Positions 1-64,000 of a stretch of DNA of 64,000 bases are shown here, in pieces. How positions within the stretch are numbered: the stretch's first letter is position 1; the number at the start of each line of letters is the position of its first letter. The stretch covers positions 1-64,000 of the forward strand of contig NZ_JAUXOV010000056.1 of assembly GCF_030684215.1 (NCBI RefSeq), in the 5' to 3' direction. The position numbers were made by a program, and so were the translations under genes. The notes below the pieces were generated by a model. It did no database searches and had not been told where the DNA came from. It saw only the letters and a list, made by a program, of their open reading frames with translations. This DNA is from Pseudotabrizicola sp. Lineage in GTDB: Bacteria > Pseudomonadota > Alphaproteobacteria > Rhodobacterales > Rhodobacteraceae.

Positions 1-3000
1 AACCGTGACCAGCGGGTCGTCCAGCGTGATCCCCGTCAGCGTCACATTGCCCGTGTTCGTCACCGTGAAGCCATAGGTGATCACATCGCCAACCGCCACC
101 GGGCTGGACAGGCCGCTGATATCCGCCGTCTTGACCAGCGCAATGCTTGGGTCTTGCACTGCATTGATAGATTCCTGCACATTGCCGGACATCACGGGCG
201 CGCCATCGAAGCTGCCTACGGCGCTGGCGGTATTGACGACTACACCTTCATCCACATCTGCCTGAATGGTTGTATCGATCGCTTCGCAGATAATCGATGC
301 GCCGGGCGCAAGTGTCCCCGGATCAGCGTTACCGCAAACGAATGGTCCGATGCGGTCGTCGGTAATCGTAACCGGTGTGGTAATTGTGACGTTTCCGCTG
401 TTCACCACCTCGAAGGCATAGTTCAGGATTTGGTTTGGTGCATCGAATGACGCGGTAAGCGCGGATTTAAAGAGCATCAGCTCCGGGAGACGAGCAGGAC
501 CATTGCGGCTCAAATCGTCGGAATCATCGATTTGGATTGCGCCGGGGTTTTGCGGCACTGCGACGACTGTCGCGGTGTTTAAGATACTGCCCGCGTCGAT
601 ATCTGCCTGCGTAGTAGTCAGGCTGAAAATGCAGGCATTATTGCTTTGGCCCGGCGCAAGGTCCGGAACCGGGCAGGAATAGGCCGGATCGAGGCTATCC
701 GTGACAACGATGTCACTGAGTGTGATGTTGCCGGTATTGGTGACGCGGAAGCGGTAACCCAATGTCTGACCTGTCGCCGTATAGGCGGGGTTAGCGCCAG
801 GGGCAGGGTTGGCCAGTTTTTCAATCAAAATAGCTGCCGCAGGCGCTTGTGGAACGTGTTGGGCCGTATCTGTTGCAGACACATCCGCACCCTGGGGCGA
901 TACGGCAGTCGCGCCCGCCGTGTTATTGATTTCCTGTGCATCCACATCAGATTGCGTGACTGTGTAGCTTCCCGTGCAGGTCAACGCGGCATTCGGGGCC
1001 AGCGTGACAGGCGCAGGCAGATCGCAACTAAGGGTCGGCAACATCGGGTCGGCTATGCTGACATTGCTGAGCGTCTGATTTCCGGAGTTGGTCGCAACCA
1101 AAGTATAGGTAATGGTATCTCCAGCCGCTGCACCATTGGCAGGGGCGGCGGTTTTGGCGAGGGTAAGAGCAGGATCAGTGCCCGCATTGGCCGTTTCGGT
1201 ATCGGTCGGGGATTGGACCGCAATCGGATTAGGGCTTAGGTTTTGATAGGTTGTGAAGGCATAGGCTTCATTGGTGACAAAGCCACGGTCAAGATCCGCC
1301 TGCGTCACGAAATAGGTCGCCTGACACTCCACGACACCGGCAAGCGGATCAGCGGCGACAGGCGGAAAGTTCACGGTGCCGCCCTGGCTGTCAAAACACA
1401 GCGTGTCCCCGTCGATCGGGCTGATCACGTTGTCAAAAACCCGGACGTCCTGAATGAATGCGGCGTTGCCCGAATTGGTCACGCGGAAGTTATAGACGAT
1501 CGGATCGTTCAGTTCCGCAAACGGTGCACCTGACACGATGCTCTTTTCGATCGACAACGCAGGCATTGCACCCGCAGGAATGGTGACATCGTCGCTGGGG
1601 GATACAGTTGTTCCCGAGGTCGCAAGGGCATTGTTCGTCGTCGATCCAAGACCCAGATCATCAGCGGTCAGTTCGTAACTTGCCGTGCAGGTAATCTGCG
1701 CGGCAGGCAGCAAGCCGCCGACAGGCAAAGCGGGGCAAGACACGGGTGTCAGGTTATCTGAAACCGTGACCGGGTCTGTCAAGGTCACATTACCCGTATT
1801 TTCAACCACATAGGTATAAGTGACCGTGTTTCCGACCAAAAAGTTCAGCGGGTCGAGCGATGCAGCATCTGCCGATTTAGAAATGCTCAGCGCCGGTGTG
1901 CGGATCGCCGGAACTGTTACGCTGTCTTGCGCAGAGGTGACCGTGGCTCCATCCGGGTCTTGTGCAGCGGCATCCGCCGTATTTGTCACGCCGCCGGCAT
2001 CCACATCGGCCTGCGTGGTGGTGTAACTGGCTGTACAGATGGTGGTCGCATTCGGGGAGAGGCTGGCGGGGGCCGTCGTACAATCGACAGAGGCCAGCGC
2101 ATCATCCACCGTGAATGGCGCGAACAGGGTAACATTGCCCGTATTTCGCAGAACGAATTCATAGGAGATCAAAACACCGGGGGCAGTGAAACTGCTAGGT
2201 GCGCCCGTTGCCCGACGCTTGTCCAGCGCAAGGGCGGCGGTCTGGGCGGCGGTGACTGTCACATCATCCGTCAAGGACTGCACCGGCACGCCCTGATCAA
2301 CGGTTTCTGTAAAGGCTGTATTGGTGACAGACCCGGCATCAAGATCGGCTTGGGTGATGGCATAGTTGCCCGAACAGTCAAGCGTGGCATTCGGTGCAAG
2401 CCCACCTGCGGGAACGCCAGCGCACTGCACATCGGCGATCCGGTCATCATCAACCGTGATCGGCCCGGCCAAAGTGACATTGCCAGTATTGGTGACGGTA
2501 TAGCTGTAAGGGATGACCTCACCGACGGTGGTGTATGGTCCGACAAAGCTGGTGGCCTTGGCAATCGCCAGTGACGGCGCGCGCTCAGGGCCAGTCAGCG
2601 TCAGATCACCGGTGGCAGTGACTGCGGTACCGCGCGTTGTCGCACCCGTTGCCGTAGCAGTATTGGTGATCGACCCGGCGTCTACATCCGCCTGCGTCAA
2701 TGTGTAACTGCCGCTCAGCGCGCTGCTGTCGGCGCATTGGGTTGTTGACTGGCCGGGCGCAAGGTCTGGCAGGGTGCAAGACAAGCCAATCATCGGGTCA
2801 GACAGTTGCAGCCCAACAAGCGTGACATTGCCGCTGTTTGTCACTTCGAACGTGAAGGTTTCGGACGTGGGCAGGTTGTCAAAACCGCCCGTCCCATCAG
2901 CCTCAGTCTTGGTGACGGTGATTGCGGGGGCTTCGTTTGGCCCTGTCAGCACCACAAAATCTTCGCCAGTGACGACAGTGCCATTCGGATCTTCGACCAC

Positions 3001-6000
3001 TATACTGGCGGCGTTCTGAAAACTGCCACTGTCCACATCGGCTTGGGTGACGGTATAGTTAACCTGGCAGGCCGTGTTCACTTGCCCCGGCGAAAGGTCG
3101 GGCACGTTGCAGGTATATGCCGGGCTAAAGAAAGTGTCGGTGACCACAACATCTGACAGCGTGACATTGCCTATGTTGCGCACGCTGAAGGTAAAGGTGA
3201 CGGTGTTTCCAGCCGCAGTGTATTGCGAAACACTGGCAAGCTTGTCGAATTCGATGGCTGGCGCAGCGATGGGGCCAGACAGAGTGGTGCCACCTGTATC
3301 AGAGGCCCCTGCCCCGTCATCTGCCGCGGCGGTATTGGTCAAACTGCCTGCGTCAATATCCGCTTGGGTGATAAAATAGGTCAGGCTGCAACTTGTATCG
3401 GTCAGTCCCGGAGCAAGCGAGGCAATCGTGCAGCTATAGCTTGCGTCGATTGGGTCTGTGACCACGATATTGGTCAGGGTCAGAGTGCCCGTGTTTTCTA
3501 CAGCGAAGGCAAAGGTGATTTCATCGTTCACATTAGTGAACGTGGTCGGCGTTGATGACTTGTTCAGCGACAAGGCGCGGATTTGTGCGCCAGCGGCGAC
3601 CAGCACGATGGCATCATCGGTATCGGTCGCGGTCACACCCAAGTTGGTGGAACCCGAAGCTGTGGCCGTGTTGGTAATCTGGCCCGAATCCATATCGGCC
3701 TGCGTCACGGTATAGCTGGCCGTACAGGTCACATCGGCGCCCGGCGCAACCGAACCTGCAGGGCAAGATACCGCCCCACCCGCTGCTACAATCATCGGAT
3801 CCGCGACAGAAATGCTGGATAGCGTTTGCGGGCCGGTATTGGTGACACGGAAATCAAAGTTCAGCACCTGCCCAACCGCATTGAAACTGGCAGGGCCCGT
3901 TTTTTCAAGGCTGAGCGCCGGGGTAACGTTTGCTGGCACTGTGGCACTGGACGATGGAGAGGTGATCGTGCCCCCCGGCAGAACAACGCTTGCGGTCGCC
4001 GTGTTGACGACTTCTCCCGCATCCATTTCGGCTTGCGAAATCGGGCTGTAGCTACCAGTGCAGGTGAAACTCTCACCCGGGTTAAGTACCGCGGGCTGGC
4101 TACAGCTGATACCGGTAATTTTAGGGTCGCTGATGGTGATCGGCGTCAGATCTACAAGCACCGTCTCGCCGCTATTGGTAACGGTAAATGTGTAGGTCAA
4201 GGTGTCGCTCAGTGCCGAGAAGGTCACGTTGTCAGCGACTTTGCTCAGCGTCAACCCAGGCGAGCCCGATTGGGGGATCGTTTCGGTATCGGTATTCGAA
4301 GTGGTTGTGCCATCGGTGGCAGAGGCGATGTTGCTGACAAACCCTGCCGCAACATCTGCCGCTGTCACCGTGTAACTTGCCGTACAGGTGATGATCGCCG
4401 TCGGCGCAAGCGGAACCGGCCCGCAGGCAAAGGGTGTGCCAGCGTTGATCCGGTCGTCACTGACGGTGATCGGATCCGTGATGGTTACATTGCCGGTATT
4501 CGTGATCTGGTAAGAATAAACCACCTCTAACCCCGGCGCGAAATCTGCCGGATCGACTGGCGGCGCGGTCTTGACCATGGTCATCGCAGGTTGCTGGTTG
4601 GCGTTGACTGTCACTGTATCAGTCGGGCTGGTAACCGCTTCACCGCCACCGGCTGCCGTTGTGCTGGCCGAAGCGATGTTGGTGACGCTTCCATCATCCA
4701 GATCGCTTTGCGCAATGACATAGGCCGCTGAGGTGCAGGTGATGCTGGCACCGGGTGCAAGATTGCCCGCTGGGCAAGTGACCGAGACCTTGTCGTCAGC
4801 CACGCTGATCGGATCAAGTAGTGTAATATTGCCGGAGTTTGTGAGCACATACTCATAGATCAGTTGCTCACCGACAGCCGAATAGGGCGAAGGCGAGCCA
4901 GCTTGCAGCCGCTTGTCGATCGACAATGCAAGATTAAGCGCAACCGGAACCGTCACTTGGTTTGAGGTCGCGGCCGCTTCACGATCGCCAAGTGTGATCG
5001 CTGCCGTCGCAGTGTTCTGAACCTGTCTGTTGTCCAGATCAGATTGATCAACCGTGTAGCTGGCGGTGCAGGTCCGGCTGGCGCCAATTGCAATCGGGCC
5101 GGATGGGCAGGAAATGCTGCCGCCCGCGTTCTGGATCAAAGGGTCACTTATGGTGGGCGGCGCAGGAAAGGCCACATTGCCCGTGTTGGTGATGACAAAC
5201 TGATAGCTGATAGTGTTTCCCGATGCGGCGTAGCTTGCAGTCGGGCTGGATTTGGTCAGGGTGAATGCAGGTTGCGCAATCGGCAGGATTTGCGTCACCT
5301 CGTTGTTGCCAGCCGCCCCATCGTCGCCGCCGTTGCGGTCGTTGAACGCGCCCGTCTGGCCAGTCAGGATGATCTCGTTTTCCGTCGCGCCAAGCGGGAA
5401 TTGGTAATCATAGGTACACACAGTCGTATTGTTCGGCGAAACGGCTGAAACGGAACCCGGCATCGCAGGAGTGCACGACAGGTTCGAGATAAGGCCAACA
5501 TTTACAGTAGGTTCGCAGAATGCACCGCGCGCCGTATTGGGACCGTTGTTGGTGCAGGTCAGTGTCAGACCGGTGTATGTCTGACCGGGGATCAAGGCCG
5601 TAGTTGGCAGGTTGCTGAACGAAGGCTGCATGTCCGACACTTCGGCAGACACGCCAACCAGATAGGCATCCGCACCGCTCGTCGTGGTGGGCCAGACAGT
5701 CGTGCTGTCGCTTCTTGTGTAGATGCGCAAAGTGATCTCGGTCACGGCATTGCCGAGGACATGCACCGAACCGCAAGCACCCGAACTGAGTGTCGTACAA
5801 GATGCTCCGGGGTTCACCGTCAGGTTGTTGACCTGATTGCCTGCCACCCCGAAACTGGCCGTGCCAGATAGCCGGCTCAACCCGGTTGCCCCACCACCGG
5901 GCAGCAGATCAAACGCCGCGGAAAAACCCTTTGACCCCACCGAACCGCCCAAGCCTGTCAAATTCAAAACAGGGTTGGAGACTGGCGTGCTAAAGGTGAT

Positions 6001-6504
6001 ACGCATGTCCGCCATGTGGTAACGGCCAACTGCGGGCCGGCCTCTCAAGCCCTCCACCCAATTGAACAACATAACACCGTAGTTGGTTCCTGTTGCGATC
6101 CCGGTTCCGGGCGTGTTGCCGGGCAGGGATGTCACCTGATTATTGGCCCCGCCCCCAAAAGCGTTCAACCGCCCATAAGCGGGGTTTCCCTCGCCGCCAA
6201 AACCAACGCCAACGCCACCAACTGTCGGCGAGGCAAGACCTGAAAACTGATGATTGAACAGTTCATACGTCGCCGTGATAGGGGGCGCAACACCGGCAAA
6301 GATGTTGTCGTTCGGGTTGTTTGGGTTGTTAACCATGGTAACGGTTTGCGCGTTCAGGCCAACGGCCAAGGCTGCGGTATTCGCGCCAGACACATCCATT
6401 TCAACCGCTGGCAGAACCTGCGCCTGAGCGGCTGCAGTGAAAAACACACCAAAAACAGTGACTACTGAGTAAAACAGAGCCGCGCGCACCGAACAAATAC
6501 ACAT
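1..6504 (-). CDS. Giant secreted DUF11-like repeat protein, partial (C-terminus off the left edge)
   Basis: The frame is open from the ATG at 6504 to the left edge, about 2168 codons, with no stop in the stretches I translated. Residues 1-28 look like a Sec signal peptide: a hydrophobic stretch ending Ala-Gln-Ala before Gln. Residues about 30-410 form a non-repetitive N-terminal region. From about residue 415 onward there are about 15 tandem repeats of about 115 residues. Each carries an ITNTGN-like strand, a Cys pair around an L-A-P-G turn, and a Y-x-V-T-Q-A-D-x-D segment followed by N-T-A. This is the DUF11/DUF7507 repeat style of very long bacterial surface proteins, which suggests a cell-surface stalk or adhesin. 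No clear Shine-Dalgarno precedes the ATG, but an in-frame stop lies a few codons upstream, so the start is well constrained. The sorting or anchoring C-terminus is not visible. Confidence 0.85.
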   Translation of the reverse strand, partial: MCICSVRAALFYSVVTVFGVFFTAAAQAQVLPAVEMDVSGANTAALAVGLNAQTVTMVNNPNNPNDNIFAGVAPPITATYELFNHQFSGLASPTVGGVGVGFGGEGNPAYGRLNAFGGGANNQVTSLPGNTPGTGIATGTNYGVMLFNWVEGLRGRPAVGRYHMADMRITFSTPVSNPVLNLTGLGGSVGSKGFSAAFDLLPGGGATGLSRLSGTASFGVAGNQVNNLTVNPGASCTTLSSGACGSVHVLGNAVTEITLRIYTRSDSTTVWPTTTSGADAYLVGVSAEVSDMQPSFSNLPTTALIPGQTYTGLTLTCTNNGPNTARGAFCEPTVNVGLISNLSCTPAMPGSVSAVSPNNTTVCTYDYQFPLGATENEIILTGQTGAFNDRNGGDDGAAGNNEVTQILPIAQPAFTLTKSSPTASYAASGNTISYQFVITNTGNVAFPAPPTISDPLIQNAGGSISCPSGPIAIGASRTCTASYTVDQSDLDNRQVQNTATAAITLGDREAAATSNQVTVPVALNLALSIDKRLQAGSPSPYSAVGEQLIYEYVLTNSGNITLLDPISVADDKVSVTCPAGNLAPGASITCTSAAYVIAQSDLDDGSVTNIASASTTAAGGGEAVTSPTDTVTVNANQQPAMTMVKTAPPVDPADFAPGLEVVYSYQITNTGNVTITDPITVSDDRINAGTPFACGPVPLAPTAIITCTASYTVTAADVAAGFVSNIASATDGTTTSNTDTETIPQSGSPGLTLSKVADNVTFSALSDTLTYTFTVTNSGETVLVDLTPITISDPKITGISCSQPAVLNPGESFTCTGSYSPISQAEMDAGEVVNTATASVVLPGGTITSPSSSATVPANVTPALSLEKTGPASFNAVGQVLNFDFRVTNTGPQTLSSISVADPMIVAAGGAVSCPAGSVAPGADVTCTASYTVTQADMDSGQITNTATASGSTNLGVTATDTDDAIVLVAAGAQIRALSLNKSSTPTTFTNVNDEITFAFAVENTGTLTLTNIVVTDPIDASYSCTIASLAPGLTDTSCSLTYFITQADIDAGSLTNTAAADDGAGASDTGGTTLSGPIAAPAIEFDKLASVSQYTAAGNTVTFTFSVRNIGNVTLSDVVVTDTFFSPAYTCNVPDLSPGQVNTACQVNYTVTQADVDSGSFQNAASIVVEDPNGTVVTGEDFVVLTGPNEAPAITVTKTEADGTGGFDNLPTSETFTFEVTNSGNVTLVGLQLSDPMIGLSCTLPDLAPGQSTTQCADSSALSGSYTLTQADVDAGSITNTATATGATTRGTAVTATGDLTLTGPERAPSLAIAKATSFVGPYTTVGEVIPYSYTVTNTGNVTLAGPITVDDDRIADVQCAGVPAGGLAPNATLDCSGNYAITQADLDAGSVTNTAFTETVDQGVPVQSLTDDVTVTAAQTAALALDKRRATGAPSSFTAPGVLISYEFVLRNTGNVTLFAPFTVDDALASVDCTTAPASLSPNATTICTASYTTTQADVDAGGVTNTADAAAQDPDGATVTSAQDSVTVPAIRTPALSISKSADAASLDPLNFLVGNTVTYTYVVENTGNVTLTDPVTVSDNLTPVSCPALPVGGLLPAAQITCTASYELTADDLGLGSTTNNALATSGTTVSPSDDVTIPAGAMPALSIEKSIVSGAPFAELNDPIVYNFRVTNSGNAAFIQDVRVFDNVISPIDGDTLCFDSQGGTVNFPPVAADPLAGVVECQATYFVTQADLDRGFVTNEAYAFTTYQNLSPNPIAVQSPTDTETANAGTDPALTLAKTAAPANGAAAGDTITYTLVATNSGNQTLSNVSIADPMLPTLSCDLPAPVTLAPNAALTCTGSYTVTQSDVDAQEINNTAGATAVSPQGADVSATDTAQHVPQAPAAAILIEKLANPAPGANPAYTATGQTLGYRFRVTNTGNITLSDIVVTDSLDPAYSCPVPDLAPGQSNNACIFSLTTTQADIDAGSILNTATVVAVPQNPGAIQIDDSDDLSRNGPARLPELMLFKSALTASFDAPNQILNYAFEVVNSGNVTITTPVTITDDRIGPFVCGNADPGTLAPGASIICEAIDTTIQADVDEGVVVNTASAVGSFDGAPVMSGNVQESINAVQDPSIALVKTADISGLSSPVAVGDVITYGFTVTNTGNVTLTGITLDDPLVTV

Positions 6505-6785
6505 AATTTGACCATTTTTGTTGCAAAATAATTATTAACTAAAAAGCCTTACATTGCAAAGAGAACGGCGGCGGCGCGCTCCCACCCTTACGGTTGGAGT
6601 GGCGTTGTTGCAACATGTGTAACTACCGCCACAGGTGATTCGCGTTGGGCCAAATCGCACGTAAATGATCAAAGAGTGCGAGTTCGACCACCCTTTCAGC
6701 CAGCCAGCCCTTCGAACAAAAACGCCCCTAGGTTGTAAAAGGCTTTACCGCAGCCCTGGATTGGTTCGGGGTCTTGGCATGTTGA
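6505..6785. other. Gene-free region upstream of the giant repeat protein
   Basis: About 280 bases between the start of the repeat protein and the IS remnants. The part nearest the gene is AT-rich on a GC-rich background, as expected of its promoter. TTTGCAA occurs twice within about 45 bases on the minus strand. I see no convincing sigma-70 hexamer pair and no coding sequence. Confidence 0.4.
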
Positions 6786-6828
6786 TTTTCACCCAGAATT
6801 GAGGCGACTTTTTCACCGAGAAGTGAGC
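6786..6828. repeat. Pair of imperfect 19-bp direct repeats, possibly an IS end
   Basis: Two copies of TTTTCACCnAGAAnTGAGn lie at 6786-6804 and 6810-6828, 24 bases apart, differing at about three positions. Closely spaced multiple repeats near a terminus are a habit of IS21-family elements, so this may be the end of a lost element. That identification rests on arrangement only. The repeats abut the IS66 transposase remnant, so the two may be nested debris of different elements. Confidence 0.35.
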
Positions 6829-6833
6829 CGCCG

Positions 6834-7036
6834 CCTTTCCGATCGCCGGAGAAGCGATACCGGTGGGCAGGGGGCGCGGTGCCGCCCCACGGTCGTTCGT
6901 CACGCGCGTAAGTCCAGAACCGGGCTATCTGTGTCTTGCCGGTGCCGGACGCCAGCATGTTGAGCGGCGTATCATCAGCAAAGATCGCATCGGCCGACAG
7001 GACATGGCGGCTGAGCTGCCCCCGGTCGTCCCTCAG
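6834..7036 (-). pseudogene. IS66-family transposase (TnpC) remnant
   Basis: On the minus strand the conceptual protein reads through an ADAIFADDTPLNML segment, then G-T-G-K-T, RFWTYARDERPWGG and a Y-R-F-S-G-D-R-K-G segment. This is the order seen in the catalytic core of IS66 transposases, where the DD of ADDTP is part of the active site. Only about 65 codons are recognisable, against roughly 500 in an intact TnpC. An in-frame stop lies at 7037-7039, and downstream the frame runs into the unrelated repeat pair at 6786-6828. No intact IS66 accessory genes are nearby, so this is an old fragment marking the accessory region. Confidence 0.75.
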
Positions 7037-7039
7037 TCA

Positions 7040-7363
7040 TAACGAGAGTCGTTAACGGGGACATAACGCATGAGTCTGGCGATCGTTCCGACCGGGTTAC
7101 GCCGCCGCCGAAAGCGGCTGACATGGCTTGGTCTCTGGTCTGCGGATCGCCTCAGCCGTTTCGCGTGCATTTAGTGTTGGCAAATGTAGCTGAAAATGGC
7201 TCTGGTATAGCCACAAAAATGGAGCGAATGGCAGCTATCACAAGATGCTGCGAGTGCAATGCTGCAACCTCACAGTCGGCAATCCGCCCCTTGCGAAGTT
7301 GACGGCAGAATCGACGTGCCCGGCCCACAGGGGCCCACGGTCGCTCGGTGGCGAACGGTGGGT
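7040..7363. other. Intergenic stretch, no recognisable gene
   Basis: About 320 bases between the IS66 remnant and the flavin-binding protein gene. Short open frames exist on both strands but none has a family signature or a good ribosome binding site. I see no tRNA, no terminator with a T tract and no clear repeat. It may be mutated IS-derived DNA. Confidence 0.4.
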
Positions 7364-8065
7364 TCAGCGCGAAGCGACGGCAGAAATCACGTCATCCAGA
7401 CGCGCCCCCGCGACATAGCCCTCCAGTCCCGTCATGAGGGGCTGTGCCGGGTTGTTCGGGCAGGGTTGCGCTTTCCCGATCAAGGTTGCGACCGGGATCA
7501 CACCCGCCCAGCTGGGGTTGTCCATATCCTCGGGCTCATCGAGGTTCCCCGCGGCGCGGATCTTGGCCGAGGCTTCCTCGATCTCCATCCCGATGACAGT
7601 CGTGGCCTTGATGTCCTGCGTCGAGAAGGGTCGCAGCCCGGCGTCCCGACCGGGAAAAAAGCGCTCGATCATCGCGTGGAGCGCGGCAACCTTCGCCTCG
7701 CCCTCGATCAGATTGGCTTGGCCGAAGCACATGACCGACCGGTAGTTGGCCGAGTGGTTGAACCCCGTCCGCGCCATCACCAGCCCGTCGAGATGCGCCA
7801 TCGTCAGGCAGACCGGCACGCCGCCTTCCTGCGCACGCAGCATCCGACTGGCGGACGACCCGTGCCAGTAAAGCCGTGTGCCCTCGCGCCAGTAGAGGGT
7901 CGGCGTGCAATAGGGTTGGGCGTCGATGACATAGGACACATGGCACAGCATCCCTGAATCCAGGATGGCATGAACGCTGGCATGGTCGTAGCGGCCCCGG
8001 TCATGACGGCGCTTGAGGCGGTTGCGGGCGGTGAGGGGATAGGTCGGGGTGGCGGCGTCGCTCAT
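7364..8065 (-). CDS. Pyridoxamine 5'-phosphate oxidase family (FMN-binding) protein
   Basis: A 233-residue protein of the split-barrel flavin-binding fold, NimA-like subgroup. The order fits: RRHDRGRYD near residue 20, an H-A-I-L-D-S-G-M-L-C-H-V strand, LYWHGSSASRML for flavin phosphate contacts, and a V-C-L-T-M strand. The start at 8065 is chosen over an in-frame upstream ATG at 8125 because GGAGACCCTTC directly precedes it. It is transcribed divergently from a MocR regulator with only about 40 bases between starts, an arrangement in which MocR proteins often control the neighbour. The substrate cannot be told from sequence. Family members include oxidases and reductases as well as proteins of unknown function. 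Confidence 0.85.
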   Translation of the reverse strand: MSDAATPTYPLTARNRLKRRHDRGRYDHASVHAILDSGMLCHVSYVIDAQPYCTPTLYWREGTRLYWHGSSASRMLRAQEGGVPVCLTMAHLDGLVMARTGFNHSANYRSVMCFGQANLIEGEAKVAALHAMIERFFPGRDAGLRPFSTQDIKATTVIGMEIEEASAKIRAAGNLDEPEDMDNPSWAGVIPVATLIGKAQPCPNNPAQPLMTGLEGYVAGARLDDVISAVASR

Positions 8066-8132
8066 GAAGGGTCTCCTCTTGTTGCCGACGGAGTAGCAGG
8101 CAATATTGGAACCCAAAAGGACCACTCATTTG
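8066..8132. promoter_or_regulatory. Divergent promoter region, possible MocR operator
   Basis: The gap between the flavin-binding protein and the MocR gene is very short. It contains ATTGGAACCCAAAAGGACCA at about 8104-8123, with two GGAmCC-like half-sites separated by an A tract. MocR/PdxR proteins are known to bind short direct or inverted half-sites around promoters of divergent genes. The assignment to this regulator is inferred from position only. Confidence 0.35.
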
Positions 8133-9557
8133 CAGAAACATCGAACCAATTTACCCGACTGGTCCGCGCTGATCCCGGTGCTCCCTGCCGCAGGGCCGCG
8201 CCGCGATGCGCTGCAGGCCGAGTTGCGACGTCTGATCGTGACGCGGGTCCTGCTGCCCGGGCAAAAGCTTCCGCCCAGCCGAGAGCTGGCGCAGCGGCTG
8301 AAACTGGCGCGCGGTGCCGTGGTCGCAGCCTATGAACAGCTGGCCGCCGATGGCTTTGTCGAGGCGCGGCTTGGCGCGGGAACCTTTGTGGCGGCGCAGG
8401 TTCCCGAGCATGCAGCCCACGGCACCGCATTGCAGGCGCCCGTGCCGACCGGCCCCACGCCCCTGGCCCCGGCCCCGGGCAAGCTGGGCGGCGGCACGGT
8501 CGACGACAGGACTCTGCGCGATCTGCGCGGCCTGTTCCGCGAGGCGCTGCTGCGCCCGCCGCCGGAGTTCCTGCACTACGGCGATCCCTTCGGTGACCTG
8601 TCCTTGCGCCGGGAAATCGTGGATTACCTGCGGGTCACGCGCGGCATCCGGGCCGGGATCGATCAGGTGATGATCACATCGGGCACGCAATCAGCCCTGT
8701 CGCTGATTGCCCGGGCGTTTCTGCCGTCTGACAGCCGGATCTGGGTCGAGGACCCTTGCTATCCGCAGGCGCTGAACCTGTTTCGAAGCCTTGGGCTGAC
8801 AATCATCCCGGTGCCGGTGGACGGGGATGGCCTTGACCCCGCCGCAGGTATGCTCGCCGCGCCCGAGGCCGAGGCGGTCTATCTGACACCGTCCCACCAG
8901 TTCCCGCTTGGCGCGACGCTCTCCATGCCGCGCCGTCTGGCGCTGCTGGACTGGGCACAGGGGGCTGGCGCGTGGATCATCGAGGATGATTACGACAGCG
9001 AATTCCGCTTCACCGGTCCGCCTCTGGCCGCACTTCACGGTATCGACCGGGCCGGGCGCGTGATCTATCTCGGCACCTTCTCCAAGGCGCTGGCACCCGG
9101 CTTGCGGCTCGGCTATGCGGTGCTGCCGGCCGAGGTTGTCGAAACGGTCCGCAGACTGCGCGACCTGACCGACCGCTATCCCAACCCTCTGATCGAGACG
9201 GTGCTGGCCCGATTCATGGCCGATGGGCATTACGCCGCGCACCTGCGCCGCGCCCGCAAGCGCTGCCGGATGGCGCGGGACGCGCTGGTCGAGGGGCTGT
9301 CTGCGGCACCGCTGGATGTGATGAACCCCGATCAGGGGTTGCATCTGATTGCCTTTGCCCGCGGCGACGAAGCGGATGCCGAACTGCAGCGCCTGGCGGA
9401 GGCGGGCGGTCTTTGCAGCCGCCGCCTATCGCAGATGTTCCTCAAGGCCCCAGCACGACAGGGGCTTGTGATCGGCTACTCTGGCTTCGAGACCGCCGAA
9501 ATCCGGGCTGCCGCTCATGGAGCGACACGGGCCATCACTTCGGGAAGAAGAGGATAA
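8106..9557 (+). CDS. MocR/PdxR-type transcriptional regulator (GntR HTH fused to class I aminotransferase domain)
   Basis: About 483 residues. An N-terminal winged helix (residues about 35-100, with LPPSRELAQRLKLARG and a wing at DGFVEARLGAGTFV) is joined by a Pro-rich linker to a fold-type I PLP domain. The PLP domain shows a TSGTQSALSL segment, the E-D-D-Y-D-S-E-F motif, and the lysine in GTFSKALAPGLRLGY that would form the Schiff base. MocR proteins sense PLP or related ligands and control divergent genes. The neighbour here belongs to the pyridoxamine-phosphate-oxidase superfamily. The first possible start is TTG at 8106, with a second TTG at 8133. No ATG lies close upstream, so the exact start is uncertain. 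Confidence 0.88.
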   Translation: MEPKRTTHLQKHRTNLPDWSALIPVLPAAGPRRDALQAELRRLIVTRVLLPGQKLPPSRELAQRLKLARGAVVAAYEQLAADGFVEARLGAGTFVAAQVPEHAAHGTALQAPVPTGPTPLAPAPGKLGGGTVDDRTLRDLRGLFREALLRPPPEFLHYGDPFGDLSLRREIVDYLRVTRGIRAGIDQVMITSGTQSALSLIARAFLPSDSRIWVEDPCYPQALNLFRSLGLTIIPVPVDGDGLDPAAGMLAAPEAEAVYLTPSHQFPLGATLSMPRRLALLDWAQGAGAWIIEDDYDSEFRFTGPPLAALHGIDRAGRVIYLGTFSKALAPGLRLGYAVLPAEVVETVRRLRDLTDRYPNPLIETVLARFMADGHYAAHLRRARKRCRMARDALVEGLSAAPLDVMNPDQGLHLIAFARGDEADAELQRLAEAGGLCSRRLSQMFLKAPARQGLVIGYSGFETAEIRAAAHGATRAITSGRRG

Positions 9558-9659
9558 TTCGCGCAGGCTTCTGCATGCATCAGGTCACGCGTTCACGATA
9601 CGGTCAAGCGCTGGAACCCTGAACGACCGCTTCCCGCCCATACTGCCTCACAGTCGCCC

Positions 9660-10091
9660 TCACCTTCGCTGCTTCGTGATCAGATTCATTGCAAACCTCA
9701 GCGCCGCTCTGTGTTCCTGAGTCAATCCTTCGGTCAATCGATCTTCCACTGCCGTCATGGCTTTCCTGGCGGGCAGCAACCGGTCTAGGCCATCTGGGCA
9801 GAGTGAAATCAGAATACTGCGTGCGTCCGTGGGGTCCGGCACACGAGAAACAAGGCCATCGCGTTCTGCCCGTTTCAGGCTCAGCGTAATTGTCGACGTC
9901 TCGACGTCCAGTGCCCGAGCTATAACCGCCGGACGAAGATCACCTGTTCGGTCCAGAAGGTCGATGATCGCAAACTGGGCAGGTGCGAGGCTAAAGGGTG
10001 CCAAGGCTTCTGCGAACTCGCGCTCCACAATGCGTGCCGCCAGGATCAGAAGGCTGATGAGAGGCGCTTGAACCTCTTCTTGTTCCTGCAT
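9660..10091 (-). CDS. MarR-family transcriptional regulator
   Basis: A 143-residue winged-helix protein. An N-terminal dimerisation helix is followed by LAPAQFAIIDLLDRTGDLRP, a recognition helix around RALDVETSTITLSLKRAERDG, and the wing D-P-T-D-A-R-S, which is the classic MarR DxRxx wing. C-terminal helices follow. The start at 10091 is preferred over ATG 10112 because GAGGTAGCGGC precedes it. It is divergent from the nuclease/AAA+ operon. Two palindromes in the shared intergenic region flank the forward promoter, which suggests that it represses that operon and possibly itself. The ligand is unknown. Confidence 0.88.
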   Translation of the reverse strand: MQEQEEVQAPLISLLILAARIVEREFAEALAPFSLAPAQFAIIDLLDRTGDLRPAVIARALDVETSTITLSLKRAERDGLVSRVPDPTDARSILISLCPDGLDRLLPARKAMTAVEDRLTEGLTQEHRAALRFAMNLITKQRR

Positions 10092-10156
10092 GCCGCTACC
10101 TCTGCCCCCCATGATTCCACGTAGTTCCCTCCTTATGCACTAATGCGCACAAAATC

Positions 10157-10211
10157 GCTAGCATGCTATTGACAAGACGGCATCTTGCATCCATATTGCT
10201 AGCATACTAGC
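10157..10211 (+). promoter_or_regulatory. Sigma-70-type promoter flanked by two MarR-like palindromes
   Basis: TTGACA at 10169-10174 and CATATT at 10192-10197 are separated by exactly 17 bases and point at the downstream operon. The palindrome GCTAG-N4-CTAGC at 10198-10211 covers the expected transcription start. A related copy, GCTAG-N4-CTATT at 10157-10170, overlaps the upstream edge of the -35 box. Copies are 41 bases apart, close to four helical turns. This is a textbook repressor arrangement, and the adjacent MarR gene is the obvious candidate. Binding is inferred. Confidence 0.7.
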
Positions 10212-10279
10212 GTTTCTTTTGGAGCATCCTGGATGGACCCCTGCAAACTATCGACCCAGACAAGCGAGGATCAGGCATC

Positions 10280-11551
10280 ATGTTGAGACACCCTTGCGAA
10301 ATGTCACGATCCATTACTCTGGTACGGGCGATGGTGAATGGCGACACCGCACCGAAATCCGTTGCTGGCATCCTGAACAGCGCTTCTGCCGAGGCCCTCG
10401 CCCTGATGCGTTTTTTGCCTCATTCTTGCGGCCATTGCGGCGGGCGGGTGAACCTCCGCGTCCAATCTGTCGGAACTTCCGGCACGACCGGCGGTCTACG
10501 TGCATACTTCGCACATGCCGTGGATGAAGGTGTCGGGTGCCCCGCAGTCACACAGGATGCCTGTCGGGCCGACGAGATCGGCGCGACCATGTTTGGTGGA
10601 AAACAGGAAGGCCCGCGCCATCGGCAAATGAAAGATATGATGTTGGCGGCAGCTGCGGCTGATGCGGCCGTGACCTTCGCACAAGCTGAGGTGTATCTGA
10701 CATACGGCAATGCTGGCCGACGTCCCGACGTCGTCGTCGGGATCAACGATCAGCTTGTATGCTGTGACATTCAACTTGCGCCGCCGCCTCGCATCACGAT
10801 CAGCGGGAGGACAGCCTTCTATGAACCGGCATGCTTTAGGCATGCCTGGGTTCTTGACGGAGCTGCCTTGGATCGCGTCAATCTACAGCCGTTCCAGGAT
10901 CTGCTCTGGCGGCAAGGCGGTCGCACCTTAGCATTTGACGAGGAATGCTTGGAGAAATCCGTGTCTTCCAAAGCGCTCACGTTCAAGCTTGTCACCATCA
11001 CGGATGAAGGGAACCTGATCACGACGGCATGGCATTGGGTCCAGGGGGACGACCTCCTGGCGTGCCTTGGCATGTCGCCCACCGACACAGGCACAGCCAA
11101 GGACTTTCTCTCACAGGCGTTTCTTGCTGCCCTCGCATCGACCGATCGTGCTGACCTGCAACGCTGGTACGAAGCAGTGGGGCCGGACCTCGGACTCTCC
11201 GACTGGAATGCGTTCAGGGTAGATGGCCTGCGCCCGCTGCTCGGCGCTCTTGCATCGGTCCTGGCAAGCGAAGTGCGGGATGGCTCTGCGCGCCGCCCGT
11301 CTGAAGTCACCGCCGTAGTTCACAATGCTCTGACGACAGGCCTGTCCGACGGCCGACATCTGTGGGCGCCTATTATCACCATGGCCATGAAGCGGCGGGC
11401 CGAGCTGCCCAACGCAGTGGGATTCGGCCTCAAGACCGCGGCCATGATCGACCGCGCCAGCCGATGCCATGATCCCGCAGAGTTCAACCGCAGGATCGAC
11501 GTGTGGCGTCCCTTGCTGTTGCGCCTCGTCCCGGCGCTTGCGTTGCCGTAA
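10280..11551 (+). CDS. CoiA-like protein: zinc finger plus PD-(D/E)XK-type nuclease fold
   Basis: A 423-residue protein. Residues about 49-95 give a Cys/His finger: C-G-H-C, then AYFAHAVDEGVGCP, matching the CxxC...HFxH...C pattern at the start of CoiA/DUF6035-like proteins. Next come EGPRHRQMKDMML and GRRPDVVVGINDQLVCCDIQ, laid out like the H-x-x-x-K, D and (D/E)-x-Q elements of that nuclease-like superfamily. The second acidic position is Asp here. The C-terminal 200 residues are unfamiliar. CoiA proper acts in competence; distant relatives are scattered in mobile regions with unknown roles. It is the first gene after the MarR-flanked promoter, with a leader of about 75 bases. Confidence 0.7.
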   Translation: MLRHPCEMSRSITLVRAMVNGDTAPKSVAGILNSASAEALALMRFLPHSCGHCGGRVNLRVQSVGTSGTTGGLRAYFAHAVDEGVGCPAVTQDACRADEIGATMFGGKQEGPRHRQMKDMMLAAAAADAAVTFAQAEVYLTYGNAGRRPDVVVGINDQLVCCDIQLAPPPRITISGRTAFYEPACFRHAWVLDGAALDRVNLQPFQDLLWRQGGRTLAFDEECLEKSVSSKALTFKLVTITDEGNLITTAWHWVQGDDLLACLGMSPTDTGTAKDFLSQAFLAALASTDRADLQRWYEAVGPDLGLSDWNAFRVDGLRPLLGALASVLASEVRDGSARRPSEVTAVVHNALTTGLSDGRHLWAPIITMAMKRRAELPNAVGFGLKTAAMIDRASRCHDPAEFNRRIDVWRPLLLRLVPALALP

Positions 11552-11636
11552 CACCAAGCCACTCCCAAACAAACACGTCAACCTCAACCCGGTCTCACGG
11601 GCCGAACTCTCACACCTAAAATTCAAGGAAAACATC

Positions 11637-11798
11637 ATGTTTCAAGCTGATCCTCACCCCCGCCTGACGCCCCAAAATGACCGTCGCGATGCTGCCCGCG
11701 CGGATGCACAGTTCTCGTTTAATGTGGACGCGATGCTTTCACGCCGCCCACGCCGCCCGATTTCTCTGCCCCGCCCGCCCGCAACCCGCGGCCGCTGA
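11637..11798 (+). CDS. Small basic Pro/Arg-rich protein of unknown function (53 aa)
   Basis: It starts at ATG 11637 after AAGGAAAACATC, which is a usable Shine-Dalgarno. It sits 85 bases after the CoiA-like gene and 12 bases before the AAA+ gene, on the same strand. The first half contains D-R-R-D-A-A-R-A-D-A-Q-F. The second half is dominated by Arg and Pro, as in SRRPRRPISLPRPPATRGR. No family is recognised. Its basic tail could bind nucleic acid or present a degron to the protease encoded next, but that is speculation. It could also be non-coding leader sequence. Confidence 0.45.
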   Translation: MFQADPHPRLTPQNDRRDAARADAQFSFNVDAMLSRRPRRPISLPRPPATRGR

Positions 11799-11810
11799 AC
11801 AGGATCCCAA

Positions 11811-12794
11811 ATGAAGGATATCAAGATGAGACCATACAATACCTCCAAGATCCCGGCGTGGCACGGCTTCGCAAATTCGATGCTGGAGGCCATTTCAGAC
11901 GGCAGAAAGCCTCCGCTGGATCCAGAGACAGAAGCCCAGATCGCGGCTGAAGTTGCTGGCTTGTGGGCGATGACCCCGGCTGAGGCGTCTGTATCGCCAG
12001 AGGAAGCCGAGGCCATGGCTGCCGCCAATGAAGACCTGTTGGCCGCGGACTCCAATGGCAACACCTTGCCTGATTTGCCGGTCGATATTCCACTGACGCT
12101 GATGTGCGCACGGGTTGCGCAAGCCATTGGCAGTTCGCGCTCCGTGAGCGATCTGACCCGCCCCGGGGCGGTGACCGTGTTACAGATTGCTGACAGCGCT
12201 GATCTACCCATGTTGAGCGATGTGGTGCGAAACGGCATGATTTCGAAACGTATTCGTGTGTCGCAAACCCTGCAGCGGGCCCTTCGAGAGAAGGCCGTGC
12301 ATTGCATTTCGCTGTTCCGGGGCGAGAGTGTTGATACTTCGCCAAAGGCGGCCATTGCGCGGATCGAAGACGCCTTGGCGCTGCGCCCTGCCCTCATCGT
12401 GCTGTTGTCAGATCCGATGCTGTTGCCCAAACACTTGCGCGAGGTTCTCCCCGAACCGATCCGCCTGCCCTCCTTGACCCAGGAAGCGGTACTTTTTGCG
12501 CTGTCGAAAAGCCACTCCCGGACCGGTCGCGTCGATCGCAAAAAGATTCTGGCGCTGCTGCCCGAGGGTCAGATCCTTGCACAGCTGTCGAAGGTGCAGC
12601 TGTTCCGTGCGTTTCGCGAGCCTACGACCCTTCGGGTGGCTCAGGACCTGTCGAAGGGTACGGTTATCACCGCGACGGATCGACTTTTGGAACTTGAGGG
12701 TTCTGGAGCCCTCTACACGGTCGCCCGGCAAATCGTTGCGGATATGACGGCCTTTAAAAATGGCACGCTTCCCTGGTCCGAGGTGCCACATTGA
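11811..12794 (+). CDS. N-terminal half of an FtsH-like AAA+/M41 protein, ended by an in-frame TGA
   Basis: It starts at ATG 11811 after AGGATCCCAA. The 327-residue product has no signal peptide or membrane segment. It has an acidic Ala/Glu-rich segment (residues about 40-85) and a mixed N-domain. It ends in an LEGSG...TVARQIVADM...LPWSEVPH segment, which in related AAA+ proteases leads straight into the Walker A strand. The stop TGA (12792-12794) is in the same frame as the following coding region. Removing that one codon would give an uninterrupted 717-codon protein in which a Gly codon is expected at this site. On its own this half has no catalytic motif. Confidence 0.75.
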   Translation: MKDIKMRPYNTSKIPAWHGFANSMLEAISDGRKPPLDPETEAQIAAEVAGLWAMTPAEASVSPEEAEAMAAANEDLLAADSNGNTLPDLPVDIPLTLMCARVAQAIGSSRSVSDLTRPGAVTVLQIADSADLPMLSDVVRNGMISKRIRVSQTLQRALREKAVHCISLFRGESVDTSPKAAIARIEDALALRPALIVLLSDPMLLPKHLREVLPEPIRLPSLTQEAVLFALSKSHSRTGRVDRKKILALLPEGQILAQLSKVQLFRAFREPTTLRVAQDLSKGTVITATDRLLELEGSGALYTVARQIVADMTAFKNGTLPWSEVPH

Positions 12795-13964
12795 TTGCTG
12801 CTGAACGGCGCACCAGGAACGGGAAAAACCTATGCGGCTCAGTGCATCGCCGCTGCAACCGGATTGCCCTTTGTCGCGGCGACAGTCGGGGAATGGCAAA
12901 GCAAAGGACATTTGGGAGATATGTTGAGGGCCATGACCGCAACATTCGATGAAGCACGCCTCAAGGCTCCGTGCATCTTGTTTATCGACGAACTGGATGG
13001 CATCGGGGACCGGAAGGATACCGATAACCACGCCCGATCTTACCGCCGCCAGGTGGTCAACGAACTGCTGGCACAGATCGATGGGGTTGTCGGGTGCGAA
13101 GGGATCATGCTGGTGGGCGCAACAAACCACGCGGAAGACATCGACGCCGCTGTCTTGCGCGCAGGTCGGCTGGACATGCATGTGACCGTGCCGCTGCCCG
13201 ACGCCAAAGGCATCGAGCGCATTTTCCGTCACCATCTCGGCTCCGACACCTTTGTGGACCTTTCGCCGGTCGTGACGGCGGCACGCGGGAAAACTCCGTC
13301 TGACATCGCAGGATCCATTCGCATCGCCCGCGCCACGGCACGGGCAAGCGGCGTCCCTCTGACCCTTGGCCACATCACCGCAGCCCTGCCGCACCGTGCG
13401 GTGACCGATTCACCACTGGCACGGCGGATCGCTGTCCACGAAGCGGGACACGCACTGATCGCGCACATCCTGAAGATCGGCGACATCCACGAGCTTTCGC
13501 TCAAGGGCAATGGCGGCGAAATCCTGATCTACCGCGCGGCCTGGGAGGGCACGATCAAGACTTTCGACGACCAGATCGCATACTGCTTGGCGGGACGTGC
13601 AGCGGAAATCATCATGCTGGGGGATGCATCCGGCGGAGCTGGCGGCAGCGAAAACTCCGACCTCGCATTGGCAACCTCCTTCGCATTGCAAATGGAACGG
13701 ACGATGGGCCTCGGCCTGAACGGCCTGCTCTGGGAACCCATCGGCGCTGCTGGCCGACCGATGACCGAGGGCGAGCGGTGGAACGTGGGCCAACGACTGG
13801 AATTGCAATCAAAGCGTGCAGTTGCGCTTCTTTCCCCCCATCTTCCGATCCTGGCAGAAATCGCGAAGCGGCTCGCTGTGTCAGGTTATCTGACCGCCAA
13901 TGATATCTCTGCTTTGCTGCCAGAAATTGAGCAAACCCTCAAAGATGCGTCGGTGGATGGGTAG
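12795..13964 (+). CDS. C-terminal half of an FtsH-like AAA+/M41 protein: ATPase and zinc protease domains
   Basis: In frame with the preceding gene and directly after its TGA. A TTG follows the stop, with GAGG 11 bases ahead, so reinitiation is possible. The product has Walker A GAPGTGKT, Walker B I-L-F-I-D-E-L-D, an RAGRLD second region of homology with an arginine finger, then the M41 zinc motif H-E-A-G-H and a downstream G-G-S-E-N-S-D-L segment supplying a probable third ligand. The family unfolds and degrades proteins using ATP and zinc. The transmembrane helices of true FtsH are absent, so a soluble enzyme is expected. Started at TTG, the protein would begin only six residues before Walker A, with the preceding part of the fold supplied by the upstream half. 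Confidence 0.8.
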   Translation: MLLNGAPGTGKTYAAQCIAAATGLPFVAATVGEWQSKGHLGDMLRAMTATFDEARLKAPCILFIDELDGIGDRKDTDNHARSYRRQVVNELLAQIDGVVGCEGIMLVGATNHAEDIDAAVLRAGRLDMHVTVPLPDAKGIERIFRHHLGSDTFVDLSPVVTAARGKTPSDIAGSIRIARATARASGVPLTLGHITAALPHRAVTDSPLARRIAVHEAGHALIAHILKIGDIHELSLKGNGGEILIYRAAWEGTIKTFDDQIAYCLAGRAAEIIMLGDASGGAGGSENSDLALATSFALQMERTMGLGLNGLLWEPIGAAGRPMTEGERWNVGQRLELQSKRAVALLSPHLPILAEIAKRLAVSGYLTANDISALLPEIEQTLKDASVDG

Positions 13965-14418
13965 AAATTCTAGTTGATGGGCCGATCCGGCCGATGTACC
14001 AACTGTGGCATCAGAGTGTGGCATCACAGACTGGACCTGCGGAATTTCTTGCTTTGAAATCAAACCATTTGAAGATGGCTCCGTTCACTACCGCCGGAGC
14101 CAAAAATCTCAAGAAAAGCAGAATGTTGCAAGCAATCCCTTAGGGGTGGCACTTGGGGCTTTTGGGGTTTTCTTGCTGGCTGCCTTGGTTTTCCATACCC
14201 GGGCAGAAAATGTGGGCTGCCTCGTTCAGCACAATGCGCATGGATTGGCCTGACAAACCTGCCAGAGATATCCTTGACGCCGCCGCTGTCTTACGATCCT
14301 TTTGCGCTTGGCGGGAGGCGCGGGATCAGCCGCTATCATTTGCGCTTCATGGGCCAGTTGTTTGAACATCCGCATACAGACCCGCGGGTTGTCTGTCCGA
14401 CCAGACTAAAGGGATCCC
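13965..14418. other. Intergenic region after the AAA+/M41 operon
   Basis: About 450 bases. A GTG-started frame at 14005-14253 would encode 82 residues with one hydrophobic segment near its middle, but it has no good ribosome binding site and no family resemblance, so I do not call it. No tRNA, inverted repeat or T-tract terminator is evident. This is a plausible right boundary of the accessory region, since the next gene resembles core metabolism. Confidence 0.35.
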
Positions 14419-15948
14419 ATGAAAACGATCACGGCAGATATTGCGATCATCGGATCGGGTGTGGGCGGCAGCTCGGTTGCGCATCAGCTGGCGGGCAGTG
14501 GCGCAAAAATCCTGATTTTGGAGCGTGGCGATTTTCTGCCCAACGAGCCGCAAAACAGCGATGCCGAGGCGGTTTTTGTTCAGTCCCGCTACAAGACCCG
14601 CGAAGAATGGCAAGATGCCAAGGGCGCGCTTTATCGGCCGGGGCAGTATTATTATGTTGGCGGGCACACTAAATTCTACGGCACGGCAATGTTCCGCTTT
14701 CGCCCGCGTGATTTTGTCTCAACGATGATTGATGGCGCAGCCTCGCCGTCCTGGCCGATCAGCTACGATGACCTTGCGCCACATTATGCAAAGGCCGAGC
14801 GGCTTTACGGGGTGCGCGGGCACTCCGGGCTGGATCCGACCGAGCCGCCGCGTGCCGGTTTCCCACACGCCGCCATTCCGCACGAGCCGGTGATTGCCGC
14901 CCTTGCCGACCGGCTGCGCGGTCTGGGCCTGCATCCGTTTCCGATGCCATCTGCGGTGGATTACGGGCCGGGCGGGGCCTGCCAGCGTTGCGGCACCTGC
15001 GACGCGTTTGCCTGCCGCTATGATGCCAAGGGCGACGCAGATACCCGCGTTCTGCGCCCTTTGCTTACGCATCCCGATGTGCGGCTGGAGCGCAACGCCG
15101 AAGTAACCCGGCTGATTGTCGATGACCGGGGCCAGCGCATCATTGCGGCTGAGGTGCAGCGCGGGGGCGCAATGTTCCGCGTTGAGGCACCATTGTTTGT
15201 GCTGAGCGCGGGGGCGATCAATTCGGCCCTGATCCTGCTGCGCTCGGCCTGTGAGGCGGCTCCTGAGGGGCTGGCGAACCGGTCAGGCGTTGTCGGGCGG
15301 TATCTGATGAACCACCATCTGACCGGGATGATGGGTATCAGTCCGTTTGCGACCAATGACACGAAGTTTCCCAAAACACTGTCCGTGAACGATTTTTACC
15401 ACGGGCTGCCGGGGGATGCTGACGCGCGCGGCAATGTGCAGATGCTGGGCAATATTCAGGGCCCCATGATCCGGTCAACCTATCCGGCGATGCCACGGGC
15501 TTTGGCGAACTGGCTGGGGCGGCATTCTGTGGATGTGCTGGCGATGTCAGAAGACCTGCCAAATCCCGACAGCCGCGTGCGCCTGACCAGTGGCGGGCAG
15601 GTGGTGGTTGACTACCGCCCCGGCGGCACTGCGGCGCATGACCGCTTTGTGCGCCATGTCAGAGGCATTTTGCGCCGGGCGGGGTTTGCCGCCGTACTGC
15701 GCCATAGCTTTGGCATTCAGGCCCCATCGCACCAATGCGGCACAGTTCGAATGGGCAATGATCCGGCGTCTTCGGCGCTGGACGGGATGTGCCGCGCCCA
15801 TGATCACCCCAATCTTTATGTGGTGGATGCCGGGTTCTTCCCATCCTCTGCAGCACTGAACCCTGCGTTGACCATCGCGGCCCAAGCGCTTCGGGTCGGG
15901 GCGCATTTGCACAACACGCGCGGGCAGGATGCCGGGGCTGCGGTCTGA
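14419..15948 (+). CDS. GMC-family FAD-dependent oxidoreductase
   Basis: A 509-residue protein. The N-terminal dinucleotide-binding motif is I-I-G-S-G-V-G-G-S with a following L-E-R-G. A GGHTKFYGTAMFRFRPRDF segment is the GMC signature region. A Cys-rich C-x-x-C-G-T-C-D-A-F-A-C cluster lies near residue 195. The C-terminal S-H-Q-C-G-T-x-R-M and NLYVVDAGFFPSSAALNP segments complete the FAD site. Members oxidise alcohols or sugars. The substrate is not evident, but a sugar or polyol is likely given the neighbouring polysaccharide genes. AAAGGGATCCC precedes the ATG. It has no signal peptide, so it is cytoplasmic. Confidence 0.88.
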   Translation: MKTITADIAIIGSGVGGSSVAHQLAGSGAKILILERGDFLPNEPQNSDAEAVFVQSRYKTREEWQDAKGALYRPGQYYYVGGHTKFYGTAMFRFRPRDFVSTMIDGAASPSWPISYDDLAPHYAKAERLYGVRGHSGLDPTEPPRAGFPHAAIPHEPVIAALADRLRGLGLHPFPMPSAVDYGPGGACQRCGTCDAFACRYDAKGDADTRVLRPLLTHPDVRLERNAEVTRLIVDDRGQRIIAAEVQRGGAMFRVEAPLFVLSAGAINSALILLRSACEAAPEGLANRSGVVGRYLMNHHLTGMMGISPFATNDTKFPKTLSVNDFYHGLPGDADARGNVQMLGNIQGPMIRSTYPAMPRALANWLGRHSVDVLAMSEDLPNPDSRVRLTSGGQVVVDYRPGGTAAHDRFVRHVRGILRRAGFAAVLRHSFGIQAPSHQCGTVRMGNDPASSALDGMCRAHDHPNLYVVDAGFFPSSAALNPALTIAAQALRVGAHLHNTRGQDAGAAV

Positions 15949-16204
15949 CCATGCTGAAAAGCCCGGAAAGGCAGCCCGGTCTCTGTCAGCGGTGAAGCGG
16001 CGTAGCTTCCACAAGGCGCACGGCCGATTGTCAGTGGCGCATTCACATTGCGCCAGACCTCACAAATCGGCGTTGTGCCGGCGTGTCACTGTACAAGAGC
16101 CAGACCGATAGAGCTGGCCGCAACAAAACCACTGCACCGCGTTGGCAAGGCGACTCCCAAGCCTTACCGTGCGGATGCAGGGCCAAAAGCGCCGGGGGAG
16201 GCAG

Positions 16205-16903
16205 ATGCAGGGAAGCGAGTCGTTTGACGAGTTTGTGCTTTTCGGAAGCCGGGGGCACAGTCAGATGTTTGTCATCGTGTTGGAAGGGGTCTGGCAAGGT
16301 CGGGTCCGCCTGCGTGCCGTGGTCGATGATCTGAACAACGGATATCTGCATCCATCGCTTGGTGTTAAGGTGATTTCCGGGGCAGAGCGGGCCGCGCACC
16401 ACGCTAATCTGCCGGTCCTGCTGACGATCGGCAATGGTGAAACACGCGCCAAAATCGCCGCACGACTGGCAGAGGAAGGCGCGGTTCTGGCCACCTTCAT
16501 CAACCGGGTGCCGGAAAGGGTCGCGGCAGATGCAAAAATCGGGGCGGGCACGATTGTGGATCCGTTAACCCGGATCAGCCCCAATGTGGTGATTGGCGCC
16601 GGGGCGCAGATTTTGGCCTTGGCCATCGGGCATGACGTGACCATCGGCGATTTCGCCACTTTGGCGGCTGGCTGCATCATCAACGGCAATGTCCAGATCG
16701 GAGCCGGGGTCAACATCGGCTCTGGCGCGGTGATCTGCAACGGAACGCCCGGCAACCCGCTGCGCATCGGTGACGGCGCAACAATCGCAATGGGGGCTGT
16801 CATCATGCGCGATGTGCCGCCGGGGGCGCGGATGATGGGCAATCCGGCCATGACGGTGCGCGAATGGATGCGCTTGCAGGCTCTGGTCAGGCGACCGGGC
16901 TAA
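16205..16903 (+). CDS. NeuD/PglD-type sugar O-acyltransferase (left-handed beta-helix)
   Basis: A 232-residue protein. The N-terminal part has a P-loop-like VLFGSRGHSQMF, typical of the small nucleotide-sugar binding domain of NeuD/PglD proteins. From residue about 100 there are hexapeptide repeats (for example IGAGTIVDP, IGDFATLAAGC, IGAGVNIGSG) ending in the V-P-P-G-A-R-M-M-G-N-P-A signature. Such enzymes acetylate sugars of surface glycans. The start at 16205 is chosen because GGGGGAGGCAG lies immediately upstream; upstream ATGs lack this. The 3' end overlaps the end of the convergent glycosyltransferase by 17 bases. Confidence 0.85.
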   Translation: MQGSESFDEFVLFGSRGHSQMFVIVLEGVWQGRVRLRAVVDDLNNGYLHPSLGVKVISGAERAAHHANLPVLLTIGNGETRAKIAARLAEEGAVLATFINRVPERVAADAKIGAGTIVDPLTRISPNVVIGAGAQILALAIGHDVTIGDFATLAAGCIINGNVQIGAGVNIGSGAVICNGTPGNPLRIGDGATIAMGAVIMRDVPPGARMMGNPAMTVREWMRLQALVRRPG

Positions 16904-18467
16904 GCAACCCGTCGCAATATGCGCCAAAACCCAGATGGGGGCGCAGCGTTGCGCGCCGTTGGTGCCGATCCGCCGCAGTTTGGGTCCGGGTAAACGCAAG
17001 GGCTGCGGCCACAAAACCGGCCCTGTCGCCCGCATCGACAAACTGCCCCAGCGGATCGGCAATGCCCCACAGGCCGATATCGGCGGCGTAGCCCACAAAG
17101 GGTGTTCCGGTTGCCGCCGCGTGGATCACCGTCGTCGGGCCGGGATCTTCGCGTGAGGTCAGAAGATAGACCGACGATGCCGCGTACCAAGGCAGTGAAC
17201 CGGCGACAAATCCGGGTAGTACCAAGGGCAGACCATGCGCCCGTGCGGTGTCAGCCAAGCCTTGCGCCCACGGGTCAAGCCCGCCCAGCCAGACAAACCC
17301 CGCATTCGGCAAAGCCGCGTGCAGATCCTGTGCCGCATCCAGAAACAGATCAAAACCCTTGCGCCTGTCCGCATAGCCCGCCCCGATGAATAGCGTTTTG
17401 CCTTTGCTCGCACGGCGGCAGGCCCTGAAATCAGCGAGTGGCGCGGGCGGCAGCCCCACGCCGGGCCGCAGCACCTGCAAAGAGCCCAGATCCGGCATCA
17501 GGGCCGCCGCCATCCGGGGAAAAGACGCGACCACCCGAGCGCCAGCCGCTTGGGCGGCGATCAGATCGGGCAACAGGTCCCGCGCCGCAAGATAGCCACG
17601 CAATTCATGGATCAGCAGGGTTGTCGCCAGCCCGGCCTGTGCTGCGGCAGTGGCGATGCGGGCCATCTCTGCGCTGTGCAGGATGGCCGGAACATCCTGC
17701 CCGAACCCGGCAAAAATCCCCGGAGCGTCCCAGCCTTCGGACAGCACAAAAACCGGACCAAGGCGCTGAAAGTCAGCAACAAGCGGGCCACCCTCGCGCA
17801 GGACAAAGGCAACGGAATGGCCGCGCGCCACACAGTGACGGGCGATATCCAGCGTCAGAATCGGAGTGCCGGCTTGTTGCGCATCATGAACGCCCAACAG
17901 GACCGGGCGGCGCAAAGTGGCCCGCGCCTGACCAGAGGCCGCCGCTGATTGTGCGGCACTGCGCGGCTGCGGCTTGGGCATATGGCCCGCCTTTTGCCCG
18001 ACATTCCGGTAATGCGCAAAGGCAAGGGTCTGTGCCAACCGCAAATACCGGCGCTGGTAAAAGCCTGCATCAAACGCATCCGACGGGCTACGCCCTTCAA
18101 GATCGCCGTGCCGGGCAAAATGCCCCGCAGCAGACATCCCCGACTCCGCCACATCTGGGTGGCGCCGCACATAGGCCACAGGGTCAATCAGCGGATGCGG
18201 AGAGCGCCGCGCCCCCAGTGCCTCTTGCGCAAGAAAATCATCCAGCGCAGTCGGCTTCCCACCGTCTGCCCAGTCGGGATACAGGCGCTTGTAATGCAGG
18301 GTTGAGAAGTAGGGCGATGGATCAAGGCCCAGCTGATCCCCCTGCCCGCGAAAATGGGTCAGCGGATCGGTGACATCTGTGGGAATCTGACGCCTGTAAA
18401 AGTCTGCGTCGAAAAACCCTTCGCAAGGCAGGTCTGTGGCCGGGGTCAGGGTCAGCGTCGTCGTCAT
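16887..18467 (-). CDS. Glycosyltransferase, GT4-like (GT-B fold)
   Basis: A 526-residue protein. Residues about 15-170 hold repeated short motifs of the F-D-A-x-F-Y-x-x-x-Y type (FFDADFYRRQ, FDAGFYQRRY), seen at the N-termini of multi-domain polysaccharide glycosyltransferases. The C-terminal part is a GT-B donor domain: G-K-T-L-F-I-G-A-G-Y-A-D-R-R-K-G, then LPGFVAGSLPWYAASSVYLL and S-R-E-D-P-G-P-T-T-V-I-H-A with the E-D-P-G-P motif that contacts the nucleotide. It is last in a three-gene minus-strand group and overlaps the upstream gene by 4 bases, indicating translational coupling. Donor and acceptor are unknown. Confidence 0.82.
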   Translation of the reverse strand: MTTTLTLTPATDLPCEGFFDADFYRRQIPTDVTDPLTHFRGQGDQLGLDPSPYFSTLHYKRLYPDWADGGKPTALDDFLAQEALGARRSPHPLIDPVAYVRRHPDVAESGMSAAGHFARHGDLEGRSPSDAFDAGFYQRRYLRLAQTLAFAHYRNVGQKAGHMPKPQPRSAAQSAAASGQARATLRRPVLLGVHDAQQAGTPILTLDIARHCVARGHSVAFVLREGGPLVADFQRLGPVFVLSEGWDAPGIFAGFGQDVPAILHSAEMARIATAAAQAGLATTLLIHELRGYLAARDLLPDLIAAQAAGARVVASFPRMAAALMPDLGSLQVLRPGVGLPPAPLADFRACRRASKGKTLFIGAGYADRRKGFDLFLDAAQDLHAALPNAGFVWLGGLDPWAQGLADTARAHGLPLVLPGFVAGSLPWYAASSVYLLTSREDPGPTTVIHAAATGTPFVGYAADIGLWGIADPLGQFVDAGDRAGFVAAALAFTRTQTAADRHQRRATLRPHLGFGAYCDGLLSPVA

Positions 18468-20773
18468 TGGCCAAATACTCCGTCTTGCAGGAAACGGCGC
18501 ACATCTTCGTTCCGCTTGGCCACGATCTGTCGCGCCTTATGCTGGTGACTGCCTGCCGGGGCCACCCGTATCATGTGATACCCGCCCGCCTGACAGATCA
18601 CGCCAAACAGCCGCTCTATCGCATGGGCGGGGGTCGCATCGAGCTGACCGGTTTCTGGTGGAAAATGCGCGGCGGTCAGGCACAGGTCCAACAGGGGTTG
18701 CATGGCCTTGCGCCGCGCCCAGAACATCGACCCCACCGGAAAATCCAGACCCGCATCGTCAGGCAGCGCAATTCCATGCGGCATCCGCGCCACCAATTCC
18801 CGCGCGATATCAAAGTTATCACCCCAATGGGCCGCCGCCAGCACCGATTTGAATGTCAGTGGTGCCACGATCCCCAAATCGGGAACGGATTGAAACAGCG
18901 ACACGATCCGCAACACCTCATCCCGGCTGGGCAACAGGCATTGCAGGCAAAGGTCAAGCCATCGGTCCAGACCACTGGCATGCAAAGACTTTTTGCCATG
19001 CAGATGCAGCACGATCTCATGATCGGCATGGGCATCGGCAAAGCCATAAACCTTGCCAAACACATCCCGCCCCCGGTTCGGCACCACACGCACCACCGCC
19101 AGGGGAATCTGCGCCTGTATTGAGTTGGCCTTTTCCTGCGTGTCGGTCGAGACATACAGCCGATGCGGTAGATCCAAAACGGCCAGACGATCCCGAAACA
19201 GCGCCGCAAGATCGGCATGGTAAAGATGCACGAACACCCCGACCGGGACATCCAGCCGCCCAAGCGCGTTGCGCGGCCACAAAAGCAGGTGGCGCTTTTG
19301 ACGATCCCGCGAAAAGCCCACCGGGCTATGGGCGTAAAGGGGTCTGTTGGCCAATTGGCGAATCTGGGCCTGCACCGGATCTATGCGCTGGTCCAACTCG
19401 GCAAGCGCCATCACCTCACCCACCGGACCTTCCAAAACCCGCCGCGCGCGGGTGCAGACCCGGTCCAGCGCGGCAAGAGCATCGGCACTGCCGTGATCAC
19501 AGGCCGCAGCTTGTGCCGCGCGGTGATCCGGCATCATCGCATGAACAAGCCCCTTACATGCCAGTGTGGCCGGGGCGATCACCGTAAGCCGCGCAAAGGA
19601 TGCCTTGCGCGCAATGACGGCCCCGATCCGCCCCACCGCCGCAGCAGCCCGAAGCATCGCCTCTTCCACACTTAACCCATTGGGCGTTGTGCTGGGGTCT
19701 GACAACGCCAGCGTGACATCAAGCTGTGACTTTGCCATCAAAGCATCCAGCCAATCACCAAGCGCAACCGACAGAGCTTCGCCGGGCTTGGGATAATCCG
19801 ACAGGGTAATCGCCACAATGTCACCCTGTGCCGCCCGTGCCGGCATCAGGGAAAAAGCCGGTTGCGCGCGCTGATCAAGCTCCAGCAAACGCGCAGCCTC
19901 GGTGGCCAGAACCTTGGCGCGGGCGGCGAAGCTGTAATGCTCCAGTGTGGTGGCAGAGCTTGCAGCCCTTGCCGCGATATCCTGCCCGGCACAGACCAGA
20001 CGCGCCAGTGTTTCGGCCATCGCGTGATCTGTCCCGATCTGATGCAACGCGCCAAGCGCCGGATCGGAAAAGCCCTGCACAGGGTCTGACACCACCTGCG
20101 CGCCACAGGCCATGGCGTCAAAGCTGCGATTGCTCATGAAACCGACCTCGGCCATGTAGGGCATGTGGCTGTTGAGCACCACGCGTGAGCGGGCATAGAC
20201 CTGAGCCAGTTCGGCGATATCCAGCCTTGTGTCGCAGATGTGGCGGGGCGGCACGACGCCCTCCCACCCCTGCCCCCAGATTTTCACATCAAAGCCCAGC
20301 CTGACCGCCTCCAGCACATTGGCACGCGGGGCGCGCGGGGCAAAATTGCCGACGAAGCTGATGTCCAGATCAATCGGGTCATCGCCCCGTGCTGCCGGGC
20401 TGAACACGCTGCCATCGGTTGCCTGAGGCAGATAGCTGGCGTGCAGCCCATGGGCCAGACACCTCTCGACCAGCGGCATCGAGGCATGGAACAAACCCTG
20501 ATAGCGGGCCAGAGTGGCAAAGGGAGCCTGATTTGGCGGGCTGATCACCCACAACAAATTCGGCACCCCCGGCACAGGTTCGTCCAGATGCGGGCCAATG
20601 ATCCGCAACACCACATCATCGCGCCCGGTCAGATCGGGCGTCTCGTCGCGGAAGAACACCGTGCTGTGGTGGCCAAGCTGGGTGAACGCAGCGCGCAGGC
20701 AGTGAGCAAAGGCCAGATCGCCCCAACCGTCGGCATTGGTGCGCCGGGCGTTCAGGCCGATATGCAGGGTCAT
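18464..20773 (-). CDS. Two-domain glycosyltransferase: CgeB-like GT domain plus RgpF-like (rhamnan synthesis) domain
   Basis: About 769 residues. The N-terminal half (to about 290) resembles GT1/CgeB-type transferases: L-D-I-S-F-V-G-N-F-A-P-R, then NRSFDAMACGAQVVSD. The C-terminal half matches the RgpF family (rhamnan synthesis protein F): VGVFVHLYHADL, the P-N-R-G-R-D-V segment, VLHLHGKKS, a V-G-S-M-F-W-A-R motif, and T-P-A-H-A-I-E-R-L. The two halves are probably a fused pair acting in turn on one surface glycan. The second ATG (20773) is preferred because TGAGG sits seven bases before it but only one base before the first ATG. The upstream gene stops 9 bases earlier. Confidence 0.82.
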   Translation of the reverse strand: MTLHIGLNARRTNADGWGDLAFAHCLRAAFTQLGHHSTVFFRDETPDLTGRDDVVLRIIGPHLDEPVPGVPNLLWVISPPNQAPFATLARYQGLFHASMPLVERCLAHGLHASYLPQATDGSVFSPAARGDDPIDLDISFVGNFAPRAPRANVLEAVRLGFDVKIWGQGWEGVVPPRHICDTRLDIAELAQVYARSRVVLNSHMPYMAEVGFMSNRSFDAMACGAQVVSDPVQGFSDPALGALHQIGTDHAMAETLARLVCAGQDIAARAASSATTLEHYSFAARAKVLATEAARLLELDQRAQPAFSLMPARAAQGDIVAITLSDYPKPGEALSVALGDWLDALMAKSQLDVTLALSDPSTTPNGLSVEEAMLRAAAAVGRIGAVIARKASFARLTVIAPATLACKGLVHAMMPDHRAAQAAACDHGSADALAALDRVCTRARRVLEGPVGEVMALAELDQRIDPVQAQIRQLANRPLYAHSPVGFSRDRQKRHLLLWPRNALGRLDVPVGVFVHLYHADLAALFRDRLAVLDLPHRLYVSTDTQEKANSIQAQIPLAVVRVVPNRGRDVFGKVYGFADAHADHEIVLHLHGKKSLHASGLDRWLDLCLQCLLPSRDEVLRIVSLFQSVPDLGIVAPLTFKSVLAAAHWGDNFDIARELVARMPHGIALPDDAGLDFPVGSMFWARRKAMQPLLDLCLTAAHFPPETGQLDATPAHAIERLFGVICQAGGYHMIRVAPAGSHQHKARQIVAKRNEDVRRFLQDGVFGQ

Positions 20774-20782
20774 CACCATGCC

Positions 20783-21826
20783 TCAGGCGCCTTGGGTCCG
20801 CAGGTCGGCGAAGACGGAGTAAAGGTGCAGCGCAAGTTTGCGCGGCAGGGGCGTGGAATCGGCCGCATGCAGGCAATCGCAATACAGCCGATAGCCCTCC
20901 TCGGTGCGGATCAGCTGGGCCGCGCGGGTGCGATGCCAGTCACAGGCTTGCTGGTGCAACGCCTCTATCCCCGGCAAAGCGCGCAGGGTGGCAATTTCCG
21001 CATCCAACGCGGACGACATTGCAGTGATGGCCTTGTTTTCAACCGTGTTGAAATTGCGCTCGACCCAATAGCTGAGGTCGATGCGCTTGACCCGGCGGTT
21101 GGCCAGCCCGCGCGCAGTTTTCACGATGAAACTTTCAACCGACCGCAGCGAATAATGGTTCAGCTCGATGATGTCGCGTCCCGGCGTCAGCGTTGGCAAG
21201 GCGATCTGGCTTTCGCGCTGTGAAAAATCAGGGTGCAAGGGCAGCCCTGATCCGTCTGCCCAGATCGGCAATGTGCCTTTTGAAAGCCGTTTTGGCCGAT
21301 GCACGCCCGCTTTTTGAAAACGGGCGGGGCGATACAGCGTCTTGATGTAGCGCCCGGCAATCGGGTGATACAGCTCTGGCGGGGCCGAGGACAGGAATTG
21401 CGCCGTGACCGGCATGTCTGCAAACTGAACCCGCCCATTGGCCCCGAACAGCCGCCATGGCATTGCAATTGCATCGGTTTCTGCAGGCACCTGCGCGATG
21501 GCATCACCCAAGCGATGCGCGCCTGCGTGGATCATGGGAAATTCATCGACATCGGTGAACATCGCCCAATCGAACCCGGCAGTCATCCGTTCCTTGGCCA
21601 CCTTTTGCAGCGCCATCCATTGCACGCTTTTTCCCGGCTCTGCGCTATGCTTGATGTGGCGCACCACACCATGCTGGGCCAGACAGGACAGCATATGATC
21701 TGTTCCATCCTCGCAATCATTGGAAAAGAAAAGAAAATCCGAAACACCAATCAGCCGGTGATAGGCGATCCATTCCAGCAGGAACGGACCCTCGTTGCGA
21801 ACGCAGGTGAAGGCCAGGATTTTCAA
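20783..21826 (-). CDS. Glycosyltransferase family 2-like protein
   Basis: A 347-residue protein. It opens K-I-L-A-F-T-C-V-R-N-E-G-P-F-L-L-E-W, the hallmark of the Glyco_tranf_2_4 group, followed by HRLIGVSDFLFFSNDCEDGT. The D-V-D-E-F of MFTDVDEF is the DxD-type metal/nucleotide site. The frame extends upstream to an ATG at 22006, but that extension lacks family features. TTG at 21826 is placed where the conserved domain begins and follows GGAG at seven bases, so TTG is chosen. It is first in the minus-strand glycosyltransferase operon. Confidence 0.82.
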   Translation of the reverse strand: MKILAFTCVRNEGPFLLEWIAYHRLIGVSDFLFFSNDCEDGTDHMLSCLAQHGVVRHIKHSAEPGKSVQWMALQKVAKERMTAGFDWAMFTDVDEFPMIHAGAHRLGDAIAQVPAETDAIAMPWRLFGANGRVQFADMPVTAQFLSSAPPELYHPIAGRYIKTLYRPARFQKAGVHRPKRLSKGTLPIWADGSGLPLHPDFSQRESQIALPTLTPGRDIIELNHYSLRSVESFIVKTARGLANRRVKRIDLSYWVERNFNTVENKAITAMSSALDAEIATLRALPGIEALHQQACDWHRTRAAQLIRTEEGYRLYCDCLHAADSTPLPRKLALHLYSVFADLRTQGA

Positions 21827-22228
21827 GAACCGTCTCCGCCAACAAACCAAAGGCCACGCCACGCGCAGGACTGCATCACCCATTGGACCATAGTCACGCG
21901 ACGCCCGACAGAGAAAAATGCACAAGATATCGCGGTCAGCGGATGGAAAGCACACAAGCGCGGGGATGCGATGGCCCTGCCCCGGCGGCTGTTCGCAAAA
22001 ACACACAACGCGCGGGGTGCGTGACGCGGCTCACGACGCTGTGATTCGCAAGATCCTGCGCCTGTCGCCCCCTCTTTTTTTCACCGAAACACGGATCAGG
22101 ACAGGTGGAGGTTTGGGCAGGCCAAAGAAAGGAGAGACGCGGCAACGGGCCATTTGGCATCCTTGGGTGCCGCAAGGCGGGCCATTCTTGCGCGACCGAG
22201 CCAGCAGCCTGAATACATCATGTTATCA

Positions 22229-22249
22229 TAGAATTACTGGCGTATTCTA
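22229..22249. promoter_or_regulatory. Inverted repeat upstream of the Ytf-type transporter operon
   Basis: TAGAAT (22229-22234) and ATTCTA (22244-22249) form a perfect 6-bp inverted repeat with a 9-bp spacer, about 170 bases before ytfQ. An overlapping pair GAATAC (22211-22216)/GTATTC (22242-22247) is also inverted. It could be the operator of the GntR-type regulator encoded at the end of the operon. The rest of 21827-22416 shows an AT-rich stretch near 22320-22360 that probably holds the promoter, and no gene. Confidence 0.4.
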
Positions 22250-22416
22250 ATGCGAAAAATGCCATCTGTTCTTTCCATATCCAGCCCAAAAATCTGGATC
22301 TGGACGCAAACTCTACCTGCATCGCACATTGGATTTTACATATAGTATTACTTTTGCTAGCCTTCTCCAAGGTCGACGGGAGGAGACGTCTGCCTCACAA
22401 TCCTAGGGAGGGATTC

Positions 22417-23388
22417 ATGTTCACAATAAAGAAACTCGCGCTGGCCGCGGGTATAGGCGCACTGCTGTCAACGGCGGCCTATGCAGACGGGCTGTCCGGC
22501 AAAGTCATCGGTTTTTCGCAGATCGGATCTGAATCCGGCTGGCGTGCGGCAGAAACATCGGTGACACGCGCCGAAGCCGAACGTCTGGGCGTTGATCTCA
22601 AATTTGCAGACGCACAGCAAAAGCAGGAAAACCAGATCAAAGCGCTGCGTGGATTTATCGCACAAGGGGTTGAGGCCATTCTGATCGCTCCTGTCGTATC
22701 GACCGGATGGGAAGAAGTGCTGACCGAAGCAAAAGACGCAGGCATTCCGGTCGTTCTGCTGGACCGCGGCATTGATGCGCCAGAAGACCTGTATCTGACC
22801 TCGGTGGCGTCGGATCAGGTGAAAGAAGGCCGCGTGGCCGGCGAATGGCTGGTCGGCACCGTGGGCGACAAAGAGTGCAAGGTGGTCGAACTGCAAGGCA
22901 CCGTGGGGTCATCTCCCGCGATCAACCGCAAGCAAGGCTTTGAAGAAGGCATTGCTGCGGCCACCAATGTGTCGATCATCCGCAGCCAGACCGGCGATTT
23001 CACCAGATCAAAAGGTAAGGAAGTGATGGAAGGCTTCCTGAAAGCCGAAGGCGGTGGTGCAGGTATCTGCGCGGTTTACGCCCACAACGACGACATGGCC
23101 GTGGGTGCCATTCAGGCGATCAAGGATGCGGGTCTGAAACCGGGCAGCGATATTCTGGTGGTGTCGATCGACGCCGTGCCAGATATCTTTGCCGCCATGG
23201 TTGCAGGTGAGGCCAATGCAACGGTGGAGCTGACGCCAAACATGGCCGGCCCTGCGTTTGAGGCGCTGGACGCATTCCTGAACGCAGGCACCCTACCGGA
23301 AAAGTTCATCATCACTGAATCCAAACTTTATACCCCCAGCGATGATCCACAGGGCGAATACGACCGCCGCAAGGGTCTGGGCTACTGA
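22417..23388 (+). CDS. ytfQ: Galactofuranose-type sugar ABC transporter, periplasmic binding protein
   Basis: A 323-residue protein with a signal peptide ending Ala-Tyr-Ala before Asp. It follows the E. coli YtfQ pattern closely along its length: GFSQIGSESGWRAAETS, Q-Q-K-Q-E-N-Q-I-K-A, IAPVVSTGWEEVL, VVELQGTVGSSPAI, R-S-Q-T-G-D-F-T-R-S-K-G-K-E, YAHNDDMAVGAIQAIKDAGL and VELTPNMAGPAFEAL. It is a class B sugar-binding fold that captures a furanose-form hexose (galactofuranose in E. coli). ATG 22417 follows GGGAGGGATTC, which excludes the longer frame. A strong stem-loop follows the gene, which may raise its expression relative to the rest of the operon. Confidence 0.92.
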   Translation: MFTIKKLALAAGIGALLSTAAYADGLSGKVIGFSQIGSESGWRAAETSVTRAEAERLGVDLKFADAQQKQENQIKALRGFIAQGVEAILIAPVVSTGWEEVLTEAKDAGIPVVLLDRGIDAPEDLYLTSVASDQVKEGRVAGEWLVGTVGDKECKVVELQGTVGSSPAINRKQGFEEGIAAATNVSIIRSQTGDFTRSKGKEVMEGFLKAEGGGAGICAVYAHNDDMAVGAIQAIKDAGLKPGSDILVVSIDAVPDIFAAMVAGEANATVELTPNMAGPAFEALDAFLNAGTLPEKFIITESKLYTPSDDPQGEYDRRKGLGY

Positions 23389-23406
23389 TCTTTCCCGATT
23401 GGGCAG

Positions 23407-23434
23407 CCGTCGGCGGGGGAAATCCCGCCGACGG
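23407..23434 (+). other. Stem-loop between ytfQ and ytfR
   Basis: CCGTCGGCGGG and CCCGCCGACGG form a perfect 11-bp stem around a 6-base loop, 18 bases after the ytfQ stop. There is no T tract, so it is more likely an mRNA-stabilising or attenuating structure than a full terminator. Such hairpins after binding-protein genes commonly let the periplasmic component outnumber the membrane complex. Confidence 0.7.
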
Positions 23435-23491
23435 AATTGCTTTGTGCGGGCAAAAGCAGAACTGTGGCAGGCAGGAACAAGGGGGCAGGAT

Positions 23492-25018
23492 ATGGCGGAT
23501 GAGGCAAATCCGGTGCTGGAGGCACGGGGGATCGTAAAGATTTTCGGTCAGCACAGGGCACTGGATGGTGTCGATTTCGCGGTGCGCCCCGGCGAGGTGC
23601 ATGCACTTCTGGGCGAAAATGGTGCGGGCAAATCAACGCTGATCAAGATTTTGACCGGGGCCTATCAGCCCGATGGCGGTGAGATCATGCTGGACGGTGC
23701 GCCGGTACGCTTCACCGACCCCTTGAACGCGCAGGGCGCAGGCATCGGCACCGTGTATCAGGAGGTGAACCTGCTTCCCAACCGCTCTGTGGCGGAAAAC
23801 CTGTTTCTGGGCCGCCAGCCCACCCGGTTTGGCCTTGTGCAGCGCAAGGCCATCGTAAGCCAGGCCGCCGCGCTGATGGCGACTTATGGGCTGGATATCG
23901 ACGTGCGGGCCGAACTTGGCAGCTATTCCGTCGCCGTGCAGCAGATCGTGGCCATTGCCCGCGCAGTGGAATTGTCGGGCAAGGTGCTGGTGCTGGATGA
24001 ACCCACCGCCAGCCTTGACCGCAACGAGGTGGACAAGCTGTTTGACGTGGTGGCAAAGCTGAAGGCGCGCGGGCTTGGCATCATCTTCATCACGCATTTT
24101 CTGGATCAGGTCTTTGCGCTGGCCGACCGGGTAACGATCCTGCGCAATGGCCAGCTGATCGGCACCCGTGACCTGAGCCAGCTTACCGCGACAGAAGTGG
24201 TGCGCATGATGCTTGGCAAGGATCTTGCTTACGGCCACAGCGCCCTTCCCGTGGCCGAGGCCGCGAAAGGCCCGGTCAAGGTCACCTTTTCAGGGCTTGG
24301 CCACGCGGGTCGGATGGCCCCTTTCACGCTGTCATTGCATGAGGGTGAGGTGGTTGGCGTGGCGGGCCTGCTGGGGTCTGGCCGGACGGAGATGGCACGG
24401 CTGATGTTCGGGGTGGATACAGCCGATGAGGGGGAGATCACCGTCTCGGGCAAACCCGTGAAAATCCGCAACCCCGCGCAGGCGGTGATGGCAGGATTTG
24501 GCTTTTGCCCCGAAGACCGCAAGCTGGACGGTATTTTCGGTGAACTGTCTGTGCGCGAAAACATCATCATCGCGTTACAGGCAAAGCTGGGCTGGTTCCG
24601 TGCCCTGCACCGCGATGAACAGGACGAAATCGCCGGGCGCTATGCCGACGATCTGGATATCCGCGCCGCCAACCATGATATGCCTGTGAAGCTGCTATCG
24701 GGGGGCAATCAGCAAAAGGTGATCCTTGCCCGCTGGCTGGCCAATGACCCGACCTTCCTGATCCTGGACGAGCCGACACGGGGCATCGATGTCGGCGCGC
24801 ATGCCGAAATCGTTCGCACTATCAACCGCTTGCGCGAGGACGGGCTGGCGCTGCTGGTTATCTCGTCCGAGCTGGATGAGGTGGTGGCCTATTCCAACCG
24901 GGTCGTGGTGATGCGCGACCGTCAGATGGTGGCAGAGCTTCACGGCGCCGATATCACCCCGGCGGTGATTGTGGGCGCAATCGCTGACAACAGCATCCCG
25001 ACAGAGGCACAAGTATGA
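23492..25018 (+). CDS. ytfR: Sugar ABC transporter, duplicated ATP-binding subunit
   Basis: A 508-residue protein with two ABC cassettes. Cassette one has Walker A GENGAGKST and Walker B VLVLDEPTASL. Its signature segment is atypical, L-G-S-Y-S-V-A-V-Q-Q, as is common in this sugar subfamily. Cassette two has a degenerate Walker A, G-L-L-G-S-G-R-T-E, a signature L-S-G-G-N-Q-Q-K and Walker B FLILDEPTRGIDVG. It powers import through the YtfT/YjfF pair. ATG 23492 follows GGGGGCAGGAT. The longer frame back into ytfQ is ignored. The stop overlaps the next ATG by 4 bases. Confidence 0.92.
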   Translation: MADEANPVLEARGIVKIFGQHRALDGVDFAVRPGEVHALLGENGAGKSTLIKILTGAYQPDGGEIMLDGAPVRFTDPLNAQGAGIGTVYQEVNLLPNRSVAENLFLGRQPTRFGLVQRKAIVSQAAALMATYGLDIDVRAELGSYSVAVQQIVAIARAVELSGKVLVLDEPTASLDRNEVDKLFDVVAKLKARGLGIIFITHFLDQVFALADRVTILRNGQLIGTRDLSQLTATEVVRMMLGKDLAYGHSALPVAEAAKGPVKVTFSGLGHAGRMAPFTLSLHEGEVVGVAGLLGSGRTEMARLMFGVDTADEGEITVSGKPVKIRNPAQAVMAGFGFCPEDRKLDGIFGELSVRENIIIALQAKLGWFRALHRDEQDEIAGRYADDLDIRAANHDMPVKLLSGGNQQKVILARWLANDPTFLILDEPTRGIDVGAHAEIVRTINRLREDGLALLVISSELDEVVAYSNRVVVMRDRQMVAELHGADITPAVIVGAIADNSIPTEAQV

Positions 25019-26031
25019 AACGGCAAACACTGACATCCACGCTGCTGCGCCCGCAATTTGCCGCCCTTGCCGCTGTCATGTTTATCAACTGGCTGCTGTT
25101 TCCGGGCTTCTTCACCATTACATGGCAGGATGGCCGGTTCTTTGGCAGCCTGATCGACGTTCTGAACCGAGGTGCCCCGGTGGCCATTCTGGCCATCGGC
25201 GTAACAGCGGTGATCGCGACCAAGGGCGTTGACCTTTCCGTTGGCGCGGTGATGGCGATTTCGGGCGCGGTGGCCGCCGTTATGGTGTCCACCGGAACAC
25301 CCGCCACAATCGCGATCCCGATCGCGTTGCTGGCCGGGCTGGTCTGCGGGTTCTGGAATGGCGTGCTGGTGACATATCTTGACATTCAGCCGATCATTGC
25401 CACGCTGGTCCTGATGGTCGCCGGGCGCGGCTTGGCGCAGTTGATCACCGAAGGGTCGATCGTCACCTTTTCAGATCCGCTTCTCAGCTATATCGGCACT
25501 GGCGCACTGCTAGGTCTGCCGATGCCAGTGGTGATCGCGTTGGTGCTGATGATCGTGACCACGCTGGCCGTCCGCCGAACCGCCCTTGGCCTGCTGATCG
25601 AGGCGGTCGGCGTCAACCGGTCTGCCGCTCGTTTCGCTGGCATCTCCAGCCGCTTGCTGCTTCTGCTGGTCTACAGCTTTGCAGGGTTCTGCGCCGCCAT
25701 CGCCGGGCTGATCGTGGCGGGCGACATTCGCGGCGCGGATGCCAATAACGCGGGCCTTTGGCTGGAGCTGGATGCCATTCTGGCCGTGGTTCTGGGCGGC
25801 ACCTCGCTGCTCGGCGGGCGGTTTTCCATCCCGATGTCGGTGGTGGGCGCGCTGATCATTCAGGCGATGAACACCGGCATCCTGATTTCCGGCTTCTCGC
25901 CGCAGTTCAACCTTGTTGTCAAATCGGGGGTGATCATCCTGATCCTTGTGCTTCAATCACCGCAGGCCGGGCAATGGATCAGCCGCCGCTTTGTCCCGAC
26001 CACCCCGCCCGCAAAAAGGAGCGCCGAATGA
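25015..26031 (+). CDS. ytfT: Sugar ABC transporter permease (YtfT-like)
   Basis: A 338-residue, highly hydrophobic protein of the BPD_transp_2 (RbsC-like) family with about ten membrane segments. The segment GSLIDVLNRGAPVAILAIG followed by A-T-K-G-V-D-L-S-V-G-A-V-M-A-I is nearly the YtfT pattern. The characteristic I-A-G-L-I-V-A-G-D-I and LDAILAVVLGGTSLLGG segments follow. It forms one half of the membrane channel. ATGA overlaps join it to both neighbours, so the three proteins are translationally coupled. Confidence 0.9.
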   Translation: MKRQTLTSTLLRPQFAALAAVMFINWLLFPGFFTITWQDGRFFGSLIDVLNRGAPVAILAIGVTAVIATKGVDLSVGAVMAISGAVAAVMVSTGTPATIAIPIALLAGLVCGFWNGVLVTYLDIQPIIATLVLMVAGRGLAQLITEGSIVTFSDPLLSYIGTGALLGLPMPVVIALVLMIVTTLAVRRTALGLLIEAVGVNRSAARFAGISSRLLLLLVYSFAGFCAAIAGLIVAGDIRGADANNAGLWLELDAILAVVLGGTSLLGGRFSIPMSVVGALIIQAMNTGILISGFSPQFNLVVKSGVIILILVLQSPQAGQWISRRFVPTTPPAKRSAE

Positions 26032-27005
26032 ACCGTGCCTTCCGGCCGCTTCTTGCGACCACAGCCATCTTTGTGCTGGCCTATATCGCCGCCGTTCTGC
26101 AATACCCGTCGATGCTGTCGACCCGCGTGCTGGGCAACTTTCTGACCGACAATGCGTTTCTGGGCATCGCCGCTGTGGGGATGACCTTTGTCATCATCTC
26201 GGGCGGCATTGATCTGTCGGTGGGTGCGGTGATCGGATTTTCCACCGTGATGATCGCCACGCTGATCATGTGGGCGGGGCTTCACCCTTTTGTTGCCTTT
26301 GCCATCACGCTGGTCGTATCGGCGGGTTTTGGCGCTGTGATGGGGGCGGCCATACATTACCTGAAGGTGCCTTCTTTCATCGTCACGCTGGCGGGCATGT
26401 TTCTGGCCCGAGGCGGTGCATCGGTTCTGTCACCCGACAGCATTGGCATCAAGCATGAGGTCTACACCACCATCTCGCGCAGCTATATCCTGCTGCCGGG
26501 TGGCGGGCGGTTGACCGTGATTGCGATGATCATGCTGACGGTCTTCGTGGTGGGGATCGTGCTGGCCCACCGCACGCGCTTTGGCTCTTATGTCTACGCG
26601 CTTGGCGGCAATGAAACCTCTGCCGCGCTAATGGGGGTGCCGGTCGCGCGCACCACAATTCTGGTCTATACCTTGTCGTCCACGCTTGCCGGGATCGCCG
26701 GCATCGTGTTTTCACTATATACCTCGGCGGGGTATTCGCTGTCGGCCTTGGGGGTCGAGCTTGACGCAATCGCCGCCGTGGTGATCGGCGGCACGCTTCT
26801 GACCGGGGGATATGGCTTTGTCGCGGGCACCTTTATCGGGGTCATGCTGCAAGGATTGGTGCAAACCTACATCGTCTTTGACGGCACCTTGTCCAGTTGG
26901 TGGACAAAGATTGTGATTGGCGGGCTTCTCTTTATGTTCATTCTGTTGCAAAGGCTGGTGTTCTCAGCCTCCACCCCACGCAAAAAGGCGTTCAGGAAAT
27001 CATAA
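26028..27005 (+). CDS. yjfF: Sugar ABC transporter permease (YjfF-like)
   Basis: A 325-residue second permease of the same family. It shows DNAFLGIAAVGMTFVIISGG, I-D-L-S-V-G-A-V-I-G-F, KVPSFIVTLAGMFLARG, ALGGNETSAALMGVPVART and E-L-D-A-I-A-A-V-V-I-G-G-T-L-L-T-G-G. The pair of distinct permeases is the Ytf/Yjf layout; ribose systems use a single one. ATG 26028 follows AAAAAGGAGCGCCGA and overlaps the ytfT stop. The longer frame that begins inside ytfT is a shadow extension. Confidence 0.9.
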   Translation: MNRAFRPLLATTAIFVLAYIAAVLQYPSMLSTRVLGNFLTDNAFLGIAAVGMTFVIISGGIDLSVGAVIGFSTVMIATLIMWAGLHPFVAFAITLVVSAGFGAVMGAAIHYLKVPSFIVTLAGMFLARGGASVLSPDSIGIKHEVYTTISRSYILLPGGGRLTVIAMIMLTVFVVGIVLAHRTRFGSYVYALGGNETSAALMGVPVARTTILVYTLSSTLAGIAGIVFSLYTSAGYSLSALGVELDAIAAVVIGGTLLTGGYGFVAGTFIGVMLQGLVQTYIVFDGTLSSWWTKIVIGGLLFMFILLQRLVFSASTPRKKAFRKS

Positions 27006-27006
27006 C

Positions 27007-27750
27007 ATGAGCGAACCGGGGAGCCTGGTGCGCGCACTCTCCGGGCGGCAGACGGCGCGGAACTATCATTCCTATGTGATTGCCGAGGTGGGCCTTGGCA
27101 TCGCCTCAGGGCGCTTTGCCGTGGGCAGCATCCTGCCAAATGACGCCGAGATGATGGGATCATACGGCGTGTCGCGCACTGTCCTGCGCGAGGCGTTGAA
27201 GACATTGGAAGCCAAAGGGCTTGTCGAGGCGCGCGCCAAGGTCGGAACCCGAGTGCTGTCACGCAGCCGCTGGAACCTGTTTGACCGGCAGGTGCTGGCG
27301 TGGATTCAAGAAGCCGGGCCGGATGCAGCGTTTCTGGCCAGTTTTGTCGAGTTGCGCGAACAGATCGAGATGCAGACCGCCACCCTTGCCGCCGCCCGCC
27401 GCACCGCTGAACAGGTCAGGATGATGCATTACTGGCTGAACCAGCGCAGCGCGATGGCCACGCTGTGCGAACCCTTTGCCTTGGCAGAGTTCGAGATTCA
27501 CCGCACCCTGTGCGAAGCCAGCCATAACCCGTTCTTGCGCGCAACATCCGGTCTGGTCGAATTTGGCGTGGTGCAGGCCACGCTGGCCCGCATCAAAGCG
27601 GGCGTGTCAGATTTTGCTGCCGAAAAATCGGCGCATTACAAAGACCTGACAGATGGCATCACCACAGGCGATGTCGCCAGCGTCACCAGCGCGATGACTG
27701 CCATTCTGGCCCAAGACAGCCACTGGACCCTGCCAAACAGGCCAGCCTGA
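27007..27750 (+). CDS. GntR/FadR-family regulator of the Ytf-type transporter operon
   Basis: A 247-residue protein. An N-terminal winged helix contains G-R-F-A-V-G-S-I-L-P, then SYGVSRTVLREALKTLEAKG and a wing at R-A-K-V-G-T-R-V. An FCD ligand domain follows, with helices holding ELREQIEMQTATLAA and EFEIHRTLCEASHNPFL; in this family Asp/His residues of the domain bind a metal and a carboxylate or sugar effector. It starts 2 bases after yjfF, inside the operon, so it likely gives feedback control through the inverted repeat ahead of ytfQ. The frame extending to 26917 lies inside yjfF and is not used. Confidence 0.87.
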   Translation: MSEPGSLVRALSGRQTARNYHSYVIAEVGLGIASGRFAVGSILPNDAEMMGSYGVSRTVLREALKTLEAKGLVEARAKVGTRVLSRSRWNLFDRQVLAWIQEAGPDAAFLASFVELREQIEMQTATLAAARRTAEQVRMMHYWLNQRSAMATLCEPFALAEFEIHRTLCEASHNPFLRATSGLVEFGVVQATLARIKAGVSDFAAEKSAHYKDLTDGITTGDVASVTSAMTAILAQDSHWTLPNRPA

Positions 27751-27997
27751 CCCGACATCTGACAGATAAGGACGTTGGGGCCTCGCGGCAGATCGGGATT
27801 TTCGCAAACATTTCCCGTGCCCCGGATCGCATGGGGAAAATTCCCACGAGCTTCGCCGCCACGTTCTGGGTACCGGCACATTCGAAAAACAAAGTGGAGA
27901 TCCCCTGTGATGCCGATAAATTGCTGGAAGTTATGTAACTACCATGCAATCTGTTCTTAGCTTGAGCAGCAGACCTACACATTCTGGGGACGATGTA

Positions 27998-28387
27998 ATG
28001 AGAGAATTACAGCGGATTCTGCACGTTGATGACGCCGAAGACATTCGAGTTATAGCCGACATAGCGCTCAAGTTGATTGGTCAATTTGAGCTTCTGCAAT
28101 GTGATTCCGGCAAACAGGCCCTTGAACAAGCAGAAGCCTTTCGTCCGGATCTTTTCCTTTTGGACTACATGATGCCTGACATGGATGGCAAAGAGACACT
28201 TCTCGAGCTTCGCAAGCTGCCCGGCTTAAGTGATGTGCCCGTTGTTTTCATGACGGCACGGGTCAACGGGGATTTTGCAGACAGCCTCCGCAGCGATGGT
28301 GCTTTGGCTGTGATAGCAAAGCCCTTCGATCCGATGGACCTCGCCGATCAACTCCGCGCCCTCTGGCAGACCCACACTGGCCTGTAA
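27998..28387 (+). CDS. Single-domain response regulator
   Basis: A 129-residue CheY-like receiver with no output domain. The acidic pocket is in ILHVDDAED, the phospho-acceptor Asp in LFLLDYMMPDMDG, the Thr in V-F-M-T-A-R and the Lys in V-I-A-K-P-F-D-P. All receiver residues are present. GGGGACGATGTA precedes ATG 27998, and an ATG 18 codons upstream lacks this. It is convergent with the histidine kinase gene 84 bases away and is its likely partner. Output may be by protein-protein contact. The preceding 247 bases hold no other recognisable gene. Confidence 0.85.
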   Translation: MRELQRILHVDDAEDIRVIADIALKLIGQFELLQCDSGKQALEQAEAFRPDLFLLDYMMPDMDGKETLLELRKLPGLSDVPVVFMTARVNGDFADSLRSDGALAVIAKPFDPMDLADQLRALWQTHTGL

Positions 28388-28470
28388 TCTACAAGAGTGA
28401 CATCGGCCCACTATCTGGACCTGTCATGATCTGGAGCCGGCTGAAGCAATCAACTCTCTCACCTTTCGGG

Positions 28471-29919
28471 CTAAGAACTCCGGGCCATTGTCTGATTGAA
28501 TGTGTTCCGGCGGGCCACATCAGCGACCATTTCGGGGCGGGAGCTTCTCTTGATTTTGTCTGTCAGGCGGTCGAACTCTATACAAAAAGTTGAGCCGACA
28601 CCCAGTTCGCTGACGTAATCGATGGTGCCGCTGTGTCGCTCGACGATTTGCTTGGTGATGTTGAGGCCAAGGCCTGTCCCGCCGACCTTGCGCACATCGG
28701 AGGAGTCCACCTGACTGAACTTGCCAAACACGCGGTCTTTGGCGCCTTTTGGAATGCCCACTCCTTCGTCCTGCACCAAAATGCGGATATGGGCGTCACT
28801 GGTCTCCACCCGCACCTTTACCGTGCCTCCCTGGCCTGAAAACTTAAGGGCGTTTGACAGCAGGTTGTTCATCACTTGGATCAGGCGGCCATGGTCGCCC
28901 ATGAAGCGGCAATCCTCTACGCAGGGAACGGTCATCACTTTGATCCCGAGCTTTTCGGCATACCCTGTGGTAGATTCCACTGCCTCGTTCACCACGTCAT
29001 TCGCGTCGAGCGGTTTGAAATGGAACGCTATCTCACCGGCTTCGATCTTTTGCAGGTCGAGCAGATCGTCGATCAGATTGGCAAGCCGATGCCCGTTCTT
29101 GGCCGAGATGCCAATAATGGGCTTGAGGTATTCGGGCACCTCGCCGAGTACACCGTTGTTGACGAGGTCAAGCCCACCGATGATTGAAGTCAGCGGCGTG
29201 CGCAACTCATGGCTGACCGTGGACAAGAACTGCGACTTGATCTCCAAGGCGGCCTTGGTGCGCTCGTTCTCCTCCTTGATCAGTTTCATCTGGTTAAGCT
29301 GGTTGTGATAGCTGAAGTAAAACTTCACCGATATGTCGATGATGAAGTAGAGCACGAAAATGATCGTGAAAAACTCCAACCAGATGTAGGAACTGAGCGG
29401 TGGAGAATAGCGAACCACGTCCAGAAACGCGATGTAGAGAAACGCGAAACCGTAGATCGAAAGCCGCAAAAGCAGTATGCCAATCATTTGGCTATTGTAC
29501 ATCGCAGCAAAGAGCGACGCTGAGAACAGAAAAAAGAGCGGTGTGAAGTGCCCGCCCGATGTCTGCTGAACCGCAATGTTAATGATAAAGACGCTGATCG
29601 CCATCGCGCTGATCGTCGTATTTAAGACGATGCTTTTGAGAATCTGACGGCCCACGACCGGGTCTTGCCCATCCCAAGCCTTGGACTTGCGTCCAAGGAT
29701 CATGTCGAGCATTTCGGTCAGGACCACCACACCGTAGGTTGCGAAGGTCGAGATCGGGTCAAAATAAAGCGCCGCAAGAACGGCCGCAGCAAAAAAGCTC
29801 GCCTGCCGCTGCCAGACTAGCTGGTTGGCAAGGACCAAATAATCTTTGATCGGTTTTTCGCGGCCGTCCGAGTTGAACCAGTTCATCCAGGCCGCCCAAG
29901 ACGCGTTCAGGTCCTTCAT
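28471..29919 (-). CDS. Membrane sensor histidine kinase
   Basis: A 482-residue protein. Residues about 30-210 form some six membrane segments with very short loops and no large periplasmic domain, so it probably senses a membrane-soluble or intramembrane signal. A short helical linker leads to HisKA with the phospho-acceptor in STVSHELRTPLTSI. Next come an N box NNLLSNALKFS, G1 DEGVGIP, an F box, and G2 G-G-T-G-L-G-L, all intact. ATG 29919 is preferred to 29982 because AGAGG precedes it by six bases. It lies downstream of the acyltransferase and methyltransferase genes on the same strand, which suggests that it senses their product. Confidence 0.87.
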   Translation of the reverse strand: MKDLNASWAAWMNWFNSDGREKPIKDYLVLANQLVWQRQASFFAAAVLAALYFDPISTFATYGVVVLTEMLDMILGRKSKAWDGQDPVVGRQILKSIVLNTTISAMAISVFIINIAVQQTSGGHFTPLFFLFSASLFAAMYNSQMIGILLLRLSIYGFAFLYIAFLDVVRYSPPLSSYIWLEFFTIIFVLYFIIDISVKFYFSYHNQLNQMKLIKEENERTKAALEIKSQFLSTVSHELRTPLTSIIGGLDLVNNGVLGEVPEYLKPIIGISAKNGHRLANLIDDLLDLQKIEAGEIAFHFKPLDANDVVNEAVESTTGYAEKLGIKVMTVPCVEDCRFMGDHGRLIQVMNNLLSNALKFSGQGGTVKVRVETSDAHIRILVQDEGVGIPKGAKDRVFGKFSQVDSSDVRKVGGTGLGLNITKQIVERHSGTIDYVSELGVGSTFCIEFDRLTDKIKRSSRPEMVADVARRNTFNQTMARSS

Positions 29920-30125
29920 GCATGCCTCTGCAGCTAAATTGAGTTCGAACGTTACTGCGGCAATGTGTCTAAAATCCGTCATAAGCTAGGCAAGACGAGG
30001 CCTTTGCATTTCACAATCTTCGGTAAGGCGCCAAGAGCCAGCTTCAAACCTTTCGGTCCACGCCATAATTCGCGTTGGATGCCAAATGCCCTTTGCGGAT
30101 TGGCGAAAGCCACGCCAGCCTGCTG

Positions 30126-30815
30126 TCAGGCCGCCTTGGAACGGCCCTCCTTGGACGCCTCGTAAACCCCCAAAAGCGCCGGAAACGCAATGTCGGACTG
30201 CGAGTATTCATCCATCGGACCAAAAACCGGTGTGCGGGCTAGAACCGCGTCACGCTGTTCCCGAACCTTGGCGGTCAAAAGCTGAATCGGCTTTTTCAAC
30301 CCCGGGTAGCTGCGTGGTTGCATCGCAAGTTCATAGCCAAGGTAGCGGCGGTAAAACGCTGTATGCTCAGCCCTCACAGGTGCAAGAGCCAAGTCTATGT
30401 CGTAGAACATCGCGGCCAGAAACGGGATACGCAGTGCCAGAAAATGCAATGGCACACGCATCTTTCTGGCCGAAGGATCGATCACGAAGCGGGTTGGATC
30501 CAGAACCGTCTGTCCCTGTTTGAGATAGTCCAAAATCTCGGGAAACACCTCCAGCGTTGGTGATGTAAGCGACAGCTTGGACAACAGGTGCAACCGCATC
30601 GCCGCCAGAATCTTCCCATCCATTTCAACCGCGACATGGACGCAGTTCGCGGTCTCATCGAATGCGTCAGTCATGATCCCCTGCTCGTTTTCGACAATCG
30701 ACCCTTCGGCGCGATAGCATCTGTAGCGCAGGCGATATATCTCCTCGAGGTCCTGCCTGTTGGTCAGAACCTTGTAGCGGGATTGTTTAAGTGTTTCGAC
30801 AACTTGCGGGTTCAT
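30126..30815 (-). CDS. FeeM/autoinducer-synthase-like N-acyltransferase (GNAT fold)
   Basis: A 229-residue protein. The order of motifs is that of N-acyl amino acid synthases (FeeM) and LuxI-like enzymes: an I-Y-R-L-R-Y-R-C-Y near residue 26, D-A-F-D-E at about 51, A-A-M-R-L-H-L-L at about 71, VLDPTRFVID at about 104, and a FYRRYLGYELAM segment that usually shapes the acyl-chain pocket. Members transfer a fatty acyl group, usually from acyl carrier protein, to an amino acid or a similar amine. It starts 25 bases after the methyltransferase gene, and the kinase gene follows, so a secreted acylated signal is a reasonable guess. The acceptor is unknown. Confidence 0.75.
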   Translation of the reverse strand: MNPQVVETLKQSRYKVLTNRQDLEEIYRLRYRCYRAEGSIVENEQGIMTDAFDETANCVHVAVEMDGKILAAMRLHLLSKLSLTSPTLEVFPEILDYLKQGQTVLDPTRFVIDPSARKMRVPLHFLALRIPFLAAMFYDIDLALAPVRAEHTAFYRRYLGYELAMQPRSYPGLKKPIQLLTAKVREQRDAVLARTPVFGPMDEYSQSDIAFPALLGVYEASKEGRSKAA

Positions 30816-30840
30816 GATTTACTTCTCTGGCCCTGCGCCA

Positions 30841-31611
30841 CTACGGCTGTGCACGACAAACGAGGAGATCACTGTAACCACGATAAACTGATTGCTGACG
30901 TACGATCTCGAAACCCGCTGCGATGACAGCCGATGCAATTTCTGCCTCGGTGTGAGTCCAGTAGACGCCTTTCTTTTGTGCCTTGAATATTGCCTTGTTT
31001 TGCTTTGCGATTTCCCGGCCCTGCCAGAAGATCCGGAGCGCGCCGGCCACCCCGTGTTCCTTTTTCAGATTTGAAAACAGGTAGCTGCGCCAGTCGCCTA
31101 CGTTCATGTAACGACCAAGATCGACGAGGTAGAGCCAGCCGCCCGGACGGAGCAACCGACGCAGGTCGGCGAGCCGCTGCTCCTGTGCGGGCATGGCGTA
31201 GAGCGCATGGACGCAGATGACGAGATCGGCCGTGCCGGGGGCGTCGATACCTTCAATCGCAAGAGTGTCGAACCTGACATTTCTGTGGGCTGCCAATTTG
31301 GCCTTGGCCAAACCGATCATGCCTGCGTCGGGTTCAACCAAGCGGATCTGACTGTCGGGGCAGACGCGAGCCGCAATCTCTGTATAGTTTCCTGTCCCGC
31401 CACCAATGTCATAGATCAACTGCGGCTTTTCTATCGTGCCAAGAAACGCCTCAAAATCATGCAAAATCGCTTGGTACTCAGGGTTGTGCTCTGAAAGCAG
31501 ATCGTAGGACGTTGCATAGCTGCTCCAATCGACCTGGGCCGACCGATCGACCGATTCAGGTCTATGGAGACCCACGGAAGAGGATCCCTCAGCACTAACG
31601 TGTGACGGCAT
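30841..31611 (-). CDS. Class I SAM-dependent methyltransferase
   Basis: A 256-residue protein. Motif I is LIYDIGGGTGNYTEIA, followed by R-L-V-E-P-D with the acidic residue that binds the ribose, then LVICVHALYAM and L-L-R-P-G-G-W-L-Y-L-V-D, all in canonical order. It is followed at 25 bases by the FeeM-like gene on the same strand and is probably the first gene of that operon. It may methylate the acylated product, for example its carboxylate. The start is weak: no clear Shine-Dalgarno precedes ATG 31611, and a GTG near residue 13 is an alternative. Confidence 0.82.
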   Translation of the reverse strand: MPSHVSAEGSSSVGLHRPESVDRSAQVDWSSYATSYDLLSEHNPEYQAILHDFEAFLGTIEKPQLIYDIGGGTGNYTEIAARVCPDSQIRLVEPDAGMIGLAKAKLAAHRNVRFDTLAIEGIDAPGTADLVICVHALYAMPAQEQRLADLRRLLRPGGWLYLVDLGRYMNVGDWRSYLFSNLKKEHGVAGALRIFWQGREIAKQNKAIFKAQKKGVYWTHTEAEIASAVIAAGFEIVRQQSVYRGYSDLLVCRAQP

Positions 31612-32117
31612 GGGAGAAAAACTCCAAGGTTCAATGGGGAAAGGGCCTGTGGCGCGACCTCTTTAGTTAACAATAGGTTACGCCGCGAAGCTAACATTGC
31701 AAGAAGTTTTATCCACAGTGTGGCGATCTGGCACCTAATGTTTCGAATTTCGCAACTATCTGACAAGCTTCCTGCCTATCGCGGCATGCGAACGTGACGA
31801 TGTTCAGGCAAGACATCTGCTACATCCCCGCTGGGCATCTCTACAAAATGTGCTTCCCGATCAAGGCACAACCTCTAATTGTAGTGCTGCTCGAATGGCT
31901 TTCAGAGCCGTCCGGGACGCAAGAGCCCTGCCCAGTTCGACCTCGTGTGACAGCCCGATCCTCCCGCAGAGTCGGCGGAAAGCAGCTACAAAATGTGACC
32001 AAATAAAGGCGCGGATGCCAGATTCCGGGGCCAAATTTCGCCGATCCGACAAAATGCAACCCCAATTCTGAGCGACAAAGGAGCGAATCGATTGGGCGCA
32101 AGGTCTCTGGAGACGTG
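31612..32117. other. Gene-poor region between the signalling cluster and the tRNA
   Basis: About 500 bases before the receiver fragment, and a further 280 after it (32334-32610). Frames on both strands give no family match and have low-complexity translations. The stretch is probably the worn remains of genes rather than a functional locus. The promoter of the methyltransferase operon must lie in 31612-31750. Confidence 0.4.
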
Positions 32118-32333
32118 ATGAAAGTTTTAATGATTGATGACGACCAAGCAACGCTGGATCTGGTCGCGCATTTTCTCGGGATAGCAACGCACCACAACAT
32201 CAATGCAGCCCCCTCGGGAACGGCGACGCCCAAGACCACCGTCGGAAAAACCCTGCTGAGTTCAGGGATCGACCAACTCGCCCAAAGGCGCCGCGAGATC
32301 AAAGCCCGCTCAACAGTTCTACATCAAGCGTAA
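32118..32333 (+). pseudogene. Truncated response-regulator receiver
   Basis: It begins MKVLMIDDDQATLDLVAHFL with a good GGAGACGTG site, the typical first strand and helix of a receiver, including the acidic pair. After about 35 residues the sequence stops resembling a receiver: the phospho-acceptor Asp, the Thr and the Lys are all missing, and the frame ends at 72 residues, where about 120 are needed. It is best read as a decayed gene cut by deletion or recombination. Confidence 0.6.
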
Positions 32334-32610
32334 AGATATCGGGTGACGACATCGGTCTGGCCCCTGCCCGTCTGACGGGCTCTGACGGCTTTCCGCGCAA
32401 CTTCCGCTCGGGGGTGCAGGTGCATTATACCCTTGTTTTATAACGCATCTCTGAACCGATCAGAGCCAGCGCACAGACAGTTGATGAATAAGGCGTTTTG
32501 ACAAGGTAACCGGGCGGAGTCCTGAACCTGGCGCGAACTGCCAAGCCAAACACAAGTGATTCCTGTATTAGCCAAGGCAATTCATATGGCTGCCAGATCA
32601 CCAAGCCACT

Positions 32611-32645
32611 AGTGCTCTACCAACTATCAAAACGCGCCTCTATGA
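32611..32645 (-). repeat. tRNA-like fragment 5' of the intact tRNA-Thr on the + strand map
   Basis: On the minus strand this reads TTGGTAGAGCAC, identical to the D-arm region of the nearby tRNA (GGTAGAGCAC), with GAGGCGCG upstream resembling a displaced acceptor end. No anticodon arm or T arm can be built. It may be a degenerate partial tRNA or the scar of an element that integrated in the tRNA. Confidence 0.35.
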
Positions 32646-32679
32646 GAGTGCATTTCTTAGCTTAACCCATTGATTTATA

Positions 32680-32755
32680 TGGTGCCCCCACCAGGACTCG
32701 AACCCGGGACCCCCTGATTACAAATCAGGTGCTCTACCAGCTGAGCTATAGAGGC
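32680..32755 (-). tRNA. tRNA-Thr, anticodon UGU
   Basis: On the minus strand the sequence begins GCCTCTATAGCTCAGCTGG and closes a 7-bp acceptor stem with TGGGGGC, allowing two G-U pairs, then A and an encoded CCA (32680-32682). The anticodon stem is CCTGA/TCAGG and the loop TTTGTAA, giving anticodon TGT, which reads ACA/ACG threonine codons. The T loop carries GTTCGAGTC. It sits just downstream of the ferric iron permease gene and next to the gene-poor region, the usual setting of an integration hotspot. Confidence 0.95.
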
Positions 32756-32797
32756 ATAAGTGTGAAATAACCGCGCAAGCGGCTCTGCGCAAGCCCC

Positions 32798-34456
32798 TCA
32801 GCGGTTGGTTCGGGCCAATAATGCAACGGCCAGCAATCCAACGGCCATCACCATCAGGGCGGCGGGGGCGGCTTCTTCCAACCGCTCCAGCGAGGCCAGC
32901 TCAAAAACCCGCGTGGCCAGTGTGTTATAGTTGAACGGGCGCAAGAGCAGGGTGGCAGGCAATTCCTTGACGCAATCGACAAACACCACCAGCAGCGCCG
33001 TGGCCACCGAGCCGCGCATCAAGGGCAGATGCACCGCCCGCAGCGCGCCCCCCGGCGAGCGGCCCAAAGACCGCGCAGCCATCGGCAGCGAGGGCGATAT
33101 CCGGCCAAAGGCTGCATCCACCGCCCCCTGCGCCACACCAAAGAACCGCACCGAATAGGCCAGCACCAGCGCCGCCGCCGTCCCGGTAAACATCAGCCCC
33201 GGATCCCAGCCCGTGACCGCCAGCACGCCATCAGCCAGCTTGTGATCCAGTGCGGCCAGCGGAATCAGGATGCCGACCGCCAGCACGGCACCCGGCGCCG
33301 CATAGCCCAGCGTGGTTATCGGCAAGACCCAGCGCGCCGCAGAGCGGTTGATCATGCGCAACCCATACACCAGAAAGATCGCCGCCCCCACTGTCAGACC
33401 CGCAGCGAGGCCACCGGTGACCAGCGTATTGACAAACGCCTTGGCGAGGCCCGGCGACAGCCAGACCTCGGGCCTGCGCAGGGCATGCCAGCCCATCACA
33501 GCCACGGGCAGGATGAATCCGACGGCGATAGGAACCATACACAGGGCAAAGGCGATCCATCCCGCGCCGCGCGACAACGTGGCAGGCTCGACCGGGCGGG
33601 CCGATCCGCCCACACGGTGAAACCGCGCGTTGCGGCGGCTGATCCGCTCTAGCCCCAGAAGCAGAAAGATCAGCGTCAGCACCACAAGGGCGATCTGCGC
33701 AGCCCCACCCGCATTGTTGCCGTTCAGCCATGTCGAGAAGATGCCGGTGGTCAGCGTCTGCACCCCGAAATGCTGCACCGTGCCGTAATCCGCCACCGTT
33801 TCCATCAGCGCCAGCGCCACTCCGGTTGCAATCGCGGGCCTCGCCAGAGGCAGGCCAACCCGGCCAAACAGCCGCCACGGACCACAACCCAGCGCGCGCG
33901 CCACTTCATACGAGCCGCCAGATTGTTCACGAAACGCCGCGCGGGCTAGCAGATAAACGTAAGGATACAGCGCCGCCGACAGCACGATCACCGCCATCCC
34001 GCGTGATCGGACCTGCGGAAACCAGTAATCGCGCGCCGTCTCGAACCCCATCAGCGCACGCAGATTGGTCTGCACCGGCCCCGCGTATTGCAGGAAATCA
34101 ACAAGCGCATAGGCCCCGACATAGGCCGGGATCGCCAGCGGAAACAGTAGCACATAATCCAGCCAGGCCCGTCCCGGAAACCGATACATTGTGGTCAGCC
34201 ATGCAGCGCCCGTGCCCACCATCGCCGTCAGGACCGCCACGCCAACCATCAGAACCAGCGTATTGCCCAGATAGCGCGGCAAAACCGTGGCCGACAGATG
34301 CGGCCAGATATTTTCGGTCGGGTGAAAGGCGATCCACAGAACCGAGGCCATCGGTGCCAACACCACCACGGCGATCAGCAATGCACCCAAAGACCACAGG
34401 TCAAGATGCGGCAGGCGCGAGGCAGAGCGGTGAACTTGAGCGTTTTGCTTGGTCAT
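32798..34456 (-). CDS. Ferric iron ABC transporter permease (FbpB-like, fused pair of domains)
   Basis: About 552 residues and some twelve membrane segments in two homologous halves, each with a permease-loop motif facing the ATPase: EVARALGCGPWRLFGRVGLP in the first half and MAARSLGRSPGGALRAVHLP in the second. This duplicated layout is that of FbpB/SfuB/ThiP permeases. Iron is the usual substrate of such a free-standing gene, but thiamine is possible. The binding protein and ATPase genes are not in the window. A GTG at 34501 is an alternative start; neither site has a strong Shine-Dalgarno. Confidence 0.85.
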   Translation of the reverse strand: MTKQNAQVHRSASRLPHLDLWSLGALLIAVVVLAPMASVLWIAFHPTENIWPHLSATVLPRYLGNTLVLMVGVAVLTAMVGTGAAWLTTMYRFPGRAWLDYVLLFPLAIPAYVGAYALVDFLQYAGPVQTNLRALMGFETARDYWFPQVRSRGMAVIVLSAALYPYVYLLARAAFREQSGGSYEVARALGCGPWRLFGRVGLPLARPAIATGVALALMETVADYGTVQHFGVQTLTTGIFSTWLNGNNAGGAAQIALVVLTLIFLLLGLERISRRNARFHRVGGSARPVEPATLSRGAGWIAFALCMVPIAVGFILPVAVMGWHALRRPEVWLSPGLAKAFVNTLVTGGLAAGLTVGAAIFLVYGLRMINRSAARWVLPITTLGYAAPGAVLAVGILIPLAALDHKLADGVLAVTGWDPGLMFTGTAAALVLAYSVRFFGVAQGAVDAAFGRISPSLPMAARSLGRSPGGALRAVHLPLMRGSVATALLVVFVDCVKELPATLLLRPFNYNTLATRVFELASLERLEEAAPAALMVMAVGLLAVALLARTNR

Positions 34457-34635
34457 CTTGCGCCACAGGTAGCACTGCGCGCCCTGCCCTGTCCAGATCA
34501 CTGGTGCCGGACATGCAATGCGCCAAGCGTGGCTTGACGGACTCTGTCGGTATTTCTTGTGATCTCCCCCGTGTTATCCGTCCGCAAAGCGCCTATAGTC
34601 CTCCGCAATAAGAACCGGCACAGGTCCAGAGCAGG

Positions 34636-35508
34636 ATGCGTATTGTCTATCACCTAGGCGCCCATTGCACAGATGACGAACGTCTGATGCGATGCTTGTT
34701 GAAAAACCGGGATGTCCTTGGCGCACAAGGCATCGTGGTGCCCGGCCCTGCCCGGTATCGCTCTTTGTTGCGCGACACGGCGATCACGCTCAAAGGTCAG
34801 CCCGCCAGCCGCGACACTCAGGCATTGGTGCTGGAACAGATCATGGAAGAAGACAGGGCCGAGCGCCTGATCCTATCATGGGATAACTTCCTCTCCTTTC
34901 CGCAATGGGTGCTGAAAGAGCGGCTCTATCCCGCCGCCGCCGAACGGGTCCGTGCCTTCACCCAGATATTCCCCGAAATCGAGGCCGAGTTTCATCTGGC
35001 CATCCGCAACCCCGCCACCTTTCTGCCAGAGCTTTTCGCCAAGCAGCGCGACAAAAGCTTTGATCAGTTCATGGACGGAATAGACCCGATGGATCTGCAT
35101 TGGTCCGAGGTGATCGAGGATGTGCTCAGCAACAACCCCGATGTGCCCTTTACGGTCTGGTGCGATGAAGACACGCCGCTGATCTGGCCCGAGGTGTTGC
35201 AAGCCGTATCTGGCCATGCCGAAGCCACCCCACTGATCGACACGGACGAATTGCTGGCGATGATCATGTCGCCCGAAGGTCTGGTGCGGATGAACGCCTA
35301 TATCGACAGCCATCCGGTTGCCACGGCCACTCAGCGCCGGCGGATCGTGTCGGCGTTTCTGGACAAATTCGCCCTGCCCGAGCGGGTAGAGCTGGAACTG
35401 GATGTGCCGGGCTGGACCGAAGACACCGTGACCAGCCTGACCCACGCTTACCAGCAAGACATTGCGCGGATCCGGGCGATGCCGGGCGTGACCTTCATTT
35501 CGGCATGA
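34636..35508 (+). CDS. Conserved protein of unknown function (290 aa)
   Basis: A soluble 290-residue protein beginning M-R-I-V-Y-H-L-G-A-H-C-T-D-D-E-R-L, which has the rhythm of the first strand and P-loop of sulfotransferase-like proteins (a His-Leu-Gly-x-His turn before a helix). No clear PAPS-binding signature follows, so I do not assign that activity. Later segments, LILSWDNFLSFPQWV and PFTVWCDEDTPLIWPEVLQ, suggest an alpha/beta core. ATG 34636 is preceded by AGAGCAGG. It is a single gene, divergent from the iron permease and closed by a strong terminator. Confidence 0.6.
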   Translation: MRIVYHLGAHCTDDERLMRCLLKNRDVLGAQGIVVPGPARYRSLLRDTAITLKGQPASRDTQALVLEQIMEEDRAERLILSWDNFLSFPQWVLKERLYPAAAERVRAFTQIFPEIEAEFHLAIRNPATFLPELFAKQRDKSFDQFMDGIDPMDLHWSEVIEDVLSNNPDVPFTVWCDEDTPLIWPEVLQAVSGHAEATPLIDTDELLAMIMSPEGLVRMNAYIDSHPVATATQRRRIVSAFLDKFALPERVELELDVPGWTEDTVTSLTHAYQQDIARIRAMPGVTFISA

Positions 35509-35515
35509 GCCCATG

Positions 35516-35541
35516 AAAAAGGGGCGCGAGCACCCCTTTTT
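35516..35541. terminator. Bidirectional intrinsic terminator
   Basis: AAAAAGGGG and CCCCTTTTT form a 9-bp stem with an 8-base loop, giving a T tract on either strand. It lies 8 bases after the 34636-35508 gene and 14 bases before the end of the convergent gapR-like gene, and so serves both. Confidence 0.9.
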
Positions 35542-35554
35542 CTTTAATCGCGTG

Positions 35555-35809
35555 TCAGGCCATGCCCAGAGCGGTCTTGTACATTTCCAGCACAGCTTCT
35601 TCTTCGGCAATCTCATCGGGCTTGCGCTTGCGCAGCGCGATCACCTTGCGCATCACCTTGGTATCATAACCGCGGCCCTTGGCCTCGGCGAACAGCTCTT
35701 TTTCCTGTTCGGCGATATCTTTCTTTTCAGACGCCAACTGTTCGGCCCGCTCTATAAACTGGCGCAGCTCGTCCGCTGTCACGGAATAATTGTCAATCGG
35801 ATCGCTCAT
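35555..35809 (-). CDS. gapR: GapR-type nucleoid-associated protein (DUF2312)
   Basis: A full-length 84-residue protein. It contains T-A-D-E-L-R-Q-F-I-E-R, E-E-K-K-D-I-like helical heptads (ASEKKDIAEQEKELFAEAKG) and GYDTKVMRKVIALRKRKPDE, the near-invariant DUF2312 pattern. In Caulobacter GapR forms a coiled-coil clamp on overtwisted AT-rich DNA and supports topoisomerases ahead of replication and transcription forks. TGAGGCCGAG precedes the ATG. A single gene, common in alphaproteobacteria. Confidence 0.93.
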   Translation of the reverse strand: MSDPIDNYSVTADELRQFIERAEQLASEKKDIAEQEKELFAEAKGRGYDTKVMRKVIALRKRKPDEIAEEEAVLEMYKTALGMA

Positions 35810-35932
35810 CTCGGCCTCATGCTCCGCTGGTTTGATCCCATCCCTACCTTGGCCCCGTCAGGGGTTCAAGGCTTGCGCCGCGTCCAAGCTTAGGCTAGGC
35901 GGCGCGAAACCAAAGCCAAAGGATGGGAAGCC

Positions 35933-36148
35933 ATGGAAATGCTGATCTGGGGCGGTGCTGCGCTGACCATGGCGGGTGTGCTGACGCTGCTGTGGTGCAT
36001 CATCCTTGCCATGCGCGCCCGCAAATCCGGCCTGCCCGATGCTGAGATCAAAGCCCAGCTTCAAAGCGTGGTGGTGCTGAACCTTGGGGCCTTGGCAGTA
36101 TCAGGTCTGGGGCTGATCGTCGTGGTGGTGGGCGTTATCCTCGGCTGA
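35933..36148 (+). CDS. Small membrane protein with two transmembrane segments (71 aa)
   Basis: Two hydrophobic segments, residues about 5-27 and 47-70, flank a short charged loop (MRARKSGLPDAEIKAQLQS). GGGAAGCC precedes ATG 35933. The last 14 bases overlap the end of the convergent FadB-like gene. No function is recognised. The charged loop with D-A-E-I-K-A-x-L resembles conserved alphaproteobacterial inner-membrane proteins of unknown role. Confidence 0.7.
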   Translation: MEMLIWGGAALTMAGVLTLLWCIILAMRARKSGLPDAEIKAQLQSVVVLNLGALAVSGLGLIVVVVGVILG

Positions 36149-37943
36149 CACGGGACCGAAAGCCGCGCCCGGTAGATACCAGCGCATCCAGTGCGGGAAC
36201 CGGCTTCCACACTTCAGCCTCTTCGGCCCACAGCCGCAGATCGCGGCGCAGGATCATCAGCCCGCGCTGTTCGGCCTGATACAAGGGGCCACCACTTTCG
36301 GCAGGCAAGCCAAGTCCGTGAATGGCCACGAGGTCCACGTCATGGGGCGAAAGCGCCAGCCCCGCCGACAGCAGCCGCGCCCCCTCATTGGCAAGCGCCG
36401 CCAGCCAACGGCTGACAATCTCATCAGCTGACATCAGGCGCAGCATGGGGCCGGGTTCGGCCTTTGGCACCATTGGTGCGGCCAGCCCGAAATTGGTCAG
36501 CGCCGACACAATCGCGTCTGGCGCAACCCCTGACGCGATCAGCGCGCGCAAAGCAGCCCCCCCCGCGCCCGCAAGCCTGCCAGAAATGCCCACGGGCGAT
36601 TGCACCCCGGTCAACACCACCATCTGCCCGATCCGGCGTAGAAACGCCAAGGCCTGCGCCGCCGCGGCCGCTGGACAATTCGCGGGCAGGCCCAGTTCGG
36701 CCACCCGCCCTGACAGCACCAGCCGGAACGCAGCCGGTGGCAGATCGGTCCGCCCCATCACCAACAGCGGGACCGACGCAGGCAAAGATGGAACGGCGGT
36801 ATCCGCTGCCACGATCACCAGATCGCATTGCACCAGCTCCGCCGCATCAACAACGGGGCGCAACCGCGCCCAATCGGCGTCGCGCTGCGCCGCAGACAGC
36901 GCACCAGCCTGCACAGCCGCCTCTTGCCGCGAGGCGATGCTTTGCAACATTGGCACCAGACGCGCGCGTTCTGGCTCCAGCAGCGTGACACGCACCCCCC
37001 GCGCCAGCGCCATCAGAGACAGGGCGGCAAGCTGCGGCGATGCGCCCACCAGTGCCGGGCGGGCCACTTGGGCCACCTTGACCGCCCTGAGCGGTTCCGG
37101 CGTCACGGCCGCCGCACGCTCGGCGCGGATCAGATGCGCCAGGGCTGACGTTTGTGGCAAAGCATCACGTTCCGCTGCAAGCATCGCCTCAAACGCAAAA
37201 CCCTGCTCTGGGGGCAGCAAGAGCGCGGCTTCGGTGCAATCAGCCAGTGCCATGGCAAGACTGCCGGGTGCAGCCTCGGCCCGTATGGCCTTGACCGCCG
37301 CCAGATAGGCCCGGCCATCGGCAAAGGCAGCTGTGCTGCGCGGCAGGGCTGCGTGGGTCTTTGCCCACGCCCGCGCCGCGTCTAGAACCTCGACGGGGGT
37401 TTCGCCCTCAACCACCTGATCCACCAGACCAATGGCCAAAGCCTCGGGCGCCGCGACCGCCTTGCCTGCCGTCAACAGCCGCAAGCTTTGCTCGGCCCCG
37501 ATCAGACGCGGCAAACGCTGTGTGCCGCCCGCGCCGCTGATCCGACCCAGACGCGCTGCCGGAAAAGCGATCCGCGCGCCCGGCGTGGCCACACGTGCCC
37601 GCGCCGCCAAAGCCATCTCTGCCGAGGCGCCCGCAACCGGCCCCTCCAGCAGCATCACGACCGGCACCGGGCTTGCTTCAATCGCAAGGCACAAACTGGC
37701 GAGCGTGGGCGCTGCTGTGTCATCCCCCCCCGGCAGATCAGGTCCGCCATCAGGATGGGACGCCAGACTGCGATCGGCAGAGCGCAGCACGATTGCCACC
37801 ACCCCACGACCCACAGACCCAAGTGCGGCCAGCAATTGCGCGCGCTGCGCTGCATCCAGCCAATGGCCGTCAGACCGACGCAACAGACAGACATCGACCA
37901 ATCCGTCCGTGGTGGTCACATCTATGCCGATGCTCACTGCCAT
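36135..37943 (-). CDS. FadB-like fusion protein with degenerate active sites
   Basis: About 602 residues; intact FadB-type enzymes have over 700. Residues 1-260 are an enoyl-CoA hydratase domain: V-A-G-A-S-A-E keeps the first catalytic Glu, but the second, normally in G-L-P-E, reads A-F-P-A, followed by R-L-G-R-I-S-G-A-G-G-T-Q-R-L-P-R. The middle region occupies the 3-hydroxyacyl-CoA dehydrogenase position, but its nucleotide site reads A-L-V-G-A-S-P-Q-L rather than G-x-G-x-M-G. A C-terminal dehydrogenase-like helical domain follows, with LPAESGGPLYQAEQRG. It is probably inactive as a beta-oxidation enzyme or altered in role. AAGGAC abuts the ATG, so GTG two codons later is an alternative start. 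Confidence 0.75.
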   Translation of the reverse strand: MAVSIGIDVTTTDGLVDVCLLRRSDGHWLDAAQRAQLLAALGSVGRGVVAIVLRSADRSLASHPDGGPDLPGGDDTAAPTLASLCLAIEASPVPVVMLLEGPVAGASAEMALAARARVATPGARIAFPAARLGRISGAGGTQRLPRLIGAEQSLRLLTAGKAVAAPEALAIGLVDQVVEGETPVEVLDAARAWAKTHAALPRSTAAFADGRAYLAAVKAIRAEAAPGSLAMALADCTEAALLLPPEQGFAFEAMLAAERDALPQTSALAHLIRAERAAAVTPEPLRAVKVAQVARPALVGASPQLAALSLMALARGVRVTLLEPERARLVPMLQSIASRQEAAVQAGALSAAQRDADWARLRPVVDAAELVQCDLVIVAADTAVPSLPASVPLLVMGRTDLPPAAFRLVLSGRVAELGLPANCPAAAAAQALAFLRRIGQMVVLTGVQSPVGISGRLAGAGGAALRALIASGVAPDAIVSALTNFGLAAPMVPKAEPGPMLRLMSADEIVSRWLAALANEGARLLSAGLALSPHDVDLVAIHGLGLPAESGGPLYQAEQRGLMILRRDLRLWAEEAEVWKPVPALDALVSTGRGFRSRVSRG

Positions 37944-38048
37944 GTCCTTGTGACTGCCCTACCACTTGCCCCGCAATCTCCACAGTGCAGCGCAACGGGA
38001 CGCGCGGTCAAGGCGCTGTGATCACTCCGTCACATGACCAAGTGGCGG

Positions 38049-38279
38049 TCAGACCGGCATATTATCGAAACTGGCCTCGATCTCGGCGTCGATGGCCGTA
38101 TTGCGCACGCGCGGGCTGACCACAGTCCGGGCAGACCCCAAACCCGGCAACACATCCTCCAGCGCCTGCATTTCGATCAGCAAGGCCCCAAGCGCAGGGT
38201 CGTCCTGCTTTGCCACCCGGTCAGCGGCTTCGGATGCCAGTTCTGCAATCCGGCGCAGATCCTGTTCGGTTCCCATCAT
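38049..38279 (-). CDS. Small conserved protein of unknown function (76 aa)
   Basis: A 76-residue, acidic, mostly helical protein (E-Q-D-L-R-R-I-A-E-L-A-S-E-A-A-D-R-V, then ALGALLIEMQALEDVLPGLG). The ATG at 38279 follows AGGGGGGAAGT; another ATG is adjacent. It is divergent from the sulfide-detoxification operon and shares its intergenic region, so it could be co-regulated. No domain is recognised. Confidence 0.6.
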   Translation of the reverse strand: MMGTEQDLRRIAELASEAADRVAKQDDPALGALLIEMQALEDVLPGLGSARTVVSPRVRNTAIDAEIEASFDNMPV

Positions 38280-38345
38280 ACTTCCCCCCTTCTTATCCAT
38301 TCCATATCATCGCAAAGATCTTCAATCCCCGCGCGGAACCCCGCC

Positions 38346-38386
38346 TTGACTCAGGTCAACAACATCACACATTCAATTCTTGCAAT
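38346..38386 (+). promoter_or_regulatory. FNR/CRP-like box and SqrR/BigR-like box before the sulfide operon
   Basis: TTGAC-N4-GTCAA at 38346-38359 is a perfect 5-4-5 palindrome of the FNR/Dnr/CRP type. ATTC-N8-CAAT at 38371-38386 differs at one base from ATTC-N8-GAAT, the reported operator of the persulfide sensor SqrR in Rhodobacter. Both lie 50-90 bases before the metallo-beta-lactamase ATG. The operon content (persulfide dioxygenase-like, YeeE/YedE, Blh) is what SqrR/BigR typically controls. The promoter hexamers themselves are not clear. Confidence 0.6.
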
Positions 38387-38435
38387 ATATATCTTTCCCC
38401 CCTATATCACCCTCAGACAGCAACGGGAGACAACC

Positions 38436-39299
38436 ATGACACCCACCGTTCAGGCTTTCTTTGATGAAGCCACCAACACGATCACCTATGTCGTGACCGA
38501 ACCTGCGGGATCGGCCTGCGCGGTGATCGATTCCGTTCTCGATTTCGATTATGCCTCGGGCCACACCGATACGCGCTCAGCTGATGAGGTGATCGCCTAT
38601 ATTCAGGACAAGGGCCTTGATCTGCAATGGATTCTGGAAACCCATGTCCATGCCGATCACCTGTCCGCAGCCCCCTATATTCAGGAACGTCTGGGCGGCA
38701 AGATCGGGATTGGCGACCGGATCACCGTTGTGCAGAACACCTTTGGCAAGATCTTCAATGAGGGCACCCGGTTTCAGCGCGACGGATCGCAGTTTGACCA
38801 GCTGTTCCAGGAAGGCGACAGCTTTCACATCGGCCAGATGCGTGGCGATGTGCTGCACACGCCCGGCCACACGCCTGCTTGTCTGACCTATGTGATCGGC
38901 GATGCGGCCTTTGTTGGCGATACGCTGTTCATGCCCGATTTCGGCACGGCGCGCTGTGACTTCCCCGGCGGCTCTGCCGAAACGCTGTTTGACTCGGTAC
39001 AAAAGATCACGGCCCTGCCGGATCAGACACGCATCTTTGTCGGCCACGACTACAAGGCACCGGGCCGCGATGACTATGCATGGGAAACCACGGTCGGCGC
39101 TCAAAAGGCGCTGAACATCCATATCGGCGCCGGCAAAACCCGCGCAGAGTTTGTCGCCATGCGCGAAGACCGGGACGCGACCCTTGCCATGCCCCGCTTG
39201 ATCATCCCATCCTTGCAGGTGAACATGCGGGCAGGACAGATGCCCGAGCCCGAGGACAACGGCCAAGTCTATCTGAAAGTCCCGATCAACGGGCTGTAA
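38436..39299 (+). CDS. Metallo-beta-lactamase-fold hydrolase, persulfide dioxygenase-like
   Basis: A 287-residue protein. The metal motif T-H-V-H-A-D-H-L-S, then HTPGHTPACL, GDTLFMPDFGTARCDFPGG and VGHDY, give the full ligand set. The close D-x-G-x-x-R-C-D-F segment is typical of ETHE1/Blh-type enzymes, which oxidise glutathione persulfide to sulfite. It is followed by YeeE/YedE genes and a Blh phosphatase-like gene, the classic BigR/SqrR regulon. The start at 38436 follows CGGGAGACAACC; the longer frame lacks one. Confidence 0.87.
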   Translation: MTPTVQAFFDEATNTITYVVTEPAGSACAVIDSVLDFDYASGHTDTRSADEVIAYIQDKGLDLQWILETHVHADHLSAAPYIQERLGGKIGIGDRITVVQNTFGKIFNEGTRFQRDGSQFDQLFQEGDSFHIGQMRGDVLHTPGHTPACLTYVIGDAAFVGDTLFMPDFGTARCDFPGGSAETLFDSVQKITALPDQTRIFVGHDYKAPGRDDYAWETTVGAQKALNIHIGAGKTRAEFVAMREDRDATLAMPRLIIPSLQVNMRAGQMPEPEDNGQVYLKVPINGL

Positions 39300-39307
39300 C
39301 CTTTGAC

Positions 39308-39339
39308 GGCCATGCGGCAGGCGCGTCCGCTGCATGGCC
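39308..39339 (+). other. Intergenic stem-loop
   Basis: GGCCATGC (39308-39315) pairs with GCATGGCC (39332-39339), enclosing a GC-rich loop, 8 bases after the metallo-beta-lactamase stop and 30 bases before the first YeeE gene. With no T tract, it is more likely an RNA-stabilising element than a terminator. Confidence 0.5.
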
Positions 39340-39368
39340 CTGAACTTTGAACAACACGGGATAGCACA

Positions 39369-39797
39369 ATGCTGGAACAAGACTGGATCTGGGGCTTTGT
39401 CGGGGGTCTGATGATCGGTGGCGCAGGCGCGCTTTTTCTTTTGATGAACGGTCGCATCATGGGTGCGTCGGGGATCATCGGCGGCCTAGTTGACGGATCC
39501 GGACGCAGCAACTGGGGCGAGCGACTGGCCTTTCTGGCAGGATTGGTGCTGTTTCCGCCCGTGCTGGCCTTACTTTACGGCACGGTTGACACCAGACTGA
39601 CCGACAATGTCTGGCTGCTGATCGCAGCGGGTCTGCTGGTGGGGTTTGGCACACGGATCGCCAATGGCTGCACCTCTGGTCACGGGGTCTGCGGCATTTC
39701 GCGGCTGTCGTGGCGCGGTCTGGCCGCAACCATTGTCTATATCGTAGCAGGCGGGGTGGCCGTGGTCGCCTTCCGTCATTTGTTCGGGGTGATCTGA
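39369..39797 (+). CDS. YeeE/YedE-family membrane protein, first half
   Basis: A 142-residue protein with four probable membrane segments. The conserved R-I-A-N-G-C-T-S-G-H-G-V-C-G-I-S motif has two Cys, and FVGGLMIGGAGALF begins the first segment. YeeE/YedE proteins move sulfur species (thiosulfate in E. coli YeeE). Here the transporter appears as two short proteins encoded one base apart. The role in exporting or importing sulfur compounds is not fixed. Confidence 0.85.
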   Translation: MLEQDWIWGFVGGLMIGGAGALFLLMNGRIMGASGIIGGLVDGSGRSNWGERLAFLAGLVLFPPVLALLYGTVDTRLTDNVWLLIAAGLLVGFGTRIANGCTSGHGVCGISRLSWRGLAATIVYIVAGGVAVVAFRHLFGVI

Positions 39798-39798
39798 T

Positions 39799-40251
39799 AT
39801 GATGCGTGCAGTGTTTTCCGCCCTGTCGGGGGCGTTGTTCGGGGCCGGACTTTTGGTGTCTGGCATGGTGGATACGGTCAAGGTGCAGGGTTGGCTGGAT
39901 GTGTTCGGCGCATGGGATCCGACGCTGGCCTTCGTGATGGGCGGTGCGATCCTGCCAATGGCAATTGCATGGATCGTGGCAGAACGGCGCAAAACCTCGG
40001 TGCTGGGCACGCCGATTCCGGCGAAACCAAACCAAAAGCTGGACACCAACCTGATCCTTGGGTCGGCGATGTTCGGGGCCGGATGGGGGCTTGTTGGCCT
40101 GTGCCCCGGCCCTGCGCTTGCGGCGTCTTTCCTGAACGGGGTAAGCGGTCTGGTCTTCCTTGTTGCGATGGTCGCAGCTATGGTCGCCACGCCCGCGCTG
40201 CGCCGCGCCCTGACCGCCATAGGAGATACCGCATGGACATCCGCCCGCTGA
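39799..40251 (+). CDS. YeeE/YedE-family membrane protein, second half (DUF6691)
   Basis: A 150-residue protein with four membrane segments. The Cys motif G-A-G-W-G-L-V-G-L-C-P-G-P-A occupies the place of a thiosulfate-passing Cys in YeeE. It follows the first half by 1 base and overlaps the start of the Blh gene by 19 bases, so it is surely co-translated. The two halves probably assemble as a heterodimer with cysteines facing each other. Confidence 0.85.
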   Translation: MMRAVFSALSGALFGAGLLVSGMVDTVKVQGWLDVFGAWDPTLAFVMGGAILPMAIAWIVAERRKTSVLGTPIPAKPNQKLDTNLILGSAMFGAGWGLVGLCPGPALAASFLNGVSGLVFLVAMVAAMVATPALRRALTAIGDTAWTSAR

Positions 40252-40658
40252 CGCCCAACTACGCCGTCGCCCCCCAGATCGACCCCGAAGATTTCGTGGC
40301 GATCAAGGTGGCGGGCTATACGCGGGTCATCAACAACCGCCCCGATGCCGAAATCCCTGCCTCGCACCGTGCGGCGGTCATGCAGGCCGCGGCCGAAGCG
40401 GCGGGGCTGGAGTTTGTGATCAACCCGGTGATCGGCGGTGCGCTGACCATGGCCAATGTTACGGCACAGGCAGAGGCCATCGGAACGGCAAGCGGCCCAG
40501 TTCTGGCCTATTGCGCCAGCGGCAACCGGTCTTCGATCTGTTGGGCTTTGGCAAATGCAGGCGAGATGCCCGCCGATGATCTGATCGGCATTCCCGCCCG
40601 TCATGGCTACAATCTGGAGGCCCTACGGCCCCAGATCGAGATTTTGGCCAAGCGCTGA
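40233..40658 (+). CDS. Blh-type TIGR01244 family sulfur-transferase/phosphatase
   Basis: A 141-residue protein beginning M-D-I-R-P-L-T-P-N-Y-A-V-A-P-Q-I. It has the active-site loop YCASGNRSSICWA, a Cys-x4-Arg loop like that of rhodanese and dual-specificity phosphatases. The family (TIGR01244) accompanies metallo-beta-lactamase-type persulfide dioxygenases. It may transfer sulfane sulfur or hydrolyse a related ester. AGGAGATACCGC precedes ATG 40233, and it overlaps the preceding gene. Confidence 0.85.
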   Translation: MDIRPLTPNYAVAPQIDPEDFVAIKVAGYTRVINNRPDAEIPASHRAAVMQAAAEAAGLEFVINPVIGGALTMANVTAQAEAIGTASGPVLAYCASGNRSSICWALANAGEMPADDLIGIPARHGYNLEALRPQIEILAKR

Positions 40659-40677
40659 CCATTTGGTGGCAAGCCCG

Positions 40678-41667
40678 CTAATCGGTTCCGGTGGCAGAGA
40701 ACTGTTCAAAATCAAAAGACTGGGGCAGATCTGCCCCGGACTCACCTTCGCCCCACACCGACAGGCTTGACGGCTGCACTGCAGTCTGTGCCCGTTTCGC
40801 TGTGATGGCCTGACCGGTCAGGCGGATGGCGCGCATGCCGCGGTTCTGCCCCAGCTTGCCCTCTGCCACACAACGCCCGTCCAGACCCCGAATGCTGATC
40901 CTGTCCAACGCCGCAGATGGCAGGGCAAGGGCCATGCCAACGTGCAGGCCCATCACCTCGGTCAAAGACAGGGTCAGCTGCGTCAGCACTGCGTCGATCT
41001 GGGACGGGGCGGCATCCACCCGCACGGCAAGAGCGGCGGCGAATGCAGGGCGCGCCACCGAATCCGGCACGGCATCCGCCTTGAGCCGTGGCTTGCGCCC
41101 CTTTCCTTCGGCGGGCAGCACCAGAATCATATCCCCGACACGGGCGCCATGGGACAAAGACAGCCGCGCCGTCAGCGTGCGGTACGTCACATCTTCCAGC
41201 AGCAACCCCAAGGGGCGCGCTTCTTCGATAAAGGACGCGTAGTGAAAGCCGCTGGTCCAGACCAGATCGCTTTCTTCGGCCAGCGCTTCTTCCAGATGCG
41301 ACAACGCCAGATCGGCCAAGGGCGAGACCATGGCCGCATCGGTGCGGGTGGGTTTGCGCGGATCGGGGGCTTGTGTGCCACATTTGCCCAGCGTCATCAC
41401 CTCTATCAGGGCGGTCAGCAGATCGGGAGACAGGATCAGCAGGCCCAAGCCTTCCTCTGGCCCCTCCAGCATCAGAATAAGCGCCCGCTCTGGTGGCAGG
41501 TCCAGCAATTCGGCCAAAGACAGCCGGGCCGTGGTCAGGCTGACAAAATCAACCGGCAAATCCATCATGTCACGCGCCGCGCGCGCGAATCCCAGACGCC
41601 ACGCCCGATCCGCACCTGGCCCGCCTTCAAAGGCGGAATGCTGCCCGAACCGCAGCTTTTTGCGCAT
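40678..41667 (-). CDS. FliM/FliN-family flagellar motor switch-like protein
   Basis: A 329-residue protein. The N-terminal region (about 1-190) is divergent. The C-terminal part has a SpoA/FliN-like segment, TLSLTEVMGLHVGMALALPS...ISIRGLDGRCVAEGKLGQ, typical of flagellar rotor switch proteins. No flagellar gene is adjacent. The start at 41667 is preferred over 41736 because GGTGAGGTG precedes the ATG. It may be the FliM/FliN-like component of a flagellum that is scattered in the genome. Confidence 0.7.
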   Translation of the reverse strand: MRKKLRFGQHSAFEGGPGADRAWRLGFARAARDMMDLPVDFVSLTTARLSLAELLDLPPERALILMLEGPEEGLGLLILSPDLLTALIEVMTLGKCGTQAPDPRKPTRTDAAMVSPLADLALSHLEEALAEESDLVWTSGFHYASFIEEARPLGLLLEDVTYRTLTARLSLSHGARVGDMILVLPAEGKGRKPRLKADAVPDSVARPAFAAALAVRVDAAPSQIDAVLTQLTLSLTEVMGLHVGMALALPSAALDRISIRGLDGRCVAEGKLGQNRGMRAIRLTGQAITAKRAQTAVQPSSLSVWGEGESGADLPQSFDFEQFSATGTD

Positions 41668-41755
41668 CACCTCACCCGGCACGGCGACCCCAATTCTTGC
41701 TCGCTTTATGCCAGTTTTGCGCAGCGGCGTTACCAAAGGGTTGACGGCGGGTGTT

Positions 41756-44443
41756 TTAGTCTACTTTTCGTTCCAGCCGCAGCGGCACGGCCACCCGGAA
41801 GGCTGCCCCGCCCTGCCCAGGCAGATAGGTGATCGTGCCGCCCAGATTGGCCATCACCTCGCGGCAGATCGCAAGGCCAAGCCCCGCCCCGCCCGCACGG
41901 GTCTGGTCGGTCAGCCGCGCGAACTTCTCAAAAATCAGTGCCTGACTTTCCTTGGGAATGCCCGACCCGTTGTCGGCGAAATCGACCGTGACCCGGCCAC
42001 CGCGCTGCCGCACCGAGATCCGCAGCTCGGGTGCCGTCGCATCGCAATATTTGCGCGCGTTCGAGATCAGGTTGATGAACACCTGCACCAGACGATCAGC
42101 ATCGGTGCGGATAAAGATATTCTCCATCGGCAGGTCGCGGAAGATCACAAAGCTGCGCTCGGGCTTGGTATGGCTGGCCGATGCGAGGGCGCGGTCGATC
42201 ATCTGGCTCAGGTTCGCAAGCCCAAGGTTCAGCTGCACAGTGCCGTTTTCCAGCACCGACAGATCCAGCAGATCATCCAGCAACCGGGTCAGGCGCTTGG
42301 CCTCGTCATGGATGATGCGTCCGTAATTGGCCACTTGTTCAGGCGGCAGATCGCCTTCGGTCAGGATCTCGGAAAACGCGCGGATGGACGTCATTGGCGT
42401 GCGCAGCTCGTGGCTGATCTGCGAAAGGAACGCATCTTTCTGGATCGACAGTTGCATCAGCTTTTCATTGGCCTCGCGCAGCGCACGCGCCGTGCGGGTC
42501 ACTTCCTCTTGCTGGCTTTCCAGCCGGGCGGAATATTCCATGATCTGCGCCGACTCGCTGGCCACCGCCATCAGGTCTTCGACCGTCACCGTGGCGCGAC
42601 CTGCAAGCTGGCTCATCATCGCATGCGCGGTCGCCGCCCCCACCGATCCCGCCAGCCGCCGTTCCAGCCTGGCCATGAAATCGGATGTGGGATCAGGCAG
42701 ATAGCCCGCCTTGCCCTGCCCCTTCGCCTCGGCCTCGAAAAAAATCAGCGCGTCGTCATCGCCCATGATCCGCTGCGACATGACCAACAGGTCTTCGGGT
42801 TCGGCCACGCCCCGCTCCCACCCGCGCGGGCTGCCCGATGCAGTGTCAAACACACGCACGAAAGCAGCACCCTGCATCCGCTCTACCGGACCGGGAAAGG
42901 TGAACAATGATCCGGCGAGAAACGCCGCAGTGTTCAGAGTCATCGACCAGAACAGCGCGTGCAGCAGCGGGTCCATCGTGGACACGCCAAACAGCGCACG
43001 CGGGCGCAGCCAGTCTATTCCGAACGGACCCTCCACAAACACCATCGCCGGGATCACCGCATCGGGACCAAAAGACGGCAAAAACAGTGTATAGGCCCAG
43101 ACCACAAAGCCCACCGACATGCCAAGCGCCGCACCGATCCGGGTAGCGCCGCGCCAAAAAATGCCAAAGATCATCGCGGGCAAAAACTGCGCCACTCCGA
43201 CAAAAGCGATCAGCCCGATAGCAGCAAGGGCCGCAGAGCCGCCCGACATCCGGTAATAGGCATAGCCCAAGCCCAGCACCACGCCGATAGAGATACGCCG
43301 CGACAGCAAAACCAGCCGCCGCACATCACCCGACACCGCTTTTGCCGGACGCAGCCGCAGCCAGACAGGCATGACGATATGGTTGGAAACCATGGTGGCA
43401 AGGGCGATGGATTCCACAATGACCATCGACGTGGCCGAAGAAAACCCGCCCAGAAACGCGAGCATCGCCAGCGCGCCTTGTCCTTCGGACAGGGGAAGGG
43501 TGAGCACGAACATATCAGGATTGGCAGAGGATGGCAGACGTTCAAGCCCCATCACCGCAATCGGCACGATGAACATGCTCATCGCAAACAGATACAGCGG
43601 AAAGGCCCACGATGCAGTGGCCAGATGCCGCTCGTCAGCGTTTTCCACCACCATCACCTGAAACATGCGCGGCAGGCAGATCACTGCCGCCCCTGCCGCA
43701 AACAACAGCCCCGCCCAGCGGCCCGGTTGCAGGTTCCAGTCGGCAATGTCTGACGCATCAATGCGCGCGATCATATCGGCAGGGCCATCGGCCATGAACC
43801 AGACCACAAACACCCCCACGGCGATAAGGGCGACCAGCTTGACCACCGCCTCAACCGCGATGGCAGTGACAATGCCGTGGTGCTGTTCCTTGGCGTCCAG
43901 ATTGCGAGTGCCGAACAGGATGGTGAACAGCGCCAGCCCCGCCGCCACCCAGACCGCCGTTGCCTCGGTCCCCGGCGGGGCAAAGCCGTCGTCGGTCGGG
44001 CTGGCGAAGACGCTGAACGACAGCGTCACCGATTGCAGTTGCAGCGCGATATAGGGCGTCGCCGCCACCACCGCGATCACCGTCACGATCACGCCCAGCA
44101 GGTTCGACTTGCCAAAGCGGCTGGAGATCAGGTCGGCGATTGACGTCACGCGCTGTTGCCGCCCGATCCGCACCAGCTTGCGCAGCACCCACCACCAGCC
44201 GACAAACACCAGCGTCGGGCCAAGATAGATCGTCAGAAATTCAAGCCCCGACCGCGCCGCATAGCCGACCGCGCCGTAAAACGTCCAGGCGGTGCAATAA
44301 ATTGACAAGGACAACGTGTAGATCAGTGGCGATTGCAGCCAGCCAAGCTGGCCACGATCCGCCCGCCGCTCTGCCGCCCATGCGACGGCAAACAGAAAGA
44401 TCACATAGGCCAGACAGGACAGGACCAGAATGTTAAAGGGCAT
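41756..44443 (-). CDS. Histidine kinase with a sodium/solute-symporter (SSS) domain
   Basis: An 895-residue protein. The first 500 residues have about 12-13 membrane segments of the SSS family, starting MPFNILVLSCLAYVIFL and including YCTAWTFYGAVGYAARSG and SSATSMVIVESIALATMVSN. The kinase half has HisKA S-Q-I-S-H-E-L-R-T-P-M-T, N box NLISNARKY, G1 FADNGSGIP and G2 G-G-A-G-L-G-L-A. CbrA-like kinases of this build sense or carry a solute and control carbon and nitrogen use. The small membrane gene and receiver gene lie just upstream on the same strand. Confidence 0.9.
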   Translation of the reverse strand: MPFNILVLSCLAYVIFLFAVAWAAERRADRGQLGWLQSPLIYTLSLSIYCTAWTFYGAVGYAARSGLEFLTIYLGPTLVFVGWWWVLRKLVRIGRQQRVTSIADLISSRFGKSNLLGVIVTVIAVVAATPYIALQLQSVTLSFSVFASPTDDGFAPPGTEATAVWVAAGLALFTILFGTRNLDAKEQHHGIVTAIAVEAVVKLVALIAVGVFVVWFMADGPADMIARIDASDIADWNLQPGRWAGLLFAAGAAVICLPRMFQVMVVENADERHLATASWAFPLYLFAMSMFIVPIAVMGLERLPSSANPDMFVLTLPLSEGQGALAMLAFLGGFSSATSMVIVESIALATMVSNHIVMPVWLRLRPAKAVSGDVRRLVLLSRRISIGVVLGLGYAYYRMSGGSAALAAIGLIAFVGVAQFLPAMIFGIFWRGATRIGAALGMSVGFVVWAYTLFLPSFGPDAVIPAMVFVEGPFGIDWLRPRALFGVSTMDPLLHALFWSMTLNTAAFLAGSLFTFPGPVERMQGAAFVRVFDTASGSPRGWERGVAEPEDLLVMSQRIMGDDDALIFFEAEAKGQGKAGYLPDPTSDFMARLERRLAGSVGAATAHAMMSQLAGRATVTVEDLMAVASESAQIMEYSARLESQQEEVTRTARALREANEKLMQLSIQKDAFLSQISHELRTPMTSIRAFSEILTEGDLPPEQVANYGRIIHDEAKRLTRLLDDLLDLSVLENGTVQLNLGLANLSQMIDRALASASHTKPERSFVIFRDLPMENIFIRTDADRLVQVFINLISNARKYCDATAPELRISVRQRGGRVTVDFADNGSGIPKESQALIFEKFARLTDQTRAGGAGLGLAICREVMANLGGTITYLPGQGGAAFRVAVPLRLERKVD

Positions 44444-44455
44444 CTTGCTTGGCCC

Positions 44456-44749
44456 CTATGTCCCTTGGCCCGGATCGGGGCTGGCATCGGCATCATCGGC
44501 TTCGTCCGCCGTGTTCAGGCTGCGCGACACAAGCATCGCAAGAGCAATCAGCACGGCCCAGATCACAAACAGATAAATGCCATCCGGCGCAGTATCCCGG
44601 CGGAAAGTGTCTTGCGGGGCCCAAAGCACCGGCAGAAGCATCAGGAAAAGACCAACGACCGGCAACAACCGCGCAGCATCGCGCCGCCTGCGTTGCCGGT
44701 AACTGGCGCGGCGCAGAAACAGCGGCGGGGTGCGTGGGGATTGCGACAT
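44456..44749 (-). CDS. Small membrane protein encoded between receiver and SSS-kinase genes (97 aa)
   Basis: Two hydrophobic segments (RLLPVVGLFLMLLPVLW and GIYLFVIWAVLIALAML) lie between a basic N-terminus (R-R-R-R-D-A-A-R) and an acidic tail (D-E-A-D-D-A-D). It starts 4 bases past the receiver stop and ends 12 bases before the kinase start. A partner or accessory subunit of the kinase is likely. It resembles small proteins paired with SSS transporters, such as the DUF485/DUF4212 type, but no clear match is asserted. Confidence 0.75.
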   Translation of the reverse strand: MSQSPRTPPLFLRRASYRQRRRRDAARLLPVVGLFLMLLPVLWAPQDTFRRDTAPDGIYLFVIWAVLIALAMLVSRSLNTADEADDADASPDPGQGT

Positions 44750-44753
44750 CGGC

Positions 44754-45122
44754 TCAGCCGCTGATCAGCGCGCGAACGGCGGCGCGCATGTCATCGTTGG
44801 AAAACGGCTTAGTCATGAAATGGTTGGCCCCTGCCCGTTCCGCCGCCTCGCGGTCACGGCCCTGGCCCTTTGCCGTCAGCATCATCACAGGCAGGCCTTG
44901 CGTCGCCGGGTCCGCCCGTAATTCCGCCAGAATTTCCAGACCGCTGACACCGGGCAACATCAGATCAAGGATGACCAGATCCGGCATCACCGCCCGCACC
45001 GCCGCAACCGCGCCCACCCCATCGGCAAGCGTGGTCACTTCGCAGCCGTCACGCGACAGGATGAACCGAATAGCCTCGGTTATGTTCGGCTCATCCTCGA
45101 TGAGCAGCACACGCGCCGTCAT
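44754..45122 (-). CDS. CheY-like response regulator
   Basis: A 122-residue single receiver: V-L-L-I-E-D-E-P-N, phospho-acceptor Asp in L-V-I-L-D-L-M-L-P-G, Thr in M-M-L-T-A-K and Lys in F-M-T-K-P-F-S. All invariant residues are present. The start at 45122 is preferred to the frame start at 45194, because GGAGGGGGG lies upstream and the receiver fold begins there. It stands directly before the SSS-kinase operon genes and is its likely phosphorylation partner. Confidence 0.87.
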   Translation of the reverse strand: MTARVLLIEDEPNITEAIRFILSRDGCEVTTLADGVGAVAAVRAVMPDLVILDLMLPGVSGLEILAELRADPATQGLPVMMLTAKGQGRDREAAERAGANHFMTKPFSNDDMRAAVRALISG

Positions 45123-45198
45123 ATGTCTTGTGTCCCCCCTCCGGTCAGCAACCGGGTTGCTGCAAACTATCCGGCGAATGTGTGGGTATGTCAAAGAC

Positions 45199-46518
45199 CT
45201 ATTGCACGCCAGCCTCGGTCAGTATCGACGGCTCGCGCCGGGCAGGACAGGCCGCACGCGGGCAGATGCGACAAGAGGAACCAAGCGCCAGCACTGGCCC
45301 TGCCGCGCGCAACGGGGCGTCGTCGGGCAGGATCAGCATGGCGGCTTCACGCAGGTCCGGGCCACTGAACCCTTGCGGCAGGCGCGTTTCGCAAATTGAC
45401 AGCGTGCGAAACACCCGCGCCGCCCGCCCCGCAGGTTCCACCCGCGCGACCATAGGCATCATCGGCCGCGCAAGCGCCGCAAACAGCGGCCACAACGGGC
45501 AGGCCGCGCCAAAGCGGGGCAAGGCGAAACCATCAACCGGCTTGCGAAACAACAAGGTGCCAGAGGCGTCGCAGATCACCAGCCCGGCGACAGACCCCGG
45601 CAAAAGCGCGATTCGCCGCATCACCGCCAGCACCGGCAAACCGCTACGCTGCGCCAGAACCGACGGGTCGGCCTCGCCGCCCTCCAGCGCGGCGCGCAGT
45701 ACGGCATCAGGCAAAAGCCGCGCCTCATCAGCGGACTGACGCAGGAATTCTTGCGCCAGACTGCGCGCAGCTACCGCAGCAAGCCCCGCCACCTCGGCCA
45801 TCAGCCTTTCAAACCCGCCCGGCTCTGCCAATTCCGCCAGATGCCATCCACGCGCGGCAAGCCAGCCCTCTACCTCTTCTTGCGGCGCGGCAAGACCGGC
45901 ATCAACCGCTGTGTCCGGGCCATCCAGATAAGCAACCAACGCCTCGGCCCCATGGGCCAGCCGTTCACTGTCCTGATGCAGATTCTGATGGAAACGCGCA
46001 CGCCAGTCCGGGTCGATGTCTTCGGTATCCGCCAGAATGGCCGCTGTTGAGCGCACCGAGGCCAGAGCCGACAACACCTCATGCAACGACGCCGACAAAT
46101 GCGGATCATGGGTCAAACGGTCATTCAAAGCACCAACTGCACGCTCCAGCTGCGCGGCGCGGTGGTGCTGCGCGGCCAGTACCGCCGCCCAGCCCGGAAA
46201 GCGGCCTGCAAAATCTTCAATCCGGTCCAGTTCGGGCTGCACCCCCGGCACGGTTGACGCCGCCGCGCGCAGATCGTCGATCAGCGCGCCGCCCGCGCCC
46301 TCTGACAAGATCGCAACCTCAGTCCCCAGCGCTGCGGCCAGACGCTCCAACACCTCGGCCCCGACACGCCTGCGGTTGTGTTCAATCAGGTTCAGATAAC
46401 TGGCCGATACCCCGGCCGATTGCGCCACCTCGCCCTGACGCAGACCCAAGGCAAGCCGCCGCTCACGGATCAGGCTTCCGGTCAGACTGGCAGGGGCAGA
46501 GGATGGGCTGTTGGACAT
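45199..46518 (-). CDS. ScfR-like XRE-family regulator of short-chain acyl metabolism
   Basis: A 439-residue protein. An N-terminal HTH (I-R-E-R-R-L-A-L-G-L-R-Q-G-E-V-A, SASYLNLIEHNRRR) is followed by a long helical region and a C-terminal DUF2083-type domain ending in a Cys cluster, CRICPRAACPARREPS. RamB/ScfR/PrpR-type regulators of acetyl-CoA, propionyl-CoA and glyoxylate genes have this build. Two TTTACAA sites lie just upstream of its start, suggesting autoregulation. It sits 76 bases before the receiver gene and may be in the same transcript. Confidence 0.82.
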   Translation of the reverse strand: MSNSPSSAPASLTGSLIRERRLALGLRQGEVAQSAGVSASYLNLIEHNRRRVGAEVLERLAAALGTEVAILSEGAGGALIDDLRAAASTVPGVQPELDRIEDFAGRFPGWAAVLAAQHHRAAQLERAVGALNDRLTHDPHLSASLHEVLSALASVRSTAAILADTEDIDPDWRARFHQNLHQDSERLAHGAEALVAYLDGPDTAVDAGLAAPQEEVEGWLAARGWHLAELAEPGGFERLMAEVAGLAAVAARSLAQEFLRQSADEARLLPDAVLRAALEGGEADPSVLAQRSGLPVLAVMRRIALLPGSVAGLVICDASGTLLFRKPVDGFALPRFGAACPLWPLFAALARPMMPMVARVEPAGRAARVFRTLSICETRLPQGFSGPDLREAAMLILPDDAPLRAAGPVLALGSSCRICPRAACPARREPSILTEAGVQ

Positions 46519-46543
46519 GGCAAACCACTAAGGACTACCTGAC

Positions 46544-46569
46544 TTTACAAGCCCTGCCAAAATTTACAA
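46544..46569. promoter_or_regulatory. Paired TTTACAA sites ahead of the XRE regulator gene
   Basis: TTTACAA occurs at 46544-46550 and 46563-46569, 19 bases apart, in the 70 bases between the XRE regulator start and the TetR gene stop. Regulators of this build bind AAATTTGCAAA- or TTTGCAA-like motifs, so this is a plausible autoregulatory pair. Inferred by resemblance. Confidence 0.35.
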
Positions 46570-46586
46570 CGGCTTGTCAAACTAGT

Positions 46587-47192
46587 CTATGGTGCGAGCA
46601 AACGGGCGTAGAGCGTTTCCAGAAACGCCCCTGCTTCGGCATAGGGGTCGTGGCCTTCACCAAGTACCGTGCGGACCTGCACATCGAAATCGGCGTAATG
46701 CTGGGTCAGCGCCCAGATCGAAAACACCAAATGCACCGGGTCCAGCCGGGCGATGCGGCCCTCATCCATCCAGCGCTGCAGCACCAGCGCCTTTTCCGCC
46801 ACCAACTCGGTCAACTCGCCCTCTATCGCCGCACGCATCCGAGGCGCACCTTGCAGGATTTCGATGGCAAACAGCCGGCTTTCACGCGGGAAGTTGCGGC
46901 TTAGTTCCAGCTTACGCCGGACATAACCCATGATTTCCGCCACCGGATCGCCGTTGGGGTCCATTTCGCGCAACGGATCAAGCCATGTGTGCAAAAGGCG
47001 CGTCAGCAGGGTCTGGTGGATCGCCTCTTTTGACGGAAAATAATACAGCAGGTTGGGCTTTGACAGGCCGGCAACCTCTGCAATCTGGTCCAGCGTAGCT
47101 CCGCGAAAACCTTGCGAAGAAAACACATCAAGCGCAGCCTCAAGGATGGTTTCAGAATTCCTGAGCTGAATACGGGTCTTGGGTCTTGGCAT
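46587..47192 (-). CDS. RutR-like TetR-family regulator
   Basis: A 201-residue protein. The HTH spans T-I-L-E-A-A-L-D-V-F-S-S-Q-G-F-R-G-A, then VAGLSKPNLLYYFPSKEAIH, with the F-P-S-K of RutR. The C-terminal domain has ESRLFAIEILQGAPRM and WALTQHYADFDVQV, as in the pyrimidine-sensing RutR family. It is divergent from an omega-amino acid transaminase and a RutR-type palindrome lies between them. Uracil or beta-alanine metabolism is the likely target. Confidence 0.82.
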   Translation of the reverse strand: MPRPKTRIQLRNSETILEAALDVFSSQGFRGATLDQIAEVAGLSKPNLLYYFPSKEAIHQTLLTRLLHTWLDPLREMDPNGDPVAEIMGYVRRKLELSRNFPRESRLFAIEILQGAPRMRAAIEGELTELVAEKALVLQRWMDEGRIARLDPVHLVFSIWALTQHYADFDVQVRTVLGEGHDPYAEAGAFLETLYARLLAP

Positions 47193-47334
47193 TGGTGTCG
47201 TTTTTCCTGCGTCCGGTGTGTCAGGTTGGCGCAGAACGCGCCATCATGCAATTGGCAGAACGAAGGCTGACTATGCTAAGATCATCGCGATCAGGGCGAG
47301 GGCTTGACTGGCCTGCCCTTGGTGATAGCAACAT

Positions 47335-47350
47335 CTGACCATCCGGTCAA
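47335..47350. promoter_or_regulatory. RutR-type operator between regulator and transaminase
   Basis: TGACC-ATCC-GGTCA is a perfect 5-4-5 palindrome at 47336-47349, close to the E. coli RutR consensus TTGACCA-N2-TGGTCAA. It lies 50 bases before the transaminase ATG, a typical repressor position, and within 150 bases of the regulator start. Confidence 0.7.
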
Positions 47351-47398
47351 AACCCATTCGCGCGCCGCAAGGCCGCCCCAACAGGAACCCCACTCGCC

Positions 47399-48724
47399 AT
47401 GGCGCTGGATCGCAAAGCCCCGAACGACCTGAATGCTTTTTGGATGCCCTTCACCGCAAACCGCCAGTTCAAGAAAAACCCGCGGATGCTCGTTGCGGCA
47501 AAGGACATGCATTACACCACCTCTGATGGCCGTCAGGTGCTGGACGGAACGGCGGGTCTGTGGTGCTGCAACGCGGGCCATTGCCGCCCCAAAATCACCG
47601 AGGCGATCCAACGGCAAGCGGCAGAGCTGGACTATGCCCCGGCCTTCCAGATGGGCCACCCGGTTGCGTTCGAACTGGCCAACCGCATCATCGAGATTGC
47701 GCCCAAGGGCATTGAGCATGTATTTTACACGAACTCTGGCTCGGAAAGCGTTGAAACTGCGTTGAAATTGGCAATCGCCTACCACCGCGCCAAGGGTCAG
47801 GCCACCCGCACCCGTTTGATTGGGCGGGAACGTGGGTATCATGGGGTAAACTTTGGCGGCATCTCGGTTGGCGGCATCGTCAACAACCGTCGGCATTTTG
47901 GAAGCCTTCTCAATGGGGTGGACCATCTTCCTCATACGCATCTGCCGGATAACAACCGCTGGTCGCGCGGTCAGCCGGAACATGGCGCGTATCTTGCAGA
48001 TGATCTGGAAAAGCTGGTGGCGCTGCACGGCGCGGAAACCATCGCGGCGGTCATCGTGGAGCCCGTTGCAGGGTCAACAGGGGTGATACTGCCGCCTAAA
48101 GGGTATCTGGAAAAGCTGCGCGCGATCACCAAAAAGCACGGTATCTTGCTGATTTTTGATGAGGTCATCACCGGATTTGGCCGTCTTGGCGCGCCCTTTG
48201 CCTCGCAGTATTTCGACGTGTTGCCCGACATGATGACCACCGCCAAGGGCCTGACCAACGGGGTGATCCCCATGGGGGCTGTGCTGACCACGGCAGAACT
48301 GCACGACGCCTTTATGGACGGGCCCGAGAACATGATCGAGCTGTTCCATGGCTATACGTATTCCGGCAACCCCATTGCATCGGCCGCCGGAATAGCCACG
48401 CTGGAGACCTACAAGGAAGAAGCGCTGTTTGAACGTGCCGCCGAAATCGCGCCCTATTGGGAAGATGCACTGCACAGCTTGCGCGACTCACGTCATGTTA
48501 TCGACGTGCGCAACATGGGTCTGATCGGCGCGGTCGAGTTGGATCCGATTGCAGGCGAGCCTACAAAACGGGCGTTCAGCGCGTTTTTGGCGGCTTACGA
48601 CAAAAACATCCTGATCCGCACAACAGGCGATATCATCGCCATGTCACCGCCGCTGATGATCACACGCGACCAGATTGACACGCTGATCGGCACGCTGGCC
48701 GATGTGCTGAAATCGCTGGACTAA
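47399..48724 (+). CDS. Omega-amino acid:pyruvate transaminase (class III)
   Basis: A 441-residue PLP enzyme of class III. It has NAFWMPFTANRQFKKNPRML at the start, then TNSGSESVETALKLA, GRERGYHGVNFGG, L-I-F-D-E-V-I-T-G-F-G-R, and the Schiff-base lysine in MMTTAKGLTNGVIPMGAV. The pattern matches beta-alanine:pyruvate transaminases, which make malonate semialdehyde from beta-alanine. This fits the RutR-like regulator beside it, since pyrimidine breakdown yields beta-alanine. The exact amine substrate is uncertain. Confidence 0.88.
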   Translation: MALDRKAPNDLNAFWMPFTANRQFKKNPRMLVAAKDMHYTTSDGRQVLDGTAGLWCCNAGHCRPKITEAIQRQAAELDYAPAFQMGHPVAFELANRIIEIAPKGIEHVFYTNSGSESVETALKLAIAYHRAKGQATRTRLIGRERGYHGVNFGGISVGGIVNNRRHFGSLLNGVDHLPHTHLPDNNRWSRGQPEHGAYLADDLEKLVALHGAETIAAVIVEPVAGSTGVILPPKGYLEKLRAITKKHGILLIFDEVITGFGRLGAPFASQYFDVLPDMMTTAKGLTNGVIPMGAVLTTAELHDAFMDGPENMIELFHGYTYSGNPIASAAGIATLETYKEEALFERAAEIAPYWEDALHSLRDSRHVIDVRNMGLIGAVELDPIAGEPTKRAFSAFLAAYDKNILIRTTGDIIAMSPPLMITRDQIDTLIGTLADVLKSLD

Positions 48725-48742
48725 GCGTGCGCGATCACCCGG

Positions 48743-49474
48743 TTAAATATCTGTGACTGGCCACAGCGTTTCGGGGGCAGGATCGCCCTCGAAAAACGCC
48801 TCGTGCTCGGCACGGATGCGGCGGATCTGCACTTTGATCCGTGACAGATGTGCGTGCATCGCCGCCATCGCACGCAAGGCGTCCCGGTCACGCAGCGCCG
48901 CCATGACTTTCAGATGGTCGCCGTAGGCATCCTTTGAGGCGAAGGACAGCGACAAAAACCGTACCCTGTCCATATGCGCCTTGTTCTCGCGGATGATGTC
49001 CCAGGCAAAGCCGTGGCCGCTACGCTCGCAAATCTCACGGTGGAACAGATCGTCCAGAGCGTGAAAGGCAACCGGATCACGCGCATCAGCCGCCAGGCGC
49101 TGCTGTTCAAGCACATCGTCCAGCGCGGTCAGGTCATCATCTCTCAGACGCTCGCAAGCCATCCGCACCGTTTCCGCCTCGATGGCCGAGCGGATGAACC
49201 GCGCCTGCATCACCGCCGCCTCGGAAATGGCAGAAATGACGGTGGCGCGTTGCGGGCGGATGGTCAGAAAGCCCAGCGTTGACAGCCGGTAGAACGCATC
49301 GCGCACCGGCTGGCGTGACACGCCCATGCCCTTTGCCACATCCACCTCTGACATCTTGGTGCCGGGGGGCAGGTCAAGGGCAAGAATCTGGCGGTGCAGT
49401 TCTTCAAACACCGTATCCGTCACAGAAGGCCGCTGAACCGGCTCCAGAAGTTTTAGAAGCGTGCTTTCGGCCAT
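48743..49474 (-). CDS. GntR/FadR-family regulator of the hexuronate operon
   Basis: A 243-residue protein. Winged helix: T-V-F-E-E-L-H-R-Q-I-L-A-L-D-L-P-P-G-T-K, then GMGVSRQPVRDAFYRLSTLG. FCD domain: FIRSAIEAETVRMAC, AFHALDDLFHREICERSGHG and a late G-D-H-L-K-V helix supplying metal-binding Asp/His. GntR-FCD proteins such as UxuR/ExuR respond to uronates. Divergent from uxaC across a palindromic site. The start at 49474 is preferred as GGAGCGAG precedes it; 49501 lacks one. Confidence 0.87.
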   Translation of the reverse strand: MAESTLLKLLEPVQRPSVTDTVFEELHRQILALDLPPGTKMSEVDVAKGMGVSRQPVRDAFYRLSTLGFLTIRPQRATVISAISEAAVMQARFIRSAIEAETVRMACERLRDDDLTALDDVLEQQRLAADARDPVAFHALDDLFHREICERSGHGFAWDIIRENKAHMDRVRFLSLSFASKDAYGDHLKVMAALRDRDALRAMAAMHAHLSRIKVQIRRIRAEHEAFFEGDPAPETLWPVTDI

Positions 49475-49497
49475 CTCTCGCTCCGTTGACAGGTTTC

Positions 49498-49519
49498 GCA
49501 TACTAGCATATTAGTTTGC
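49498..49519. promoter_or_regulatory. Palindromic operator between the GntR regulator and uxaC
   Basis: GCA-N-ACTA-N6-TAGT-N-TGC is a nearly perfect palindrome of 22 bp. It lies about 25 bases ahead of the GntR start and 55 bases ahead of uxaC, so it can control both directions. FadR-type GntR proteins bind palindromes with an A/T-rich core. Binding is inferred from position. Confidence 0.6.
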
Positions 49520-49574
49520 ATGTGACTTGAAAAGCGTCTTTCGCCCACCAAGCACGAGGGGGAGGAAAAAATAC

Positions 49575-50981
49575 GTGACATTGCTGGACAAAGATCGGCT
49601 TTTCCCCATCGAATCAGGCGCTCGTGGACTTGCAAGCGCGCTCTACGACACGGTCGCCGACCTGCCGATCATCAGCCCGCACGGCCATACTGACCCTGCG
49701 TGGTATGCCACCGATGACGCCTTTCCCGACCCGGCGCAACTTTTTGTCACGCCCGACCACTACGTGTTCCGGATGCTGTGTTCGCAGGGCATCGCGCTGA
49801 CCGATCTGGGGGTTCCGCGCGCCGATGGTGGCCCGGTCGAAACGGATGGCCGCAAGATCTGGCACCTGTTTGCGCAGAATTATCATGTGTTCCGGGGCAC
49901 GCCGTCTCGCATGTGGCTGGATCACGCGTTCGAGACCGTGTTCGGCTTTGATGTGCCGCTGTCTGCAACCACAGCAGATGATTATTACGACCGGATAGAC
50001 GCCGCCCTTGCCACCCCCGCCTTTCGCCCCCGCGCGCTGTATGAGCGGTTCAATATCGAGGTGATCTCTACCACCGATGGCGCGCTGGACGATCTGTTTT
50101 GGCACCAACAGATCCGCGACAGCGGCTGGCAGGGCCGTGTTGTTCCCGCCTACCGCCCCGATGCCGTGGTGGACCCGGAATTTCCGGGCTTTGCCCAGAA
50201 TGTGGCCCTGTTGGGCGAAATGACCGGCGAAGATACCGCAACATGGGCGGGCTATCTGACCGCGCACCGCATCCGGCGGGCGTTTTTCAAAAGCTACGGC
50301 TGCACGTCATCTGACCACGGCCACGCCACCGCCCGCACCGAAGATATGGCCCCGGATCAGGCGGCGCAATTGTTCGCGCACGCCCTGCGCGGCGCATGTT
50401 CCGCCGACGAGGCCGATGCATTTCGCGGCCAGATGTTGACCGAAATGGCGCGGATGAGCCTTGATGACGGGTTGGTGCTGCAAATCCACCCCGGATCACG
50501 GCGCAACCATTCCAACACGGTGCAGGCGATGTTTGGCCGCGACAAGGGGTTCGATATACCGGGCCGCACCGATTACGTGACCGCCCTGCGCCCGCTGCTG
50601 AACGCAGTGGGCATGGATACGCGCCTGTCAGTGATTGTGTTTACGCTGGACGAGTCGTCTTACGCCCGTGAACTGGCGCCGCTGGCCGGGGTCTATCCGG
50701 CGCTGAAGCTGGGGCCGGCATGGTGGTTCCACGACAGCCCCGAAGGCATGCGTCGCTTTCGCGAGATGACCACCGAAACGGCGGGCTTTTACAACACAGT
50801 GGGCTTCAACGACGACACCCGCGCCTATCTTTCGATTCCCGCGCGCCATGATGTGGCCCGCCGCGTGGATTGCGCCTTTCTCGCCACGCTTGTCCGCACC
50901 GGCAGGCTGGCTGAGGGCGATGCATACGAGGTCGCACACGACCTTGCATACCGGCTTGCAAAACAAGCCTACCGGCTGTGA
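49575..50981 (+). CDS. uxaC: Uronate isomerase
   Basis: A 468-residue protein of the amidohydrolase superfamily. The opening [10 protein letters not shown] holds the metal-binding H-x-H. Other matches are [18 protein letters not shown]-like ([20 protein letters not shown]), the [13 protein letters not shown] loop, and [10 protein letters not shown]. It converts glucuronate to fructuronate and galacturonate to tagaturonate. GTG 49575 is chosen because GGGGGAGGAAAAAATAC precedes it; the upstream ATG at 49527 does not fit. First gene of the uronate operon. Confidence 0.93.
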
Positions 50982-51006
50982 AGCCATTCAACGGGAGGAG
51001 ACTACA

Positions 51007-51990
51007 ATGAAAAAATTCAACACCTTGGCCGCTGCCCTGCTGGCATCTGTGGCTTTTGCAGGGGCAGCTTTTGCCGAATGCGAAGTGACCCTGAAATCGT
51101 CGGACACGCACCCCGACGGGTATCCGACCGTGGACGCGGTCAAGCATATGGGCGAATTGCTCAAAGAGCGCAGTGCGGGCCGCATTTGCGTGGAAGTGTT
51201 CCATTCGGCCCAGTTGGGCGAGGAGAAGGACACAATCGAGCAGACCAAGTTCGGCGTGATCGACTTTAACCGTGTGTCGATGGGTCCGTTCAACAACATC
51301 ATTGAAGAAACCAAGGTCGTCTCGCTGCCCTTTATCTTCCGCGGCACCGACCACATGCACCGCGTGATGGATGGTCCGATCGGCGACGAGATTCTGGCCG
51401 CGTTTGAGCCGCATGGCTTTGTTGGTCTGGCCTATTTTGACGGTGGTTCACGGTCGTTTTACAACAAGCAAAAGCCGATCACCTCGGTTGACGACCTGAA
51501 GGGCATGAAAATCCGCGTGATGCAGTCAGATGTGTTTGTGGACATGATGACCGCCCTTGGCGCCAATGCGACCCCGATGCCGTATGGCGAGGTCTATTCC
51601 GGCATTCAGACCGGGGTGATTGATGGGGCTGAAAACAACTGGCCATCGTTCGAGTCGTCGGGCCACTATGAAGTTGCGGGCTATTACACCCTGAACCAGC
51701 ACCTGATCGTGCCAGAGGTACTGGTGATGTCAAAGGCCAGCTACGACAAGCTGAGCGCCGAGGATCAGGCGCTGGTCAAGCAAGCCGCCAAGGATTCCAT
51801 CCCCGTCAACCGCGAGCTTTGGGCTGCGCGTGAAAAGGTGTCGGAAGAAAAAGTCCGCGCGGCGGGGGTCGAGGTGATCTCGGATATCGACAAGACCCCG
51901 TTCATCGAGGCGATGGTGCCGGTGTATGAAAAGCACGCCAACACGCCAAAGCTGCAGGATCTGGTTCAGCGCATTCAAGCGACCGAGTGA
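51007..51990 (+). CDS. dctP: TRAP transporter substrate-binding protein (DctP-like)
   Basis: A 327-residue periplasmic protein. The signal peptide ends Ala-Phe-Ala before Glu. Conserved segments: [20 protein letters not shown], a G-G-S-R-S-F-Y-N-K loop, [10 protein letters not shown], and an [20 protein letters not shown]-like arm with the Arg that binds a carboxylate. It belongs to the uronate-type DctP group by context. GGGAGGAGACTACA precedes ATG 51007. Followed by a strong hairpin before the membrane subunits. Confidence 0.92.
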
Positions 51991-52000
51991 TCTGACCCAG

Positions 52001-52041
52001 CCACAGGACCGGGGGATTCACTCCCCCCGGCCCCCCTGTGG
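52001..52041 (+). other. Large stem-loop between dctP and dctQ
   Basis: CCACAGG (52001-52007) pairs with CCTGTGG (52035-52041) and an inner CCGGGGG with CCCCCCGG, giving a long GC-rich hairpin. The following bases (AGTATTTTG) are a weak T tract. It could partly terminate or stabilise the dctP message, so that the binding protein outnumbers the membrane subunits. Confidence 0.7.
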
Positions 52042-52090
52042 AGTATTTTGACCAAGATGAATGAGCGTCGCACGCAGCAGGAGGCCATTG

Positions 52091-52618
52091 ATGCAACCGG
52101 GTTTGAAGACGCTTGCCGTCTGGCTGGGCTATGTCGCGAAAGCTGCCCTTTGGGTGGCGGGGGCCGGGTTGGTTGCCATGACGGCTATCATCGGGGCACA
52201 GGTATTTTTCCGCTATTTGTTGAATGATTCCATCATCTGGAGCGAGCCGGCTGCGGTGATCCTGATGGGATGGTTCATCTTTCTGGGGGCTGCTGTTGGC
52301 ATCCGCGAAGGCTATCACCTATCATTCGACATCCTGCTGTATCTGGTGTCGCACCGGGTAAAGATGGTGCTGTTTTCGCTGTCAGACCTTGTGGTTACCG
52401 GTTTTGGGGTCGGCATGGTCTGGTTTGGCGGGCAGTTGATGGTGTCGGCTTACGGTATCACCCTGCCCTCGCTTGGCATCACCGGGGCGGTGGATTTCAT
52501 CCCGCTGGTGGTGGGCGGCGTGCTGATGGTGATTTTTTCACTGGAACGTCTGGCGCGGCGGGCGGCGGGATTGCCGACGGCGCGCTTTGGCGAAACTGAA
52601 CTCGAAGAGGTGGCGTGA
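52091..52618 (+). CDS. dctQ: TRAP transporter small permease (DctQ-like)
   Basis: A 175-residue protein with four membrane segments. Typical Q-V-F-F-R-Y-L-L-N-D-S-I-I-W-S-E-P-A, W-F-I-F-L-G-A-A-V-G-I-R-E-G-Y-H and V-P-L-like segments are present. AGGAGGCCATTG precedes ATG 52091, an almost ideal site; the upstream ATG at 52061 lacks it. Its stop overlaps the start of the large permease. Confidence 0.9.
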   Translation: MQPGLKTLAVWLGYVAKAALWVAGAGLVAMTAIIGAQVFFRYLLNDSIIWSEPAAVILMGWFIFLGAAVGIREGYHLSFDILLYLVSHRVKMVLFSLSDLVVTGFGVGMVWFGGQLMVSAYGITLPSLGITGAVDFIPLVVGGVLMVIFSLERLARRAAGLPTARFGETELEEVA

Positions 52619-53898
52619 TGGAGCTTTGGGTTCTTTTTGGCACCTTCGCGCTGCTGTTGGCGATCGGGACACCTGTGGCGTTCTGTCTGGGCGTGTCCAG
52701 CTTCGCCACGGTGCTGTATCTGGGCCTGCCGCCGGTGGTGGTGTTCCAGCGGCTGAATTCCGGCGTGTCAGTGTTTGCGCTGATGGCGATTCCGTTTTTC
52801 ATCTTTGCCGGTGAGGTGATGGTGCGCGGCGACATTGCCCGGCGGCTGATTGCGGTGGCAGGGGCTGCGGTGGGGCACTTCCGGGGCGGTTTGGGGCAGG
52901 TCAACATTGCCTCATCCGTGCTGTTCGGCGGCATTTCGGGATCAGCCGCGGCAGATGCCTCGGCCATCGGCGGGCTGATGGTGCCGCAGATGAAGGAACG
53001 CGGCTATGACGTTGATTATGCAGTCAATATCACCGTGGTCAGCTCTATCATCGCGCTGATGCTGCCGCCAAGCCACAACATGATCATCTATTCGATCTCG
53101 GCCGGCGGTCGCCTGTCGATTGCCGATCTGTTCACCGCAGGGATCATTCCGGGCATCTTGCTTGCGCTGGCACTGGCGGCGGCGGCATGGTGGGTGGCGC
53201 GCAAGAAGGGTTATCCGACAGAGGCGTTTCCGGGCTGGGTTGTGCTGGGCCACCTGTTGATCGCTGCCATTCCGGGGCTGATGCTGATTGTGATTATCTT
53301 TGGCGGAGTGCGGTCTGGGGTGTTCACCGCGTCAGAATCGTCGTGCATCGCGGCGATTTACGCGCTGGGAGTGACAACACTGGCCTATCGCACCATGGGC
53401 TGGAACGATTTCGTGGGCGCGGTCAAGGCGGCGGTGCGCACCACGGCGATGGTATTGCTAGTGATCGGATGCGCGGCATCTTTTGGTTGGCTTCTGGCAT
53501 ATCTGAAGGTTCCAACGGCAATGATTGCGCTGATGCAAAGCGTCAGCAACAATCCGATCGTGATCCTGCTGTTGATGAACGTCATCCTGCTGATCCTTGG
53601 CACCTTCATGGACATGTCGCCGCTGATCGTGATCACCACGCCGATTTTCCTGCCTGTAGCCGTGGCCTTTGGGGTGGACCCGGTGCATTTCGGGGTGATC
53701 CTTGTGCTGAACCTTGGAATCGGGCTTTGCACGCCACCTGTCGGCGCGGTGCTGTTTGTCGGCTGTGCGGTTGGCAAGATTTCCGTCTGGCAGGCGGTAC
53801 GCACGATCTGGCCGTTCTATGGCGCGGCCTTTGGAACCCTGATGCTTGTCACATACATCCCGGCACTGTCCTTGTGGCTGCCAGCCCTGTTCCGTTGA
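52618..53898 (+). CDS. dctM: TRAP transporter large permease (DctM-like)
   Basis: A 426-residue protein with about twelve membrane segments. PFFIFAGEVMVRGDIARRLI, GGLGQVNIASSVLFGGISGSAAADA, LPPSHNMIIYSISAGG and G-T-F-M-D-M-S-P-L-I-V-I-T-T-P-I-F are the DctM pattern. The ATG overlaps the dctQ stop in TGATG. The sodium-driven import of an organic acid, here probably a uronate, is assigned by context. Confidence 0.92.
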   Translation: MELWVLFGTFALLLAIGTPVAFCLGVSSFATVLYLGLPPVVVFQRLNSGVSVFALMAIPFFIFAGEVMVRGDIARRLIAVAGAAVGHFRGGLGQVNIASSVLFGGISGSAAADASAIGGLMVPQMKERGYDVDYAVNITVVSSIIALMLPPSHNMIIYSISAGGRLSIADLFTAGIIPGILLALALAAAAWWVARKKGYPTEAFPGWVVLGHLLIAAIPGLMLIVIIFGGVRSGVFTASESSCIAAIYALGVTTLAYRTMGWNDFVGAVKAAVRTTAMVLLVIGCAASFGWLLAYLKVPTAMIALMQSVSNNPIVILLLMNVILLILGTFMDMSPLIVITTPIFLPVAVAFGVDPVHFGVILVLNLGIGLCTPPVGAVLFVGCAVGKISVWQAVRTIWPFYGAAFGTLMLVTYIPALSLWLPALFR

Positions 53899-53905
53899 GG
53901 CCCCT

Positions 53906-54214
53906 ATGACCTATGCTATTGTTGAAACCGGTGAGAACGTGACGCGGCAGGTGTTGGCCGATGCGCCTGAGCTGATGACCGTGGCCTTCCGCTTTGCCGC
54001 CGCTGGGGCTGTGGGCGCGCTGCACCATCACCCCCATGTGCAATCGACTTTTGTGCAATCGGGGCGGTTCCGGTTCACGGTTGAAGCGCGCGATTTCGAA
54101 GTGGGGCCGGGTGATGCTTTTGTCATCCCCTCCAACGCCGTTCATGGCTGCGTCTGCCTTGAGCCCGGCACACTGATCGACGGGTTCACCCCCCGTCGGA
54201 ATGATTTTCTCTGA
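53906..54214 (+). CDS. Cupin-fold protein of the uronate operon
   Basis: A 102-residue single cupin. The metal motif A-L-H-H-H-P-H-V-Q-S-T-F-V-Q-S-G and the second motif P-G-D-A-F-V-I-P-S-N-A-V-H-G are complete. It is similar in size to KdgF, which opens the unsaturated uronate ring spontaneously formed in pectin/alginate breakdown, and its position before kduI fits that role. KdgF is inferred, not proven. TTGAGG lies upstream of ATG 53906. Confidence 0.82.
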   Translation: MTYAIVETGENVTRQVLADAPELMTVAFRFAAAGAVGALHHHPHVQSTFVQSGRFRFTVEARDFEVGPGDAFVIPSNAVHGCVCLEPGTLIDGFTPRRNDFL

Positions 54215-54225
54215 AAGGATACCCT

Positions 54226-55050
54226 ATGCTGACTGTTGAAACCCGTCAGGCAATTTCCGCCAATGAGGCCAAGGGCATGGACACCACCGCCCTGCGTGCC
54301 AATTTTCATGGCGAGGGGTTGTTTCAGGACGGCCAGGTCCGGCTTTTGTATACGCATTACGACCGGATGATTGTTGGCGGCGCGGTGCCGGCAGGCAAGG
54401 ATCTGGTGTTGGATCAGGTCAAGGAAGCGGGCACTGCCAGCATTTTGGACCGTCGTGAAATGGGCATCGTCAACATCGGCGGCGATGGCACTGTAACGGC
54501 GGGCGGTGAGACTCATGCGCTGTCCAAGGGCGATGTGCTTTACTTGCCGATGGGCGCGGGGGCTGTCACCTTTGCGGGTCAGGGCCGATTCTACATCAAC
54601 TCTTGCCCGGCGCATCACGCCTATCCGGCGCGCCTGATAAAGCTGGAGGATGCCAAAAAAGTCACGCTGGGCGCGGCCGAAACCGTGAACCACCGCACCA
54701 TCAACCAGTTCATCCACCCCGAGGTGATGACCTCGTGCCAGTTGGTGCTGGGATATACCCAGTTCCATGGTGGCTCGGTCTGGAACACGATGCCAGCCCA
54801 CCTGCACGACCGCCGGATGGAGGCGTATCTGTATTTCGACATTCCCGAGGGCCAGCGGGTGTTTCACTTCATGGGCGACCCGGCCGAGACCCGGCATCTG
54901 GTGATTGCGAATGAAGAGGCCGCGATTTCGCCGCCATGGTCGATCCACTGTGGCGCGGGCACGGCCAGCTATACCTTTGTCTGGGCGATGGCGGGCGACA
55001 ATGTGGATTACCGCGATGTGGAAATGGTGAAGATGGAGGATTTGCGGTGA
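54226..55050 (+). CDS. kduI: 5-dehydro-4-deoxy-D-glucuronate isomerase
   Basis: A 274-residue protein. KduI pattern: THYDRMIVGGAVP, GIVNIGGDGTVTAGG, L-P-M-G-A-G, then the zinc site WNTMPAHLHDRRMEAYLYFD and the final H-C-G-A-G-T-A-S-Y-T-F-V-W-A-M. It converts 4-deoxy-L-threo-5-hexosulose uronate to 2,5-diketo-3-deoxygluconate. Downstream of the cupin by 11 bases and overlapping kduD by 4. Confidence 0.94.
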   Translation: MLTVETRQAISANEAKGMDTTALRANFHGEGLFQDGQVRLLYTHYDRMIVGGAVPAGKDLVLDQVKEAGTASILDRREMGIVNIGGDGTVTAGGETHALSKGDVLYLPMGAGAVTFAGQGRFYINSCPAHHAYPARLIKLEDAKKVTLGAAETVNHRTINQFIHPEVMTSCQLVLGYTQFHGGSVWNTMPAHLHDRRMEAYLYFDIPEGQRVFHFMGDPAETRHLVIANEEAAISPPWSIHCGAGTASYTFVWAMAGDNVDYRDVEMVKMEDLR

Positions 55051-55769
55051 ACCCGTTTTCTTTGTCCGGCCAGACAGCGCTTGTCACCGGGGCCAATACC
55101 GGCATCGGTCAGGCCATAGCCGCCGCCATGGCGCGGGCTGGTGCGCATGTGATTGCAGCGGGGCGGTCGTCTTGCGCCGAGACCGTGGCGATCACGGGCG
55201 GTGAGGCGTTGCAGCTGGACTTTGCCGATCCGATGGCCGCGCGTGACGTGTTCGCCAGCCGCCCCATCGACATTCTGGTGAACAATGCGGGCATCATTCG
55301 CCGCGCGGACTCGGTGGAGTTCACCGAAGAAGACTGGGATGCGGTGATGGATGTGAACCTTAAGGCGGTGTTCTTCACCTGTCAGGCTTTTGCACGCGCG
55401 GCACTGACGCGGGGCGGTGGGCGGATTGTGAACATCGCATCCTTGCTGTCGTTTCAGGGTGGCATCCGGGTGCCTTCCTATACCGCGTCCAAGCATGGTG
55501 TGGCGGGGATCACCAAACTGCTGGCCAATGAATGGGCAGCAAAGGGGATCAATGTGAATGCCATCGCGCCCGGCTATATCGAGACCAACAACACGCAAGC
55601 CCTGCGTGCAGACCCCGCGCGCAACGCGGCCATTCTGGACCGAATTCCCGCCGGACGCTGGGGCCGCGCGGATGATATCGGTGAGGCCGCCGTGTTCCTG
55701 TCCTCTCCTGCCGCCGCCTATATTCACGGAGCGGTTCTGAACGTTGATGGAGGCTGGCTTGCCCGCTGA
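55047..55769 (+). CDS. kduD: 2-dehydro-3-deoxy-D-gluconate 5-dehydrogenase (SDR)
   Basis: A 240-residue classical short-chain dehydrogenase. NAD site TGANTGIGQA, then I-L-V-N-N-A-G-I-I-R-R, active-site Ser in NIASLLSFQG, and Y-T-A-S-K-H-G with catalytic Tyr and Lys. It reduces diketo-deoxygluconate to KDG. GTG 55047 overlaps the kduI stop (GTGA). The frame beginning further upstream in kduI is not used. Confidence 0.92.
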   Translation: MNPFSLSGQTALVTGANTGIGQAIAAAMARAGAHVIAAGRSSCAETVAITGGEALQLDFADPMAARDVFASRPIDILVNNAGIIRRADSVEFTEEDWDAVMDVNLKAVFFTCQAFARAALTRGGGRIVNIASLLSFQGGIRVPSYTASKHGVAGITKLLANEWAAKGINVNAIAPGYIETNNTQALRADPARNAAILDRIPAGRWGRADDIGEAAVFLSSPAAAYIHGAVLNVDGGWLAR

Positions 55770-57171
55770 TCGCCTGACCCGAAGTGCCCCTGCCGTTCCG
55801 GTGGGCATCGTTCACCTTGGCCTTGGCGCGTTTTTCCGTGCCCATGGCGCTGTGTACATCGAGGAAGCCATGTCGGCCTCGGGTGGCGACTGGGGCATCC
55901 TTGGCGTGTCGCTGCAATCAACCACGATGCGCGATCAGCTGACCCCGCAGGGCGGCACCTATACGGCACTGGAGCTGGGGCCGGATGGCGAGACCCTGCG
56001 CCATGTGCAATCGGTGCAGGGCGTGCTTGTCGCGCGTGAAGACCCCGGCGCGGTGCTGGAGGCGATGGCCGATCCGGGGGTAAAGATTGTCAGCCTGACG
56101 GTCACCGAAAAGGGGTATTGCCACGAGCCCTCAACGGGGCGGCTGAATCTCCGGCACCCCGATATCCTGCATGACCTGGCCACCGCCCTGCCCGTTTCGG
56201 CCCCCGGTTTTCTGGTGCGCGCTTTGGCCTTGCGACATGCGCGCGGGCTTGCTGCCTTTACCGTGCTGACCTGCGACAACCTGCCCAACAACGGCCAAGT
56301 CGTGCGCGGCGTGGTGCTGGACCTTGCGCGCGCCATTGATCCTGCACTGGCCGATTGGATACAGGCAGAGTGCCGCTTTCCCTCCACCATGGTTGACCGC
56401 ATCGTGCCTGCCACCAAGCCCGAAGACATCGCGCGGGTGGCGGCGCTGATCGGCGCGCAGGATGCGGCCCCGGTCCTGCACGAACCGTTCCGGCAATGGG
56501 TGGTAGAGGATGATTTCATCGGCGGGTTGCGCCCCGATCTGGGCGCGGTGGGTGTGCAAATGGTGGCGGATGTCACCGAATATGAGCACATGAAGCTGCG
56601 CATGTTGAATGGCACCCATTCGTCGCTGGCCTATCTGGGGTATCTGTCGGGCCATGAAACCATTGCCGATTGCATGGCTGACCCTGTGCTGGACCGTTTC
56701 GTGCAATCGTTGTGGTCGCGTGAGATTATCCCGGCGCTGACCCCGCCCGAAGGTGTCAGTCTTGCGGATTATGCGGGCGCCTTGCACGCGCGTTATGCCA
56801 ATCCGTCGATCCGCCACCGCACCTGGCAGATCGCGATGGATGGCAGCCAGAAACTGCCGCAGCGAATCCTTGGCACGTTGGAGACGAACCTTGAGGCAGG
56901 CCGCCCCTGCCCCGGCCTGATGCTGGCGGTGGCGGCATGGATGATCTATGTGCGCGGCACCGATCTGACCGGGGCCCCGATTGAGGTCAAAGATCCACTC
57001 GCCCCCCGTCTGCGCGAGGCTGCAACCTCAGCCGATCCGGTCGGCGCGCTGCTTGGCTTGCGCGCGGTGTTCCCCGAAGCATTGGCAAACAGGCTAGAGC
57101 AGCCCCTGCGCAACGCTTATGCAACCTTGGTGAACCAAGGGGCCAAGGCGGCGATGGAGACGCTGGCCTGA
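55747..57171 (+). CDS. uxuB: Mannitol/fructuronate dehydrogenase family protein (UxuB-like)
   Basis: A 474-residue long-chain polyol dehydrogenase. I-V-H-L-G-L-G-A-F-F-R-A-H is the N-terminal NAD site; L-T-V-T-E-K-G-Y, T-C-D-N-L-P-N-N-G, and the Lys-Asn-His site K-L-R-M-L-N-G-T-H-S follow. It reduces fructuronate to mannonate in the uronate context; a mannitol dehydrogenase is the alternative. ATG 55747 overlaps kduD by 23 bases. No uxuA is seen in the window. A strong terminator follows. Confidence 0.87.
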   Translation: MEAGLPADRLTRSAPAVPVGIVHLGLGAFFRAHGAVYIEEAMSASGGDWGILGVSLQSTTMRDQLTPQGGTYTALELGPDGETLRHVQSVQGVLVAREDPGAVLEAMADPGVKIVSLTVTEKGYCHEPSTGRLNLRHPDILHDLATALPVSAPGFLVRALALRHARGLAAFTVLTCDNLPNNGQVVRGVVLDLARAIDPALADWIQAECRFPSTMVDRIVPATKPEDIARVAALIGAQDAAPVLHEPFRQWVVEDDFIGGLRPDLGAVGVQMVADVTEYEHMKLRMLNGTHSSLAYLGYLSGHETIADCMADPVLDRFVQSLWSREIIPALTPPEGVSLADYAGALHARYANPSIRHRTWQIAMDGSQKLPQRILGTLETNLEAGRPCPGLMLAVAAWMIYVRGTDLTGAPIEVKDPLAPRLREAATSADPVGALLGLRAVFPEALANRLEQPLRNAYATLVNQGAKAAMETLA

Positions 57172-57177
57172 CGCATT

Positions 57178-57218
57178 GGGGCGATGACATGGCCGATGGG
57201 CCTGTCATCGCCCCTTTT
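57178..57218 (+). terminator. Rho-independent terminator after the uronate operon
   Basis: GGGGCGATGACA (57178-57189) pairs with TGTCATCGCCCC (57203-57214), a perfect 12-bp stem, followed by TTTT. It closes the uxaC-uxuB operon 6 bases after the last stop codon. Confidence 0.92.
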
Positions 57219-57255
57219 GCCACCCTGTCCGTGAACCGGGCCAAACCCTTTCAGT

Positions 57256-57309
57256 GAAATGATGGATTTTCGTCATTCCATGCGCGCTATTTCGTCAGAA
57301 ATGATGGAT
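57256..57309. promoter_or_regulatory. Repeated operator-like elements upstream of the iol operon
   Basis: GAAATGATGGAT occurs exactly twice, at 57256-57267 and 57298-57309, 42 bases (four helical turns) apart. Between them TTTCGTCA, an inverted relative of the half-site, occurs twice. The set lies about 220-270 bases before iolG and is the likely target of an inositol regulator (RpiR/IolR or LacI type) that is not encoded in this window. The remaining 57310-57525 shows no gene. Confidence 0.55.
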
Positions 57310-57525
57310 AGCGCCTGCTGACCCGTTGACCAAAGACACCGTCTGACGCACCTTTCGCGCAACTCGCAGCTAGGGGAGGCGCTGCGTTCTACATCATTCA
57401 CGCTTTGACTGGCCTTCACTGGCTATCGGCATTTTATGCCTGTCATTCAGTGGGTTATGTCCAATGACAGCGCCACCCGACATCACGTCGCCCCGTGCAG
57501 ATACGCCGGGCAGAAAAGGACCACC

Positions 57526-58527
57526 ATGACCGTCAGATTCGCAATCCTTGGCGCAGGCCGCATCGGCAAGGTTCACGCAGGCGCAGTGGCCGCCGTTCCC
57601 GGTGCCAGCCTTGTGGCCATCGCCGACCCGGTTCCTGCCGCCGCGCAGGCGATCAGAGATGCCTATGGCTGCGATGTCCGCACAATTGACGCGATCCTTG
57701 CCAGCCCCGATGTCGATGCCGTGGTGATCTGCACCCCAACCGACACCCATGCCGACCTGATCGAGCGTTTTACCGCCGCCGGAAAGGCCGTTTTCTGCGA
57801 AAAGCCGGTCGATCTGTCGCTGGCCCGCGTCAAGGATTGCATCAAGGCGGTGGCGAATGCCAAAGGCACGCTGATGGTCGGCTTCAACCGTCGCTTTGAC
57901 CCTGATTTCATGGCCGTAAAAGCCGCAATTGATGCGGGCAAGGTTGGCCGCGTGGAAATGGTCACAATCACCAGCCGCGACCCTGGCGCGCCGCCCCCCG
58001 AATACATCACCCGCTCTGGTGGCATGTTCCGCGACATGACGATCCATGATTTCGACATCGCCCGCTGGCTGTTGGGCGAGGAAGTGACCGAAGTTTTCGC
58101 CTCGGCTTCCGTTCTGGTCGACAAGCGAATTGGTGAGTTGGGCGATTTTGACAGCGCAAACGTGATCCTGCGGACGGCCTCTGGCACGCAAGCGATCATC
58201 ACCAACACCCGCCGCGCGGTCTATGGCTATGATCAGCGGATAGAGGTGCTGGGGTCCACGGGCATGGTGGCCGCCGAAAACCACGGCGAAAACCGCATTA
58301 CGCTGGCCGATAAGGACGGGTTCCATGCGGCCCCGCTGCTGAACTTCTTTATGTCGCGCTATACCGCCGCCTATGCCAACGAAATCGCGGCTTTTGTGGC
58401 ATCAGTGGCATCAGGCGCGCCAACGCCCACCACCGGGCATGATGGCCTGATGGCGCTTGCCTTGGCCGAGGCCGCGCTGAAATCGGTCGCCGAGGGGCGC
58501 ATGGTCAAATTGGCAGAGGTTCTGTGA
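57526..58527 (+). CDS. iolG: Inositol 2-dehydrogenase
   Basis: A 333-residue Gfo/Idh/MocA enzyme. The NAD site is I-L-G-A-G-R-I-G-K-V-H, then VICTPTDTHADLIE, the catalytic Lys in C-E-K-P-V-D-L-S, FNRRFDPDF and the D-M-T-I-H-D-F-D-I-A-R-W segment with His and Asp. It oxidises myo-inositol to 2-keto-myo-inositol. ATG 57526 follows AAGGACCACC; upstream frame lacks one. First gene of the inositol operon. Confidence 0.92.
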   Translation: MTVRFAILGAGRIGKVHAGAVAAVPGASLVAIADPVPAAAQAIRDAYGCDVRTIDAILASPDVDAVVICTPTDTHADLIERFTAAGKAVFCEKPVDLSLARVKDCIKAVANAKGTLMVGFNRRFDPDFMAVKAAIDAGKVGRVEMVTITSRDPGAPPPEYITRSGGMFRDMTIHDFDIARWLLGEEVTEVFASASVLVDKRIGELGDFDSANVILRTASGTQAIITNTRRAVYGYDQRIEVLGSTGMVAAENHGENRITLADKDGFHAAPLLNFFMSRYTAAYANEIAAFVASVASGAPTPTTGHDGLMALALAEAALKSVAEGRMVKLAEVL

Positions 58528-60425
58528 TGCGGGATCTGGACCTTATCACCATCGGCCGCAGTTCGGTTGACCTTTACGGCGCGCAAGTCGGCGGGCGGCT
58601 GGAGGATATGGCCAGTTTCCAGAAATACGTTGGCGGCAGCCCCACCAATATGTCGGTGGGAACCGCACGGCTGGGGTTGAAATCGGCCCTGCTGACGCGG
58701 GTGGGCGATGAACACATGGGCCGCTTTATCCGCGAACAGCTTGCGCGCGAAGGCGTCTGCGTGGATGGCGTCAAGACCGACCCAGAGCGGTTGACGGCAC
58801 TTGTGCTGCTGGGCATCCGCGACGAGCATCGCTTTCCGCTGATCTTTTACCGCGAAAACTGCGCCGACATGGCACTGTGTGAAGATGACATCGACCCCGG
58901 TTTTATCGCCCGTGCGCGGGCGGTGGTGGCGACGGGCACCCATCTTTCGCACCCCCGGACTGAAGCTGCGGTGATGAAAGCGCTGCACCTCGCGCGCGAT
59001 AATGGCGCGCAGACCGCGCTGGATATCGACTATCGGCCCAACCTTTGGGGGCTTGCCGGGCATGGCGATGGCGAAAGCCGGTTCATCGAATCCGCTGCTG
59101 TTACCGCCAAGCTGCAATCCACGCTGCACCTGTTCGATCTGATCGTCGGCACGGAAGAAGAGTTCCACATCGCAGGCGGCACCACCGATACCATCGCTGC
59201 GTTGCGCGCGGTGCGGGCGGTGTCTGGTGCCACGCTGGTGTGCAAACGCGGACCGATGGGGGCTGTTGCCTTTACCGCCGATATTCCGGGCAGCCTTGAT
59301 GACGGCGAGGCCGGACCCGGCTTTCCCATCGAGGTGTTCAACGTGCTGGGCGCGGGTGACGGGTTCATGTCGGGCCTGCTCAAGGGCTGGCTGGATGGTG
59401 AGGCGTGGCCGGTGGCGCTGAAATATGCCAATGCTTGCGGTGCCTTTGCCGTATCACGCCATGGTTGCGCGCCCGCCTATCCGTCCTGGGAGGAGCTGCA
59501 GTTCTTCTTTGCCCGCGGCGTGGTCAACCCGGCCCTGCGCCATGACGTTGCCCTAGAGCAAATCCACTGGTCCACCAACCGGACCGGCGATTGGCCCGAT
59601 ATGCGCGTCTTCGCCTTTGACCATCGGATGCAGCTGGAAAATCTGCCGGGTGCGAATATCAAAAAAATAGGCGTTTTCAAAGAATTGTGTCTGAAATCTG
59701 CGCATTTGGTTCAACAGGGCCGCCCCGGTTACGGCATCCTGTGCGACAACCGTTTGGGGCGCGATGCGCTGCATGCTGCGGCGGAATCCGGTCTTTGGAT
59801 TGGCCGTCCGGTGGAATGGCCAGGTTCGCGTCCACTGACGCTGGAGCCAGAGCTTGGGCCTGATTTCGGCGGGCTGTCCGAATGGCCGCTGGCGCATGTG
59901 GTCAAGGTTTTGTGCTTTTACCACCCCGACGACAGCGCTACGATGAAGGCCGACCAAGAGACCACAGTCACCCGTTTGTTCCACGCCGCACGCCGCAACC
60001 GGCTGGAGTTTTTGCTGGAGGTGATCCCGTCGAAAGCCGGGGCCGTCACCGATCAGACAACCGCAGACGTGATCCAGCGGTTCTATGACATCGGCGTCTT
60101 CCCGGACTGGTGGAAGCTGGAGCCGATGCAATCGGACGCCGCATGGCAGGCCGCCTGCGATGCTATTACCTGCAACGACCCGCACACGCGCGGCATAGTG
60201 GTGCTGGGCCTTGGAGAGTCGGAGGACAGGCTTGCCGCCAGCTTCGCCGCTGCCGCCCGCTTCGATCTGGTCAAAGGTTTTGCCGTTGGCCGCACTATCT
60301 TTGCCGACGCGGCGGCGGGCTTTATGGCCGGAACCACGCCCCCCGAACAGGCGGTCACCATGATGGCCGATACCTACACCCGGCTATGCGCCCTTTGGGA
60401 TGCCAGCCGGGCAGCGAAAGGATAG
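58527..60425 (+). CDS. iolC: Bifunctional 5-dehydro-2-deoxygluconokinase with C-terminal DUF2090 domain
   Basis: A 632-residue fusion. Residues 1-325 are a PfkB kinase: TIGRSSVDLYG at the start, VGGSPTNMSVGTARLG, and the late anion hole G-A-G-D-G-F-M-S-G. Residues 330 to the end are DUF2090, an aldolase-like domain, with FAFDHRMQLE and LLEVIPSKAGAV. Phosphorylates 5-dehydro-2-deoxygluconate; the DUF2090 half may act as the IolJ-type aldolase. ATG 58527 overlaps the iolG stop; GTG 3 bases upstream is possible. Confidence 0.92.
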   Translation: MRDLDLITIGRSSVDLYGAQVGGRLEDMASFQKYVGGSPTNMSVGTARLGLKSALLTRVGDEHMGRFIREQLAREGVCVDGVKTDPERLTALVLLGIRDEHRFPLIFYRENCADMALCEDDIDPGFIARARAVVATGTHLSHPRTEAAVMKALHLARDNGAQTALDIDYRPNLWGLAGHGDGESRFIESAAVTAKLQSTLHLFDLIVGTEEEFHIAGGTTDTIAALRAVRAVSGATLVCKRGPMGAVAFTADIPGSLDDGEAGPGFPIEVFNVLGAGDGFMSGLLKGWLDGEAWPVALKYANACGAFAVSRHGCAPAYPSWEELQFFFARGVVNPALRHDVALEQIHWSTNRTGDWPDMRVFAFDHRMQLENLPGANIKKIGVFKELCLKSAHLVQQGRPGYGILCDNRLGRDALHAAAESGLWIGRPVEWPGSRPLTLEPELGPDFGGLSEWPLAHVVKVLCFYHPDDSATMKADQETTVTRLFHAARRNRLEFLLEVIPSKAGAVTDQTTADVIQRFYDIGVFPDWWKLEPMQSDAAWQAACDAITCNDPHTRGIVVLGLGESEDRLAASFAAAARFDLVKGFAVGRTIFADAAAGFMAGTTPPEQAVTMMADTYTRLCALWDASRAAKG

Positions 60426-60428
60426 ACA

Positions 60429-62252
60429 ATGGCCACGATCCGACTGACCGCCGCGCAGGCGATGATGCGCTATCTGTCCGCGCAACTGAATGAGGATGGC
60501 GAGACCTATCTTGCGGGCGTGTGGGCGATTTTTGGCCATGGCAATGTGGCTGGGATCGGCGAGGCTCTGCACGGGCTGAAGGACACATGGCCCACATGGC
60601 GCGGCCAGAATGAGCAATCAATGGCCCATGCGGCGATTGCCTATGCAAAGCAGATGCGGCGCACCCGCGCGATGGCGGTCACCTCGTCTATCGGGCCGGG
60701 GGCACTGAACATGATCACGGCGGCTGGGTTGGCCCATGTCAACCGCCTGCCGGTGCTGTTCGTTCCGGGGGATGTCTTTGCCGGGCGTGGCCCTGACCCG
60801 GTGCTGCAACAGCTTGAGGATGCCACCGATGGCAGCCTGTCGGTCAATGATTGTTTCAGGCCGGTCAGCCGCTATTTCGACCGCATTACAAGGCCGGAGC
60901 AGTTGCTGACAGCCCTGCCCCGCGCGCTGCGCACCATGACCGACCCGGCTGAGTGTGGCCCTGTCACCCTGTCCTTTTGTCAGGATGTGCAGGCGGAGGC
61001 ATATGATTGGCCTGAAGCCTTTTTCACGCCGAACGTCTGGCGCACCCGCCGCCCGCATCCCGACCCGGTCGAGTTGGACCGTGTGGCCGCCCTGATCCGT
61101 GCGGCCAAGCGCCCGGTGATCATCGCCGGGGGTGGGGTGCATTTCTCGGGCGCGGATGCGGCATTGGCCGCGTTTGCACAGCGCTTTGATATTCCGGTGG
61201 TCGAGACGCAGGCCGGAAAATCGGCGCTGCCGTGGGACCATGCGCTGAACCTTGGCCCTGTTGGTGTGACCGGGGCCAGCAGCGCCAATGCGGTGTGCGA
61301 AAGTGCAGATCTGATCCTTGGCGTCGGCACACGCTTTCAGGATTTCACCACAGGGTCGTGGGCCTTGTTCAAGCACAAGGACCGCAAACTGGTGTCGATC
61401 AACGTCGCCGCCTATGATGCGATGAAACATGGGGCCGAACCGCTGTGCGCCGATGCGCGTGTCGCGTTGGAATTGCTGCAAACCGCGCTTGGCGACCACC
61501 GCTGCCAGCCCCCGCCAAAGGGGCTGAAAGCAGCGTGGTTTGCCGCCGTTGACCCGCTGACCGACGCACCGGGCGATGCAAACTCCCTGCCAACCGACCA
61601 GCAGGTGATCGGTGCCGTGCAACGCGCAAGCCACATGGAAACCGTGGTGATGTGCGCGGCTGGCACCATGCCGGGTGAGTTGCACAAGCTGTGGAAAGCA
61701 CCACGCGCCGGAGCCTATCACATGGAATACGGCTTTTCCTGCATGGGCTATGAGATTGCCGGGGCCATGGGTATCAAGATGGCGCAACCGGGCCGCGATG
61801 TGATCTGCATGGTGGGCGATGGCAGTTATATGATGATGAACTCGGAAATGGCGACTGCTGCGATGATGGGGATAAGCTTTGCCGTCGTCATCACCGACAA
61901 CCGGGGCTACGGCTGCATCAACCGGCTGCAAATGGGCACGGGCGGGGCAGAGTTTAACAACCTCTATGCTCATGCCAACATAGAGACCCAGCCCCGGATC
62001 GACTTTGCCGCACATGCGAACGCGATGGGGGCCACGGCGGTCAAGGTCACGTCGATTGCCGGGCTGGAGGCCGCACTTGCCAAGCGCGATGCGGTCAAAG
62101 GCCCCTATGTAATTGTGATAGACACCGACCCCTACCCCAGTACACCGCATGGCGGGAACTGGTGGGATGTGGCGGTGCCCGAAATCAGCCCCCGCCCCGG
62201 TATGGCCGAGGTGCGCGCGCAGTATGAAACCCAACGGAAAGACCAAGCATGA
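60429..62252 (+). CDS. iolD: 3D-(3,5/4)-trihydroxycyclohexane-1,2-dione acylhydrolase (TPP-dependent)
   Basis: A 607-residue ThDP enzyme with three domains. The activating Glu lies in R-G-Q-N-E-Q-S-M-A-H. The central domain has VIIAGGGVHFSGA. The TPP/Mg motif is M-V-G-D-G-S-Y-M-M-M-N-S-E. It hydrolyses the dione in the inositol pathway to 5-deoxy-glucuronate. It starts 3 bases after iolC and its stop overlaps iolE by 4, so the operon is tightly coupled. Confidence 0.93.
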   Translation: MATIRLTAAQAMMRYLSAQLNEDGETYLAGVWAIFGHGNVAGIGEALHGLKDTWPTWRGQNEQSMAHAAIAYAKQMRRTRAMAVTSSIGPGALNMITAAGLAHVNRLPVLFVPGDVFAGRGPDPVLQQLEDATDGSLSVNDCFRPVSRYFDRITRPEQLLTALPRALRTMTDPAECGPVTLSFCQDVQAEAYDWPEAFFTPNVWRTRRPHPDPVELDRVAALIRAAKRPVIIAGGGVHFSGADAALAAFAQRFDIPVVETQAGKSALPWDHALNLGPVGVTGASSANAVCESADLILGVGTRFQDFTTGSWALFKHKDRKLVSINVAAYDAMKHGAEPLCADARVALELLQTALGDHRCQPPPKGLKAAWFAAVDPLTDAPGDANSLPTDQQVIGAVQRASHMETVVMCAAGTMPGELHKLWKAPRAGAYHMEYGFSCMGYEIAGAMGIKMAQPGRDVICMVGDGSYMMMNSEMATAAMMGISFAVVITDNRGYGCINRLQMGTGGAEFNNLYAHANIETQPRIDFAAHANAMGATAVKVTSIAGLEAALAKRDAVKGPYVIVIDTDPYPSTPHGGNWWDVAVPEISPRPGMAEVRAQYETQRKDQA

Positions 62253-63142
62253 TCCGCTTTGGAACCAACCCCATCGCCTGGGCCAATGATGATGACCAGA
62301 CCATCGGGGCCAATATCGCCACCAGCCGCATTCTGGATGAAGCGGGCCGCCAGATCGGCTTTGACGGGATCGAGAACGGCCACCGCTGGCCCGATGAGCC
62401 AGAGGCCCTGCGCGCGCTGTTGGCCGACTATGGGCTGGTGTTTATCTCGGGCTGGTATTCCACCAACCTGCTGGTGCGATCGGTCGAGGATGAGATTGCC
62501 GCCTGTCAGGCGCATCTGGCCAAGCTCAAGCACAATGATTGCACCGTAATGATCGTGTGCGAGACGTCAAACGCCATTCTTGGGGCGCCCTGCCCGGTAA
62601 ATGACCGCCCGCGCCTGTCGGATGCGGAAATGGTGGAGTTTGGCGTGAAGCTGGAGGCGTTTGCCGCCTATCTGACGGGGCAAGGCATCACGCTGGTCTA
62701 TCATCACCACATGGGCACGATCGTTGAATCTCCCGAAGATATCGACGCGCTGATGGATGCGACCGGGCCGCACACGCATTTGTTGTTCGATGCGGGGCAC
62801 TGCGCCTTTGGCGGCGGTGATCCGGTGGCGGTGCTGACCCGCCATGCCGCGCGTGTGCGCCATTTCCACGCCAAGAACATCCGCCCCACCATCACCGCGC
62901 GGGTGCGGGCCGAGGGATTGTCGTTTTTGCAAGGCGTGGTGGCCGGGGCCTTTACCGTGCCCGGCGATCAGGACGGTGGCATTGATTTCGCTCCGCTTTT
63001 GCAGGTGTTGGCCAACGTGGGCTATGATGGCTGGATCGTGATCGAAGCCGAGCAAGACCCCGATGCACGCAACCCGCTGCTGTATCAGACGCTGGGTCTG
63101 GCGACACTGAAACGGTTGTCTGCGCAGGCCGGGTTGATCTGA
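62249..63142 (+). CDS. iolE: 2-keto-myo-inositol dehydratase
   Basis: A 297-residue TIM barrel of the AP endonuclease 2/xylose isomerase-like family. GTNPIAWANDDDQTIG is the IolE start; FDGIENGHRWP, TLVYHHHMGTIVES with metal-binding His, LLFDAGHCAFGG, H-F-H-A-K-N-I-R and G-W-I-V-I-E-A-E-Q-D-P follow in order. It dehydrates 2-keto-inositol to the dione hydrolysed by IolD. ATGA overlap with iolD. Confidence 0.93.
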   Translation: MIRFGTNPIAWANDDDQTIGANIATSRILDEAGRQIGFDGIENGHRWPDEPEALRALLADYGLVFISGWYSTNLLVRSVEDEIAACQAHLAKLKHNDCTVMIVCETSNAILGAPCPVNDRPRLSDAEMVEFGVKLEAFAAYLTGQGITLVYHHHMGTIVESPEDIDALMDATGPHTHLLFDAGHCAFGGGDPVAVLTRHAARVRHFHAKNIRPTITARVRAEGLSFLQGVVAGAFTVPGDQDGGIDFAPLLQVLANVGYDGWIVIEAEQDPDARNPLLYQTLGLATLKRLSAQAGLI

Positions 63143-63194
63143 GCCAGACAATATAAGGGGGCAGCCCCCACCGACGTTTTTGGGAAGGTGCACG

Positions 63195-64000
63195 ATGAGT
63201 AATCTCTTGATAAAGCCGCAGGGCCTTGTGGGTAAGGTGCATGACATCACCCCCGAAAGCGCAGGCTGGGGGTATGTAGGGTTTCAGCTTTACCGGCTGG
63301 AGACGGGCGATACCGCCAGCGGCGCGCTGGAGGATCGTGAGGCAATCTTCGTCTTTGTTGAAGGCAAGGGCCAGTTTTCCGGTGGCGGGCACGATTGGGG
63401 CGTGCGCGGGGATCGCCTGAGCGTGTTTGAGAAAACGCCGCCCCATGCGGTCTTCCTGCCCGAAGGGTCAGACTGGGCGGTGACGGCCACGACACCGCTG
63501 ACGCTGGCGCTTTGCACGGCGCCGGGGGCTGGCAAACATGCGGCGGCCGTGATCGGGCCAGAAGGTGTGCCGCAGCTTGTACGCGGCAAGGGCACCAACA
63601 CCCGGCATATCAATGCCATCGCGATGGAAGAACGCGATGTGGCGGGCAGTTTGTTGGTGACAGAAGTGTTCACCCCGCCCGGCCACTGGTCCAGCTATCC
63701 GCCGCACCGGCATGACGAAGACAACTTCCCCCACATGACCTATCTGGAGGAAACCTATTACCACCGTCTGAACCCATCCGTGGGTTTTGGCATCCAGCGC
63801 GTGTTCACCGAAGATGGCAGTCTGGATGAAACGATGGCGGTGGCGGATGGCGATGTGGTGCTGGTGCCGCGTGGCCACCACCCCTGCGGGTCACCCTATG
63901 GCTATGAGATGTATTATCTCAACGTGATGGCCGGGCCGCTGCGCAACTGGCGGTTCCAGAACCACCCTGACCACGACTGGATCGCTAAGCGCGACGCCTG
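63195..64000 (+). CDS. iolB: 5-deoxy-glucuronate isomerase, lacking at most its last bases
   Basis: The 268 visible codons cover essentially the whole usual IolB length of about 270. Two cupin-like halves: the first has F-V-F-V-E-G-K-G-Q-F, the second S-S-Y-P-P-H-R-H-D-E and V-L-V-P-R-G-H-H-P, giving the metal site. It isomerises 5-deoxy-glucuronate to 5-dehydro-2-deoxygluconate, the substrate of IolC. The window ends with TG in frame after Ala, so a TGA stop at the next base is likely. GGGAAGGTGCACG precedes ATG 63195. Confidence 0.93.
   Translation, partial: MSNLLIKPQGLVGKVHDITPESAGWGYVGFQLYRLETGDTASGALEDREAIFVFVEGKGQFSGGGHDWGVRGDRLSVFEKTPPHAVFLPEGSDWAVTATTPLTLALCTAPGAGKHAAAVIGPEGVPQLVRGKGTNTRHINAIAMEERDVAGSLLVTEVFTPPGHWSSYPPHRHDEDNFPHMTYLEETYYHRLNPSVGFGIQRVFTEDGSLDETMAVADGDVVLVPRGHHPCGSPYGYEMYYLNVMAGPLRNWRFQNHPDHDWIAKRDA

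What the first reader, a model, noticed from the sequence alone, without database searches (positions are those of the whole stretch)
10280..13964. Candidate undescribed operon: CoiA-like nuclease, small basic protein and FtsH-like AAA+/M41 protein under MarR-type control
Seen: four collinear coding regions follow one promoter flanked by two palindromes, with a divergent MarR gene. Known: the CoiA-like Zn-finger/PD-(D/E)XK-type fold and the AAA+/M41 fold are each established, but I know of no described pair. The block sits between IS remnants and core genes. Inferred: a self-regulated nuclease-protease module, possibly anti-phage or linked to DNA uptake.
Basis: partly seen in the sequence, partly recalled or inferred. 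Interest (0 to 1): 0.75.

Follow-up and report, generated by a model that had tools for sequence, protein, structure and literature searches.

The report
Damaged copy of a nuclease-protease module
The window holds a damaged copy of a mobile bacterial gene module that pairs a DNA-cutting enzyme with an ATP-driven protease; in relatives the protease stays while the DNA-cutting enzyme is swapped for unrelated ones, a pattern seen in systems that fight phages or other invading DNA, though its job is untested.

Summary
The pairing is real and is one case of a wider pattern. The "four coding regions" are at most three: ORFs 11811-12794 and 12795-13964 are one FtsH-like AAA+/M41 gene cut by a single in-frame TGA just before Walker A. 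The 53-aa ORF has no relative among the loci held. The CoiA-like gene is open, with a PD...DxQ site; a low-confidence model matches mostly PD-(D/E)XK nucleases.

In the window's family, 25 of 29 readable M41 loci have a nuclease-type gene directly upstream: GIY-YIG-like 19, PD-(D/E)XK "QxK" type 4, CoiA-like 2; 0 of 24 ordinary FtsH loci do. Three of three held-out congeneric loci agree, one with a related MarR and similar operator boxes but a different nuclease. Outside that family the rule mostly fails.

Serine recombinases, plasmids and some CBASS/TIR neighbours suggest a mobile conflict module; function is inferred, not shown. The literal CoiA-M41 pair was seen at only two loci, DNA uptake is unsupported, and the window copy is probably inactive. 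My paper searches found no description of the module.

The parts
9660..10112 (-). MarR-family regulator gene, divergent
   Evidence: Pfam MarR_2 E 2.5e-11, MarR E 6e-11; related MarR genes beside M41 modules in L166, L124 and L046
10157..10168 (.). operator-like box 1, GCTAGCATGCTA
   Evidence: exact match; one of two exact copies in the genome; similar boxes in the L166 gap. Binding untested
10169..10197 (+). promoter-like site TTGACA-17-CATATT
   Evidence: consensus match only; number found is within chance
10198..10209 (.). operator-like box 2, GCTAGCATACTA
10280..11551 (+). CoiA-like nuclease gene, 423 aa, open
   Evidence: Pfam CoiA_nuc over residues 110-201; invariant C50, C53, H79, C87, E110, H114, P149, D150, Q165 and D/E at 163 in 12 of 12 homologues
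10607..10855 (+). PD-(D/E)XK-type core (residues 110-192) of the CoiA-like protein
   Evidence: model residues 77-186 (= 106-215 of the protein) matched by mostly PD-(D/E)XK folds
11637..11798 (+). 53-aa basic ORF, doubtful gene
   Evidence: AAGGA upstream, no family, no relative in loci held
11811..13964 (+). FtsH-like AAA+/M41 gene, interrupted; likelier start 11826 (my reading)
12792..12794 (+). in-frame TGA that interrupts the AAA+/M41 gene before Walker A
12795..13196 (+). AAA+ ATPase domain with Walker A GAPGTGKT and FIDE
   Evidence: Pfam AAA E 2.9e-30; motifs
13422..13712 (+). M41 peptidase domain with HEAGH and SDLA
   Evidence: Pfam Peptidase_M41 E 6.8e-8; motifs

Best explanation
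The block is a decayed copy of a mobile two-enzyme module: a soluble-looking AAA+/M41 metalloprotease preceded by an exchangeable nuclease, here behind a MarR-type regulator. Shown by sequence: the gene order, the exchange of nuclease types in one slot, frequent serine recombinases and RHH genes beside it in relatives, patchy occurrence, and the stop codon in the window's protease gene. Inferred: it acts in conflict with phages, plasmids or other mobile DNA. The AAA+/M41 protein responds to the invader, unfolds or cleaves the nuclease or an inhibitor of it, and so licenses the nuclease to cut DNA; different nucleases serve as interchangeable effectors. MarR keeps expression low through the two boxes around the promoter. 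In the window the TGA ends the protease before its ATPase core, so this copy is probably not working as a pair although the nuclease gene is open. My estimates: module and nuclease exchange 0.9; conflict or defence role 0.5; protease acting on or for the nuclease 0.45; window copy inactive 0.85.
For: 25 of 29 readable family loci (of 31 fetched; 2 run off contigs) have a nuclease-type gene directly upstream of M41: 19 GIY-YIG-like, 4 QxK, 2 CoiA-like; 0 of 24 ordinary FtsH loci (4 kb each) hit the same profiles. Three of three held-out congeneric loci fit. NCBI names the slot gene GIY-YIG nuclease in L151 and group I intron-associated PD-(D/E)XK endonuclease in L155. 18 of 24 GIY-YIG-like places lie beside M41, 4 do not, 2 are partial. 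Serine recombinase profile hit in 11 of 31 and RHH in 18 of 31 fetched family stretches. Patchy: 4 of 16 congeners, 24 of 295 family genomes at E 1.9e-47 or better. Plasmid copies: 40 of 72,556 records. Neighbours include CBASS, TIR, SAVED with nucleotidyltransferase. MarR and boxes. Protease-activated nucleases are known in other immune systems (PMC12799240; abstract, outline and term hits seen).
Against: No assay. The profiles were built partly from the loci counted: 11 of 19 GIY-YIG-like, 4 of 4 QxK and 2 of 2 CoiA-like genes. Four readable family loci lack any of the three (L046, L047, L113, L139). Outside the family only 1 of 12 class-scan loci fits (L124, itself in the QxK profile) and only 4 of 13 plasmid loci viewed. 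GIY-YIG assignment is weak by Pfam (MUG113 in 3 of 11, best E 0.0017). Many neighbours are not defence genes, and no module protein has a PADLOC match beyond generic AAA models. The window itself lacks a detected serine recombinase, RHH and c3 gene within 4001-20000.
Confidence: 0.5

Rival explanations
1. A housekeeping module of a serine-recombinase mobile element: nuclease and AAA+ protease help excision, transfer or maintenance of the element, not defence.
For: Serine recombinase profile hit in 11 of 31 family stretches, and in held-out L164 and L165; c3 and RHH genes travel with the module (17 and 18 of 31); a relaxase gene beside L048 and annotated beside L155.
Against: 20 of 31 stretches, and the window, show no such recombinase; recombinase-free loci keep the nuclease-M41 pair; unrelated nucleases in one slot fit effectors better than a fixed recombination partner.
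Confidence: 0.2
2. The protease restrains rather than licenses the nuclease: M41 degrades a toxic nuclease in uninfected cells, as an antitoxin would, and invaders that block it free the nuclease.
For: Same gene pairing; AAA+ proteases commonly control unstable partners (general knowledge).
Against: In three loci with a broken protease and a readable upstream gene (window, L032, L117) the nuclease frame is open, which should be harmful if the protease were the only restraint; transcriptional repression could hide this.
Confidence: 0.17
3. The window's module still works: the stop is a sequencing error, is read through, or the second half is made from the TTG right after the TGA.
For: Both halves keep their motifs; TTG follows the stop directly; third codon positions vary most between the C half and L033; the assembly is a draft.
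Against: Reinitiation would split the N region from the ATPase, whereas 17 of 17 aligned relatives are unsplit there; no ribosome-binding site was noted before the TTG; other M41 copies are broken too, L050 also by one TGA.
Confidence: 0.1
4. A DNA-uptake (competence) operon, as the name CoiA suggests.
For: Pfam CoiA_nuc match; CoiA of pneumococcus is implicated in DNA uptake and recombination (PMC1189080, passages seen).
Against: Only the nuclease domain is shared; the same slot holds GIY-YIG-like and QxK nucleases in relatives; P0001 matches 0 of 20 relatives, 12 of them congeners.
Confidence: 0.03

Closest known systems
Nuclease-protease pairs of Hachiman, AVAST and canu (PMC12799240; abstract, outline and term hits seen)
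   Same: A nuclease gene, typically upstream, paired with a protease and shared among systems; proposed licensing of the nuclease by the protease is borrowed from it.
   Different: There the nuclease is a metallo-beta-lactamase fold and the protease trypsin-like or caspase; here nucleases are CoiA-like, QxK or GIY-YIG-like and the protease is AAA+/M41. CoiA, FtsH, M41, AAA and GIY-YIG are not found in that paper's text.
FtsH (TIGR01241)
   Same: AAA+ followed by M41 with Walker, FIDE and HEAGH motifs.
   Different: Scores 120-188 bits in seven unbroken relatives and 142.7 in the window's C half against a cut-off of 600; different N-terminal region without a Pfam family; sits beside nucleases.
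CoiA (PF06054) and DUF6035 proteins
   Same: Nuclease-like domain above Pfam's cut-off with PD...(D/E)xQ.
   Different: Paired with M41 at two loci only; other CoiA-like relatives have other neighbours.
IetAS anti-phage system
   Same: IetA models are the best PADLOC matches of the AAA domain.
   Different: Match confined to the AAA part; here protease and ATPase are one chain and the partner is a nuclease. That IetS is a serine protease is recalled.
Other defence proteins with the same nuclease types (PMC9519451, PMC13190303; passages seen)
   Same: [quoted passage not shown] coli defence hits; SNIPE is a membrane GIY-YIG nuclease that acts on phage DNA.
   Different: No M41 protease is mentioned in the passages seen.

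Membership tests
FtsH (TIGR01241 equivalog) | Whole-protein score of at least 600 bits | tested here: not met
   120.3-188.1 bits in 7 of 7 unbroken relatives scanned; 142.7 for the window's C half alone
FtsH (TIGR01241 equivalog) | AAA+ then M41 with Walker motifs and HEXXH | tested here: met
FtsH (TIGR01241 equivalog) | N-terminal membrane anchor | tested here: inconclusive
   Best 19-residue Kyte-Doolittle mean in the first 200 residues is 0.89-1.61 in 17 relatives and 1.48 in the window N half; up to 1.81 anywhere; no dedicated predictor run
CoiA (PF06054) | CoiA_nuc domain above the gathering score | tested here: met
   23.2 bits against 20.3
CoiA (PF06054) | PD...(D/E)xQ active site | tested here: met
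   P149, D150, D163, Q165; D or E at 163 in 12 of 12; site type from PMC1189080
CoiA (PF06054) | Role in DNA uptake | not testable with these tools
   needs a transformation assay
Nuclease-protease pairs of PMC12799240 | MBL-fold nuclease with trypsin-like or caspase protease | tested here: not met
   Pfam gives CoiA_nuc, AAA and M41
Nuclease-protease pairs of PMC12799240 | Nuclease is a proenzyme activated by its protease | not testable with these tools
   needs biochemistry
IetAS | IetA model match over the protein | tested here: not met
   NCBIfam IteA 89.2 bits against a cut-off of 510, AAA part only; PADLOC 90.4 bits, AAA part only
IetAS | Adjacent serine protease gene | tested here: not met
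   No peptidase S8 match in the 11 window proteins given to Pfam (7, 5 less none shared; stretch 4001-20779)
MarR regulators | MarR winged-helix domain | tested here: met
   PF12802 44.0 bits against 27, PF01047 42.5 against 24.6
MarR regulators | Binds operators at its own locus | not testable with these tools
   candidate boxes only

The most novel reading that the evidence does not exclude
A new class of bacterial conflict module in which a soluble AAA+ metalloprotease is the constant core and licenses any of several unrelated nucleases plugged into the gene slot before it, spread by serine recombinases and plasmids and controlled by swappable RHH or MarR repressors.
Probability: 0.35. Interest if true: 0.82.

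Novelty: new variant of a known kind. Interest (0 to 1): 0.6.

Why it matters
If true, it extends protease-activated nucleases in immunity to ATP-driven FtsH-type proteases and shows a plug-in design in which the protease is kept and the nuclease exchanged. It gives ready test material: open modules with different nucleases, three of them in the window's own genus beside its own second copy.

Tried and rejected
Competence operon: not the leading idea, because the slot also holds GIY-YIG-like and QxK nucleases.

53-aa ORF as a module member: no family and no relative in loci held.

Literal CoiA-M41 co-occurrence: 7 of 295 family genomes have a CoiA-like gene, 2 beside M41; 5 of 385 class genomes have one, and the 4 outside the window's genome show no M41 in the stretches read. 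The window and L037 rows were in that profile.

Phage origin: at E up to 1e-20 P0003 matches 13 of 50,697 phage records; the 10 shown are 28.8-29.5% identical. P0001 and A6 found no relative in viral contigs.

DNA-level relatives on plasmids: no match.

PDB sequence searches: A3 and A4 gave nothing I could use.

Empty site: the downstream GMC gene has matches in only 3 of 16 genus genomes at E 1e-100, 45-47% identical apart from itself, so the site could not be compared.

IS66 interruption of M41 in L122: IS66 is there, but no M41 remnant was found.

EAD11 match of one c3 protein: E 0.0055, below cut-off, not used.
Full report
What is there. On the + strand the window carries a CoiA-like gene (10280-11551), a 53-aa ORF (11637-11798) and two ORFs (11811-12794, 12795-13964), with a divergent MarR gene (9660-10112). 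The last two ORFs share one frame, parted only by a TGA at 12792-12794. In an alignment with 17 relatives the first ends and the second begins with exactly one column between them, right before Walker A; 17 of 17 relatives have a residue there. A family profile spans 11811-13946 with one TGA inside. So this is one FtsH-like AAA+/M41 gene with a premature stop. After the stop, Walker A, FIDE, HEAGH and SDLA are kept. The likelier start is 11826, which has AAGGA upstream (my reading).

The protease family. It is not FtsH proper: 120-188 bits in 7 of 7 unbroken relatives, and 142.7 for the window's C half, against a cut-off of 600. The N-terminal region has no Pfam family, and no clear membrane anchor was seen with a simple hydrophobicity scan. 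In 295 family genomes, 30 places in 24 genomes match the C half at E 1.9e-47 or better; the next are about 1e-38 and have FtsH-like lengths (at most 6 candidates per genome were scored, so counts are lower bounds). I fetched all 30 neighbourhoods and one weaker place (G262), 31 in all with the window. In the genus 4 of 16 genomes have a member. In the class sample 12 of 385 genomes have a match above 340 bits, the next at 285 or less (2 candidates per genome scored).

The slot before the protease. Of the 31 loci, 19 have a zinc-ribbon protein with a GIY-YIG-like C-terminus directly upstream (one only as a fragment at a contig end, L051), 4 a ~200-aa PD-(D/E)XK protein with QxK, and 2 a CoiA-like protein (window, L037). 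Four have none of these (L046, L047, L113, L139) and two run off the contig (L050, L136): 25 of 29 readable. The same profiles hit 0 of 24 ordinary FtsH loci of 4 kb each. Of the counted genes, 11 of 19 GIY-YIG-like, 4 of 4 QxK and 2 of 2 CoiA-like were rows of the profiles; 8 GIY-YIG-like were not. Held-out test: the three other congeneric M41 loci all fit. L164 and L165 have c3, GIY-YIG-like, M41 and a serine recombinase in that order (L164 with RHH); L166 has MarR, QxK nuclease and M41. NCBI annotation names the slot gene 'GIY-YIG nuclease family protein' in Paracoccus alcaliphilus and 'group I intron-associated PD-(D/E)XK endonuclease' in Sulfitobacter faviae. In reverse, of 24 GIY-YIG-like places 18 lie beside M41, 4 do not (L121, L122, L123, L137) and 2 are partial.

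Limits of the pattern. Of 13 plasmid M41 loci viewed, 4 have one of the three nuclease types upstream (L052, L057, L151, L155; L057 was a profile row). Several Hyphomicrobiales ones have a metallophosphoesterase beside or near the protease. Of 12 M41 loci outside the family from the class scan, 1 fits (L124, itself a profile row). The slot is a feature of the window's family and a few others, not of all relatives.

Regulation. Two boxes GCTAGCATRCTA bracket a TTGACA-17-CATATT site and are the only exact copies in the genome. In congeneric L166 the divergent MarR is 51% identical over 117 aa. Its 371-bp gap holds five matches with at most two mismatches, reached by 0 of 2000 dinucleotide shuffles; its one match with at most one mismatch is reached by 11 of 2000. 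L046 and L124 also have MarR genes but no similar boxes. RHH is found in 18 of the 31 stretches.

Mechanism. By analogy with protease-activated nucleases of Hachiman, AVAST and canu (PMC12799240; abstract, outline, term hits) I think the AAA+/M41 protein most likely licenses the nuclease on invasion. Open nuclease frames beside broken proteases fit an activator better than a sole restraint. This is inference. The window copy is probably inactive.

What is known. Searches (FtsH or FtsH-like, M41, CoiA, GIY-YIG, metallophosphoesterase, anti-phage or defence terms; DUF6035; IetAS) listed no paper whose title or abstract start describes this module; some searches listed only the best 15 of 136, 11 of 12 and 12 of 13. 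I saw passages of four papers. bioRxiv and most subscription papers are outside the library.

Verdict. Observation partly confirmed, interpretation partly supported. The general module is interesting and, in these searches, undescribed; the window's copy is a damaged member with the rarer CoiA-like nuclease. On rechecking I lowered the overall confidence slightly (0.5), because the family-wide count leans on profiles built partly from the same loci.

Noticed in passing
L045 (G000:C77), 98-7211: The window's own genome has a second, unbroken M41 module with the GIY-YIG-like nuclease, c3, RHH and a serine recombinase.
   Followed up: yes
L050 51-2342; L032 3156-5245; L117 7191-9475: M41 copies in three other genomes are also broken, L050 by one in-frame TGA, the others by split frames.
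   Followed up: partly
L154 637-3809: Just upstream of the M41 gene of Rhizobium leguminosarum lie genes annotated serine protease and metallohydrolase (Lactamase_B by Pfam), which recall the published nuclease-protease pairs.
   Followed up: no
L053 5045-9922; L054 6293-8976; L055 6074-9294; L154 5299-8120: In Hyphomicrobiales plasmids a metallophosphoesterase gene lies beside or near the M41 gene instead of the three nucleases.
   Followed up: partly
L108 3545-7957; L109 1422-5858: CoiA-like genes in two genomes of other families share neighbours of about 252 and 335-341 aa; one neighbour of L108 weakly matches a CARF model and another is Schlafen AlbA_2.
   Followed up: no
L129-L135: A separate group of M41-like proteins of about 900 aa in other families has none of the three nucleases upstream; two of their matches were reported with an in-frame TAG.
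   Followed up: no
L121 3825-6047, L122, L123, L137: The GIY-YIG-like gene also occurs without M41; in L122 an IS66 transposase follows.
   Followed up: partly
window 49496-49513: Two overlapping two-mismatch copies of the MarR box on opposite strands, possibly chance.
   Followed up: no
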